From the NCBI GenBank assembly GCA_951799445.1, contig OX637293.1, positions 4,402,001-4,466,000 on the forward strand: a stretch of 64,000 nt of DNA, read 5' to 3'. Positions 1 to 64,000 of the stretch are shown here, one piece after another. The notes beneath the pieces are model-generated. The model was not told where the DNA came from. It ran no database searches and saw only the letters and a list, made by a program, of their open reading frames with translations. Position numbers and translations under genes: made by a program. This DNA is from Pseudisothecium myosuroides. Taxonomy: Eukaryota > Streptophyta > Bryopsida > Hypnales > Lembophyllaceae. Position 1 is the stretch's first letter. Every line of letters starts with the position of its first letter.

Positions 1-233
1 AATTCAACAATTCACACGGTGACAAAATAGATGATTTCCACGGTTATGAGCCCGTTGTTTAAGGGTTAACCCTTTACTTTCTAAGAAGCCCAAATTGGAC
101 CTCACATTTTTTTAGCAATTTTGAAGAGTTTAAAAGGAGATTTTAAAATATTTTAATAATTAATTATTTAAAACCAATACATGCAGTGTTCTTCACTAAA
201 CTAATGATATAATAAAATTTTCCATTTAGATTA

Positions 234-798
234 TACTCCCTCTGTCCCACTAAGAACCTCCAAAATTCTTCCCATTAAGAAATTAACTATATTTTCAATC
301 AAAGTGCCAAAAATACATTCATTCAAGAATAAATAACCCATCCCTTAGATCTATGCAAAATCTCAAGCTTAGACACTATCATTTAGGCACCCAAAATTTA
401 TGTCAAAAGTGTGATATTTGAACATATTTTATAATTGCTGCCAGCTCTGTCATTTTAGATGATTTATGCAATGGGAGGTGTAATGACATGTTCTCCAACC
501 TAAATATCCAAAAATAAAAAAACTATCCCATTTTATGATTAAATTTTAATAGCACCAAAGTAGTCACTAAATAGGCTGTCAACACTACTATTTGATAAAG
601 AAATTAGTACAAGGTGTCTCATATTGCCAAGGCCAAGCTTGCAAGGCCACGGGAATGCTTTTTGATTTTCTCACTTGCCCCCACAAGGTTGTTCAATGTA
701 ACAAACACTCACTAAACAATCAAAAACACAAAAAGGAGCTTTTTAGTGGGACAAAAATTATGCTTGATTTGGAGGTTTTTAGTGGGACAGAGGGAGTA
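234..798. mobile_element. Stowaway-like MITE with TA duplication
   Basis: The ends are inverted copies of CTCCCTCTGTCCCACTAAGA (left end at 236, right end at 796) and continue with AACCTCCAAA. Each end is bordered by TA (234-235 and 797-798). CTCCCTC ends with a TA target duplication are the hallmark of Stowaway, the non-autonomous Tc1/mariner MITEs of plants. The 561-bp interior has no credible ORF. The near-identity of the ends suggests fairly recent insertion. Confidence 0.85.
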
Positions 799-859
799 CT
801 TTTTACTATATGATCAATCAAAGTTCGCAACTTAAAATCATGAATTCTTAGGAAGTAAA

Positions 860-1360
860 GGGCTAAGGTAAAGTAGCCCATTACGGACAAATTGATAGAA
901 AACTCATTGTGGACACCTAGGAATGATCCCATTATAGTGTTCATCCCATAAATGAGATTTGGGCCACAATCAATGTCTTAGCTAATCGGAATGGAGTGAT
1001 TAGTGACCACAATAGGAACTTTTAGCTCTTTAGTGTTAATTCATTGTAGGAAGTGACTTTTTAGGCTTTCTATGTTAAAAAAAGATTGTGACTGCTTTAG
1101 GTGAGTAAGATGAGAGTTATGGATATAGTTTTTGTTGGTTTTTTGGGTAGTCAAGAGACATTTTTAGGCCATGATGGGTAGAACACTTAAAATTCATAAC
1201 AAATTCACACTTTGTCGGAAAAATATAATTTCAATTGCTCTTGCCATTTCTATCACTTGTCTTTATGAAGAAAAAATATTAAAAAATTAAAAAATTTCAG
1301 CAATGACATGAGGGCAAATTCCTCATTCTGTCCGTAATGGGCTGCTTTACCTTAGTTGGA
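860..1360. repeat. Inverted-repeat unit, about 500 bp
   Basis: The segment starting CTAAGGTAAAGTAGCCCATT near 860 returns in reverse complement at about 1,325-1,357, with roughly 30 of 33 positions matching. The spacing suggests a small terminal-inverted-repeat element. I see no clear target duplication, so the class is undetermined. The interior is AT-rich without a convincing ORF. Confidence 0.45.
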
Positions 1361-2130
1361 GATGAGGCAAATGTGATAGCCACAAGCAAGCAAGAAGGTG
1401 GATACCCCCCAAATCGCCAATTTTTGGTATTGAGTTTAGTTATCATAATTAGATTGGTCAAATTTTCATATGTTCTTGTTGGCAAGTGAATGAAGGTTCC
1501 AGCCGGCACCACAAAATGTGACATTTGGATATTGTATGCAAAAGTTATCAAAGAACAAAGTTTGGTTCTAAAATGGTTTCTTCCACATAGGTATATAATT
1601 GATTTTGGAAATGTACACAAAGCAAAGATGGCAATTTAAGGTCAATGGCACATTTGGAGGTACCTACCTTATTGAATTGCAACTATTTCACTATTTCCTA
1701 CTAGAGTAACCGGCATTGCTGGATTTTTTTTTATAATTCCACATAAAGACAAATGTGAGAAATGGAGAGAACAATTGAATTTTTTTGATCAAAGTATAAA
1801 TTTGTTATGAAATTTTGAAGTGTGCTATCCAATTGGCCCAAATGAGTCTCTAGACTACCCTAAAACCAACAAAAAATGTATCTGGAATGGTCATTTTACT
1901 CACATATAGCAGTCACAATGTATTTCCTAACGTGACCACAACATGAAGGTCTATAAAAATCACATCCTATGATGAATTTACACTCAGAAGGTGGAAGTTC
2001 CTATTGCATTCACTAAACGCTCCATCACCATCATCCAAGACATTGAATGTGGCCACTAAACCATCAACCTAATGTAGCCCAATTTTCATGTATTGAAAAG
2101 AGTATGTCACACGTGGGTTGATGCAAGGCT
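1361..2130. other. AT-rich non-coding DNA
   Basis: No coding, RNA or repeat structure is recognised here. Short open frames are scattered and show no codon structure or family resemblance. Confidence 0.5.
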
Positions 2131-2850
2131 TTAACCCCTAAGTGCCCAAGCCTTTCTAAGTGTATTTTTCCTATGAAAAAAGAGTTTGGACTTTGTTATT
2201 CCCAATAAAACAAGTTGATTTTGTCTCAAAATCTAACCGTACAGATGTTTAAAAATCTTGATTATTAATATGCACATAAATTTTGAGTGTGGCATTGCAT
2301 AGGAATTGTGAGATTATAATAAGAGAAATCTATGCATCCTATTTTTAGTATGTTGTCTCTCCCCACAATGTTTGAGAAATGTGAATATAAGAGTTTTTTG
2401 GGACTGGAGGTGACATGAACAACTAGAAATTGTATTAGCACACTAAAATGCACTTCCAAAAACCTTAAGTTCAGATGAAGTACTATGAAACTCATTACAC
2501 AATCCACCTTGCAATTGTTGAAATGCAATTTTTTTTATAAGTAGAAATTGCAAATAATTCCAAATCAACACTTAAGTATTTAAATTTTCAAAAGTGAAAA
2601 TCATGAAAATACTTTACTCTTTCCATTAGGACCATTTTCAAAGCAAATGGTTAAATACAATTTTATAGATTTCAAATTAAGTGAAATTGGCAAGCTTTGC
2701 TCAAAGCCAAGAAATTGAGTAAAATTTGTAAGCTTTACCCTTCCACTAATAGTACATGTATGCCTTTGAGGACCTCCCAAAAATCAAATATTTACCTTTT
2801 TCAATGAAAAAAGTGCATTTATAATCACCATTGCCCAAAATGCATTTCCT
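2131..2850 (-). repeat. TTAA/CCCCTAA-ended repeat, partial copy
   Basis: Begins TTAACCCCTAAG at 2131 and runs as an inverted, diverged copy of 36,937-37,744. Matching landmarks include the stretch around 2,165-2,190 (versus about 37,690-37,735) and 2,270-2,390 (versus about 37,490-37,600). The far end expected near 2,930 is not recognisable, so the copy is truncated or badly decayed. TTAA followed by CCC resembles the target and end of piggyBac-type elements. Confidence 0.55.
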
Positions 2851-4035
2851 ACATTTGAATCCAAAAACAACAATGAAACTTAGATATTGATGAACACAAT
2901 GAGAAAATGGGAGCCAAGCATCAATTTTTGGCACAATATAGAAATAATAGGAGAGCCTAGAATCAACAATATGTAGAAATTTCATAACTTATTTATAGGG
3001 TGTCCAAATAATGCTTGCTAAAATACGTTGGAATCTCCTTATATTTTCATGAAGACTAGGGATTTTTTTTCCCTTGAAAATTCTCTAAAAAGCGATGAAA
3101 TGTTGGGGTCTCGGTTTTGGGGTATAAAAATGGCATGATTTTGAATCTGTAAATTTGCCAAAAATGTGGGTGCCACACCCTGTCCATCGCCATCGATTTG
3201 CAATGAGAGAGATGTACATGGCCCGGTTGAGTGATGGAAACTAGAAATTGTCATTGGACATGACCAAAACTCACATGGAATAAGGAAAAAAATAATTATT
3301 ACTTATGTCATGACCTATCAAATTAGCATATGTAGCGACTTCCCCTGCACAACCTACATTGCCTACGGGAACAAAATAAAAAAAACCCTAATAATAGGTT
3401 GAAGACAAGTTTTTTTTAGCAAATTTTTGTTAAAAAGCAATGCAATTTTTTTTGGGGGGGGGGGAATATTTGGCGAGACATTCTTTCTTTTTTGATGGAT
3501 GAAATCTCAAAATGCTACCAAATCTTGGGATGGTATCCCTCTATTTTTGATGAATGTACATACTTTTGAATGAATCAATAAATTTCATCCATACATTGTA
3601 GGTTTCATCCAATTATATGGATGTAAATGGCTTCATCACTCCAGTGAAGATTGCTTCCTACACTTCCTAAAAGAAATGGAAAAAAAACCCTGGTTAAGCA
3701 ACTTGAACCCACAATGCAAATTAGATTTTTTTTGCCTTTTTGGTGCTAGATTGCACCCAAAATTAATAATTTGGCTAAAAAATGGCAAAGAATCGTGAAG
3801 TTTTTTGCCAAAAAAATTCTTATTAAAAATAAATCTTGGATGAAATGGCTAGATTTGGTGAATGAAAACAAAATTATAGACATTTGATATGTGCTACTGT
3901 GATATTTTCTATCCAATATGTAGATGAAAAATGCTAAAATTTGGAGCACCACTATAACATTCAATAACGCCACTTTGGCACTTCGTAAAAAATGACAAAA
4001 AAAAAGTCCTGATGCAAATGATTATTGTTTAAGAT
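2851..4035. other. AT-rich non-coding DNA
   Basis: No gene recognised. Contains a poly-G run near 3,453-3,464 and scattered short frames without family resemblance. Confidence 0.5.
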
Positions 4036-4375
4036 AACAGGCTCTAAAATTGCACAGGCTCTAAAATCGCCCACCCTATTATAATGTACACTGCTTATAC
4101 ATGTAACTATTTCATAGCCTTTAGTGATGTACAAACAATGTACATTTTAGGGGGTGGGCGATTTTAGAGCCCTATGCCACTTCAACTTCAAAATTTCATA
4201 ACTAATTCCAGAAAGCTCCAAAAAATATGAAATGACTTGGGTTAGATGCCAATTCCTCTTGTCTTTCAAGGAAAATTTATCGAAAAATATATTTTGAGAC
4301 GTTTCACCTCCCCAAAATTCAGTTTCAGCTCTTAGGTGGGCGATTTCTGAACCTGTTACCTTAATAATAGTAAGC
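4036..4375. repeat. Nested inverted repeats
   Basis: An inner pair matches almost perfectly: GGCTCTAAAATCGCCCACCC at about 4,057 and its reverse complement at about 4,153-4,173. An outer pair begins AACAGG at about 4,037 and ends CCTGTT at about 4,362, and carries a second copy of the same GCCCACC-type sequence. It looks like a small foldback or MITE-type insertion, lying immediately upstream of the GC-rich promoter region. Confidence 0.5.
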
Positions 4376-4383
4376 ACGCCTCG

Positions 4384-4823
4384 GTTGCTGTTAGCGTCGA
4401 TTACGGGTGGCTATTCCTGGCCACCGGTTCTCCCCGTTCGTTGGCCGAACAGACGCATGTCCGTCAACGCTTTCACCAGAACGCCAACCGCTAAGAACGG
4501 TCAAAGTGTCACTGTCAACCTCCGTCAAACGCTGAGGTGGATCTGGGTGGCCAGCAGAAGCCCTGACGTGGAATGCCAGCGGGACCCGTCACTTCGGACC
4601 CGCGCCAATCACGTGCACTGACAATCGACACGCTGTCACACGGTGAAGAGGCCACGGTCCCACCCTATTCGCGTGAACAGTACCCATGGCCGTGCCGGTT
4701 GTCACCCCTCCGCGTCGCAGAGTTTGTGTGTCAATGCCCGCCACCTTTCATCAAACGCAACTGACCCGCGGCCTGATTTTATTAATCCATTCCGCTTCTC
4801 GTTTTCCTTGTCCTCCAGACGCA
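4384..4823 (+). promoter_or_regulatory. GC-rich, CpG-rich promoter region of the PRODH gene
   Basis: Base composition changes abruptly near 4,384 from about 70% AT to GC-rich with many CpG dinucleotides, then fades at about 4,900. This precedes the transcribed leader of the downstream proline dehydrogenase gene. Overlapping short ORFs in several frames are products of the base composition and show no codon pattern. Promoter assignment is inferred from position and composition; I cannot pick a convincing TATA box. Confidence 0.5.
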
Positions 4824-5255
4824 GAGCTTCTCATCGAGACCATTCCTGTGAAATTTGGTGCAGTGGAGGCCCGGGATCCTGCGTTGCGAGCCTCGTAAGT
4901 GGACTTATTTTCTTGTCTTGCCAGTGCAATTGAGTAGAGAATGTTTTTTTTAATTTTTGATATTGCGCGACAAATTTTCAATTCGCTTTTAACTTCTGCT
5001 GTTTATCAGTTGAAGAGCTCCTCATCGAGACCATTCTTGTGAAATTTGGTGCAGTGGAGGCCCAGGATCCTGTGTTGCGAGCCTCGTTAGTGTATTTAAT
5101 TTCTTGTCTTAACTTGCCAGCGCAATTGAGTTGAGAGAAATTTTTTTTTTTTCTGATATTGCGCGACAGCTTTTCATTTCGCTTTATCCTTCTGGTGTTC
5201 TTCAGTTGAAGAGCTTCTCATCGAGACCACTCTTGTTAAATTTTTTGAAGCGAAG
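4824..5255 (+). repeat. Tandemly repeated 5' leader segment, about 2.4 units of 191-196 bp
   Basis: A unit starting GAGCTTCTCATCGAGACC occurs at 4,824, 5,015 and 5,211. Units 1 and 2 continue with GTGAAATTTGGTGCAGTGGA and GTTGCGAGCCTCGT, and unit 3 diverges after about 40 bp. Each full unit carries a donor-like site (CCTC|GTAAGT in unit 1, CCTC|GTTAGT in unit 2) and a following acceptor-like site (TTATCAG|TTGAAG, CTTCAG|TTGAAG). The repeat therefore resembles a duplicated exon plus intron of a 5' untranslated leader. Confidence 0.65.
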
Positions 5256-6398
5256 CTTGGGAATACTGTGTTGAGAGCTTTTTCTTGGCCAGTGAGATTG
5301 GGAGGAGAAAGCGTTTTGCTGTGATTCTTTAGAGGGAAATTCTGTGGAGGGCAAGATCGAGCTGCTGGACAAGTTGCGTGCGGGCCGCGCGGAAGTACCA
5401 GTTTTCTGTGGATTTCAGTGGAAGAGCGGACTGAAATACTTACCTCTTCAAGGGATTTAATCTGTTCAGGTTTGTGAGGGATACGGTTTTCCCTTGTTGT
5501 TGATATTGTTGCGAAGTAGAGCGGTGGACAATTGATCTTAGAGCTAACGTCGGTGAGAGATGCGCACCTTCCGGCATGTCTTCTTTTCATTCTCTTTTCT
5601 TGCCAATTTATCTCTGCGAAGTTCCGCAATTGGTACTGCTAATTAATCGCGTTGAAATTTTGCGCCTGAAGCTTCCCGTGCACATTCATTTGAGGTAGGC
5701 AGTTGCTGATTAACGATGAGGAGGGAGACTCCGTGACTTTTTTTTTCCCCTTTATCTCGTCTGTAGCCTCCATTCGAAATGAATGCCAGGGGAATTGCAG
5801 CGCATCTGTATGGACAAGAAAGTATTTTCTTCGTTTAGATTAAAAACTTTCTTCGTTGCATCGGCTACAGAGTACAAACGAGATAAAAGGGGGAAAAACA
5901 CTAGATGTCTCCCCTGTTTCGAATCGCTTTGCTTTTTCAGTGTGGTTGGAACTTTTGAGAGATTTTGTGCCACATTACACCAACGGGAGAATGCTTAGCT
6001 TTCTGCTGGACAAGGATATTTGGAAATTTTGTTACTGGATTTTAACCTCCACCGAGATCGACTCTCTTTCGGGAAAATTCATCTCTTGAGAACTGCATTA
6101 TTGTTTCAATGCTTTCAATACAAGAGTACATGTTGGGTCACACTTATTTCGCTTATCGAGCGCTTTGTGATTTATTGTTCTGATCGTTAGTGATTTGGAG
6201 AGCAGAATCATTTATCAATTCATTTCTAATGGGACATATGATGCTTACTCGTTCTCGCTTTTCGGTATCCATGTTTTACCAGAGCAAATGTTTGACAGAT
6301 GGAGCTGACCATGATCGTGTCAATGTTGACAGCGGTTTCATCTCGACAAGGAGGATTCTATACGACTCTTCTGATTTTCAAGAGTGTGTTGACCTTCC
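5256..6398 (+). other. Probable 5' leader and leader introns of the PRODH gene
   Basis: Of mixed composition, richer in GC than the flanking intergenic DNA, and lying between the repeated leader and the proline dehydrogenase start codon. Several upstream ATGs open short frames, none with family resemblance. The segment is most simply 5' untranslated sequence with one or more introns. Confidence 0.4.
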
Positions 6399-8407
6399 AT
6401 GGCATGGCGCAGCAGCCAGGTTCTCTTCCGGCGTGGATATTCGTCCAAAAGTTTGCCAAGGAGCCCTCTGTTTGCCAGAGGAGTGACAACATTCAACTCA
6501 CCTCCTACGACCGCAGAAGACACTTCTGACGTCTTGCCGCAAACGCAGAATGGCGAGGCAATTTTTGCTGGATTCAGCTCGAAGGAGCTTGGAAGGACAC
6601 TTTTAAATCTACACCTGGTTGCGTACGAGCCAGTAGTGGATTTAAGCTTGAAGGTTCTTACTTCTCCCATGATGAGATATGCCCTGGTCCATGTACCTGT
6701 AAATCACGTGGTGAAGCGGACTGCTTATTCCCATTTTTGTGCCGGAGAGAATGTAGAGGAAGCCTCGAGGACATTGCAAAGAATGTGGGAACTGGGGCTA
6801 CGAGGAGTTTTGGATTACGGTTCTGAGGATGCAACAGACAACAAATCTTGCGATGAAAACCTCGAGAAATTCGTCCAAGTGGTCCAGCAGACTAGCCAAC
6901 TTCCTCTAGGGTCGGTAAGTAGCGGACGTGATCTTCTCTTAAAAGTAGGTTTCGGTTTGTTCTTTGGTCTGATATTTCGTCAAATCTGGAAAGTTGACTG
7001 ATTGGACTCAGGGTTCATATCCTTGCCGTTACCATGTGCCATTTTCTTTATCCGATATCCTGCAACCTTGAGCTTTGACAAGTCTGTTACATTTGTAGAA
7101 ATGTAGGATGTATCGTTGTGTTTGTTTTCCCTCGCATTATCGAGTTGAATCAATGTCTGAGTGTTCGACATTTTGCGCGATCGTTCTGCAGGTGAGCGCC
7201 TCATGCGTGAAGATTTCCGCCATTTGCCCTATCCAACTTTTAGAGCGAGTTAGCAATCTACTCCGATGGCAGCATGTGCACAAGGAATTCAAGCTGCCAT
7301 GGAAGCAGGATGTGATCCCTTTCCTGGCCGAAGATAGTCCCACGTACCATGTAACTTCGCCCCCAGAGCCTCTTACGAAAGAAGAAGAAATAGACTTGGC
7401 ACTTGCTCATGATCGTCTGTCGGAACTGTGCAAGGCTTGTGAGCAGGAAGGTCTACCTCTGCTGATTGATGCGGAGTACTCATCCGTTCAGCCAGCAATT
7501 GATTATATCATTCACGCAGCTGCGGCCGATTTCAACAAAGGTGCTCGGCCAATCATTTACGGAACTATGCAGGCATACCTGAAGGATTCATTTTCACGAC
7601 TTAAACTTGCAGTAAAAGGTTCTCATGATCGGGGACTTTCCTATTGTGTGAAACTTGTTCGAGGGGCTTACATATCTCGAGAAAAGGAACTGGCATCTTC
7701 TTCGCGGGTTCCTTCTCCGATTCATTCCAATATTGAAGGGACACACCGGTGCTACAATTTGTGTGCTGCATTCATGCTGGAGCAAGCAGCTAATGGGGAT
7801 GGGGCAGTGGTGGTTGCCACTCACAACATGGATTCCGGTACGTCAAGTGCACTTCTCTCTCTCTATTGTGAGCAATTGCAGCTGCTATGTGAGCAAAGGA
7901 CTCCCGCGCCATATTTCATTCCCTGTATGTTGAGTGTATCCAAGGATTTCTTACATCTTCACTATGGAGATTATGTGTACTGTGCAATACAAGTCATTGT
8001 GGTTTATTATGCTCTGGTTCATAGTGGCGTGATTTCAACTTCAGGACGATTGACAAACTATTTGAGCTCTCTGATTGCTGGACTATTATTCAGGACGAAA
8101 AGCGGCTGCTAAAGCCCAAGAGTTGGGACTGTCGAGAGAAGATCCTCGATTACAATTTGCACAGCTGAAGGGAATGGCTGATGTGTTATCACTGTCGTTG
8201 GCACAAGCGGGCTTCAGAGTGAGCAAGTATCTACCTTTCGGCCCTGTTCCTGACGTGATTCCCTACCTTGTCAGACGTGCGGAGGAGAACCGTGGACTTC
8301 TGGGCAACACTGTATACGAACGTCAGGCTATCAGGTGCCATGCTTTCCTTCACTTGCTGTGTATGACAACCTTGCTCATAATTTATTGTAGGGCTTGGAT
8401 GCTTTGA
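6399..8407 (+). CDS. PRODH: Proline dehydrogenase (mitochondrial, FAD-dependent)
   Basis: Oxidises L-proline to 1-pyrroline-5-carboxylate, passing electrons through FAD to the respiratory chain at the mitochondrial inner membrane; it is the first step of proline catabolism. Model: exon 1 6399-6914, exon 2 7192-7837, exon 3 8094-8334, all with GT-AG borders and compatible phases. The start at 6399 gives an Arg/Ser-rich presequence (MAWRSSQVLFRRGYSSKS). Visible family landmarks: HFCAGE, KISAICP, LLRW, PLLIDAE, KLVRGAYIS, ATHNMDSG, FAQLKGM, SKYLPFGPV and the substrate-binding YLVRRAEENRG. The C-terminus is uncertain. Exon 3 may read through to TGA at 8405-8407 (about 491 residues), may use a 57-bp intron to 8392 (about 472 residues), or may splice to an exon I cannot identify. 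Plant homologues are about 500 residues. The gene looks intact. Confidence 0.92.
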
Positions 8408-10298
8408 TTAAGTTTTAGATTGAAGTGCTTCGGCGCCATACCAATGATACACCAAGTTCCCACCGAGTCCTGTTTGGTCAGGGAGGGTGTTTCTATTGAA
8501 TGTCATTTTCGGGGTCATTTTGTGCAATATCTAAAAAGAAGTTAACATGAGTTGCAAGAGGTTGGTAGGTTCAAGTATCACTTGAAGGGCCATGGGAATC
8601 ATTTTTTGAAAGTAAAGTTGTGTATGCTATTTAGTTGAAGTTAGATTGCGAATTCCTTACGCTCTCTGGGGTTGTGATGGGGCCAGGACTGAGCTTCGAA
8701 GACGCTTGCTGCAAGGTTAAAACCTGCGACGTTAACAAGATTCATCAGAGTGCAGATTACGAGTGGAAAGCCGTCGTACAGATGTTTTGCTTTGCCATCA
8801 TTGCAGTGCTTATTGTATATTCTCTTTTTTCTTTCTGGGTGTGCATATATTGCTGGTACATATTGTAGAAGAATTGGTGAGAAAACCGTCCTTTCCTAGC
8901 TCTCAAATTTCAACATGTAGGTTAAGATAGGTACTTTTAAGTATCCACAAATGAAGATCCCGCCATTGGGTGCCAAAAGCAATTTTAGGTTCATGTAACA
9001 AACAACAGCACGTCCATTGGCGAAATGGCTTTGCTGTCTGCTAGAATCGAATTTTGATAGCGTTGTCTCAAACGCTTGTACTTATTCCAACTTAAACCAA
9101 GAATTGAATTCAAATCACTGCCATTCTTTAACATTTGGTGGATATTTCTCGACTTGGATATTTCACAATGTCCATCATTTTTTGCTCCATAGTAGATATT
9201 GTGAAGGTTGAAAGATTTGTGTTTGATGCATGTTCAAGAAAATTCCTTGCAACAAGAGATGCAGAAGAAACAAGCTAGAAATGTCATACTACAACATGTC
9301 AAAGTATGTGCAAGAGCTCACTGAGGTGCCCCCAACAATTTTGCGTTCCAGTATTCACCATTTCCTGCAATTTAGATGTGAGTTTTAGCCATAAAATTGA
9401 TCTTTTACGAATTAGAAGCAACTGTAGAAAATGAAGTTTATAATAATGATCTATTTTCTATGTTGTTTTTAAAATTTGATTTTTTTTTAAAAATTGATTA
9501 TTTTATTGCAATTTTAACTGTGGGCCAATGATCCCAATCTATCAAATGTTATAATTATTGAATGACACATAGTTGTACTCTACACTATAATGTTTTTTCA
9601 TAATAATATATGCATGCAGAAAAATTTCCAAAATTTTGAGGTTATTTTTTTATTTGATATGAATTTTCTTTGAGTTTTTCCTCAAAAATGTACTATAATT
9701 CCAAACGTCAATCACTTTTGGGCTCTGCAAGGAATTTAGACCATGTTTGTATATACCAAAGTCTATAGGACAATTGTGTCTCCTTCTAGTAATAGGTGGA
9801 TTCTATGTTATTCTACCTTATTTTTACAAACACAAATTTGTAGTCAAGATGCTCCATAAAGTTTGTTGAACAATTAATTGAAGTTTTTGATCATCTTGGT
9901 AGTGTTGTGGTGAACTTTAGTGATTTTTTGTTTGTGTCATAGTAGAAGTGTTGAATCTAGGGTTGGATCCAAGGTCTGATTCCACCTTGTGTGACTTGCT
10001 TGAATATACTAGTGAGTATTTTGAGTGCATATTTGGTGTTATTATTATGAGCTAATTTGTGCACTTTGTGCATTCTAATTTGTTTATTTCATTTTATATA
10101 TACATTTAAATAATGATGTGTATATCATATGTGACATTGATAATTCTTGCTTAAGATTGAAGGACTTGTAAATGTGGTAATGTTTGGTGGTTTAGTTTTC
10201 TCAGTTTTCCAATGTGTCCAGTAGTAATGAAATAAAATGTCAATTGAGTATTGTAAACCTATGGTTTTTATTTTTGTTACTGGGTAATTAATTTTCAT
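8408..10298 (+). other. Probable PRODH 3' region, then gene-free AT-rich DNA
   Basis: The first few hundred bases, especially about 8,635-8,870, keep a less AT-rich composition and probably include 3' untranslated or last-exon sequence of the proline dehydrogenase gene. Beyond about 9,200 I see only AT-rich DNA without coding or repeat signals. Confidence 0.4.
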
Positions 10299-10490
10299 GG
10301 TATTTAAGGGGATTGGATATAATAGATTTAGTTCAACTAAGGCTTATACGGGGATCTTATGTTCCTACTCTTTATATGAGTGTGGGAAGTTTTTATGGTA
10401 TTTTTGAGGATTAGATATAATAGACTTAGTCCAACTAAGGCTTACATGTGGACCTTATGTTCCTATTCTTTATATGAGTGTTCAAAGTAC
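10299..10490 (+). repeat. Direct tandem duplication, period about 98 bp
   Basis: The segment containing GATTGGATATAATAGA at 10,311 and CTTATGTTCCTACTCTTTAT repeats about 98 bp downstream as GATTAGATATAATAGA at 10,409 with a few substitutions. Two units are visible. No function is evident. Confidence 0.75.
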
Positions 10491-10976
10491 ATTGCAACCC
10501 TTTTACTTTTATCTGTCAATATTTGTAATTGATATCTACCAAACTTTTGAAAGTTTTTTGGAGAAGAATCATGAGGTTGTAGTATATAAATTTTATCAAT
10601 TGTATAGGGACATTGGAATTGGTTTATAATAGAGATATATCATTGTATAGGTGATTTGATATATAAAGTTTAGATGGAATATAGGTGATTGCAAGTAGTA
10701 ATTTGTTAACCTTACGATTAAATATAATAGAAAAAATCAATTTGGTCAAAATAGACGTTTGTAAACATTGTCAAGGTATAGTTTATCTCTAAATTTTAGA
10801 AATGATGAAGATTTAAAAGCTCTTTTTATATTTAGTTATTTTCAACACAACTCATATGAGTTTTAAAATGCTTGTAAGGCTTCAGTAATTGATACTTTGA
10901 ACAAGAAAGTAAAATAAAGTGTAGTAAAACTCACTACAAAATTTTATGAGACGCTTATCACAAATATGCTAGATAT
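10491..10976. other. AT-rich non-coding DNA
   Basis: No feature recognised between the tandem duplication and the foldback element. Confidence 0.5.
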
Positions 10977-11338
10977 ATCATCTCGAACTTAGTGGCTTCA
11001 TACCTGCGTACCAGAGTCTTATTGATTCAGTGGCTTCATACTTGCGTACCATAATCATACTGATTACGTGTATTTGGACGCACTGAATCAGTGTGAAAAC
11101 AATGAATATCAATAACGTATGATTCTTGTACTATTATTAGTACAATTTACGTGCATTTTGGATACCACATTTGTATAATTAAAGTACATAAATTGTACGC
11201 TTTTAAAACCCTTTTTAACGACACTGATTTAGTGCGTCCAAATACACGTAATCAGTACGATTATGGTACGCAGGTATGAAGCCATTGAATCAGTACGATG
11301 TCTGTTAAAAAAACGTCATTCCTTAAGTTCGAGATGAT
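10977..11338. mobile_element. Foldback (long inverted repeat) element, 362 bp
   Basis: The outer ends are inverted copies of ATCATCTCGAACTTA (10,977 and 11,338). Arms of more than 100 bp follow, including TGGCTTCATACCTGCGTACC against GGTACGCAGGTATGAAGCCA, and ACGTGTATTTGGACGCACTG against its complement near 11,230. The centre is a short AT-rich loop. It has no coding capacity. A transcript would form a long hairpin, so this could be a small-RNA source. Confidence 0.8.
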
Positions 11339-11640
11339 GGAAATTAATTCTTGGTCAATTGTTCTACGAGAGTACTTATGCAAGGTCATTCAAGAATATT
11401 GATCAAATATGGGATTTGAATATGCAAATCATATAGCATTAGCACGCACATTAAAGTAAAATATGATAAAAGTAACTATTTTTTGACAATTTATTTTGGA
11501 CATACAAATAGTGATATAGTTTGTATTTCTACTTGGATATTTCATTTGTATTTGAATTCCATTTTGATCATGATTACAACAACTACACCTACTTCAAACA
11601 CTTTAAGCATTGAAAATAGCTTTTGTTATTAGAGTGGTCA

Positions 11641-14600
11641 ATTCACTACAAGAAAATGGGCACTTTCATGATTGTAGAAGAATGATTGCATGTCTAGACA
11701 GTTTCACTTGAAAATGACTGTAGTTCTCTAATTGCACCACCTATGGAACTAAAATTTGTCCCTAGTCATTTTGGAGTCAGGACGGCGAGTGCAGGATGAA
11801 TAGTTGATGAAAAAAGATTGCAAGACCGACGTTCTTGTTCTATACGTCGTCGACTTATTGGCAGGAAAAAGGAGAAATCCAACATGGCCGGCAAAGTCAT
11901 TTTCAAGTCATTTTTCTGTCATAAATTTGACTAAGCTTCACTTGCAAGCAACTCAAGAATGACTACTAAATCACTGGCACGACTTCTTCAAGGCCCTTAG
12001 TTAGTTTCATGGTTTGGACCTTCGCCGTACTGACGCAGGCAGGTAGTCCTTCGAATTTTACACACTGGGAAAAGAAATAGATCACCTTCAATTTATACAA
12101 AGCCATTCTCACTTAACACACCACACTGCGATTGCAAAATTAGTTGGAGTCGTTCCATACTACAAAATGACTACACCAACTAATACAATTTTGGACATTG
12201 AACTACTGAGACAATTCTAACATGTGCGGTCGCATACGTCGCAACTGCGCCACCTCTACACTGGCTCTGGGGAATGATTGCAAGCGACTCTGCAAGGACT
12301 TCTCGCAAACTAATAAACTACTATGTAGTCACTGCTCTAATTCTTAGCCTCTAATATGACAGCAATCATAGCTTGATATCCTTCGCCAATAGATAAGTTC
12401 TCTTCTATTGACAATTCAATAGCCCCAACTAGATTAACTATCTACGCTGGAACTAGCATCCATTGAAGAGCGTTTAGCCTTGCAATCTCTACAGTAGTGC
12501 TGATAAAGGCGTCTGCTATGTCCACTACTTTTTGTCTTGCTCTAGCGTCTTTGTCTAATACAACATAGTATTAGAAATTGGGCACATTTGCAACTATAAA
12601 AAAATCATTGCATGTTTGGTTTGACCTAGGAATGACTGTTGCTTCTTTAATTGTACCACCTCTAGTCAGTCCACAATGTCCAAGTCATTGTGCAATTGTG
12701 ATTGTAGCTTGGAGATGAAGTTTTGAAGAACTTTGACAATCATTTGCAATTTTTTGTTAGTAACTTGTTAGGATTTTGGTGGAGAAAGTGGAAAGTCCAA
12801 CGTGTTGGCCTTAGTCACTCTCAAGTACCTGCTTGTCATACATTGTGACGGAGACGGCAATAATTGCCGCCTTACGGGGCTGCAACTGCAACCATTGAAG
12901 CAGTTGTGCCTCAGTCAAATCCAAGTATTGCGCACTCGGAGGTTGCGGGCGCGGATTACAAGGAGGCAACTAGCTACAACATGACTCAGTGCTCATTAGC
13001 AATTTGCTTGTCAACCACATTTTATGGTTTAGAGGTGCCTATCTTTGCCCACACTAGCAAGGCTTGAAATTATAATTCCTGCTCTTGTACAACTAATTGC
13101 AAGTACAAGTCATAAAACTTCAGTATAAACAACCAGTCTTCACTACAACACCACTGCAAAATAGTAAGGTTGGGCAGTGACTTCCTTCACTGCATGATCC
13201 ACTACAGAAACGGCCATTTTGGCTCAATGTTTGCTTAGACGTGGTTTTGACTCCAATGCACATCCCAACTGCCTCTACACCGTTACTAGCAAATGATTGC
13301 CAGTTAACTACTTATAGTAACCTATAAGTGATGGGCTAGTGATTGCTTGCTATCTTCATTTTCAAATGTAGAACTACTGGATCTCCCTATCAGGATGACG
13401 TTTATCATGCATTTTCTAAACATTGCTATATTCTTGCAGCACCTATTAAGGGTACCCCAGGCATCTATAGCAGCACCTATTGAAAACAATTCCCACAATG
13501 ATGCCCTAGTATTCCTCCTATGCTAATAGTTTCTCCTTCGCCGACAATTCGATGGCGCCTACCACTCCTCCGTAGTTCACTTCCTAGACGCAACTACACT
13601 GCTGATTGTAAGCAACCCCGAGGACAAGGAGGACAAGGCTCACATGCATTACAGTACTCTGAGGGGACTCTTTGAATGCTACTTTCATTACAAAGAGTTT
13701 CAACCTTCAAAGGGGCTGCTAACAGTTCATTTTCGGCACCCCTGCGGTGCAATTACAGAAAATAAAAATAATTTTTTAATTAATTAATTATTATTATTAT
13801 TTATTATTATTTAAAATATTAAAAAAATAAAAAATTCTAATGTGGCACCCAAATAAAAATAATTTTTTATTTTCTTTTTTCCTACAATTGCACCCGGGGG
13901 TGTCAAAACTCGCGACCCCTTTGGGGGCTGAAATTTCTTGTAATGGTAGTCTACACTCCTGTGATTTCAATATGACTTCGTCATAGTTATTTAAAAGTCG
14001 CAGTGAAGGTCTGCACTACAAAAACGATTCAAAAATGATTGATGAATGACTTCTGCACTACTAGCAATCGGACACTCAACCCAACATTCCCACAGACTGC
14101 ACACTTGATAATTCTGGGCGACTGTAGACATCATATGCAGTCATCACCACATTTTTCTTGCATGAAGTGAGGAGACCTAGAACAATTACATACGTCCCTG
14201 TTTGGGGGAAGTTAAATAGGTGACCCTAGTACTTTTCATGTGCCAATCATTTCCAATCCATTTAGCAAATTTGTCTATAACTTTTGATTTGAGGCTCAAT
14301 ATGTAAAATGAAAGTGAGATTGATTTCCTAACTTTTATAAGTTCAATTTTTTTGAAAAAAATAAATCTAACTATGCCTCAATGAGTCAATGAAATCTAAA
14401 ATATTACTTGTAACACAATTCCTACATTTTACATATTCCACATGGTTTGTCTTGCCTACTACTACCCCACTTCTATAAAAGGCTTGTCATTTCATCTCTT
14501 CATACTCACACACTAAGTGGATTTGGAAGCCATGAGAGACATAAGCCAAATATGACATACGGTGTATTGTATAATGTATAATATATATTGTATTTGGTAT

Positions 14601-15274
14601 ATTGTGTATGGTCTATTGCCGTGGAACTTTGAATGTGCTCATATGTGACTGTAGAATGATTACTCCCCATCTATTTGTCACTATATTCTTTTTTGTACGC
14701 AATGCATCGCCGCAAATTGAAAATGACAGAAAAAAATGGCTTTCTATGTATTTGGAGAATATCCTAAATCCTAATTCCATATCACTTCAGAACGACTATG
14801 TGCGTCATTCAAAAATGACTAGACAATCTTGAAAGTATACCCTACAAATGACTGTAAAATGACTAGACACGTGTCAGAGTGTCATTCGTCCGTTGAAGAT
14901 AAAATCGCAACAATAACTAAAAAATGATTGGACACATGTCAGCCCTACACAAGTTGACACAACTCCCTCACAACTACAGAATGACTCATGTACAGGTCCA
15001 TGTCAACAGCGGTCGGTTGAATTTTTCAAAAAATGGGCAATTGCTCAGCCTTTCCAAATTTTTTGCCATAAACCTGAATACCGCGTAGACCATCCCATCT
15101 TTTCTTCATCCAATTCTGAATTTGTTGGTGATAATAAACCTGTAGTCATTTAAAGCATGACTTGTCCACAATGACTGCAAGGCCTGAAGTCACACCCGAG
15201 TCATTTTTGTCCGAAATGACTGTTTTAGAATCATTCTTTGCAATCATTTATACCCCTGTTTTTTTGTAGTGATT
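11641..15274. mobile_element. Non-autonomous CACTA (EnSpm-like) element with ATT duplication
   Basis: The left end is CACTACAAGAAAA at 11,644 and the right end is TTTTTTTGTAGTG ending at 15,271. Both are flanked by the 3-bp duplication ATT (11,641-11,643 and 15,272-15,274). CACTA ends with 3-bp duplications define the EnSpm/CACTA superfamily. Subterminal regions are packed with AATGACT-type motifs (for example near 11,710, 14,800-14,960 and 15,160-15,240), as expected for transposase binding sites. No transposase ORF is present, so movement would need an enzyme in trans. A decayed second copy of the left-end sequence lies near 12,570-12,690, indicating internal rearrangement or nesting. Confidence 0.88.
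13686..13947. mobile_element. MITE nested in the CACTA element (CATTA..TTTCA family, copy 1)
   Basis: The left end begins CATTACAAAGAGTTTCAACC and the right end, read in reverse complement, begins CCATTACAAGAAATTTCAGC; both run on into AAAGGGG. The interior is a low-complexity A/T core between GC-rich shoulders that both contain a GTGCAATT-type sequence. The same end type recurs at 48,709-49,024 and 55,616-55,949. Confidence 0.6.
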
Positions 15275-16359
15275 TATATTTATTCTTGGCAACTAATACC
15301 AAGTAATTTTAACCAATATTTATCAATTATTATATTTGGTTCAATATTTTTGAATATTTGGTTTCTATTGCATTTATTTCAAAAATTACACAATGATTAA
15401 AAATTCAGTTGAATATTTGTAATTTTGAAAGATTTTTTTAGAGTCCCAAATGTTGAATTCTCATTATGGTCTTTTGTTAAGATTTTCATTCCACTTGTTT
15501 ATTCATTCAAGTGGTTAGTGAAGGGTTCATTTTTGAATTGAAAAATTTATTTTCTCAAGTTAAATATACTAGTATTGATAATTTAGCATGAGATTAAATG
15601 TCATGTGTCATAATTTTGCCTTTGACCCCCCAAGGGCAAAGAAGGTTAAGAAGCCTAAAATTTACCTTAAGTTTTGAACTTATCAAGTAAATGATTGTAT
15701 TAAATGAGCATAGATGAGCAACATTAGTTAAGAAGTATGTGTTGATTGTGTTCACTAAATAGAATTATTTACTCACAAGGAGCTCAGAGGATGATTTTAT
15801 TTTAAGATGGATGTGAAAGAGCTCAAAAAATATTTTTATTTTAAAATATAGTGGACTATAGTAAACAAGTTATAATTATAGTTTTAACTATTATGCACAG
15901 AATATAAGGCAAAATAATGTAAAAATTGATAGTTGATAGTTGTATTCAAGCATCAATAGTTGATGTTATAGAATATTATTTGCAAATGTTGTATTTCAAT
16001 ATTTGAGAATCAAGTTTGAATTCATGGATTTTGGATTATATTTTACAAGTGCCCATTCCTTGAAAGACTTGGTTTACTAAACTAAACTTTCTTTAACATC
16101 TATAGGCATTATTTTCAATTATTACATTGATGATTATGACAGTCTTCAAGATGCAGGATTCAATTTTGTTTTATGATTAAAAAAATATTGATTATTTTTT
16201 CAATATTTTCAAATTTTAAAAATATGAATTGTGCTTTCAATTGAAATTATGCAATAACACTTGAATTTAAATTGTGATGTTGCAAATGTTGCTAAGGGAT
16301 TGCAAATGTAAAGACCTATTTTGTATTGTTTTATTATGGAGTATGTATTACATCTAAGA
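15275..16359. other. AT-rich non-coding DNA
   Basis: Sequence between the CACTA element and the large Mutator-like element. I see no ORF with family resemblance and no clear repeat. Confidence 0.5.
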
Positions 16360-16368
16360 AAAATACTC
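16360..16368 (+). other. Left target-site duplication of the MULE
   Basis: AAAATACTC, identical to 34,603-34,611. It directly abuts the left inverted terminus, which begins CAACGACGCTAGC. Confidence 0.85.
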
Positions 16369-16582
16369 CAACGACGCTAGCATGCGAGCATGGAGCGGCG
16401 AGCTTGTGAGCTGCGAGCGTGGAGCTTGTGAGCCTAGAGCTTGAATTATTTTTTTTTTTAGAATTATTTCCCAAAAAAAATTTGTTCTAGATTTTTCCAT
16501 AAAAATAGAAGAAAACTTACTATTTATAGTAAGTTTTAGGACCTATGACCGCTAACCCTATGACCGTGGATGTAGGGTTATA
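16369..16582 (+). repeat. Left terminal inverted repeat and subterminal GAGC array of the MULE
   Basis: GCTAGC at 16,376 is followed by GAGC-bearing units starting at 16,384, 16,391, 16,398, 16,406, 16,413, 16,420, 16,428 and 16,435, that is every 7 or 8 bp. An inner block at 16,539-16,578 (GGACCTATGACC, then GACCGTGG and TAGGGT) matches the right end in inverted orientation. MULE transposases bind within terminal repeats, so the units are candidate binding sites (inference). A small palindrome, AAACTTACTATTTATAGTAAGTTT in type, lies near 16,513-16,536. Confidence 0.8.
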
Positions 16583-17383
16583 AAACTATTATACTTTGAA
16601 AATTGCCATTTCCTAAGAAATAGGACCCTATTAGTTCTATGCATAATTTCAGACTTTGCTCATCCTCTACAATTCTACTCTATACTCAATAACAAATTAT
16701 TCTAAAATGCAATACAATGAATTGAGCAACTAATACTCACAAAAAGAAAGATGGATATTACATAGCTTCCACTACCACTACTGTAGACATCAGCTCTTAA
16801 GACTTAGCTCAACATTGAGAACGCGCCCACTAGCATAATTTAGGGCCTCACGGGATTCGAACCCGGGCCATCAGCTTCTAGTCTCTTGGACCTCTCGCAA
16901 ATATACTCCAATCTAAAGGAGTGACCAGTCATTGGGGTTTATTTTTATTAAACGTGTAAGACATCTTTCCCAAAAAAAAATTTAATATGAAAAACATAGA
17001 AGGAGAGGAAATGAAATTAAAGAAATAAATTTGAAAAGAAATGGGAAAAAAATCTAACTAAAAGAAAAAAAAATAGAAAAAAAAGGGAAAAAAAAGGAAT
17101 ACAAAAAGAACAAAGAATGGGAGAAAAATGGGAAAGGGAATACAAAATAAATCTAAATAATTCATTTGTTAATTATACGTCCATTACTGGATAATGGGTG
17201 ATTATTGTAGTTCTTGGTCATTCACACCCCATATTGCCTAACATTCAATAAATGACACATATTTCTATACTTCACCAATGCATTAATATGTTCTATTCCA
17301 TATACTCCAAATCATTTCAATTGTACCAAAAGTATATTAATGCAATGCAAATGAAGTACAAAGAAGAATGTCGATTGCCCCCT
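16583..17383. other. Left interior non-coding flank of the MULE
   Basis: Holds the tRNA-like segment listed separately, a strongly A-rich stretch at about 16,970-17,160, and the 3' flank of the transposase gene. No further coding signal. Confidence 0.45.
16760..16965 (-). repeat. SINE-like segment with a tRNA-type B box
   Basis: Read on the minus strand, GGTTCGAATCCCG (about 16,851-16,863) matches the RNA polymerase III internal B box, preceded by a tRNA-like region and followed by about 90 bp of unrelated tail. A full cloverleaf with paired acceptor ends is not apparent, so it is better read as a SINE or tRNA relic than a functional tRNA. It lies within the MULE. Confidence 0.4.
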
Positions 17384-20300
17384 CTACTCTGGAACATTGA
17401 TGATCCCTGCTCGAAGTAAAAGAAGCTTCAATTCGTTGAAGCTATAACTGGGTGCATGAATGAATTGGTCATCATGGATGTCCATCTTGCAGAAATACCG
17501 GTACAGGTAGTACAAGTGCTTGCAATTCACATACGCTTGACGCCCTCCAATAGCAGAAACTGACATTTGAACAAAGTCCGGACATGTGCATGAGGGAAAC
17601 ATACCCAATGTAATTCGGTACACATTTCTGTTTGGGTCTATCCCGGTCTCTAGTGACACTATTGCACCTAGACCTGGAAAAGGAAGCAAGGTCACTCCAA
17701 GAATTTGCCCTTTCACGTTTCCAGCACTCTCCCACTTGTTCCGTTGCTCTGTAGTTGGTGCATTTGCATTCCGTCGTATAGTTCGGTTGTTCCTTACCGT
17801 CGGATACACACTTGCATCTTGTGGCGGCAATTGATCATAGAAGACACTTTCAAATATCTTCGACATATTGAACAGTCGTCGTGGTGACAATGTAGGGCGC
17901 TCTTGGAGTTGAAAACCAGCATGTTGTAAATACAATGTCTCCTCTCGATTGAGGTTGGTCCCAGTCAAAACAGGCCAAACTTCCGGCACTTCAGGCCTAT
18001 CTATAACGTACTTGCGCTTTGTACCTTTCACACATCTTTCAATGTCATCCCAGCAAAACCAAAAGTCTACCACGACCTCTCGTTTAGTCCCATAATCTTC
18101 CTTTCTACCACGGTAGGTGGGAGCTGGGGTTCCCTTCCGCCCTCTTGCAATTTTGGCAGTGCACTTCATATTTGATGTCCGTTGCTGAGCTTGACATTTT
18201 GCATTTGACTTATGACTGATCCTTGCAATGTGCCACTTTGACGTATCGCAGTCACTTTCGAATGCAATCGTAACATGCTTCAATGGCTGAACCTCAATAT
18301 GCTTTCCTTTCCCCTCAGAAGTCTCCACAGAAGCCGTATTGGACCTCATTCGAACACGAGGTTGAGAAAAGTTGATTTTGTCAGGTCGATGTGAGTCTCC
18401 TGCATCGCCAATGGGAACATCCAACTTCCTCTTCGTACTTCCAAAGATCTCTTCTCCTTCCAAATGCGGAATGCGAGTTCCAACACCCTCAGCTCCAGGC
18501 AATGTGTTCAATGCCTCTGCCATTTTCTTAGGGTCTCTGCTTCGTCTTGCAGCTCTCAGCTTCAATTCCCCCTTAGATGGACCAGATCCAGATGTATGAC
18601 CTTTTAAGTAAGCACGATAATTTGTCATCAGGGTCCACGCACGGATACTGTCATCGCAAGTTGCGTCAAACAAATTGTTGCCACGGTTGCCTGACATTTG
18701 AAGCCACTTGTTATGAATTGTTTCAGACAAGTTGCATGATGGCATGTCCGCCAGCTCCTCCAAACTCAAATCCTAGAAAGCCATCCCAAAAATAAAAATT
18801 CATCAGAACAATTTCATACATCAAAGTTAATAAACAGTATGCACTAAAGAAAAATAGTCCACATACACTTCAATACAATTAAACAACATTACAATCTCTA
18901 GAACAAGATTAATACACATAAATATTTTCTTTACAGAGAAAATTTGCAACAAACATACAATTCACAATGTTCTTTTTCTTTTTTTTCCACTGTGGGAACC
19001 AAAAAAGGGGTACCACAAAGGTGCCCAAATAATACCTTCGGATCCGACGGCAGTATTTTGGCTCCCCTGAGGTACCCCTGTTTTTGGTCAAACAGAAAAA
19101 GAAAAAGAAAAAAGAGGGGGCGGGTGACTAAGATGTTCCATTATTCAAATCAAATATGAACAAACCTTCTTTGCACACTACTACTTTAGAAGACTACAAT
19201 GCAACATAGGATTCTAAATTATATGCGAATATACCATTTGCATGAAGCCTCCCCATTGCCGGTATCTGAAATGCCAGAATGCAAGCCAATGGTCCAAGTG
19301 ATGAAGAGCATCTTCAGTGGCAGCTCCAGAGGATAACCACCACGACCGAATTGCAAGGTAACGTATCTCTGCCTCCTCTATCGTCTTTGCATCTTTGTAT
19401 TGCTTGCATAGAGTATTGTGCTGTTGTTGAAAAGCCTCCTTGATGTGCTTCTGAGTGTTTTTTTGAAGAGAACTACTCCAATGCAACAAGCATGTCCTCT
19501 CCCGATTCGCCATTTTATCATTGGCATAACCAGATCCATAGACAATACGGACAGCATTCCAATTTGCCATAGCACTATCTGCCATGAACCCCTTAAAGTT
19601 CGGGTGATCTACTCCATGTCGTGACATTACAACGTTCAAAGACCTCCAAAACTGCACCTGGATCTCGGTATCTTCAGATTGCATGTCACATGTTGAAAAA
19701 GTCATGACCTTCTTGTACTCTGGATCATACACGTGGCAAGCCATCGTGGTCCACTCCTTCACACGTTTCACGTGGTCAAACATCATCCACACATTCTGCA
19801 GATTTCCTCCGGGTTGCATGCGCCTCACTAGGTCCACTCCACTTCCAGGTCCTTCGGTTAGCATCTTGAAAACATACACCTTCTCTTTTCCTTGGCCAGG
19901 GAAGACGCTATCGTGAATGTATTCAAACCTGCACTCCTTCTTCATGGTCATGATGCTGTCAATGACCCCTCCACGGTTGTTTGAGCGAAATGAAGATATC
20001 ACATTGCGTATGTTTGGACTGCTCAAGTACTGGAAACGGTCCATCACCTCTTCCAGCTCCTCCCCCTTCAACAGCTCCTTCTCTCCTTCTCCGTTGTGAA
20101 ATAGGTAGTTTGTTAGAAATTCTTTGCTAGCAGAAAGAGCAATTGCGGAGTTGGTGGCCATTGGTGTTTTGGCCACCTGCTCTGCAATCAATCCACAAAT
20201 TTCTTCCGTGGAATCTCTATACATGCCTTTCGCAACTGGGTGACCATGATCCCCAAAGTGAATGGCAGCCCTACTCATTTTCGGATTATCACTATAGCAG

Positions 20301-21394
20301 TAGTACATCCTAGCATCGCATGTGCTCAAGCACGTAGGTGATTTTCTACAAAGTTTGCAAACTAGAGAAGAATCTTTGGGAGGACTCTCCCCTACTACAA
20401 AGGGAAACATTGTGTAACCACTCCACTCTGTTTCATTCTTCTTAGAAGCCCTCCTCAAGTAATCACACTCTGGATACTCACAAATAAGATGACCAGCGCA
20501 GTACGACTTCCGAAACTTGAGATTGTCAGAGTTGTTGATGTTAGTCGTCACCAACTTGCACCAAGGATGTCCGTCGTACCGCTTGTCCATTCCTTCCAAA
20601 TTCTTGGCTGCCGATGAAGACGAAGATGACCGACACGGAGGCAATTCAAAAATGACGTCCCCGTCAAATACTGCCGGAAGGAACTGAACACGATGATGTT
20701 TCATGCTATTCAGATCCATTGTTGACAGTTCGTTTCGTGAACGATGCATACTGGCGAGTCTGCTCAAACACTCTATTATACTTACTCGATCAACTGGAGT
20801 TGGATGCATTGGAGGTCGCGAGAAACAAGATTGTGCTGGACTATTTGACGGGGTTCCTGATAAACTATTCACAGCTGATATATCATGCGATACATGTGGA
20901 ATTACGGAAGGTACCTTCTGAAGTGTCAAATTCGGGGACTCTCCTTCTGACTCGCTAGATAACTCTATGATAGTATCCAATTTCTCAACCTTCACTGTCC
21001 GCAAAATTGCAGTGCTTGGGAGGACTGGAAACACTTGACGAGGTGGACTACGCAAAACGCTTTGGGGCATGTACGGCATGTCCACTGTGGAGTTATCTGA
21101 CTGACGGCTTACTATCTCAGTAGATACAGTTAGCACAGACAAGGGAAGTCCATAAGCTCTAAAATTACCGGAAGACAAATACCAACAGTGACCTTCTTCT
21201 TCAAGCGACTTCACAACTGGGATAGATTGCTGTAACTCCCTAGACTCTGAATTCTTCTCTTCTTCAACATAGATTGAGGACTCCACAAATCTAAAGCGTA
21301 CATGAAGGAGGTGGCTGAGAACCCTAGCACGCCCTCCTTCATCGATTGGAAACACTAATGGAACCTCATGACCATCTACTCGAATGAAAGCCAT
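17384..21394 (-). CDS. MULE-type transposase with GCM/WRKY-like zinc region and SWIM finger
   Basis: Cuts and joins the element ends (family role). Two exons: 21394-19235 and 18772-17384. The donor follows residue 720 (CAAATG|GTATAT), the acceptor is TTCTAG|GATTTG, phase 0, and the total is about 1,183 residues. Residues 1-280 are Ser-rich and acidic (IIELSSESEGESP). Cys/His pairs at about 298-385 (CAGHLICEYPEC, CKLCRKSPTCLSTCD, HFGDHGHP) resemble the WRKY-GCM1 zinc region known from MULEs. The DDE core shows TCDMQSED near 570, FMADSAMANWNAVR near 606, CLLHW near 635 and EEAEIRY near 675. The SWIM finger is CTCPDF near 1,116 and VNCKHLYYLY near 1,137. There are no internal stops. It is divergently arranged to the ParB-methyltransferase gene. 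Confidence 0.85.
18998..19088. repeat. Hairpin palindrome 1 (GGATCC core), in transposase intron
   Basis: The arms begin ACCAAAAAAGGGGTACC and end in the complementary GGTACCCCTGTTTTTGGT. The centre at 19,035-19,050 is CCTTCGGATCCGACGG, one position off a perfect 16-bp palindrome. It sits inside the single intron (18,773-19,234) of the transposase gene. Confidence 0.85.
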
Positions 21395-22210
21395 GATTAC
21401 AACACATGCGATGGAGGAAGCAGAAACAAAAACAACGGAGCTTTGGTGTGTATAACATAACTCTTGACCTTCATTTGAAACTAGAATTTCAAAAATAGAT
21501 AGTGCAAATTAATCATGGTGAACTCTACCATGATGTAGTAGGTGAATTTCAAATTCAAATTGCATGATGACGTACCAAGTTCTAGGCCGCCAACCTTTAC
21601 CTTCATGATGACCGTCTTTTAGAAAGAATGAGGTTAGGCGGCTATGTCAGATTCTTTGCTAGGTGCATGCTCTTAATTCTTGCCTTGTCAGTATTTTTGG
21701 AAGAATCATAATTATGGGAGGCGACAATGCCTGTCATCTTTAAAGTGCATACACTCTAAGCAGTTGCGTTCCAAAAATTCAAATGATATATTAGAATTAC
21801 ATGCATCACTGCCTGACCCAAGATATATTTCCTGACAGAGTTGCTTCACAACTACCAAATATAGAGTTCTTAAGATTGACGGTGCATTAAAGTTTGTGTC
21901 AGACATCACAGCTAACAAATACAAGGCGGCTGCCTATGTGTACTCCACTACAGGATGGCATTTATTGAGCAACCTCAACACTACGTTTGGACGACTACAA
22001 GTTGGCCCTTTCTCCCTGAAAGAGTCTTTTCAATTTTGTCGCTTAAGTTTACCAGTACATGTCTTGTGGAGGAGTGCTCATTTTCTTTTCTGTTCTCCCA
22101 TGCTTTTAGATTACCAAAGCTCACTCTCCGTTGCTCTGAAGCACACAAAGAAGAGGAAGAAGCGTAGTTCTTTGTATTTCTCCTCTTTTAAGGTATTGAA
22201 GAGGTCAAGG
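21395..22210. promoter_or_regulatory. Divergent intergenic region between transposase and right-arm genes
   Basis: About 0.8 kb separates the transposase start (minus strand, 21,394) from the first candidate plus-strand exon (ATG 22,211). Such head-to-head spacing implies promoters for both arms here. No TATA box or operator-like motif stands out. The plus-strand frame is open from 21,896 but reads as low-similarity sequence before 22,211. Confidence 0.4.
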
Positions 22211-22402
22211 ATGACTCGAGGGAAGAAAGTTATGTCAAAAACCAGTGATGCGACTGCAGGCGAACTCCGGAAGTCTCTTCATTTTGAAGAAGGAAGTAGC
22301 GGCGGAGAGGACAATGTTGGAGAACGAAGCGAAGATGCACAGCGTAAAGTGACTGAGGATACGGCCATTCAGAAAGTTTTAGGACAACAAATCGACTTCA
22401 GT
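22211..22402 (+). CDS. Candidate first exon, acidic/basic low-complexity protein
   Basis: ATG at 22,211 opens a 64-codon exon (MTRGKKVMSKTSDATAGELR at the start, ending QQIDFS) before the good donor AGT|GTAAGC at 22,403, phase 0. It is hydrophilic and Ser/Glu-rich, without a recognised domain. It could splice in phase to the exon at 27,160, making it an alternative first exon of the ParB-methyltransferase gene, or it could belong to a separate small gene. I cannot choose from sequence alone. Confidence 0.4.
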
Positions 22403-23651
22403 GTAAGCTTTTTTCCTTCATAATCCCATTCTTTGGAATGCATTATATCACCCACGTTATTGAGCTGCTTTACTGAAACTTCCATATGGTTTGTAGTGAG
22501 GGTTTAGAATGAATTCAATGATAGTAGATTCATATTCTCCATGTGCGCTTTCTGGACGTCCATAGTAGAGTCTGGTATCCATGGACTTTGAAGTAGGAGT
22601 AATTATTGTTGTAATACATGAATATTACTGATAGAATGGAAAACTACTTGCAAATCATGAATATGTAGAAAGAGAATAGCGTGCCACTTCATCTGTAGTG
22701 GTGTTCCAAGATAGACCGCCACTATGAACTTGTCACTAGAAAAGTGTTGAAGTTTTTTCTCGCGATAACTCTCTGAGCTTGACTACTATGAACAGATAGC
22801 TAGCTAGATTAAATTCTCTTTAAAGCTCCCTGCTGAATTGTACATCGGCTTATTTGATTGCAATAACGCACTGTAAGACTAGAATTGACATATAGCTAGG
22901 TAGATTTGAATTCTCCCTGGAGCTCTTTGAAAATAGTAGTACAGTATATGTATGGATCCAACTGGAATGATTCTGGGTGCAAAACGCATTCTTGGTCCTT
23001 TCAACGCATTTGCCTGCCTTGCAGTTATTTGAGTTCCTTCAGCTTCTAGTTACCGTAATCTTGCCTGTACAACTTCTATGATAGGATATTGTTCAATTTA
23101 AAAAAACCTACAAATTTCTCTAGTAATACTAGTAATTCTAATAATTCGCAACATCCGACCTTGACTTGTATTAAACCTGCATGGACTATATTAAATACGG
23201 ACGTCACTAATTAAGCACCTTCATCAGTATTGATTACTGCAACGTGGAGGATTAACCTATAGGATTTCAGAGTTCACTCAATAGCAAAGAGATCCCGTAG
23301 CAAGTTCCCACTCAAAATTAGAATTTGACACCTGCAAAGTGGTAAAGAGAGAATTTTTTTCAAATTCCAAATGATGAAATTAGCATGCACAAAATTCTTG
23401 GTGGACTTGGCTATAGTTCCCTGCAATGAAAAATAGCAGGAGTCAGTGGAATTCCCTGGAAATCCGAATTCTCTTTTCAGAGAAAGAAGCCTGATTAATC
23501 GGATCAGCTCCGTTTGCCCGCCGATGCACCTTCTGAAGCCTGTCCTTTATGATCATGAACTCGAAATATTCTCTCTCCCAAAATCGCCAGAGTTGTTTTT
23601 TAGCCCGAATGTAATCTTGCTGCGGAAGGACTTGCGTGACAACTGACCACA
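22403..23651 (+). other. Probable intron or spacer in the MULE right arm
   Basis: AT-rich sequence between two candidate 5' exons. No ORF or repeat recognised. Confidence 0.4.
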
Positions 23652-23792
23652 ATGTCGAAGAAGATGCAGGTGCGCGAGATGAACACTAAGAGAGCAACCA
23701 GGAGTCGAACGCGTGAGGAAGTCTCAGCGCCAAGGCAGCAGCTTGAACTCCAGGTCGAAGGGATATCTAATCACCTGCAAGCACTTGCGGAG
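23652..23792 (+). CDS. Candidate alternative first exon, basic N-terminus
   Basis: ATG at 23,652 opens 47 codons, beginning MSKKMQVREMNTKRATRSRT and ending LQALAE, before the donor GCGGAG|GTATGC, phase 0. It is Lys/Arg-rich and could act as a nuclear localisation region (inference). The phase fits the acceptor at 27,160. Composition rises to about 50% GC here, unlike the surrounding introns, which supports coding. Its relation to the exon at 22,211 is unresolved. Confidence 0.45.
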
Positions 23793-24193
23793 GTATGCGC
23801 CTTCCCCTTCTTATCGTCCAATGCTTTTGCTATTCTGATTCCCGGTTCACGATCAAACTCGCAGCGCCTCGGAAGCACGATGCCAGACTGTTGCGCAATC
23901 AAGTGAAGCATCACCCTCCAAGTCGCCAGCTAGCTCCAAAGAAAGATTAGCAAATTCTCGTTGAAGTTCTTATTTGTACTTTGCGTTATTAGATTGGGGT
24001 CAACAGGTCGTCTTGAATTTAACGAGGAAGTGACCAGAAATTCTGATTCTCGCTAGAAACTGAACTCAACTGTTACAGATGAAGAGGCCGAGAGTAAACG
24101 CATTGACGGAGATAGTACAAGGTAGTTTAGTGTCTGTCAAGGTAGAAGCAGAATGAACAAGAAAAATATCAAAAAATTTTAACGCTGGAATTG

Positions 24194-24299
24194 GCAGGGG
24201 ACCGATTTTGGGGGTAGCCGAAGGCACCCCAGAAAGTACCGTCGGATCCGACGGCACTTCTTGGGGTGGCTTCCGCTAATCCAAGAATCGGTCCCCTGC
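24194..24299. repeat. Hairpin palindrome 2 (perfect 16-bp core)
   Basis: The arms begin GCAGGGGACCGATT and end with its complement AATCGGTCCCCTGC. The centre at 24,239-24,254 is the perfect palindrome CCGTCGGATCCGACGG. Arm pairing continues with mismatches through GGCACCCC. Located in the inferred 3.4-kb intron. Confidence 0.88.
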
Positions 24300-25203
24300 T
24301 GGTTCGTCTTCTCAAGAATTACATGTAAAGAAAACCCAGGATTTGTTCAAGAGCTTCCCGATCTGGATACTTGTTCCAAATCTGAACATACATGCTTGAG
24401 CTGTTCCAGACATTCTCGTCATGAGTTGTATGTGATCGGGATTAGTTAAACTTCGCTCCAGCTTAGATTCGATAGGCTTCATCGGAGATGTTCATTGTCA
24501 TGAATCGAGAGAAATCAAAATTTCAACCTGATCTTGCTGGTTCGCCTTTGTCCTCGATCTTCGTTGCCATGTCTCCAGCCTTCCTGTCGTCATTGGCTCT
24601 AGATCGTTCGACCTTCTGGCTTGAAGTTTTTTGCATCTCCCCTGGATCAAAGATTCCCGGTCCCTTCGGTCACCTCTTGTTCTTGCTTTTGGAGTGGATT
24701 CTAATTTTGTTCGGGCTCAGTTGGTCTTCAGCTTCTCATGATCTCTGGCTTTTTGGATCTTACTACTCTAGGTCTTGTTGTTTCTCTTGCTTGGAACTTT
24801 GCTCTTGCTCTCGCGGTGATGAATCTTGATCTGTTCTCGTCCCGGGCCTAGCTCTCACGATGGATCGGAGTCATGAACGACCCGAGAGAACTCTGTACTA
24901 TCTGATTTTTCAGTATAGAGGTTTGTTAATAGGTCCGTAACTTCCATTAGAGAATGTGAATACGCTTCGAATTGGACAGAGAGAGATGCTTCAAGACATC
25001 GCTCAACGCAAACACACGTTCGTCACGGCCAGGAATAGAATGGGATCCAGTCTCGGATCTAGATCGATCGATCAGTGAGAGAATTAGCCATGTTTTCTAA
25101 CCTTCTCTTCCCCGTTCGTCTTCCACTTGCGGTTAGTCCACGCTCCTGCAACTTAAGCAGCGTCATGCCAAATTGTTCATCGACAAGAACTCTGGTATCG
25201 TGC

Positions 25204-25314
25204 AGGTACCCGAAAGAGGAGTACCCGCTGGTACCTCTAGATACACCATCGGATCCGACGGTGTTTCCGGGGGTACCAGCTGGTACCCCTCGTTCTGGTA
25301 TCCGGAGGGTACCT
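25204..25314. repeat. Hairpin palindrome 3 (GGATCC core, multiple GGTACC)
   Basis: The outer arms are AGGTACC and GGTACCT, and the inner arms contain GAGTACCCGCTGGTACC against GGTACCAGCTGGTACCCC. The centre at 25,246-25,261 is CCATCGGATCCGACGG, one position off perfect. Located in the inferred 3.4-kb intron, just before the T-rich tract. Confidence 0.85.
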
Positions 25315-25344
25315 GAGGTCATTGGGTTAACGTGACAGAGCGGG

Positions 25345-25560
25345 GTTTTTCTTTTTTTCTTTTTCTTTTTCTTTATTATTTTTTATATCCTTTTTTTTTT
25401 TTTTTTTTTTTTCTTTTTTTTTTTTCTTTTTTCTTTTTTCTTTACCTTTATTCTTTAATCTTTTATCTTTATTGATTTTTCATTTTTTTTTTATGTTTTT
25501 TTTAATGTTTTTTAATTTATTAATTATTTTCTTATTATATTTCTAAAATTTTTTAATACG
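25345..25560. repeat. T-rich low-complexity tract
   Basis: Nearly pure T with scattered C and A for about 200 bp, following hairpin 3. It may be a decayed poly-T tract or pyrimidine-rich intron sequence. No coding content. Confidence 0.7.
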
Positions 25561-26455
25561 AAATTTCTATGTTGATGATAATCACAGTTCAATACTTATT
25601 AAGAATTTATTTTTTCAAGTGAAATTCAAGATTTGATTATTTTGTGAATAATTTTTAATCATTCAGTTACTTTTAACGGAAAATTTTATTTGTTGAATAT
25701 TTATTTATTAGAGGAGTTCTTATATCTATTAGAGGAGTTATTTATTGAATATCTATTTATTAGAGGAGTTATGATATTTGTTAGAGGAGTTATTTATTGA
25801 ATAGTAATTTATTAGAATAGTTATTTATTAGAGAATTTATTGAATATTAATTTATTAATGTAATTCTCGATGTGCAAGTCTGTCTAGTTAGTGTAACGTT
25901 TCAACATTTCTTTTATATAATTATTTTCACTTATAATGTCAGAATGATATTAACCCTGTTCGGGTGCGAGGGGTGACCCTGGAAGTCATGCATTGTATAA
26001 CCGTGAGAGTCCTTGGAATAAAAATATCCAAAAGTACTTATTGGAAGTCAAGTTACTGTAAATGTTCTCCATTTTACACAAAAAACTCCAAGGATGAATA
26101 GTTGTAGTTCTTTCCAACATTAGAGAATACCTTGTCATTCATCGGACACTTACAGTCCGCGGCATCCTTACTGGGTTAAAGACTAGTCTACTGTCCATTT
26201 AAATTATTCTTTGAATTGAGGTTGGACAATTTTATTTTTTCTTTAAATTTTTTATGAATATGTTTTATATCAAATTATATTTAATTTTGTTCAAAATGTC
26301 ATTTCTATGCATTTACTATTGGATTTCTCGTTTCACTTTGTCATTTGAATTATATGTGAATTTCTGGATGTAAATCTTTGTTCGTATCTGTTTTTTCTAT
26401 GAAGATTTCAGTGTGCAAAGTAGTTACACAGATTTAAGAAGTTGATCCTACAGTT

Positions 26456-26531
26456 ATATAGTTCATGAAGGGTACCAAAAGCAGGAGTACCTCCTGGTAC
26501 CCTTGCTTTTGGTACCCTTCATGAACTATAT
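26456..26531. repeat. Hairpin palindrome 4 (no GGATCC core)
   Basis: Perfect 28-bp arms begin ATATAGTTCATGAAGGGTAC and continue CAAAAGCA. The centre is a 20-bp GTACCTCCTGGTACC-type sequence. The outer arm closely matches hairpin 5, so it appears to be the same unit with the central part missing. Confidence 0.88.
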
Positions 26532-26817
26532 GTCTTTGTCATGAAAGTAAACGTGAGGTTTGACTTGTTGTTATCATATTAAATTTTATGCGATACAATT
26601 ATCAATTTTAGCACTCACAAATGAAGGACATCATGCAAAATGCTTGTTTTGTGATTCTATGAGATATTGTTTCATTATATATTGTATTGGTTTCATGATT
26701 TGACATTGTATTTCAAAATATTTTTAATATTCTTATTTGATACCTATATTGGAATACTCCTTGTTTATTGACATTAGAGTGTGGAAATGAGTAAGTTTGG
26801 TTTCAAGAATTGTCCCT

Positions 26818-26957
26818 AAATTCATATAGTCAATGAAGGGTACCAAAATCAAGGGTACCACCTGGTACCTAGAGAAGGGCCGTCGGATCCGACGGCTGTT
26901 TTCTAAGTATCAGGAGGTACCCCTGATTTTGGTACCTTTCATTTACTATATGAATTT
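26818..26957. repeat. Hairpin palindrome 5 (perfect 18-bp core)
   Basis: About 60-bp arms run from AAATTCATATAGT to ACTATATGAATTT with few mismatches and include GGTACCAAAATCA against TGATTTTGGTACC. The centre is GCCGTCGGATCCGACGGC, perfectly palindromic, with the 16-bp core at 26,880-26,895. Located in the inferred 3.4-kb intron. Confidence 0.9.
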
Positions 26958-27159
26958 TTTGGACTGGATTGTGAGGCTAGACCCGTCCATATCATAGTCA
27001 GTGCACTTCTAATTCCTTTACATGAACTTATAGAATTCTTTTTGAAGGACATTATGCTCAATTGGTTGTTCTCTAATTTCGTTTTCATGCTTTTATTTTA
27101 TGAGACATTGAAGATAACAAGTTGTGAATTTGACTTTTTAATTGCATTTGCACTTGCAG

Positions 27160-27630
27160 GCAGTGGGTGTCCATCTTGGTCAAGCATCATCTTCCATGGA
27201 TGATCGACCAATTGCTCTTCTTGACGGGGTCCCAATTCTTGCGGTGGGAGCGCAATCAGAGCCTGTCACTCCTACTCGAACAAACGTGGACATCTCCAGC
27301 GATTCGGAGGCTAAGGAAGGGGAAGAGGATGAGTTGGTAAGCACAGGGGCAATTGTGGATCCTGTACATCTTTCTACGAACTCAAATAAACGGCCACGTG
27401 GGAATCGTTTTAGTTGGCAAAGGAATTGGAAGGGAAGGCAGCCGGTTTTTTCACCGGAGAGTTCGAAGACTGAATACAGCTCTGAACCAAGTGTGTCCGA
27501 ATCCGTTTGTAGCCCTTTGCAAGAAGAGTACTGCGATTGTGCATGTAGTGCTAGTACGCCGAGGCACGAGATTGTCATCATTCATCTGAGCTCTGACTCA
27601 GATGAATCGGTAGACATAGAGTCATCATAG
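27160..27630 (+). CDS. Acidic, Ser-rich upstream exon or separate protein
   Basis: Follows the acceptor TTGCAG and is open from GCA at 27,160 to TAG at 27,628-27,630. It encodes AVGVHLGQASSSMDDRPIAL, then an acidic run (SSDSEAKEGEEDE), a short basic patch (KRPRGNRFSWQRNWKGR) and a Cys-bearing segment (EEYCDCACSAS), ending SSDSDESVDIESS. No known domain. A GTAGAC donor at 27,610 lies in phase 0 and could join DSDES to the ATG exon at 27,846 through a 236-bp intron ending TTTTAG. That would give one protein of about 1,300 residues with the exon at 23,652. Otherwise it is an independent small protein or the C-terminal exon of an upstream gene. Confidence 0.6.
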   Translation, partial: AVGVHLGQASSSMDDRPIALLDGVPILAVGAQSEPVTPTRTNVDISSDSEAKEGEEDELVSTGAIVDPVHLSTNSNKRPRGNRFSWQRNWKGRQPVFSPESSKTEYSSEPSVSESVCSPLQEEYCDCACSASTPRHEIVIIHLSSDSDESVDIESS

Positions 27631-27845
27631 AGAGAGTTTTCTATTTTACTTTCAATATTATATGGATATATGTATGTGATGGCCATGACTTTAGTTGGCT
27701 TATTTGTCATGTAATTATTTCAGTATTATCTATTTGGTATATATTGCTATTGTGAGCTTCCCAATACCATGAATTTCTGAACTTATTTTGTATTGATGAT
27801 TTGTAAATTGGTTTATAACGCATATTGTTTTGTACTGTCTTTTAG

Positions 27846-30800
27846 ATGGATTTATCCCCTGTAAATGAAACTCAAGAGGAGAGAGTTTTGGAAACTCCAG
27901 AAACGGGTGAAGAAACTCAGCCAGATATTGTAGGTCAGGAAGCGGTACCATTTATGGAAGCGGATGTGGAAGAAGACGAGGAGAAGGAATTGTTGGAGGA
28001 CGAGCTGCGTCGACTTCAGAAGGTTGACTCTGTTGCCACTATCAACATGTTAAGAATGAAGCCGGCGAAGATGTTCCGGCTTCAAATTCCTCTTTGCAGG
28101 CTTGTAGCGATGCCAATGGTCCGGCCGACATTGTTATGCGACATCATGAAACTGGAGACCGAATTTGTGTTTGGATATCGTGAAGGAGCAGCAGTTTTTT
28201 ACGTGTCAACCACCAATGAGGCCGGGGAGACATCTCACTTCACTAGCGATGAAATGAATCGTTGGAATTCGATATGGAATGAGAGGAATGATGAATTCAA
28301 CGATTACGTTGAGTCCGAGCCGGCATTGCGATTTTTGAAGAACTTGAAGTTCTTTGTTTGTGATGGAAATCATCGACTTCAAGCGTGGATGAGGTATATC
28401 ACGAGGGTCGAGTATGCAAACCCGGATTTACTGTCTAGTGGACTGCATCGTCTTGGATACTAAGGGAAAAAAGGAGTTAGTCATGCAAGTCATGCATGAT
28501 ATTAACAAGTAAGTATGCAATTCTCATTATTGTTTGCATTTCAAAGTACGTCGTAGTCATTTTAACCTGCATGTGGCGTATTTTATTTGAAAGAAGTGAC
28601 TCACATTTGTTTTACCATGCAGGGCGACGGAGGACTCTCACGTGAAGACGAACTTGGTACATGATTTGTACCGGGTTCAAAAGTACGGTCAGCTTCCCTT
28701 CGAAAAATTCAAAGAGATGCAAAGGCCCTCAGAAGTAAAGATATGTGTTGCTAAACCGAGCAAAAAGTGGTATTCTATGCCTCAGGAAGTATTTACTTCA
28801 TTTTTCTTTCGGGTAAGCATTTCATATGGTCGCCTTCTCTGTTCTCATTATATTGCTTTATAATCTACTCTTTTAATTTGCATGTATTATTTCATTCACA
28901 AGGTGCTTGTGGTTTGCAGCAAGAGATTGCACAGGCGGCGGACGCGGGTGTGAGAAAATATAACGAGACAACCAAATTTGAACTCAAGACTCCCGAAGGA
29001 GTAGCTCATGCCATGCGGGTCGCAGCAAAAGAGAAGAATCGAACGTTAATCACGAAGATGGGTAAACTTTTGTCAGGCGCACAACCAAGTAATGGGGCTG
29101 GATTTCTCCAAGAGGTCAGTTCAATTTTCAATGGATTGATGATATGTTTTTATTTTGATTTGCATGTCATCATTGGTATAAACAAATATTGGATTTCTTG
29201 GCAGGTGGAGAAGCATTGGAGCGTAAATGAGTCTCCAGAGATGACACTGGAGAAAGTACAGATGGTGGCGACATGTGCCACTACATCTTTTCACAAGGTG
29301 AAATTCTTGCAGTGGTGGAACTCATCATTTCCATCTCGTGAAGCTCGAAAGTTTCCGCCAAGGCCCGTTTCCGAGGGTCATCTTGGGCCGTTCTTGAACA
29401 AATGCGTTTTTTACACCGGGGTGAGTCACTATGTGCTGTAATGATTTAAATTTCTAAGTTTTTTAAAATTCAAACACTAGTACTCTATTTCATAAATTGT
29501 ATGTGTTAATTTATGTGTTGCTTTAACAGATCGAAGATGCTGCTGTGGAGTATTTTGATGATGTTGTCAAACAAGACAACATTCCAATAAACTATGGGGT
29601 CCCGGAGCAGCCAGAGTTCTTAGTAGAGTACTTGGAGGGATGGCGGAGGAAGCTTTGGGAGCAAGCTTTCGGACCGTTTTTGAAAGGCAACAGCCCGTTC
29701 AAAAAGGGGGACAACTTCATGACATTGGAAGGGACAAATCTTGCCGTTCGAAGGGTGTTATATCGGTATGTCAACAAAAATGAATAGTATATTTCTTTGT
29801 AATTATGTGATTCTTAAGATTGTGAGGACATGCTTATTTCGTCTACAATATATTGGAATTTTTTTTTTTTTTTTTTTTTTCTCGAGAACCTAAAATGGGA
29901 GTACCTTGAGGTACCTCAAAAACCACCTGCGGATCCGACGGTTGTTTTTGAAGTACTTGAAGGTACTCCCGTTTTGGGTTCTCTTTTTTGTTCCCATTTT
30001 TTTGGGGTGGCTTTATTGGATATTTTGACAGTTTGCCGAGAGTATTTTTGTGGATTATGAGAAACAGTATTCTCCATTGTTGTTTGATCTCATGGCTTAT
30101 TTTACCATATACATTTTTATAAAAATAATTTTAGGATTTTCATTTTCATTTTTCAAATGTTTTGTAATGATTGGTTTGTTTTTGTATTGCAGGTACTTCA
30201 AGCTAGAGCTTGAAGCCAAAGGTGCAATTGCCAGGAATGACCTCCCTCCGTTTTTGAGCACGTGGTTGGATCGCAGTTCAGGTGTTGGCATGTACACTCC
30301 AGCCCAGATGTGTATCTTCACGACAGCTCATTTGAGTGGTGGGGGTTGGTACTTAGATTGCAACGGAACTTTTATTCATCCGTCGGAGCGACAATTGTGG
30401 CAATCTTTGGAAGGCAAAGGTGTTATTGATTACGTGGTTGATGAGTTCGCAGCATTGACTGACAAGCAGAAGAAAAGGGCCATTGCAAGGAGGGAGATCA
30501 GTGACAAGAAGAAAGAAGCCCGGCTTGTGAATCTGGTGATCACGAAGGAGAAGAAGGAAGTGGAGCGGCAGGAGAAGTTGGCGGAGAAGGAAAAGGAGAA
30601 GGAAAAGGAGAAGGAAGAGAAGGCCAAGTCAAAAGGCAAGAAAAAAGTCGATGGAGGTGCTCCAGTTCCTGCTTCTTCGACGGTGGACCAAGGATCCCAG
30701 ATGCAAGTAGGATCTCAAAGCGGGATGAAGAGGAAGGCACTTTCACAGCTGACTGAAGAAGTCATCACTCATGGGACACAGGTGATTGTTTTGGCTGATG

Positions 30801-32381
30801 ATGACGCGATCAACATGGAGGATTTGATTCTGAATCTTTCCATTGAGGATGTCGTAGAGAACATGGACTCCGATCCGCTGAATTGCTTGACGGAGGTGCT
30901 GGAGTTCTTGAGGAAGGTAAATTTTTTTATTTTGTTTAGCCTTTCATGAATGAGCTTAAAGAAATGAAAAAAATTTGGATGAATGATTAATTGTTTGCTG
31001 TGATTTATCTTTGCAGCTGTCGGCAGGAAAGCCTCGCATGTACGGAGGTGTACTGAACCGGTTTCCGGGAGTGGACCTTGTGATTTTTGATTGTCCAGAT
31101 AATTTGCCCGCGCCGGGAGTGTCGTTAACTAAGAATGAGGTGCCGACGTGGAACGCGGACAAAGATAACGAGGCTCTTCAATCGGCTTTTGCTTTTGCTG
31201 AGCGGCATCTACAAGACGACGGATGCATGATTGTTTTTCACTCTTGGTGTGTAGATTCCAAGAGTAATATAGCAGGATTGTGTGAGACATATCCGATGGT
31301 GAAGTTCAAGGAGTTGTGTGGCGTCAACCGTCTGCCGTTAACATCCGCTATTGAGTCAGGTTGCACGGTAAGTTTAATGTTGCATGTTGAAATTGAAGTA
31401 TAACTTTGTGATGTATCTTATTATTGTAGTTTCCGACGTATGTTTGATTGCAATGATTGCAGACGATGAAGTTCGGCGTCAGTATTCTTATAAAGCATCT
31501 TGGCGATGAGGCGAAATCAAATTTTTGTTTCAAACGATCAATGGCGATGAAGAAGGCTAATGTTGACCTCGTTTGGAACGACATGATCAACAATTATACT
31601 TTCGATGAGAACATGGCGATGAATGGTGATAAACCATGGCGGGCGGGTCGAGAGAAGGACCCTCGCTTCTTACAGATGCTCATTGAAGGCACGACCGTTG
31701 AAGGAGATGTGGTATTTGATTGCAGCGCATCTACAGGTTAGTCTTTCATTTTATTATTGAAAATTTATATGATGTTTTGCGAAATGAGTCATTGAACTGA
31801 AGCTTCTGAATTTCTGAATTTCAGGTGCATCGATTCTCGCTTGTCGTGGCTTAGGCCGTCACATTGTGGCTTTGGAGGAAAACAAAGACATTTTTGATGC
31901 CCTCCTAGAACCCTTGAAGAAGGAGGTTCCAGTCGAAGTCACTACACAACCAACGCCGGCAGTTGTTGAATCACAAGATCCCGAGTCGGCACCTGTGGTG
32001 TCCAAGAGGTTTATTCGGAAAACTAAACCTAATAAGTAAGTTTCCATTTTTTCCCTCATTTCTTGGCATGGTAATTTTCATGCTTCAGAAGTCTAACATT
32101 GTAATATTTACATTTGCAGTCGTACAAGAGTGATGGCAGCAGATGCGATGATGAAGAATAGAAGTCTTCTATTCAGTCCGGAGATGACTTTTGATCTTCC
32201 GGTGTATGCCCAACAGTTGGCTTCGGCGTTTGCAGATTTTGGCTGCCAGAAACCGAAACGCAAAAAAAATAACTATACTTTGAATGTTTTAAATTTTATA
32301 GATAGGTCAGCGTCTGAGGGTAGAGAGACTTCTAAGTCGTCTATTGCGGACGATTCAGCAACCGAATCTACTGCGAATTAG
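27846..32381 (+). CDS. ParB-like domain fused to beta-class DNA N4/N6-methyltransferase-like domain (one frameshift)
   Basis: Ten exons in consistent phase: 27846-28508, 28623-28812, 28920-29114, 29205-29420, 29530-29765, 30193-30916, 31017-31367, 31463-31736, 31825-32035 and 32120-32381; about 1,106 residues if one extra base is discounted. An acidic N-terminus is followed by a ParB/sulfiredoxin-like segment ending FFVCDGNHRLQAWM (about residues 75-180), an unrecognised helical middle, and a Lys/Glu coiled-coil-like run (30,550-30,640). The methyltransferase-like part has motif IV VIFDCPDN (31,085-31,103), motif X-like REKDPRFLQMLI and motif I VVFDCSASTGAS ending VALEEN (31,708 onward). The IV-then-I order is that of beta-class enzymes. 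Key residues deviate: DPPY is DCPD and FxGxG is SxSxG. The frame breaks by +1 near 28,418-28,423, giving a stop at 28,461; phases elsewhere are intact. Activity is unproven. Confidence 0.8.
29884..29983. repeat. Hairpin palindrome 6 (GGATCC core), in ParB-methyltransferase intron
   Basis: The arms begin GAGAACCTAAAATGGGAGTA and pair with the complementary end at 29,983. The centre at 29,926-29,941 is CCTGCGGATCCGACGG, an imperfect 16-bp palindrome. It lies in the intron 29,766-30,192, directly after a poly-T run. Confidence 0.85.
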
Positions 32382-34479
32382 ATTCACGAGATTGACATAT
32401 CTCGTGAGTTACTGTATTGTGTGTTAGTTATGATTATGATTGGATTTGTGTGTTTTATGGCTAAATCGTGGGCGTAGTTCTTGTTTTTTCCATTTGAGTA
32501 ATGCGTTATTTCTTTGGAGTATGCAATAAGTGATAAAAGTAGTAATATAAGAATGAATACATGTGAAGGGCCCAAAAAAACTTGGGGCTGAAAATAATGA
32601 TTTCAATTAGTATAATATGAGGTATGTAAAATGTCCTTAGATGTATCTTAAACTCAAACGCATTTGGAAAAATGGAATGTAGTAGTGAAAAAGAAAAATT
32701 AAGATTTTAGATTGTTTATGAATTTAATGGGAGAGATGTCCTAATTCTGGATGAAGGTCTGGCATTGAAACCGACATTTACAGTATATTGTACTCTTATT
32801 CTAAATTCATTAAACTTTTATGATCTAACTAATGTACCACTCTTAATCTGAGAATTTGAAAAAGATCATTAATTTATCATATGCAGTTTTTTTTTTTTGT
32901 ATTGTAGTAGTTGCTATGCAAGGAATAAAGGATGGTCCCTCCAAAATTAGACCTCTGTGAATGAGCCACGGTAGTGTAGCCCAGTACTTAAACACCCAAC
33001 CTTGAAACACCGATCTCGTGCATTCTATGTTTTATTTAGTGCAGTATTTTAGTTCAACAGAGCTGAATTGATCTTGTATTTACCAATGACATGAATTTTT
33101 TGTTGTACACAAAATAGTGAGAGTAGGTTGCCCCACACTAATTTGTCGGCATTCAACACTAAAAAAATATATTTAGTTATTGTACAAGAATACACTACTT
33201 TTGAATTAGATATTGTTGTAATTGGGATTCATGAACCTCCATGTGTACAAATGAAATTTTTTTAGAAATATTTGTTGACATTAATGGCTTATACGGTCAC
33301 TTGCATGATGTAAGGCAACCTAATTGTTAAGGCACCTAATTTCACTATTTTGTGTAGTTAGCCTAGGCTTTTATTTAGCACAATTGACCCTAAACCCTAT
33401 TAAATAAGAACTACGTATTGGTGAACTATCTTATTGATATCTTATTGAACATTTTGATTGTTCTCTACTTATATTTTGATGAGGCTTACATTCATAATTC
33501 CATAACATATTAATTAATAGGAGTTCTTCCTGTAGCCATTACATTTCAGGACGGCACTATGAGATATTTTCCTCGGTTTGTGTGTAATGTACCTAATTCT
33601 CATATAAAGCTGATCCGATGATGGTATGCTGAACTAGCCTAAGTGCATGAGTTACATACATTCTTTGTACTTGCTACTTTACATATTGATTTGTCTTCAC
33701 AAATTGGGCTTAAATTTTTATCTAAACGTAGAGCTGTGAATGTTTTTTTGCGGCTTGATGACAAAGCCTTCAAATTATATAACTCCTTGAATCTTCTTTG
33801 TTTAGCTAAAATTTGCATTTGTAGACTTTGTTTGCTGTTTCCACAGGCATTATTGTATTCTAGAAAATAGGCTTGGATTAGGCATTTCTGTCAAAGATGG
33901 CCTCCACTTACTCAGGCTACCAAGAAGTGTTAGCTATTGTTTGTGTTTTTATTCTACTTGATATATTTTTTAGACTTCTTGAAATATTGTCAATAAATCT
34001 ATTCTTCAAAGCAAAATTGGATTGGAATGTAACCGACTATCTTTCATATTTTTTAGAGCTTTTTAGATTTAGATATGAATTTGTACATGTTGGAGCGCTA
34101 ATGGGTTAAGAAGCCCATTAATTTGAAATAGTAAACCCTACACAAAATTCTGTAGTTGTAAGTAGTGAAAAAAATTAAAATAATATAACATATGATATAC
34201 TCATGGTAATTGGGAATTACAATTAATGTCTGTCCCTTTTTTAATGAGCCAAATTCGAAATTATATATATTGATAGACTGCAAAATAAATGATCATCAAA
34301 AAATGATACCCCCTATTAATTACTCACCCTAAATGTATATCTTTATTTTTTTTAAGATTGCACCCTTGAGGTGAATATATTCAAAATTGCCAAAATTCGG
34401 TGGTTGCAAATAATATTTATAATAATTTTTCAGTAAAGCCTCTAGATTGAAGAAAATGACCTCACATCTCTTGAATTTC
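32382..34479. other. Right interior non-coding flank of the MULE
   Basis: 3' flank of the ParB-methyltransferase gene, then AT-rich sequence to the right terminal repeat. Short frames at 33,643-33,870 and 33,897-34,109 show no family resemblance. I see no further gene. Confidence 0.5.
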
Positions 34480-34602
34480 ATGACACCCTAAACCCACGGT
34501 CATAGGTCCCTCATCTATTTTTTCTTCACAAAAAGTTTCCCGCTCACAGGCTCACAGGCTCACGGGCTCACAAGCTCACAGGCTCGCCTGCTAGCAACCC
34601 TG
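34480..34602 (-). repeat. Right terminal inverted repeat with strict 8-bp GCTCAC array
   Basis: An inner block at about 34,484-34,510 (ACCCTAAACCCACGGTCATA and on to GGTCC) is the inverse of the left-end block. GCTCRC units then start at 34,542, 34,550, 34,558, 34,566, 34,574 and 34,582, exactly 8 bp apart, followed by GCTAGC at 34,590. The terminus ends at 34,602, next to the target duplication. Confidence 0.85.
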
Positions 34603-34611
34603 AAAATACTC
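34603..34611 (+). other. Right target-site duplication of the MULE
   Basis: AAAATACTC, identical to 16,360-16,368, immediately outside the right inverted terminus. Confidence 0.85.
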
Positions 34612-35786
34612 TAATATGTTATAAATTTTGTAAAGTAATCCATAGAACAACAAAAATGAAAATTGTCATCAAGTAAGAGTTGTCTTATCAATGAAGAAAT
34701 CAAATTTTTATAATTGTATAGAATGGTTGAAGTCATTAAATTGTTAATTTACTTAATTTTAAATAGTGAGTTATCATATTCAAATTATAAATTGACTTTG
34801 CATCCAAAAGATGCAAACACACTGTCCTTGTATGCCATCCTGACTCAAAAATTCCATGAGCTTTGATGTGCTTAAAAAAGTTCATTCCCCCTTCCCACAA
34901 ATGTTTTTTTTTGCACAAAGTCTAAATTGCAAAAAAAAGTATTTTGATTGACTTCCTAGTGTTGTTCTCAAATATAATACTTACAGAACACGATATATGA
35001 TATATATACATATGAATATATGGTATAAGGTATACAGACGTGGATACTGATACGGGATAAAGTTTTGATATCTCATATCAATTGTAGTGATAGCAACTTT
35101 TAAAAAAATATAAGTAGGGGGGTACAAAATGAATTTCACAAGCACATTGTGATTACCAATTAAATAATTAGGAAATTGTGGCAATTGTGTCATTATGTAC
35201 CCAAATTATGTATTGATATTGTTATGCTAGTAGAATGTTCTAAAGACAATTGGATAACAGTGGAAGATCTCTAGAATTTTCAACAATGGCCCCTTTATAT
35301 GAAAGCAATATTTAGTCATGTCATTTTATTGGATGTTTGAAATAATTGATAGTATAGGATGTATTGGATACTTGTGGAGTTGCCTTTTTAAAGCTTAGTC
35401 AAAACCATAAAAAGGAGAAGAGAGTGATTTGAGCAGCAATTGACAAAAATGAAGGAAAAATTCAATAGTATATATTTTGTTGTTGTATTGTAATTTAATT
35501 TATGTGTTTATTATTTTAAATAATTTTCAATTAAAGTTTGGAGTATAGCATAATACTAGTAGCTTCTAGTAATTAAGTCTTTGTTGAAATTAGTATGCAC
35601 ATGGATATAAAGATATTCTAAGGCATTGGTTTCTTTATTAACTTGTTTATTTGGTGTTCTTCATTCCTTGTCATCCATGTTTTGTATGTAACCCTAATTT
35701 TGTATTGCCTTTTGGATTATACTCAAATGTCTACAACTTCTTTAGAGCTTTCATTGAAATACAAATTTACTGTAAAATACACTAGA
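34612..35786. other. AT-rich non-coding DNA
   Basis: No gene or clear repeat recognised. Short frames only. Confidence 0.5.
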
Positions 35787-36728
35787 TTAACCCCTAAAGG
35801 TCCAAACACCATTTTTTGACAACATAGTGATTTTGGGCAGCTCATTATGAGTGGAGTTTTTATTTTTTTTCTTTGAAATTTTCACAAAAGATGTGCCCAA
35901 GGAGTAGCTTTAAGGACCAAGAATTTTCATAATTTTTGACTACATGGTTAAAAAGTTATTGTATGATATGTAATTTTCGGTGCACGGCGGGCAGCCCGGG
36001 CAGCTCAAAAAAATCTTTAAAAATCATTTTTTTTAAAAATAAAATTTTGAAATTGGTTCTTCAGATTTATATGTAAGTAGAAAGCTTTAAATCATTCCAT
36101 TTGGATTAATGAGTCAAAAGTTATGAGGATTCTTAGTTTGAGGGTAGTTATGGAATCTCTTCTCTAAAATAAACTTTGAAGTCCTTTATTTTACTCAATT
36201 TTCAATATTTTTGAAAAAAATAAAAACATTGGATGTATATTATTTATTACAACATTACAACCGTTGGGATTGGCATTTTTCAATTCTATAAATAAATTCT
36301 TAACAATTTAGTGTTTTGAATCATTCTCTACTTCTTTCTACTTACTATTTGTTTCCTATATGTTGTGCAATTCCAAATGATCTGAAATTTTTCAAGCATG
36401 TAGCCAACTTGCCTAGAAGAATGAATCCAAAGAGTAACCACCATTTTGGGCATTTTTTCATACAAATGTGACCTTGTGAAGTGCAGCTGCCCGGATTTTC
36501 GCAGGGACAAAAAAAGGGGTTTTGTCAATTGAAACGTTGATATCTTCTAATCCGCACGGTGGAAAATTCTGAAATTTTTTCCACATCTTCTCAAACCAGT
36601 GTTCTATAAAATCTTACGGTTACATGTGTCCAAAAATAATTTTTTTTCTAAAGTTTGGTACTTGTATTAGAAATGGCAGTTTTGGAGCAATTTGGGTGAA
36701 AACATAGTCTCAGACCTTTAGGGGTTAA
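35787..36728. mobile_element. piggyBac-like non-autonomous element, 942 bp
   Basis: Bordered by TTAA on both sides. The inverted ends are TTAACCCCTAAAGGTC at 35,787 and its reverse complement ending at 36,728. A TTAA target with ends starting CCC is characteristic of piggyBac. The interior (TTTTGGGCAG near 35,830, AAATGGCAGTTTTG near 36,672) is shared with copies at about 45,090-45,889 and 51,693-52,596. No transposase. Superfamily assignment is inferred from ends only. Confidence 0.6.
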
Positions 36729-36936
36729 TGGTTTGAATCCAATTGAGATTGAAAGTTTTTTTAAAATATAAAAATTGGATTGCACAATTAAATTAATAGT
36801 TTCATACATTGACTTTGAGAACTTAGTAAATATATTGCTATCGGTATAGTGATTAAAAAAAAATAAGAACAATTAGTGAATGAATTTTTTGTAAATGTGC
36901 ATTTAAAAATGCAAATTGTCCATTAGTATGTCATTG

Positions 36937-37744
36937 TTAACCCCTAACTGCCTTAGCAACCATATATGGTCGATCTGAAATTTCAGGCTCATTTTGGTAT
37001 GGGCAGTTAAATTTGTTTGACCGTTTTAAATTTTTTTCGATTAGTTTTTAGGGTTAACTATTGAAAACTTTCATTTTTCACTGCAAAAGGCAAACATTTG
37101 ATTTTTGAGAGGTCTTCAAAGCCATATATGTCCATTAGCGGAAGAGTAAAGCTTCCTAATTTTTACTTCATTTCTCAACTTTTGCCAATTTCACTTGATT
37201 TGAAATCTAAAAACTTGTACTTATCCATTAACTTTGAAAATGGTCTCAATGGAAAGAATAAAGTGTTTTCATGATTTTCACCATTGAAAATTTAAACATG
37301 CAAGTGTTGATTTGGAATTATTTGCGATTTATACTTATAAAAAAACCCTGCATTTCACCAATTGCAAGGTGGATCATGTAATAAGTGATAGCTTTTCATG
37401 TGAAATTAAGTTTTTTGAAAGTGCATTTTAGTGTGCTTACATTATTAGTAGTTGTTCATGTCACTTCCCATTCCAAAAAAATTTTATATGCAAATTTCTA
37501 AAACATTGTGGGGAGGGCAGCATACTAAAAATAGAAAGCATACATTTCTCTTGTTATAATCTCACAACTCCTATGCAATTTTGCACTCAAAATTGGTATG
37601 CATACTAATAATCAATTTCTTTAAACATCTACATGGTTAGATTTTGAAAAAAATACAATTTGCTTCATTGAGGTTAACTATAAGCCTATGCTCTTTTTTC
37701 ATAGTTAAAACACACTTGAAAAGGCTTGGGCATTTAGGGGTTAA
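36937..37744. mobile_element. piggyBac-like non-autonomous element, 808 bp
   Basis: The ends are TTAACCCCTAA (36,937-36,947) and TTAGGGGTTAA (37,734-37,744). The interior differs from the 35,787 element but matches 2,131-2,850 in inverted orientation, so this is a second subfamily with the same ends. No coding capacity. Confidence 0.6.
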
Positions 37745-38669
37745 TGCAATGCAACTCTAATAGAGATAAGATGATTATTTAAAAAAAAATCTTACTTTTA
37801 CATAATTTATTTATTAACTTGGTTCTTTTAATAAACCTATAAAAGCCTTTGAAACAATTTAAAAAAATTTTGAAACCTTAATCATTTGTCTGATTATATT
37901 AGAATTAAAAAATTCCATTTGCTATTTATATTGTATCTTATAATTTAATACCACAATTGAATTATTTTTAATTTTTTGAGCTATAATTTACTAATCACTT
38001 GTATAGTACATAATTAAAAATTAATTAATTTATTCTTAATTTGTATGTAATCTATATTATAAATATTTTCAAAATTTTCATGTATTTTAAGAGTCAAAAT
38101 TCACCAATAAAAAATATCATAGATGTGAATTATGTATTATAGGTGGTTGTCAAGTTTAACATTCATTGTTGAATAATTAATTAAAGTTTGAAAATATGAT
38201 TTGATAAAGGCCTTGGCATAAAAATATTTTCTCTACTTAGTTTTTTACTTTAAAAAATGACATCTAAAATATTCCAACATCTTTTTGTAGGAATATTTTT
38301 TGCCAAACCTAACGATTGGGCATGATAATAAGTATAAAGAACAATAACAATCTAAATAGATTCATGAAAAATGTAAAAAGTTAAAGCATTTAATTTGAAG
38401 TTTTTTAAATAATAAATTAATTAAAAATAGATATTACTTCTAACTTTAAAGCACGGGCATGAATCAAGTGAATTGATAAAACTAATCATTAAAAAAATAA
38501 GCATATTTGGATTTGTACAAAGCTAATTGAAGTATAAATAAATTACATACAGTAACAATTGAATTAAAAACAATGAATAATTATAATTTGTAATACTAAA
38601 GCATCAAATCTAATTTTAAATTTTAATTCATGTCTTCAATTTGAATAGAAGGTAATACATTTTTTTATC

Positions 38670-38742
38670 CCAAAGTAACCTTCATCCCATACTAGTTGTA
38701 AACTGCGCTAAATTATTTAATTTGGGATGAAGGTTACTTTGG
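38670..38742. repeat. Perfect 20-bp inverted repeat with 33-nt loop
   Basis: CCAAAGTAACCTTCATCCCA at 38,670-38,689 has its exact reverse complement at 38,723-38,742. The arms are less AT-rich than the surroundings. It could be a MITE remnant or a small hairpin locus. No flanking duplication is evident. Confidence 0.7.
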
Positions 38743-39605
38743 AATTTTGAGGTTTGGACACAATAACTTATTGTAAATTAACCTATATCATTGAAAATCT
38801 TTTTCACTTATTGTAAATCACATAATTTGCTATTTTTTTCAATATTAGCATGTCTATCAATATATTAGTGTTTTAGTATTAATTCTAATCCTACAAATTA
38901 TTTTTATTTATTTATTTATTTGGTCTTGAATTTATTTCTAATATCATTTCTTATTAGTAGTATTGCATTTTCAGTTTCTTCCCATTTTATTATTTACCTA
39001 ATTTGCTTACTTTCTCAAATCTTACTTAAAGTCTTTTGTACCGAAAATCTCTATTTTTTTTCCTTAGAATTTTTTTATCAATCTTTTCTAATTGCATTTC
39101 CTACTTTACGCACCAATATTCCAAAGTTTCCATTGCTATTTAACAAAAAATTCAATAATATATAATTATATATTATTTTTATTTATTAATACTTCTAAAT
39201 TTGCATTTTCATCCAATTTATTTATATTTTTTATATTTTAAGTTGTGAGCCAATGTAATCAATGCCTTCTCCTACTATATGTCCATCTAAAATTTTTATA
39301 ACATCTATTCAAGAAAAAATGCAATGTATAATTCTAAAAGAACAGGACATAATAAGACTTAAAAAAAAGAGGTTGTAATGGAATGAAAGAAGACATGAGC
39401 TTACTTTTCATTAGATGAAATTTCGGGCCTTTAATGGATTGCAAGTTTCTAAACTATTGGGAACGTGAAAATTGTGCCGCATCAGCAATTTGCAATAGTT
39501 GGAAGATTGTCATAATGGATAATAATATTTTATTAATTATTACTCATTATTAATTTTTTAAATTAAATTAAATTAAATTAATTTTTTTTAACATTTAATA
39601 TTTTG

Positions 39606-39665
39606 ATAGCATTCCGATGCTATTCCGATGCTATTCCGATGCTATTCCGATAGCATTCCGATGTA
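39606..39665 (+). repeat. Minisatellite of 11-bp units
   Basis: About five tandem copies of GCTATTCCGAT (the outer ones read GCATTCCGAT) in otherwise AT-rich DNA. Confidence 0.85.
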
Positions 39666-40795
39666 GCAAGAAAATCAAGTCTAAAATGGCCCTTCTCTTG
39701 TTTCAAATCTCATCTAATGAAAGCATTTACGACTTATATTAAGCTTGAAGTTTTTTTAGTTGGTCAACGATTCTATAGAATTTGGAGTTTTTTTATTTTT
39801 ATTTGTAGTATTCACTTAGAAATCACATAGAAGTTATAGCTGATCAATCTTAGTTGGCTTAGTCATTCAAAAGTCGCATAGAAGTTGCAATTTTTAAATG
39901 TAGTTCTAGAAGTGGCACTACAATTGCATAAAATTGTTGCAATAAAAAAACATGTAGTTTAAAGACGTTATAAACGTAGTTCAACATAATATGCATTTTA
40001 TTAGAAATAAAACATGTTGGTATCAACACTTTTAGAACGCAAAAATACATTATAAACGCGATTTTAAACGTAAGAATATTATATTGAGTATCATTACTTT
40101 TGATCGCCGGTTGCTATATTTCATTATTTTTTTAACTATAATAATTTTTATAAATTTAAAATGAATTTTGAAATTAGTTAAGGCACTAAACTTACAATAA
40201 TAATACCACTAGATTTGGACTAGTGTTGTTTGAATAGAAACATTTAATATGTTTGTTTATTTTATAAATTTTATAAATTAAAAATATTTAATCCATTTAT
40301 TGAAGAAAATATAGTAAATGTATAAATATTGAAGCACAGAAAAATTGATGAACAAAATTTTATACAAAATTGCTATTTATGCAAGGTCATTTTCATTACA
40401 TTTAGACAAAATTGAATAAAAAAACATCAATATTCACTATTGAAAATAATTATACTTTTTAATTTTAACTTAGATTTTGAGATTCTTTGGGTGAATTGAC
40501 TATTTTTCATTTATTCATATTATCAAACTTCATTTTAGCATAACTTATTCAATTTTTATTTGTTCTTGATGTATAAGATATTTATGAAACCCCCTAAATT
40601 TTTTTAATTATGCACAAAATGCTTACATATCACAAATCCATGGAGATATGAAAGCGATAAAACAATGCAACGATATGAAAAAATGGGACAGATGAAATGA
40701 TTATTAAATAAAATAATAACAAATTGTCAAAATGTATGAAAAATTGATAAATCTGCTACAGTTGATGAAATGATGATTCGCTATAAGGGGACTTA

Positions 40796-43700
40796 TTGCT
40801 CTACGAGGTTAGACATGCCTCTAAAATTGTAGAAGTGAGGCTTACAAGTTTGGAGCTTAACAGATGCAAAATCCAAATTTGTTTTCCAATTTTGAAGTTT
40901 ATCATGGTTGAAGAAGAAATGCGAAATCCGCGGAGGGGATGGCGAAGCACGATTGGCACACAATATAGTGTTGCGCTTGTTTGCAGAAAACAAGAATAAA
41001 TGACATGTAATTGTTAAGGATAATTTTTTCTCTAGCATTGTCTTATTCAAAAATGTTTTTAAAGAAAAATCAATGCAAACGATATAATGAGAGTAAATTA
41101 GATGGGCCTCTCACAATCTTTTAAAAATGTAAAAACGTTCTATAGTAATGAGCAAGATATATTACATTGGTGTATGTATGATTCAAGGCAAATGACTAGC
41201 ATTATATACAAGGACAAAAAACAGTTTTCATCAATTCTATCTATGCAGTGCCGATATATTTTTCATATGAATTTTAATTGCAGCTGTTCTAAATCGTACT
41301 AATTTACATCGGGAGAACATTTAGTCATCATTGATGCACCCTGAGTATACAACACATATATGCAATGTAGATTTGGCAGATTAATTACGTGCTTTACATA
41401 TATATCAAATTCGGTCCCATAAGTGTACTAAAAGTCAATTTTGGTCAAATTTTAAATTTAATTTCATAATTTTACATGATAATTTATGATATACATAGAT
41501 GAGAATTTTTTGAATTCAATTGTAGAGTTATATAGGAAAATCCTCCATCTATATCCTATTTTCAAGGAACATATCTAAAGAAGAATAAAAATTCTCTTTA
41601 TATGTACAAAATTCAAAGTTTGAATGATAGTATTCTTCTTATGTAAAATAAATATTTTTAAATTTTAATTGGATGATTATTATCAATGTCTTTCAATGAA
41701 TATTTATGCAAAATTATGAATATTAAATGAAACAATACAAGAAAAAAAAAGATTGACAACTTAGCTTTTGAAATGGTCTTCACATAGCCACACACCAAAT
41801 TGTTTTTCAAAAGACACTTTAGGATTTAAAATAAGATTTGTGTTTAGGATAATAGGATTTGGGATTCTGTGATGTAAAGCTTTCAAATTTGAAACTAATT
41901 CTAATGAATGAAAATTATAGAAGATATTTTTGTTAAGACTAAGTCAAAAATCCAAGATTAAATTACAGGCGTTTTATCCCTAAAGGTCTTTAAGTATATT
42001 TTATGAAAAACATTAAAAAAAACTATCATTTCTATTAAAGTTATCAAATTTAAAAAAAATAAAATTTTAAACACATATAATTATAGGGTCTTGTAATAAG
42101 TAAGTTTGAGAAGACATGGAAAAAAATTAAAAAAATTTCAATTAAAAGATATTGCAAATCAAAGATGCACTCAAAGATGTTGCAAATGCAACTAAATCAT
42201 ACACGAGTATGTGCTTGGTAGACGCGATTGTTATCCAATCAATGAATAACTCTAGTCATTTCGTCCTCACCTAGTTTGAGGCTTCTCTAGAATTTTCTAC
42301 ATTGCTAATAATAAATATCCACCACTCAAGTAGATTGGCGTGCAAAAAAAAGGTTACACCAAATTGACCAGGTTTTCCTGTAGTCCTCGTACAATGGTTA
42401 ATTTCGTCGGCTTCAATAAGCGTAACGTCTCCAACTTGTAGCTCAAAAAAACAATATAACTCTAAAAGTCATAAAATTGAACACCATTGCCATTTTGTAA
42501 AGTACCTATATAATGTTCAAACAAACATTTTTAGAAATTTATATATTATAGAAATACATTCAATTAAAACACAATTAAATAAAATAAGCATGAGAATTTA
42601 AAATTTACCACTTTCACCAAGCCAAAGAAAAAACCTATAAGAGAAGTCATTTCCATCGCAGTGTACTCTCACTTTGTAATTTTTTGTTATAGCAAGACAA
42701 GAAAATGGAAAATCCCCTATACGGCTGCCGGTGAATTACATACTCTCGATGGCCTAAGCATTTTTCAAATGCTCAAAGATAGAAAGAAATTTTTTTTTAA
42801 ATCTTTTGTTATGATTTTTACAAAAGCCTCCAATCGAATATAACATTCTGGATTCGAATGTTTATACTTGTATAGAATCCAATTCATTAGAAATACATTT
42901 AAATAAGATAAAATAAGATCATTTATAAATTATAAAAATTTATAAAAAAAATATCTTACAAATAAAAAAAAACACTTAGCAAACTAGTCTTTTATATTTG
43001 TAGCAAACGCCGAAAGTTACCATTCGAATTCCTTCTTTGAGCTTTCTTCTAATTGTGAGTCTTGAAGTTCTCTCAAGCCATTTCGCCTCCTTTGTAAAAA
43101 ATAACAGCTCTTCTGGAGTAAAAATGTCATTTACAAGATGAACAAGTTCTTCAAAAGGGTCACGGGAGATGCTGAAGAATAAATCTATTGATGATCTTCA
43201 TCTTTTAGAACATAAGTCCTTTAAAACTCCTTACTTCATACAATCTTTGTGACCTCGTATAATGTAGTATATGCAGGGCTTACATATATTGAAGACTCGG
43301 GAAGGGTACGATTTTTAATAGTAACGACATGCTCGGCAATGTGATTTTGCACATGTGTTGAATAAATGCACAATTACATGTAATTGTGCAAAATGAAGAA
43401 AGGGTTCCGTTGTTTTACATGTAATTGTACAACATCCAAAACTTTGACTTTTAAAAATTCAATATAATAATAAGTTAAACTTTCAATTGAGGTTTACAAG
43501 CCTATTTTCATTACAAAACATTAAAAAATGTGTTATAAATTGTAAAAAATAAAACACTAATTGATTTTAATATTTTCTACATCCAAATAAATTTTGAAAC
43601 AATAAAATTGAAAGATCCCGATAAAATAAAAATAAAACATATTTAACATGTTCTCATACTATTTTTGTTTCCATTTACCAAACACAATCTAATCTTTTTA

Positions 43701-45089
43701 AGACTTCAACTCAAAAAAATTTATTTCTTCAAAAGAGTAATTAATATTTGAAATCTAGGCACTAGAAATTCAACTAACCCAAGCTTAGAAATTGGAATGA
43801 TTAGACTATTGAAGGGGGATTTTTATAACAAATATCCATCGGCAAACAATAAAAAATGTGATCTAAGTTGTAGAAAAATGAATGTTTTTAATATTCTTTG
43901 GATGACCTATAGTCAGGGCTTTTATTTAAAGCCATTGCGGGAGCATTCTCCAACAATTATTCTAAAAAAATAAAGTCTTTTACATTTACTTTAAATTGTC
44001 AAGCTTTGAAAGTTTTAATTACATTGTTTTGAATACAACAACAACTAGCCTAAACCAAAATTGTTTAATTGAAGTGAAGTCTTCTATACAACAAACAATA
44101 TTTCGAAATTAAATTTTTTTTAAAACAATGTGTTTAGGTTGATTGATAAATAAAAAATATGGAGGCTATATCAAAATTCACTACCAAATGTTTCTATAAA
44201 AAAAAAGAATAAATCATCTTTTAATAATTTCTTATCTATTAGATTGGAAAAGCACAAACTTCACTTCTTGGCAAGTACAAATAAGTGTAAATGTACATTG
44301 TTGCTGACAAATTACAAGTACATAATTGATTAAAATTTAAAAAAACAACATCCTAAATATGAACAACTTATCCAATTGTAATGTCGTATAAGTTCAACAC
44401 ATACAACGATTAAGTTTACACCCCCAAACATTTCACCTACATCAAAGTACCAAGGTCTTATCAATATTACAAAGACCTTCAAGTTAAAATCATAAACTTC
44501 AAAGAATCACAAAGTAGCATCAATACAATATCTTTCAAAGTATTCAATGACACATTTGTAATTTTGCATTGAATTGTGCAAATTATTGACAATAAGATGG
44601 CTTAGAAAAAGACGTGCCAAATTTCACGAAGCACCACATAGTAGGCGAAGAAGCTATCTGACATTTATCAAAGTCCGAAATCTTTGTGTAGTTTGTAACA
44701 ATGGCACTTAGCTATTGGTAAGGCTAAAAATATATTATTCTATTTATGGCACTTAGCTATTGGCTTAAAGGACGCTTCCAAAAATTCCATGAAAATCTTG
44801 TTTGAAAAGATATTGAACAAGTAAGTGTAAATTCCAATTTTGTTTTGTAAAATGTTGGTGTTAAACTATTTTTCATTCACTTCTAAATGTTGCATAGTTG
44901 GCTACTTAGAATAGAAATGAAATAAAAACAAAAAGAATTATATTATAATGCTTAAATGCTATCGTTGATGGCCTTTTAACATTTTTTATTGTAATTATGG
45001 AAGGTATGGCGGCAAACACTCTGGGTTGCCAACAAAACTGTGCAAGCACTATTTTATATTAAGATATTTGTAGCAGTTTAGAATATGTC
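40796..45089. other. AT-rich DNA without a recognised gene
   Basis: Low-complexity, AT-rich sequence. A minus-strand frame of about 64 codons at 42,975-43,165 (containing DPFEELVHLVNDIFTPEELL) is protein-like and may be a fragment of a decayed gene, but I do not recognise the family. A 24-bp perfect palindrome lies at 43,367-43,390. Confidence 0.4.
43367..43390. repeat. 24-bp perfect palindrome
   Basis: The half-site TGCACAATTACA is followed by its exact reverse complement. A related ACATGTAATTGTAC sequence lies about 45 bp downstream. Confidence 0.7.
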
Positions 45090-45889
45090 TTAATCACCCC
45101 TGTATGGTCCCCATGAATGATATTGATAGTCTTACTGCATGGGTAACATTTGATCTGAGATGATAGATAAAATTTTGTGAAGGCAGGGAGCATTAGCGTT
45201 CCAAATGAATTCCCAATTTCGGGAACTTAATTAGAAACTCATTTGGGAATATGCTGAATTTCACAAGGAATATACTGAACCCATTTTTTGAAGTTGTCCA
45301 AGGGCATTTTCTATTTACCTAATAGCTCAAACCTTTAAAATTGTTTAGAATTTAGGAATTTTTTTTTTTCAATTTTTTTTTTAGAATCTTGTGAAAAATG
45401 ATTGCATCTTTCAATCTACCATTGGGATTTGTGAGATTTGAAAGAATGGGTAGAAAATCTCATTGCAAAAAAAAGTATTGTATTATCATTTTTCACAACA
45501 TAGTTGCATTGCAAGATTTTTTTGGAACTGTTGTAAGTCTTCAAATCATTTGAAAATTGGTGGAAGTGTTCTTAACATGATTCAAAATATTATATTAAAT
45601 TAAAAGTCCGTAATCCAATTTTTTTCACAAATGGTGGTTAAAGTCATTTGACATTTCAAGGGCAGCGCTCAAAAAAACTTTTTTTCCAACTTTAAATGCA
45701 ATTATCTTCCAATCCATACGGTCAAACTTAATGAAAATTTTACCACATGGTTTTAGCCAAGTGAAGTACAAGAACATATGGTTAGATTAAAAAATATATA
45801 TTTTTAAATTTTCTTGAGTGAATGTAGCAGAAATGGCAGTTTTGAGTGGTTTTTGACAAAAAAAAATGGCTTTGGATTCTCTGGGTTAA
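45090..45889. repeat. Decayed piggyBac-like element, about 800 bp
   Basis: The segment 45,600-45,889 aligns well with 52,310-52,590: TTCACAAATGG, TTTTTCCAACTT, CAAATGC/AAATGC, AAGTGAAGTACAAGA and a GGCAGTTTTGAGTGG-type sequence recur in order. The right end reads CTGGGTTAA. The left border near TTAATCACCCC at 45,090 is tentative. Confidence 0.5.
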
Positions 45890-48477
45890 ACAAACGACCC
45901 TTTATTTATCTTTAGAGACCATGTCACAAAAATGCTCATTGAAAAAACTATATGAAGAAGGCATAAAGATATTTTAAACCCTCAATCATCATTTTATTTT
46001 ACATGCTCTTTTTTCTAAAATAGGACACTAGAAAATTTAGGAAGAAGATTAAGTTTTGCTTGTTCTAAGTGACTTGATGAGGATAAAGGCCTCACCTACA
46101 TCCATTCACAAAAATAAACAATTAAAATATTGTTATACGCATGTGAAGTGTCTTAAGTTCTATGTCGCTTGTTATCATTTTCCTATAAAATAACTTAAAC
46201 AAAAAACTAAGCATAATCTAGTAAAGTCTATATTTTACACCATTTGAATTAAAATTTTGTATTACAAAAATCTGATTATTAGTCGTAGACTATGTAGACA
46301 TCATAGTTGCTGAAGAATCCTTTGTTTTCAGTAAACAATAACAAAAATGAATAGTATGGAATAAAGATTGATTGCGCTATCAGCTACAAAAGAGTACAAG
46401 ACAAAAAACATCAATTAACCAATGGAAATGTAGAGAGTCAAGCGATTGTCTAGTAAATATGAGCAATTTTGAAAACAGCTCAATTTAAAAAAAAACAGGA
46501 CTACAAAGAGTGCACAATCATTGATTAGTTCAATTAATGGGATTGAAACACAAGTCCATTAGCCGAGCCAATACAGATTGTCATAATGGTGTAATATTGA
46601 AATTAGAGTTTGTTTTATTTATACATAGATTGGATATCAAAAGCCACCAGTTATCAAATCAGGTGGATATTAAGGCCAATCTTACTGTCATGCCTCAATG
46701 TGTAGTGTACCCCAAACTTTGTCATTATTTGTAATTACTTTGGAGGCTAAATTAATCACCACTCAGAGCTATTATACAACATCTATTAGGTACTAGAATG
46801 ATTCTTATAAATTTGCTAGTAAAGTTGTGATAAATACTATAGCAAAATAAATACTAAAAGAATTATAGACTAATCATTAATTCTCAAGATAGTAGAATCT
46901 AACTATTTATCCCATTTCAACTGTGGCTTGAATTATATAAATATGAAATTACTAAATATTATAAAAACTGTGTCTTAAAGTCACATAGATATAAAACTAC
47001 CAAACAACATAAGCAAACTATATTACATGTAATTATTCTGACATGGCATAAACATAAATTTACTTACTCAAATTTATTTCTAAAGGATTCTAAAATAATA
47101 CACATACAAGGTAATGTATTGGTATTCTAATTCTAAATAAATTTTCAAGCATATATTTTGTTTTAGAGTTTGAATTATAAATCTATAAATAATAAAAAAA
47201 TAAAAAAAATAAAAAAATAAAAAATAGAATATAAAGTGAATTTCACTCAAAATTGTAAACACCTTATTAAGCAATTTACCAAAAAAAAAATTTACATTTC
47301 ACAAACTAGAGCCCAATACACCACTTGAAACAATTTACATTGAAGTATAGAAAGACACAGTGGTATTGAAAATTGACGCCAAGATTTAACTACCATTTTA
47401 TTTCATTGTATTTTCATCTTCGTTTTATTTTTTTCAAAGACAAATAAGAATTTAGACTTGCAAGTTAAACCATAAAAAGACTTTAAAATATAAATTTAGA
47501 ATTAGAGTCTTGTAGAAGATCTTTAAAGCTTTCTAGAAACGTATTACACTTAGAAAGTAAATAGAAAACAAAGAAGATATTAAAGGATGAAGTTTAGGAT
47601 AAAAAATGGATGAATTTTAAGGAAATTCATCAAAAAAAACAAAAAAACTTAGGAACTAATAAAAATCTATTGTCCCAAAGTCCATCAAAAAATTAATTTT
47701 AAGTTGTAGGATGGAAGTAATTAGTGGATGAAATTTGAATTGCTAGTTTAGGAGCAAAAAATTCATTTACTCATAGCTTTTGGTAGAAAGATCTAAACAT
47801 TAAATATCTTAATATTTTTGATAGGTAATTTCAAATTCTACAAGGAAAAAATATCAAATTGTAAAAAACTGTAAACTAAAAGGAGAAGCCTAAAGCCTAA
47901 AAAAATTGAGAACAAACAATCTATAACTTGGCAATAACCATTAAGTTCCAACTAAAGTTTAGCATTAGATGAAAAGATCTTACAATATCTCAGAATTAGT
48001 TCACTCTTTCAAATCTAAGTTGAACTCTATGAATTATGAAGGGATGAAATCCGGTATAATAATTGAATGAAAAGTGGATAAGATTTATTTATTAAAACTC
48101 CAACTTAAAATTAAGTGACATACTAGAGCTTAAAGCTAAAATAGAAATTTGGAGTCAATTTGAAATTTGGATGCCATGCTAAACAATGGATGAAGTTTGA
48201 ATTGCTAATTAGAGGGCCAAACCTCATCTACTTAGAATTTTAGAAAGATTAAAATTAGATGAATTCCATAATTTTAAATGTGACATGATCTGTTTTTTAA
48301 CTTTATATAAATAATTTTGGTATGTGAATCTTTTGCCTTAAAATCTTGTGTCCTTATTAAATTTGCCAGCTGGCTAAAGGGAGCATACTAAAACTCACTC
48401 TCTGTTTAATGAGCCTGGCTCATTCTGTCATGATTTGGCTCCTTCAAACTTCTTGTTTTTCGTGCTGATGACAGATC
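45890..48477. other. AT-rich non-coding DNA
   Basis: No gene or clear repeat recognised. A-rich runs near 47,190-47,225. Confidence 0.5.
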
Positions 48478-48708
48478 TTGTCCCCTAGTACCTTCAGGTG
48501 CTCCCTCGTTTTACCGGGCAGTAAATCGGGAGGGGGGGGGGGGGGGGTAAAAGTACAGTGTTTCAGTGGCAGTGCGCCTATCTTTACTGGTCAGGCCTGC
48601 CCCATACTTTCCCCCATACCCATCATGTATGCAGCCATTAGTCCATGGCTTGACCCATAGCGCATGCATGGCGTATACATGCCCCATACCGCATGCATGA
48701 TGTTGGAA
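48478..48708. other. GC-richer island with poly-G run
   Basis: Composition shifts to GC-rich, with a run of 16 G at about 48,532-48,547 and repeated CATGCATG/CCCCATAC motifs. The start (GTACCTTCAGGTGCTCCCTC) resembles part of an arm of the GGTACC hairpins inside the MULE, perhaps a remnant. No ORF is credible. Confidence 0.35.
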
Positions 48709-49024
48709 GCATTAGATGGGTTTTGGGGGGTCGGGAGGGCCGTTTCAAGCCCGTTCCCGACGTTGGTCCCCCCCGCAGTTTCAGGGAACGGCTGTTCCCA
48801 ACAAAAAAATTTAAAAAATTAAAAAAAAAAATAAAAAAAATTTAGTCTTGAAATGAAAAAAAAAATAGAAAAAAATTTCATTTTTTTTTTGAAAAAGAAA
48901 ATATTTTTTTTCCGACGTGGCAGTCGCTCGGCCACGTCAGCGAGCTGCCGCGGCCCTGAATTCGGCAGTTCCCATAGGCTGGGAACACGCAGCCCTCCAC
49001 AGGGCTGAAATCTCATTTAATGCC
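48709..49024. mobile_element. MITE (CATTA..TTTCA family, copy 2)
   Basis: The left end is GCATTAGATGGGTTTTGG and the right end in reverse complement is GGCATTAAATGAGATTTCAG followed by CCCTGTGGAGGGCTG. GC-rich shoulders flank an A-rich core. Same end type as 13,686-13,947 and 55,616-55,949. Confidence 0.5.
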
Positions 49025-49880
49025 AGTGTTTCGCAGCAGAGTTAAGGTTATGGCGGCTAGGGTTTCTGCACCTGAATTTTTTTGTTTTAGGGTTATAGTG
49101 CTCATTCTATTTGGTTTAGGGGTACAGTGTATTGCATTTTTATTTTCTATCATATAATTGAAGGATTTAGGGTGAAATCATTACAAAAATGTGTCTTATC
49201 CCATGATGTAGGTTGCTACAAAGAAAGAAGAGTTGCACCAAAGAAATGGTCATAGCCGTAGCCCTCCAAAATAGGATGCTTAAAAAAAATTCATATGAAG
49301 CAAATTATCTTAAAGTAAAAAGTAGGTTTTAAAAAAGAAAAGTTTCATAGCAATGAAAGGGTCTTCACTCTTCACCACAAAATTTTGTTGCGAAAAAAAA
49401 AGACAAGATTTGATGGGAATGAAACGGGATTAACCTAGGAAAAAGATTAACGTTTCCAGAAAAGGCAAATTTGACCACTGGTTCAATAAAGAATGATTTC
49501 TGAAATTTTTGGCGACAAGATGTTATAAGTTTTGCAGATAATATAGGATTTACAGGATGCATAAACGATTCTCTCGACCAGATTGGTGACTACATTGAAC
49601 GTCATTGAATCATTCTTTGGGATTAGTTCTTACCAAAGAACATGTAGAAGGCATGATCCAAAAGAATGCTTTACCGATATTTTTAGTAGTTTTCATTTTG
49701 ATTCCCAAAGATTGCTTTACCAATATTTTTACTAGCTTTCATGTACCGTGCCAATCATTGGTCAAGATAGAATGGAGCACGTCATGCTGCAATGCTCTAC
49801 CGATATTTTTACTAGCTTTCATTTTGATTTTGTGTTTATTTTTTGAAGATTGATTTTAAATTTTTATTTTTATTTTTTAA
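49025..49880. other. Flank of the ParB-methyltransferase relic with a short direct triplication
   Basis: Between about 49,665 and 49,830 the sequence GCT(T/C)TACCGATATTTTTA with AG.TTTTCATTTTGATT occurs three times with small changes. It probably lies in intron or upstream sequence of the decayed gene that follows. No intact exon recognised. Confidence 0.4.
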
Positions 49881-49884
49881 GGTT

Positions 49885-50990
49885 CATTTTTGTTGTAGGT
49901 ACTTTCTTTGTGAGTTAGCTCCAAAGGAAAGCATTGCCAAGAGGGCGATGCCAAAATTATTTGGATCATGGGTCGACAAGATCTTATCTACTTGTGTATT
50001 CACAGCCTTACAAATTCAGATTTTTTCAACTAAAGAACTTGTTGCATATCCATGGTACTTAAAATGCAAAAAATCATATGCACCTGCAAAAGAAGAAACG
50101 GAGAAGGCAATTGCCACGAGACAATAGTTGAAGAACTATCTGACGATGAAGAAGACCAAGAAGTTATAGAGTAATTAATCGATGGCAAAACGAAAGAGAA
50201 GCAAAAGGTATAGCCGAGTGCGAAGAAAGCTTGAAAAGGGAAATCATTCGGAGTTACATCCAAATGTGAAGTCGAAGTTGCAGTTGCAGTAGCGGAAGTT
50301 GTCCAGGTTGCCTTATCACAAGGTCCTCTTCTCCTTTAATCTTTGTCAACGATGGTTTTTGCACCCTCACAGTGGCAAATAGCAAACACCCTCCATTTTG
50401 TGACTGTAGGTTTAGAGGTCAATTGCCTTATTTTTCAATAATCTATCTATGAGGCCATCGAGTACATTGTAAAAAATAAGCAACAACCTCCTCAACAAAT
50501 CTAGATATTACACTTTGCAAAAAAGGTAACCACATAGGTGCATACTTGCTTCTTTGTTCTATATTCTTATTTCTTTATATTGAACATTCTTTTATTAACT
50601 AATTTGTTTTGGTGTCTACAAGCAAGTAGAGGCCGAGGTCGTCCAATTGATGGAATTAGAAAACGTAAAACATGTTTTGATCTCATCATTGGTGATGTAC
50701 CTGATGGTTTTCCAGTACCAAATGTGTCCCAACCTTCATTGACTGTTTCATCTTAAAACATTTATATTCTAGATTTTGTAGAATTCATCTTTGAATTTGT
50801 TAGTGGTATGCTTCAAGATAATGGTGCGGTAATGTTGTTTCTCCCGGACAATCCCAAGATACAACATGGAGTGGATAAATTTGCTAATGTACATGGCTTT
50901 GAGTGCGCCCATGACTGGTGAAGGGTTAATGAACCGCACCTGACTTCCTACAGGAACATCAAGTACACTATGTAGTCATAGAGTTTATAG
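49885..50990 (+). pseudogene. Decayed, diverged ParB-methyltransferase relative
   Basis: The stretch 49,899-50,080 encodes YFLCELAPKESIAKRAMPKL and, further on, STCVFTALQIQIF and PWYLKC. These align with YFKLELEAKGAIARNDLPPF, GVGMYTPAQMCIF and GWYLDC of the gene inside the MULE, at the same acceptor position. At 50,623-50,735 RGRGRPIDGIRKRKTCFDLI continues with IGDVPDGFPVP, matching the exon with VIFDCPDN. At 50,775-50,960 the methyltransferase-like fold continues (EFVSGMLQDNGAVMLFLP) but is interrupted by stops. Motif I and the ParB part are not found. Protein similarity is low, so this is an old, separate lineage of the family, now non-functional. Confidence 0.72.
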
Positions 50991-50999
50991 AGAAGAAGT

Positions 51000-51692
51000 G
51001 TACAATAGTTAATTTTGTTAATTTTCACTATACCTCTAATAACACCCTGGTACAATACATTCACAATCCAAAACACAACTTGTATAATAGCAAATTTACT
51101 CTCCACCCAATCAATTCTCACAGAAAAATCCAGAACTCCTATCGTCTACACACTATCGGCCTCTCACCATGAAGTGTACTAAGTGTTATATCTGTAAATT
51201 TAATTAGAGAAGAACTATCTATCAATGTGAGTGAGTAGAAATGCTTGGTTTTGCATGGTGTCAATAGTAGTGATTTGCTGTAAATCAATTGAGAATATGG
51301 AATGTGAAAGATATTATGAGAACTAATGGAAATTATGATAGTTGGTGTAATACAGTAGTTGTGCCATCATGAGTCATGTGGACAAAAAAACAAGTGGATC
51401 TTATGGAAAGAGTAACAGATGTAAATTCAATTGTAAGGAAAATTATTCAAAAGGAATTTGTGGCATACAAAATTCTATAGTCAATTCGGGGAAGCAATTG
51501 GTACCAAAGGAGGTGGGAGTGAATCAAAGTGAACAAGTTCCTATTGAAGCTGACAAGACTAAATTAGAGAGTGAAACTGTGGCTTAACAAAAAAATAAAA
51601 GAGCAATAGATTCTAGATGGGAGAAAAGGGAACCAAACTAGAGATTATAGAGTCGTATCAACAATTGATCTGATAAGTGTACCAATCTTGGT
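51000..51692. other. Non-coding flank
   Basis: No gene recognised. A 72-codon frame at 51,369-51,587 is hydrophilic and open but shows no family resemblance; it may be a remnant of the decayed gene upstream. Confidence 0.4.
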
Positions 51693-52596
51693 TTAACCCC
51701 TAAAAGACCAAAGTCCCCTTGGAGGACACTTGGGATTTTGGGCAGGCTCTTGTGACCTGAAATTTTGACCTAATTTTTTGAAACTTTTTTTGAAGATAGG
51801 AAATCATAGTAGCTTTCTAAAAATATAATTTTTTTTCAATCGGTGCCCAGAAGATGGCCACTTGAAGTCAAAAAAGCAATTCACCAGTCAGAAAAAAAAA
51901 CTTTAAAAAATTGATTTTTTTTTTTTCTCAAAGATCATGTTTTTGTCTAAATTTGAAGCTTTTATTCATTCTATTTGGACTCACAATGAGAAATTTATAG
52001 ACAATCTTGTTTTTTGGGCAATCTAAGCATCTTCTTCAAAAAATAATTTATAGAATTCATTTTAAAATGCAATTTTCAAATTTTTTCAAATTTTTTTTGA
52101 CAAGGTCAAATTTGTTTGCAAGAACAATCCCACCGTTGGAATTATGGTGTTTTACTTTCACCTAAGAGCTATTAACAATTTAGTGTTTTGTTCAATTTTG
52201 AATCGACTTCTACTTAACAATTTTTTTATATGTGAAAATCAAGTTTTGACATTCTAAAAAAATTTTCGCCGACTCTCAACTCAAATATTTAACATAAAAA
52301 ATTTAATTTTATGGTGTGTAGTGCAAAAAAATTCACAAATGGCCGTCAAAGTCATTTGAAGTTGCAGGCCACAGTTCAAAAAAACTTCTTTTTCCAACTT
52401 CAAATGCTAATATCTTTCAATCCATTTGGTCAAAATTCATGAAATTTTTACCACGTGATATGAGATAAGTGAAGTACAAGATTTTATGATTAGATTTTAA
52501 AAAAATGTTTTTATTTATTTAGGAAGTGATCGCAGCAGAGATGACAGTTTTCAGTGGTTTTGGAGCCAGAAAATGCCTTAATCCTTTAAGGGCTAA
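51693..52596. mobile_element. piggyBac-like non-autonomous element, about 904 bp
   Basis: The left end is TTAACCCCTAAAAGACC at 51,693. The right end reads CCTTTAAGGGCTAA, a degraded inverse. The interior shares TTTTGGGCAG and the 3' third with the copies at 35,787 and about 45,090. Non-coding. Confidence 0.55.
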
Positions 52597-54201
52597 TGGT
52601 AATAAAGAGAATTGTATCTATTATTGATTGTCTAAGTTGGTAATTTTTCTTTCCTTCAATTGTGCATAAACTTGGGAATTGATTAATTCATTATTTTTTG
52701 AGAATTACCTAAAGGCATGCACACCTCCCTATGAATGAACTTAACTATAGGAATTTATCAATGGTTCATCTATTGTAAATTCTAATCAACACACTGTAAG
52801 TAACAATTAGCCATTATAGGGCTCCTCATTTCATTTTAAATATGTTAATTACCTTGGCCTTCTAACTAATTTTGTGTTTTTTTGTTTGTTGCTTTTATAG
52901 ATAAAGTGTTTTTGGATAGTAGTGTATGTTCAAGTTTCATACAAAGGAAAGGAGGTGGAATCAATTTTTTCTATTGAGGAAAATCAAAAGCAAAGCGGGC
53001 ATGGCACAAATTTAACTGGTATAATTTTCCTAGATGAATTGTTAGCTTCACTTATTACAACGTAATTAAATTGATCAATTAATTTTCTTAAAAAAATTTC
53101 CATTATCATTCCAAGTTTCCAAAAAATTAATAATCTGCATATAAAATTATTATGGATCATTGCAAGAAACAACGGTATTGGGTATGTGTCACAAAGGGAG
53201 TACCAAATCTTCTTTTGCAATAACTTCTTAAACTTGACTTGCATGAATTTGAGATTTTTATTGGAGATATATAACTTGAGTGTATTTATATCTCATATTT
53301 TTCAGAAATTAAAAAAAATCATCTTATATTTAAAAATCAATTAAATTAATATGTTATGTTTTGCGTTTTAGTGGTTTTGAGTACTGTGGAGTCCCCAAAT
53401 TTAATGATTTAGAGCTGAAAATTTTATGGTCTATTTGTGTAGTAGGAACTCATGTTTCTACCAAGGGAAATTTAAAAATATTTTATTTTGTGTTGTCTAC
53501 GTCCATGCAAAGAGGGCTCCCTTGCGCGTGCAGTTCTGAACATTTAAGATGGTTTCAAGTTCAATTTTTTAGTGAAAATTCTTCACCATGAAGTATTTCC
53601 AAATGTTCTATTTTTAGTTTTTTTGAAAATTCTTTTTTCTATTTTTTACAAATTAAAACATCAAAGTATGTATTTTCTTCAAAATTTCAGTTTTTTTCTT
53701 TTGTAAATAACTTTTACAATATGGCGGCCGGCCCTTTTGCATGCATGAATGCAAACTCCTAGTATAGATGGAATAAACAATTAAGCAGATTCTTGTATTT
53801 GAATGGCAAAAGCAACAACTAAAGGGTCGTTGCAAGAAACACCGTTAGTTTTTGTTCCACTTTGGCTGTTTTTGACTAGTCGTACCTAGTGTAGTGTGCT
53901 TTCACTAGGTATGATTTCAGCAAAAATCAGGAGTACTTTTGAGTATACATTTAGTGCTCAAAGTACTCGAAGTACTTTAGTGGAAAATCATTATGACATG
54001 AGGAAACTTTAAGTCGATGATTGTAAAATCTTACCTATACAAATTAACATACTTGGAGACCAAGATTAATGGAATTTGAAAACGATAAATGGAGATAATA
54101 TTGAAAGTTTAAAACTAAATGTACCATAACTCCACAAGTATTTTTTCACGAAAAGAAAAGTCATAAAAATATTCAGAATTTTGGAGGTTTAAGTACTACA
54201 T
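52597..54201. other. AT-rich DNA, possible coding remnants unrecognised
   Basis: A 76-codon plus-strand frame at 53,361-53,591 follows an AG acceptor-like site and is less AT-rich, but no family is recognised. GTAGTGTGCTTTCAC at about 53,891 recurs directly at about 57,450, on the other side of the pogo-like element. Confidence 0.35.
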
Positions 54202-54704
54202 TAAAATTGGTAAATAGTGTTGGGTGATAATTAGTGTTGTCCCCTATTTTTTACCCCCGACACTATTTTCCAACTTATGTGTAAATAGTTTAGGGGCACT
54301 TAACTCCCGCTGTTAAACTCTGGCCCTTCCCTGGAAAATTGTAATTTCCGCCTCCTGCTGTCAAATTCTGGCCCTCCCTTCTCTAGAAAATTTTCTTTTT
54401 CGCTTGCTTTCTTGCCCCTCTCTTTCCTTGTCCGGTGACCGCCTTGGAGAGATTGCGAGAAGAGGTGGAGAGCTCTCCAGTCTATCAAGGGCGCTCCTTC
54501 TATAGGGGGGGCGTATACTCCGTGGTTTCTTGTCGCTTGATTTCAAACTTCCGACGCCTATATCTTTTTGTTGAGGTATATGATTGAACATTGGATGACA
54601 CCATTGAATTTGTCTTTCTCTCTTCTATTTCCTATGAAAAATAGTGTTTTTTTTTTGTTGCCACTTTTACAACCACATTTTTACTTCTTTTTTTGTAGCC
54701 GACC

Positions 54705-56562
54705 ATGGACCACCTCTTGCTTGTTGCAATTCCTCCCAATGCCCTTCCCCACCATCTTCAACAAGTTTCCAACCTTGCCACTCGCCGATTTGTCACTTCT
54801 TGGATGATTGAGGACGGCGCTGTTCACGACTTGGTTGGCCTCAATAGTCAGGTCATTCAAGCATTTCTTCATGAAAGTCAGCCGATGGTGGCAGCAACGT
54901 CACCAATTCCATGAAGATATTGCAGGCCCCATCACTCCATTCTCTTGTAGCCGAAGCCATTTGGGCAAAAGGAGGGACCATTCTCCAAAGGCCAGACCAG
55001 GTTAAAGCAAAAAGAAGAGCGAATGGGTGCAATATTTGTACCCTATATTACTTGAAGAATTCAACCACCTTCGCAAATCAAGTGTCAAATTTTTCTCTCA
55101 GCTACTTCATGAATTGAGTCTTTCCATTCTTGTAACTTCTGAGTCAATTTTCACAACCCATTCTATCGATCCCAAAGACAATGTTTTGTTGGTCAACAAA
55201 ATCACAGTGAATCGGGTCAATCAGTTCATGGATAACCTCAATATAGTCCTTCTATCCCAACATGGTCGTTTGACTTGTAGCCCTGAAAAGGAGCTTCAAA
55301 TCAAAATGCCGACCACCTACCATTTGGGGGTCTTGCGAAGGGGATTTTCATCCAGGAAATTTGATGAAAATCTCATGGAAAACTTGGATGAAACGCATTG
55401 TCAATCTTGACAATGGCCAAACTTTAGGGTTTCGAGAGATACAATTGTCAAATACGCTGAAGTTGTCTTGGGTGGGAAGTCCATGACTATGGTGGTTCAC
55501 ATTTCAGGAGGCCGTCATGCCACAATAGAAGCTCCTATGCTCATTTTCTCAAATGAAAATAGGAGCTATCCTATACGGGTTTGATTGATAATAATCCCGG
55601 GGATTCATAAGAGCAAATTTCAGGCCTCCGAAGGACTGCTCCGTAGCCCTCCGAGGTACTCTAAAATTTGCTTCTTTTTTGCTGAAAAATTCATTTTTCC
55701 CCTATTCCCGCCCACTTGAAACTGCAGTAGTAGTGGCGCGGAACCAAGTTTCACAAGTAAAAAAAAAATTAATCTTAAAAAAATTATTAAAAAAATAAAT
55801 AAAATTCGCGAAAATTAATTGCTTCGGCGAGCAGTCAGCCAAGTTGACTACTCACTGTGACAGTCAACTGAGTGACAGACCAAACTTTTTAATAGCTTGG
55901 TTTGTCACTTCGAAGCAGCCCTCCGGAGGGCTGAAAATTCTTCTAATGCTTATAGAACGGGCCCTAAAGGTTGGATGGACCAAACCATCTTCCTCGAATA
56001 CTTTTTGGAACCTTGTGCATATCAAGCCGATCTTCATCAACACATGAAGATCATATGGCTTGATAATTGTAGCGGCCATACTATCACCCCTAGATTGGCT
56101 GCTGTCCTAGCTGCAAAAACACAGTTTTTAAATTTTTGCCTCCATGTTCTACTCACCTTTGCCAACTAGCAGATACATTCTTCATTTCAAAAATCAAAGA
56201 TGCATGGACAAGATAGTGGGAACTGGGAAACTAAGAAAATTGAGTTGATACAACAAAATGCTTGGCAAAATGCCCCCTGGGCAGATGGACAATGGTCAGG
56301 GAAGTTGACAAATCCTGAGAAACGTTTTTTTCTACAAGTGGCTGCTAATAGTGTAGAAGATGTTAATCGAGAGGTGGATGGTGACAACATATCTTATACT
56401 AGAAAAGCAATGATTTGTTGTGGCTTGGCATTAGGACTTGATGGATCTTGGAGTGTAGGACAATTGTTTCTACATCTCCAAGAGATAATTGCAAAACATT
56501 TGCAATACTTCCAAGGACAAGAACTGCCCAATTCAATAGGGCAGTTTAAAAATCCTTTTTGA
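54705..56562 (+). pseudogene. pogo-like DDE transposase, broken
   Basis: Fragments lie in order on the plus strand in shifting frames. An N-terminal part (54,705-54,914, then 55,028-55,407) ends MENLDETHCQS with the first catalytic Asp. The next block (55,430-55,580) contains MTMVVHISGG and SYPIRG. After a MITE insertion (55,616-55,949) come GPKGWMDQTIFLEYFLEP and IIWLDNCSGH with the second Asp, then PPCSTHLCQLADTF with the third. The C-terminal frame (56,200-56,562) is open and ends QFKNPF. This is the order of the DDE_1 domain of pogo/Tigger-type transposases. Frameshifts, a stop after the first Asp block and the insertion make it non-functional. Confidence 0.78.
55616..55949. mobile_element. 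MITE (CATTA..TTTCA family, copy 3) inside the pogo-like transposase
   Basis: The left end is CATAAGAGCAAATTTCAGGC and the right end in reverse complement is GCATTAGAAGAATTTTCAGC, followed by CCTCCGGAGGGCTGC. The core is A-rich. It interrupts the transposase between its SYPIRG and GPKGWMD blocks, so it inserted after the host element. Confidence 0.55.
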
Positions 56563-57474
56563 TATTTTACTATATTTTTTCTTTAATTTTTGGCCTACAC
56601 CTAGGATTATTATGTTGTGTTTTTTGTTGTTGCTATATTTAGCAATTTATACATACACTATGAAAAATTTCAACATTTCAATATTTTATTATCTATTTCA
56701 ACAATTCAGCAATTCAACATTTCATTGCCTATTTCAGCATTTCATTGCTTATTTCAACATTTCATAGATTGCTTTTTTCCCACCATTCCAACTTCTCTAT
56801 TTTGTTCCCATCTAACACTAAATGAACTCTCGTAAAAATGTTGAAATTATCAAATTTTACTATAGAGCTAAAATAGTATTAGAATGGGTAAATAATGTTT
56901 CAACACTAACCTTGCAAATTACAATTAGTGTTATTGTTGACAATTAGTGTAGCCAACACTATTTACCAATTTTAGTGTAGCCATCCTACAATATGCATAT
57001 GTAATGCTTTACTCATCAAAATATCAACCAAAATAATATTTTTTTAGTCTTTTTTCCTCCGCAAAAGATAGTACTCACCTGACTTCCAAATTCTAGTAGA
57101 TATTGCAATTATGGTCTTACTATCACCAAGAATCCATTGCATAGTTACATAGTAAATACTCTACCATTGTACAAACTATTGTGCCTTTTTTATTATTCAT
57201 TTGGCCTCTACCAAGTACTTTGAACTTTTTTGCAAATCTGACATACTTTTTTTGTCGGTAAAGTACTAAATAGAGGATGGATGAAACACTGGATTGGATT
57301 AGAATATGATAGAATACCTTCTCTACAAGATTACTTACAACTGATATCAAATAAAAAGCCAAAACAATGTTTTTGTTTATTTAAAAAAAATACTTTTATA
57401 TAAATACATACCCCCAAAGTACTTTTTTGACGTACTTTTTAGGGGGGCGTAGTGTGCTTTCACCCAACAATTGA

Positions 57475-58600
57475 GTCTGATTTGCAAATTTTTCAAGGAG
57501 TTCTTGTCCCCTTCATTATCTCTAAGGTTGCAAAAAACTGTGTTTGGTCCAATAGAAAATATTGTGAAGATTCATCAACTTAAAGTAGAGGGTGAAAGGA
57601 AGCTTTAGTTTTCACATGGGTTGGTAGATAGATTCAAAAAGAGATTTCAAATCAAAGGGTATGCTTGCCATGGAGAAGATGTACTGCAGTTGCTGATGGT
57701 ACCATCAAACTTCCTCCTTTGTTTATCAATAAATATATGAAGCCTTGAGTATTTTCATGTAGGTGTATTCTCAGCCCAAGTAACCTTGGGATTAAATGGT
57801 TTGCAAATAAGAAGGCTTCGATGATTATAAATGTACTTGAAGTATTTATGCTTAATTTTGAGAGGAGAGTGGTTGCTACACCAAAAAAAGATGTTACTAT
57901 TGGTTGACAATATCTCATGTCATCAAGTACCTAATGTAGGTGCACAATTGAAGATGACTAGACTTGAATTCATGCCTTGAAATACTACAAGTAGATTCCA
58001 ATCCATGGATACAAGAATTATTCAATCTTTCAAAGCTCAATATCACAAGCAACTCATTCAACATTAGATAGATTTCCTTATGGAAAATAAAAGTATATAT
58101 ATACTGATGTGTATCAATTTGTGATGATGCTAGAGAATGCTTGGCGCATTGAAGTTACTACATCAACAATCATGAATTGTTGAAAATATATATGTATGTA
58201 TTGATTTCAGTTCTTTCCGATAGTATGAAAGCAGAAGAGGCAATTATAAGAGATAGAGGAGTTAAAGAAGAAATACAAAAGAAAGACCTAGAAGAAGTTA
58301 CTACTTTACTATAACAATTGGCATTGGTATCTGCAGAGAGTGAATTTGGGTCCACTATGAATGCACATGAATTCATTAATTATGAATTAGAATTTGATCT
58401 AAACAATCCCTAAATACCTACTAAGGAAGAAATTATATATACATATATTTGATAAAAAAGATGATATAGCTGACAATGAACCCATTGAAGAAGCTAACAA
58501 TGTGCAAATCGGTGATGTGATGGTAGATAGCGTAGGATTCAAGGATGTTGAAAGTGCATTATTTAATGACCCAAAAACAATTTTTGGAACAAAGACCTAC
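57475..58600 (+). pseudogene. Tigger/jerky-like transposase relic
   Basis: Around 57,600-57,670 the plus strand reads LVDRFKKRFQIKGYACHGED, like the region before the DDE domain of Tigger proteins. At about 57,890-58,080 it reads VTILLVDNISCHQVPNVGAQ, then NTTSRFQSMDTRIIQSFKAQ and YHKQLIQH, which are the second and third catalytic Asp blocks. The C-terminal tail (AHEFINYELEFDLNNP, EEIIYTYI) fits the same family. Stops and frameshifts occur throughout. Ends of this element are not identified. Confidence 0.72.
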
Positions 58601-59264
58601 TGATGTTACACCTTTCATCCAAAACATTTGAATACTTCAAAAGGAAATAGAATTCTTCTTGGCGTATACAAGAATCTAATCAAACTACTTAAAATTTGTT
58701 CTTTTACTATATTTATTAGGTGTATGATGACATTCATATATTATTTATTTTCATCTTTTATTTATATAAATATTATTATTGCTAATTCCAAAGTCACATA
58801 AGTGTTATTCCTATAAGTATTACAAATTGTCTATGCTACCCCGGGCCATAAGTCACTACAAATAAATGGGCACTTTTGTGACTGCAGAAATGTGACTTCA
58901 TGTCTGGAATGACTAGAAAGTGATTGGGGCTTCCTAATTGCACCAATGGAGAAGGATTACACAATTTTTGAGTCATCTTGCAGTTGCCCATGCGACTTCG
59001 AGATGAGCAGTGACCGTCGTTGGAGCTTCATCCATTATATTTCGTTCACAGCAACCTTCCGACGTGGATGGACCAAAACCATTGTGGAGGCCGCAATCAT
59101 GCGCTGTGATTATGTGTCACTCCATGGCAACTATGTCGCGACTTCCACATGACTGCTACAATACTACCAACTTCCAAAGGTTTAGGTTTTCTTTATCTTT
59201 TCTTGTACTCTTTTTCTTTTCTGTTGTTTCTGTCTTTTTTATTTCTCTGCTTTTTTATGGCATG

Positions 59265-60190
59265 AGATTGACGGTTTCATTACTTTCACTTTTTTTCTAA
59301 CCTTCCATTTTCTAAAATAACTTATTCTTCCTTTCTTTGATCTTTTTTTTTCTTAATCTCTTTTTTCATTTATTATTTTGTTTTATTTCCTTTTTGGAAG
59401 TGACCGTTCTAGTACTTCCAATTTCTTGAAGAATTTTTTTTGCTCTATACTTCTTTTTGCTACTCTCTCTTATAAATTTTTTAGATTTTTTCTTTTATTT
59501 ATTATTTCATTTTAATTTGTTTCCAGAATTGACCGTTTATGCACTTCTATTTTTTTTTGGAATTTTTGTTTCCTCTAAACTTATTTTTTCTACTCTCTTT
59601 TAACTTATAAATGTTTTTGATCCTTTCTTTTATTTTTCATTGTATTTCATTTTATTTTCAAACATGTGCATTTCTTCACTTCTAAGTTTTGGGTGGATTT
59701 TTTTTCCCCTAAGAATTTTTTCCCTCTGCTCTCTCTAGTAAATTTTTCTGGTCCTCTCTTTTATCTATTATTTCATTTCATTTTATTTTCCAAAATTATT
59801 GTTTCATTAATTAATTCTAATTCTTGGTTGCAATTTTTTTTCCTTCCAAGTTCTTTTTCCTATTTTTTCTTATAAATGTTTTTAATCCTTTGTTTTATTT
59901 ATGATTTAAAAAAATTAATTCTCAAAAAATGACCGCTTCATTACTCCTAATTTTTTGTGGACTTATTTTCTCTACTCTCTCTAACAATATTGTTAAATCC
60001 TCTCTTTTATTCATTATTTTATTTTATTTTGTTTCCAAAAATGATAGGGGTAGTATTCCTAATTTCTTTTTCCCTTTCTTTTTCTTCAAACTTATTTTCT
60101 CTACTCCCTCTTACAAAAAATTTTGATCCTCTTTTTCATGCATTATTTTATTTTATTTCCGGAAAAGACCGCTTCATTACTTCTAATTTT
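59265..60190 (+). repeat. Pyrimidine-rich tandem array, about 8 units of ~130 bp
   Basis: Units start with GACCGTTTCATTACTTCTAA-type sequence near 59,270, 59,402, 59,531, 59,663, 59,796, 59,931, 60,043 and 60,167. Each continues through TTTTCTCTACTCTCTCTTA and CCTCTCTTTTATTTATTATT to ATTTTATTT. Divergence between units is considerable. The array lies inside the second CACTA copy and is absent from the first. Confidence 0.75.
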
Positions 60191-61239
60191 GTTTTCCAAT
60201 GAAGAATGACTTCTTGAGACTACACAATGAATTGAATATGTCTTGGACTACTACGCATCTACTTACTATTGTTTTGGTACCCTTTGCATTATGATGTATT
60301 GTGCAATTTTTAAAAATTCTACGTACCTTTTATCTTACTTCCCTTGCGCCCATAACACATTTTCATGTACGCCATATACAATAAGGATGGACTAAATTCA
60401 GAAAGGCATTAGAACAAAACTAAGGCTTGAGAAGAGCCACCTTAGTACTGTTCCCAAGTAGTTTTAAATTTGTGATTACTATGTTCTCGAATATAGTCAA
60501 CATTTGGAAGCGAATTCAAACACGGACATTTGTTTACTTTGTGCCAATTATTTCATGAGCCGCGCCTGTGATTTGGATACTGTCGCCAAGTTTTTATTCC
60601 GACAATTTGTGATTCCAAACACTTCCTTCTATAATGTGGCCACATTTCTACCCTAATGTGCTTGAATCAAATTGAATTGCACTAATATTTTTAGTAACAA
60701 CTTTGCTAAAAGTAACAATGTAGTTCATTACGCAGCTTCGTAGTATTCCAAGAAGGCTTAGTGGTGACGGAATACCTAGTACTACAAGACTAGATTAGAA
60801 AAATTTCAATGGGATGAAGGACGGGTATGACGAGTTTGGGTTTGGCGGGGCTTGTGGGCAAGCATGATGCTTACTAACTTCTTTACAGGTGGCAATCCCT
60901 CAAAGGTAGCACAGAGAATGTCATTTGTTTCCCGGTCACGTCAGCTGCTTATTTGGACACGATCTCCTTCATGGAAGCTGTACTAGCAACCCTTGGAATG
61001 TATGGGGAACTAACGGCCCTTCTCAGGCCTTAGTTTTGTTCTAATGATGTTAGAAAATGTCAAAGAAAATATCCTTTCCAATCCCTTTCTCAAATTTGTC
61101 CATAACTTTTGATTTGAAACTTGAAATCTAAAATGGATTTTTGGACATGAAAGCGAGATTGATTTTTCAACTTTTTTAAGTTCAAATTTTAAAAAAATAA
61201 ATTAATCTACTATGCCTAAATGAGGTCTAAAATATTACT
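60191..61239. other. CACTA interior, no gene recognised
   Basis: Sequence between the tandem array and the conserved right part of the CACTA copy. No coding signal. Confidence 0.4.
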
Positions 61240-62891
61240 TGTAACTCAATTCCTGCATTTTACATATTCCACATGGTTTGTCTTGTCTCCTATCACCCCA
61301 CTTGTATAAAGGGCTTGTCATTTCATCTCTTCATATTCACACACTAAGCGGCTTTGGAAGCCATGTGACACATATGCCAAATATGGTGTATGGCATATTG
61401 TGTATAATGTGTTGTATATGGTATATTGTATATGGTATATGGCATATTATAAATGGTGTATTGTTGTGAAACTTTGAATGTACCCACATGTGACTATAGA
61501 CTATAGAGTGATTACTCTCCATGCAATTGTCATTACATTCCTTTTTGCACACATCGCCACAACTTAAAAATGAAAGGAAAATGACTTTCCATGTCCTTGG
61601 GGAGTGTGAGCTCCCAATTTGTCACTTGGGACTCGTAGAATTATTTTTTTGGAAATTTGCAATTTAAAGTTAATAAAAGTATAGAAAAATCCATAAAAAC
61701 AGTAGAACCGAAATAGGGTTGTATCATACCCATTATAGTATTTGGTCTAGATTTGTGTTTTTTACTTAAAATCCCCCAAATCTTGCCTAAAAATAGTATA
61801 GAAATAACGAAAAGGTTAGATTTGGAGGATTCGAGTCACACAGCCCCAAAAAGGCTAAATCCCACCATGAATGTGGCGATTCATGGCTAGGTCGGTCCGA
61901 GGGATCCACAACAAGGCCACTAGGTCGGATCCTAGAGTTAGATTTAGAATTCCCCATTAGATCGACAAATTCCCAAAATCCCGATTGTTAGCATGCAGGA
62001 GCCACTCACGCAAGACCGGGCCCGTGGAGGAATCTACAGCTCAAGGATGGTGTTCTGAGGTGAATCCCATGCCAGGAATCCAACGGCAAAATCGGTTCGC
62101 CAAGATTCCTCCACTTGCAGAAGATTCCCGCACCGTCGCTAATTCAAGGAGATGTCCAGTTTAAATCTCCATTGACCAATCGTGCCAGGTACGGAAACAC
62201 ACCCGCACGTCTTTCATGCGACTCCTTGAGAGGTCACGTGAAAAATCCCGGCATCTTCCGACTTGCAGAAGAACCTTTTTCCGGGTGGTCAACCCTTCTA
62301 ACCTCCAACGGGAATTTCATGGAAATTATCCAGGTTACAATAAAATCTCACTAAAAATTGGACTAGCTTGTTTTATATTAATAATGCGCTCCGTGAAGTT
62401 TCACGACATTCCGATAGCGGCAAGTACTCGAACCGGCGAAATTCCTCGGGAATTAACCACATGGCGGGGTCCCCGCCACGTTGACCGGCATTCTGGGACC
62501 ATACGATGGCGAAACAAAGTCAACCAAAAGTCCTTCCCAACTCTCTCGCACCTACCGGAGACCCTAGGCTATTCACATTTCTCAAAATAGGAGACCCCCA
62601 AGATCTAGGATTTTACCACGATTTGGTTGTAAAACTAAATTAGCCTACGATGGATTTTTGGCCTCGGTCCGGGGGTAGAAGGGTCTTGGACGAAACACGG
62701 CGTTCTGGATCCAACGGCGCAATCCGTTCAGCGATTGGAGCTAATCTCCAAAAGTTAGGATGTTGGTCCAGCATAGATGGTAGAAGTAGAAATTTAGGAT
62801 GTAGGATGAAAATCTTTGAGGATGAGGATGAAAATCCCCGTTGATAAGGTTACCTTAGAACTCTAGAGGGAGGGGTGAGCCCTTGAAAACC

Positions 62892-62901
62892 TATATAAGG
62901 G
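62892..62901 (+). promoter_or_regulatory. TATA box of the LTR
   Basis: TATATAAGGG lies in GC-moderate sequence within the presumed U3 region of the LTR. Its position, well ahead of the repeat-rich leader, fits the LTR promoter. Confidence 0.55.
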
Positions 62902-63309
62902 CCCCATTTCTCTCTTTAGAACACCCCCAATTCTTGTTTTGGGTCCGTGGGTTCAAGTTATTTTGGATATTTTGGCGTTTGAAGCCAAAAACCTCTATGG
63001 TGTTTTCGGAGCACTTTTGGCTCCATTGTTGCTTATTTTCAAGCTTTGAAGGTCCTTGGGGGTCCTTCTACCTTGCTTTGTGTACTCTTTTGTGAAGTTT
63101 TTGGTACCTTGTTGTAAGTGGAGAGCCTCTCTCTCCCTCTTGTACGTGTTGTGATCTAACTTTTGAAGTTAAGAGTCTTTTTTTTGTATCTTGCACTAAT
63201 CCTAAAGTCACCCCCACCGTACCTTGGCGATGCCGCTTTGGGGGGCCTTTAGCGTGTGAGCTTTGTGTTGCCACGTGGTCTAACTTGTGTGTTTTCCTCT
63301 TTGTGTTTT

Positions 63310-63785
63310 TCCTTACACCCTCTTCTAATATTCTCCTTGTTGAGTGGACCCCCCTTTGGGACGGTGAAGCTTTGAACCTCCTTGTACATGCTTTGCTAAA
63401 GTTTCTTCCAAACCCTCTTCTAATCTTCTCCTTGTTGAGTGGACCCCCCTCCGGGACGGCGAAGCTTTGGACCTCCTTGTACATGTTTTGCTAAGTTTTC
63501 TTCCAAACCCTCTTCTAATCTTCTACTTGTTGAGTGGACCCCCCTCCGAGACGGCGAAGCTTTGACCCTGTGTGTGTATTTTCTTTAAAGGTTTAGTTTT
63601 TCCCTCTTCTAAAGTCTCTCTCCTTGTGTGGACCCTCCTGGAAAACGGCGAAGCTTTGAACTAGTGACAAAGTAGAAGTCCTAAAGCGTGTGTTAAAAGT
63701 GTAGACGACGGAGCTTTGAACCCCCGGGATGTCAAGAAGTCCTAAAGTTGGTGTTAAAACCAATTTAACGGCGAAGCTTTGCACC
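63310..63785 (+). repeat. Tandem array with ~95-bp period in the LTR
   Basis: Units contain CCCTCTTCTAATCTTCTCCT, TGTTGAGTGGACCCCCCT and GACGGCGAAGCTTTG. The last motif occurs at about 63,360, 63,455, 63,550 and 63,645 (95-bp steps), then in shorter units near 63,705 and 63,769. Confidence 0.85.
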
Positions 63786-64000
63786 TACCCCGTGTTTAGT
63801 TCCAAAGTCTAGTTTCCAAGACCTTTGTGGAAACCTCCAGAATTTAGCTTCCAAGATATGTAGGTTCCTTTGCATTTGTCTAGGGTAGTGTCTTCCAAAG
63901 TTTTATTTAGTTTAGTTGTTTCCAAGGTCTTAGTAAGTTTAGTACCCCCGAAGTTTTATCCCCCCCTTGCCTTAGCAAAAATCCAGTCTTAAAATAGCCT

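Follow-up and report, generated by a model that had tools for sequence, protein, structure and literature searches.

Within the window (the whole 64,000-nt stretch of Pseudisothecium myosuroides DNA that was analysed), we identified a unit of 18,234 bp (16369-34602) lying between exact 9-bp duplications. It carries a transposase gene on the minus strand and a second gene on the plus strand, with transcription outward from the middle. A sequence-only reading of this DNA had described a Mutator-like element (MULE) carrying a ParB-methyltransferase gene as cargo or accessory, and its placement of both genes, head to head, inside 18,234 bp was confirmed. The features of the locus are as follows.

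16360..16368, unstranded: left target-site duplication copy, 9 bp, AAAATACTC (read directly and by script)
16369..16441, plus: left terminal inverted repeat and subterminal GAGC-type iterons (3 x 22 nt; read and by script)
17384..18772, minus: transposase exon 2, SWIM-like CxC..CxH, includes the stop
18973..19112, unstranded: palindrome 1, in the transposase intron
19235..21394, minus: transposase exon 1, with ubiquitin/PB1-like N-terminus, GCM-like part (weak fold matches) and DDE RNase-H core
23652..23792, plus: putative exon 1 of a possible third gene, suggested by a GT-AG splice that keeps the phase
24194..24299, unstranded: palindrome 2
25187..25320, unstranded: palindrome 3
26456..26531, unstranded: palindrome 4, without the GGATCC core
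26818..26957, unstranded: palindrome 5
27160..27630, plus: putative exon 2 of the possible third gene, acidic
27846..28508, plus: second gene exon 1, ParB-like motif CDGNHR; the frame breaks between 28407 and 28437
28623..28812, plus: second gene exon 2
28920..29114, plus: second gene exon 3
29205..29420, plus: second gene exon 4
29530..29765, plus: second gene exon 5, matched by the relatives P0067, P0069 and P0070
29884..29983, unstranded: palindrome 6, in intron 5 of the second gene
30193..30916, plus: second gene exon 6, conserved at its start and further on charged, rich in lysine and glutamate; matched by 11 of 16 relatives
31017..31367, plus: second gene exon 7, amino-methyltransferase motif IV region, DCPD
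31463..31736, plus: second gene exon 8, motif X and the beginning of motif I
31825..32035, plus: second gene exon 9, remainder of the SAM-binding region
32120..32381, plus: second gene exon 10 and stop
34534..34602, minus: right terminal inverted repeat and GTGAGC-type iterons spaced 8 bp (read and by script)
34603..34611, unstranded: right target-site duplication copy, 9 bp, AAAATACTC (read directly and by script)

Borders and transposase of the element

Target-site duplications of MULEs measure 9-11 bp, and here AAAATACTC was read at both borders as an exact 9-bp duplication, as had been claimed. The unit also has terminal inverted repeats, CAACGACGCTAGCATGCGAGC and CAGGGTTGCTAGCAGGCGAGC, which are short and imperfect, with GCTAGCANGCGAGC common to both; in a longer view the left end reads CAACGACGCTAGCATGCGAGCATG and the right end, on the opposite strand, CAGGGTTGCTAGCAGGCGAGCCTG. 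Both ends lead into GAGC-type repeats, those on the right forming a six-copy family in 8-bp steps. The plain identity of the ends (18/28) is not rare, since the window has 13 pairs with at least 18 matches, where five shuffles gave 1-3. Because such an identity count is unremarkable in DNA this AT-rich, we used a composition-weighted score that left out 9-mers with more than 80 copies. The ends next to the 9-bp repeat scored 25.3 bits, which was equalled or exceeded by none of 290,765 pairs from 20 block shuffles, and the earlier claim of matching ends held on this measure. In the real window, two of 22,706 9-mer pairs scored higher, both of them poly-T.

The transposase gene comprises two exons, both open, that encode 1,182 aa. 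Its product has a DDE transposase core with the Mutator/IS256 fold and a CxxH that follows the second Asp, as is found in MULEs, and the predicted fold of a transposase relative was matched best by ISCth4, so the designation MULE is correct and the intact transposase described for this arm was borne out. The Pfam SWIM model reached E 0.091 on the transposase, short of its cut-off, though CxC..CxH is present, and it had no match in the relative at locus L001. This locus (1-4101), a transposase relative, was the only one found in the genome contigs scanned; its intron lies at the same place, and the contig, filed under a cyanobacterial genome, is probably plant contamination. The viral contigs scanned held no relative. 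Taken by itself, the MULE unit is in our judgement highly probable.

Several other features were seen in the window. Inverted repeat arms at 2122-2693 and 37182-37753, about 35 kb apart and 81-88% complementary, flank the element at a distance and are perhaps a dispersed repeat. Open frames at 6399-8407 presumably resemble a plant proline dehydrogenase gene, while fragments with WLDNCSGH at 55897-56562 resemble what we take to be a DDE transposase of another type.

The second gene and its relatives

The second gene (27846-32381) has ten exons, as had been read, and each of its nine introns begins with GT and ends with AG, but it is not intact. Its first exon runs into an in-frame stop and the downstream exons require a different frame; moreover, the distance between two anchors in exon 1 is 31 nt, compared with 33 nt (11 residues) in all five relatives covering the place. 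On these grounds the gene is broken in this copy, barring sequence error. Upstream, 22211-22402, 23652-23792 and 27160-27630 were picked out by eye as candidate exons of a third gene, or else as other possible first exons for the second gene, and the last of these presumably contains SUMO-interaction-like stretches.

With the full-length accessory protein as query, none of 5,198 candidates matched at E <= 0.01, and a query joined from three exon pieces retrieved 16 proteins among 160 candidates at E <= 1. Five of these match exon 1 and 11 match exon 6 (three also exon 5), and exon 7 is matched by none. A longest contig of 22,368 bp, in the same archive, is listed for both the accessory relative P0066 and the transposase relative P0005. 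It is the one pair with an identical longest contig from 16 accessory and 56 transposase matches, the latter confined to proteins of 0.55-1.75 times the query length, such that a missing partner on a contig carries no meaning. P0060 (exon 6) and P0063 (exon 1), both listed with 4,688 bp, show that an equal length can point to a single contig. The placement of P0066 and P0005 on one contig, drawn from one identical length, is suggestive.

Divergence was compared among six transposases and seven accessory proteins. Transposases P0005-P0008 and P0010 are 80-87% identical to each other with P0003 outside at 58-61%, and accessory proteins P0064 and P0066-P0070 are 77-91% identical with P0062 outside at 50-65%. 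The clusters of P0064 and P0066-P0070 comprise 66 member sequences, perhaps including several assemblies of one species. Such in-step divergence is the pattern that would be expected of two genes of one multiplying element.

Elsewhere in the window, at 49897-50094 and 50625-50840, there is a decayed relative of the second gene that shares about 33% identity and has an internal stop. Searches of the window outside the element by tblastn and profile detected no transposase remnant accompanying this relic (49.9-50.8 kb), which leans against a lasting association. The description of a MULE with this gene as cargo or accessory thus stands in part: both genes lie between matched ends and the relatives suggest a lasting association, but the relic weighs on the other side. 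On balance we judge it likely that the gene is lastingly associated with the MULE.

It could instead be a passenger, a gene of foreign or host origin that was trapped within the ends, as in a Pack-MULE, with no role for the element. The broken frame and the solitary relic would fit such a history. However, this is a full-length gene of ten exons rather than a fragment, its relatives are well conserved, and they diverge to a similar degree as those of the transposase, with one pair sharing a longest contig of equal size. We therefore regard a passenger as unlikely. A Pack-MULE in the strict sense (non-autonomous, carrying gene fragments) does not fit the element's own open transposase and the full-length ten-exon gene.

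Methyltransferase-like and ParB-like parts of the product

The C-terminal third of the second-gene product matched Pfam N6_N4_Mtase at E 1.4e-4 (22.3 bits, cut-off 26.7), and this part also matched PHROGs families down to E 3e-5 and NCBIfam models down to E 3.6e-4. Beta-class amino-methyltransferases have the motif order IV-(TRD)-X-I, and the same order was found here. Compared by profile with three phage enzymes, the stretch running from motif IV to motif I gave 90.6% at E 1.3e-6 (0.6% for an exon-6 control), a comparison that is not independent since the enzymes were chosen because the query matched them weakly (E 0.01-0.08). In the profile alignment, DCPD stands opposite DIPY and DCSASTG opposite DPCAGSG; motif I has lost a Gly. 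Among bacterial and phage beta-class enzymes, CcrM (model E 5.5e-4) and DpnA (chain E 0.013) have the same motif order, but the product differs from both in its motif IV (DCPD), its motif I (DCSASTG), about 730 preceding residues of other sequence, and ten exons. The likeness to beta-class methyltransferases proposed earlier is real, but the catalytic motif is altered.

The catalytic forms of motif IV are given as [DNS]PP[YFW] (PMC8885841), and none of these is present in the element (DCPD) or in the relic (DVPD). The first Asp is retained in both readable copies and the aromatic residue is replaced by Asp; the relic also follows the same pattern, DxPDxxPxPxVS. As exon 7 is covered by none of the 16 relatives found, motif IV is known from these two copies. 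The change has been kept between copies only about 33% identical, which suggests constraint and not decay.

This bears on the possibility that the accessory protein is an active amino-methyltransferase writing 4mC or 6mA on element DNA. Its beta-class order IV-X-I is colinear with that of phage DpnIIB-like enzymes and the first Asp of motif IV is kept, both of which favour a writer; against it, motif I has lost a Gly and motif IV has Asp in place of its aromatic residue in both copies. In the rotifer N4CMT, replacing Ser and Tyr of the motif (SPPY to APPA) abolishes 4mC (PMC8885841). Since motif IV reads DCPD or DVPD, activity as a methyl writer is unlikely, and as an account of the locus we consider it quite improbable; the earlier proposal that the protein marks element DNA by methylation is weakened. 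The other roles proposed for it, in protecting the element or regulating its movement or segregation, are hypothetical. Given the effect of substitution in N4CMT, a non-catalytic role of the methyltransferase fold appears more likely from the two copies. N4CMT itself is a host gene of bdelloid rotifers that deposits 4mC at transposons and keeps SPPY (PMC8885841). The two cases share a bacterial-type amino-methyltransferase in a eukaryote with a link to transposons, but the gene described here sits inside the transposon and is without the SPPY motif.

The ParB identity assigned to the N-terminal part fared less well. Its motif is present, CDGNHR being conserved in all six rows of alignment A1, but the Pfam scan found no ParB, with weak matches to DUF1015 (E 0.017 and 0.061), and ParB-like PHROGs matches (E 0.29 and 0.42) came from two of three proteins scanned. 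A comparison with P1 ParB gave 0.1%, though the aligned stretch is the matching box (KFFVCDGNHR over KIEILDGSRR). The predicted model of this part was poor and had no fold match. We treat the name ParB, which comes from a short motif, as a lead.

Palindromes and a putative helper function

Six long GC-rich palindromes were found in the window using a G+C filter, and all six are inside the element, which occupies 28% of the window. When the filter was dropped and longer spacers were allowed, the count rose to seven, of which six lie in the element; the additional one, near 38706, is AT-rich and weaker. An AT-rich gapped inverted repeat with 123-nt arms, unlike the six palindromes, is located outside the element at 11017-11298. 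The sequence CGTCGGATCCGACG is common to five of the six with 0-2 mismatches (expected, 0.19 at up to 3), and the folding of every one of the six is much stronger than that of shuffled sequence (z -7.3 to -17.0). Beyond the core, the five core palindromes pair their own arms at 27-31 of 37 positions, whereas arms of different copies average 20.4 (16-25), and the self-complementarity is thus individual to each palindrome. Four of the six fall in the long intron of the possible third gene; the remaining two lie in the intron of the transposase gene and in the second gene's intron 5. In P0067, P0069 and P0070, intron 5 is replaced by a read-through of about 46 codons in which no such palindrome was seen by eye, so that gain or loss of palindromes has occurred. 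These sequences could be foldback elements nested in the unit or, alternatively, candidate sites for an element protein.

A gain of sequence within the unit, which the palindromes indicate, would also suit a composite in which the second gene came from a different element that was inserted into the MULE or joined to it. At 18 kb the unit is large for a MULE, and according to a giant-transposon review no Pack-MULE of one survey exceeded a full-length element of 7 kb (PMC6431247). An inner border was nevertheless not apparent: 8/9-bp direct repeats beside inverted ends, sought at 21395-27845 on the left and 32382-34600 on the right, were no better than in 20 shuffles, the best scores being 10.6 and 12.4 against shuffle maxima of 16.0 and 16.6. 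Together with the 22.4-kb contig listed for relatives of both genes, this makes a composite origin highly unlikely.

DpnIIB targets GATC. The best phage matches of the product include a DpnIIB-named enzyme and the palindromes centre on GATC, a link that is a lead only. In a self-recognition system built from bacterial parts, a ParB/methyltransferase-derived protein would bind the element's own 16-bp palindromes centred on GATC (CCGTCGGATCCGACGG) and from there protect the element or mark it, and a plant MULE would then work with a parS-like set of sites; we think this very improbable.

The reading that we put forward, at about even chances, is a MULE in which a conserved accessory gene encodes a protein that binds the DNA of the element and aids it against silencing or in the control of its movement. 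The element would be an autonomous MULE with a gene set of transposase and accessory protein, the latter a putative DNA-binding helper whose methyltransferase fold may recognise DNA instead of methylating it. By analogy with VANC and VANDAL, this helper would act on its own element in anti-silencing or excision control. The present copy has an open transposase but a frame-broken helper gene, and would consequently rely on helper from other copies.

MuDR is a MULE with a further conserved gene, its two genes pointing towards each other, and MUSTANG genes carry a PB1 domain. An additional conserved gene is shared with MuDR and with Kaonashi, in which MULEs carry ULP1-type genes (PMC13317346), although the accessory protein here is a different one and the genes, unlike those of MuDR, point outward. 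Unlike MUSTANG genes, which are domesticated and transposase-derived (PMC3435246), the PB1-like transposase described here lies in a mobile unit. VANDAL/VANC of Arabidopsis likewise combines a Mutator-like element, a transposase and an accessory gene, with VANC acting on its own family; VANC21 motifs occur in introns and upstream regions of VANDAL21 (PMC5735166), and some of the palindromes are also intronic. However, VANDALs are non-TIR elements (PMC13317346) with tandem motifs as sites, while this element has short TIRs and palindromes as candidate sites. The plant MULE accessory genes given in that review are VANC and ULP1-type, and a term search of its main text returned neither 'methyltransferase' nor 'ParB' (PMC13317346).

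Transposons with their own helpers reveal how genomic parasites answer host silencing, and VANC is a worked plant case. A second helper class, derived from a bacterial methyltransferase fold, would allow the requirements of such helpers to be tested independently and would also supply new sequence-specific DNA-binding proteins. The like change of motif IV in two distant copies raises the question of what role a methyltransferase fold takes on after methylation has been lost.
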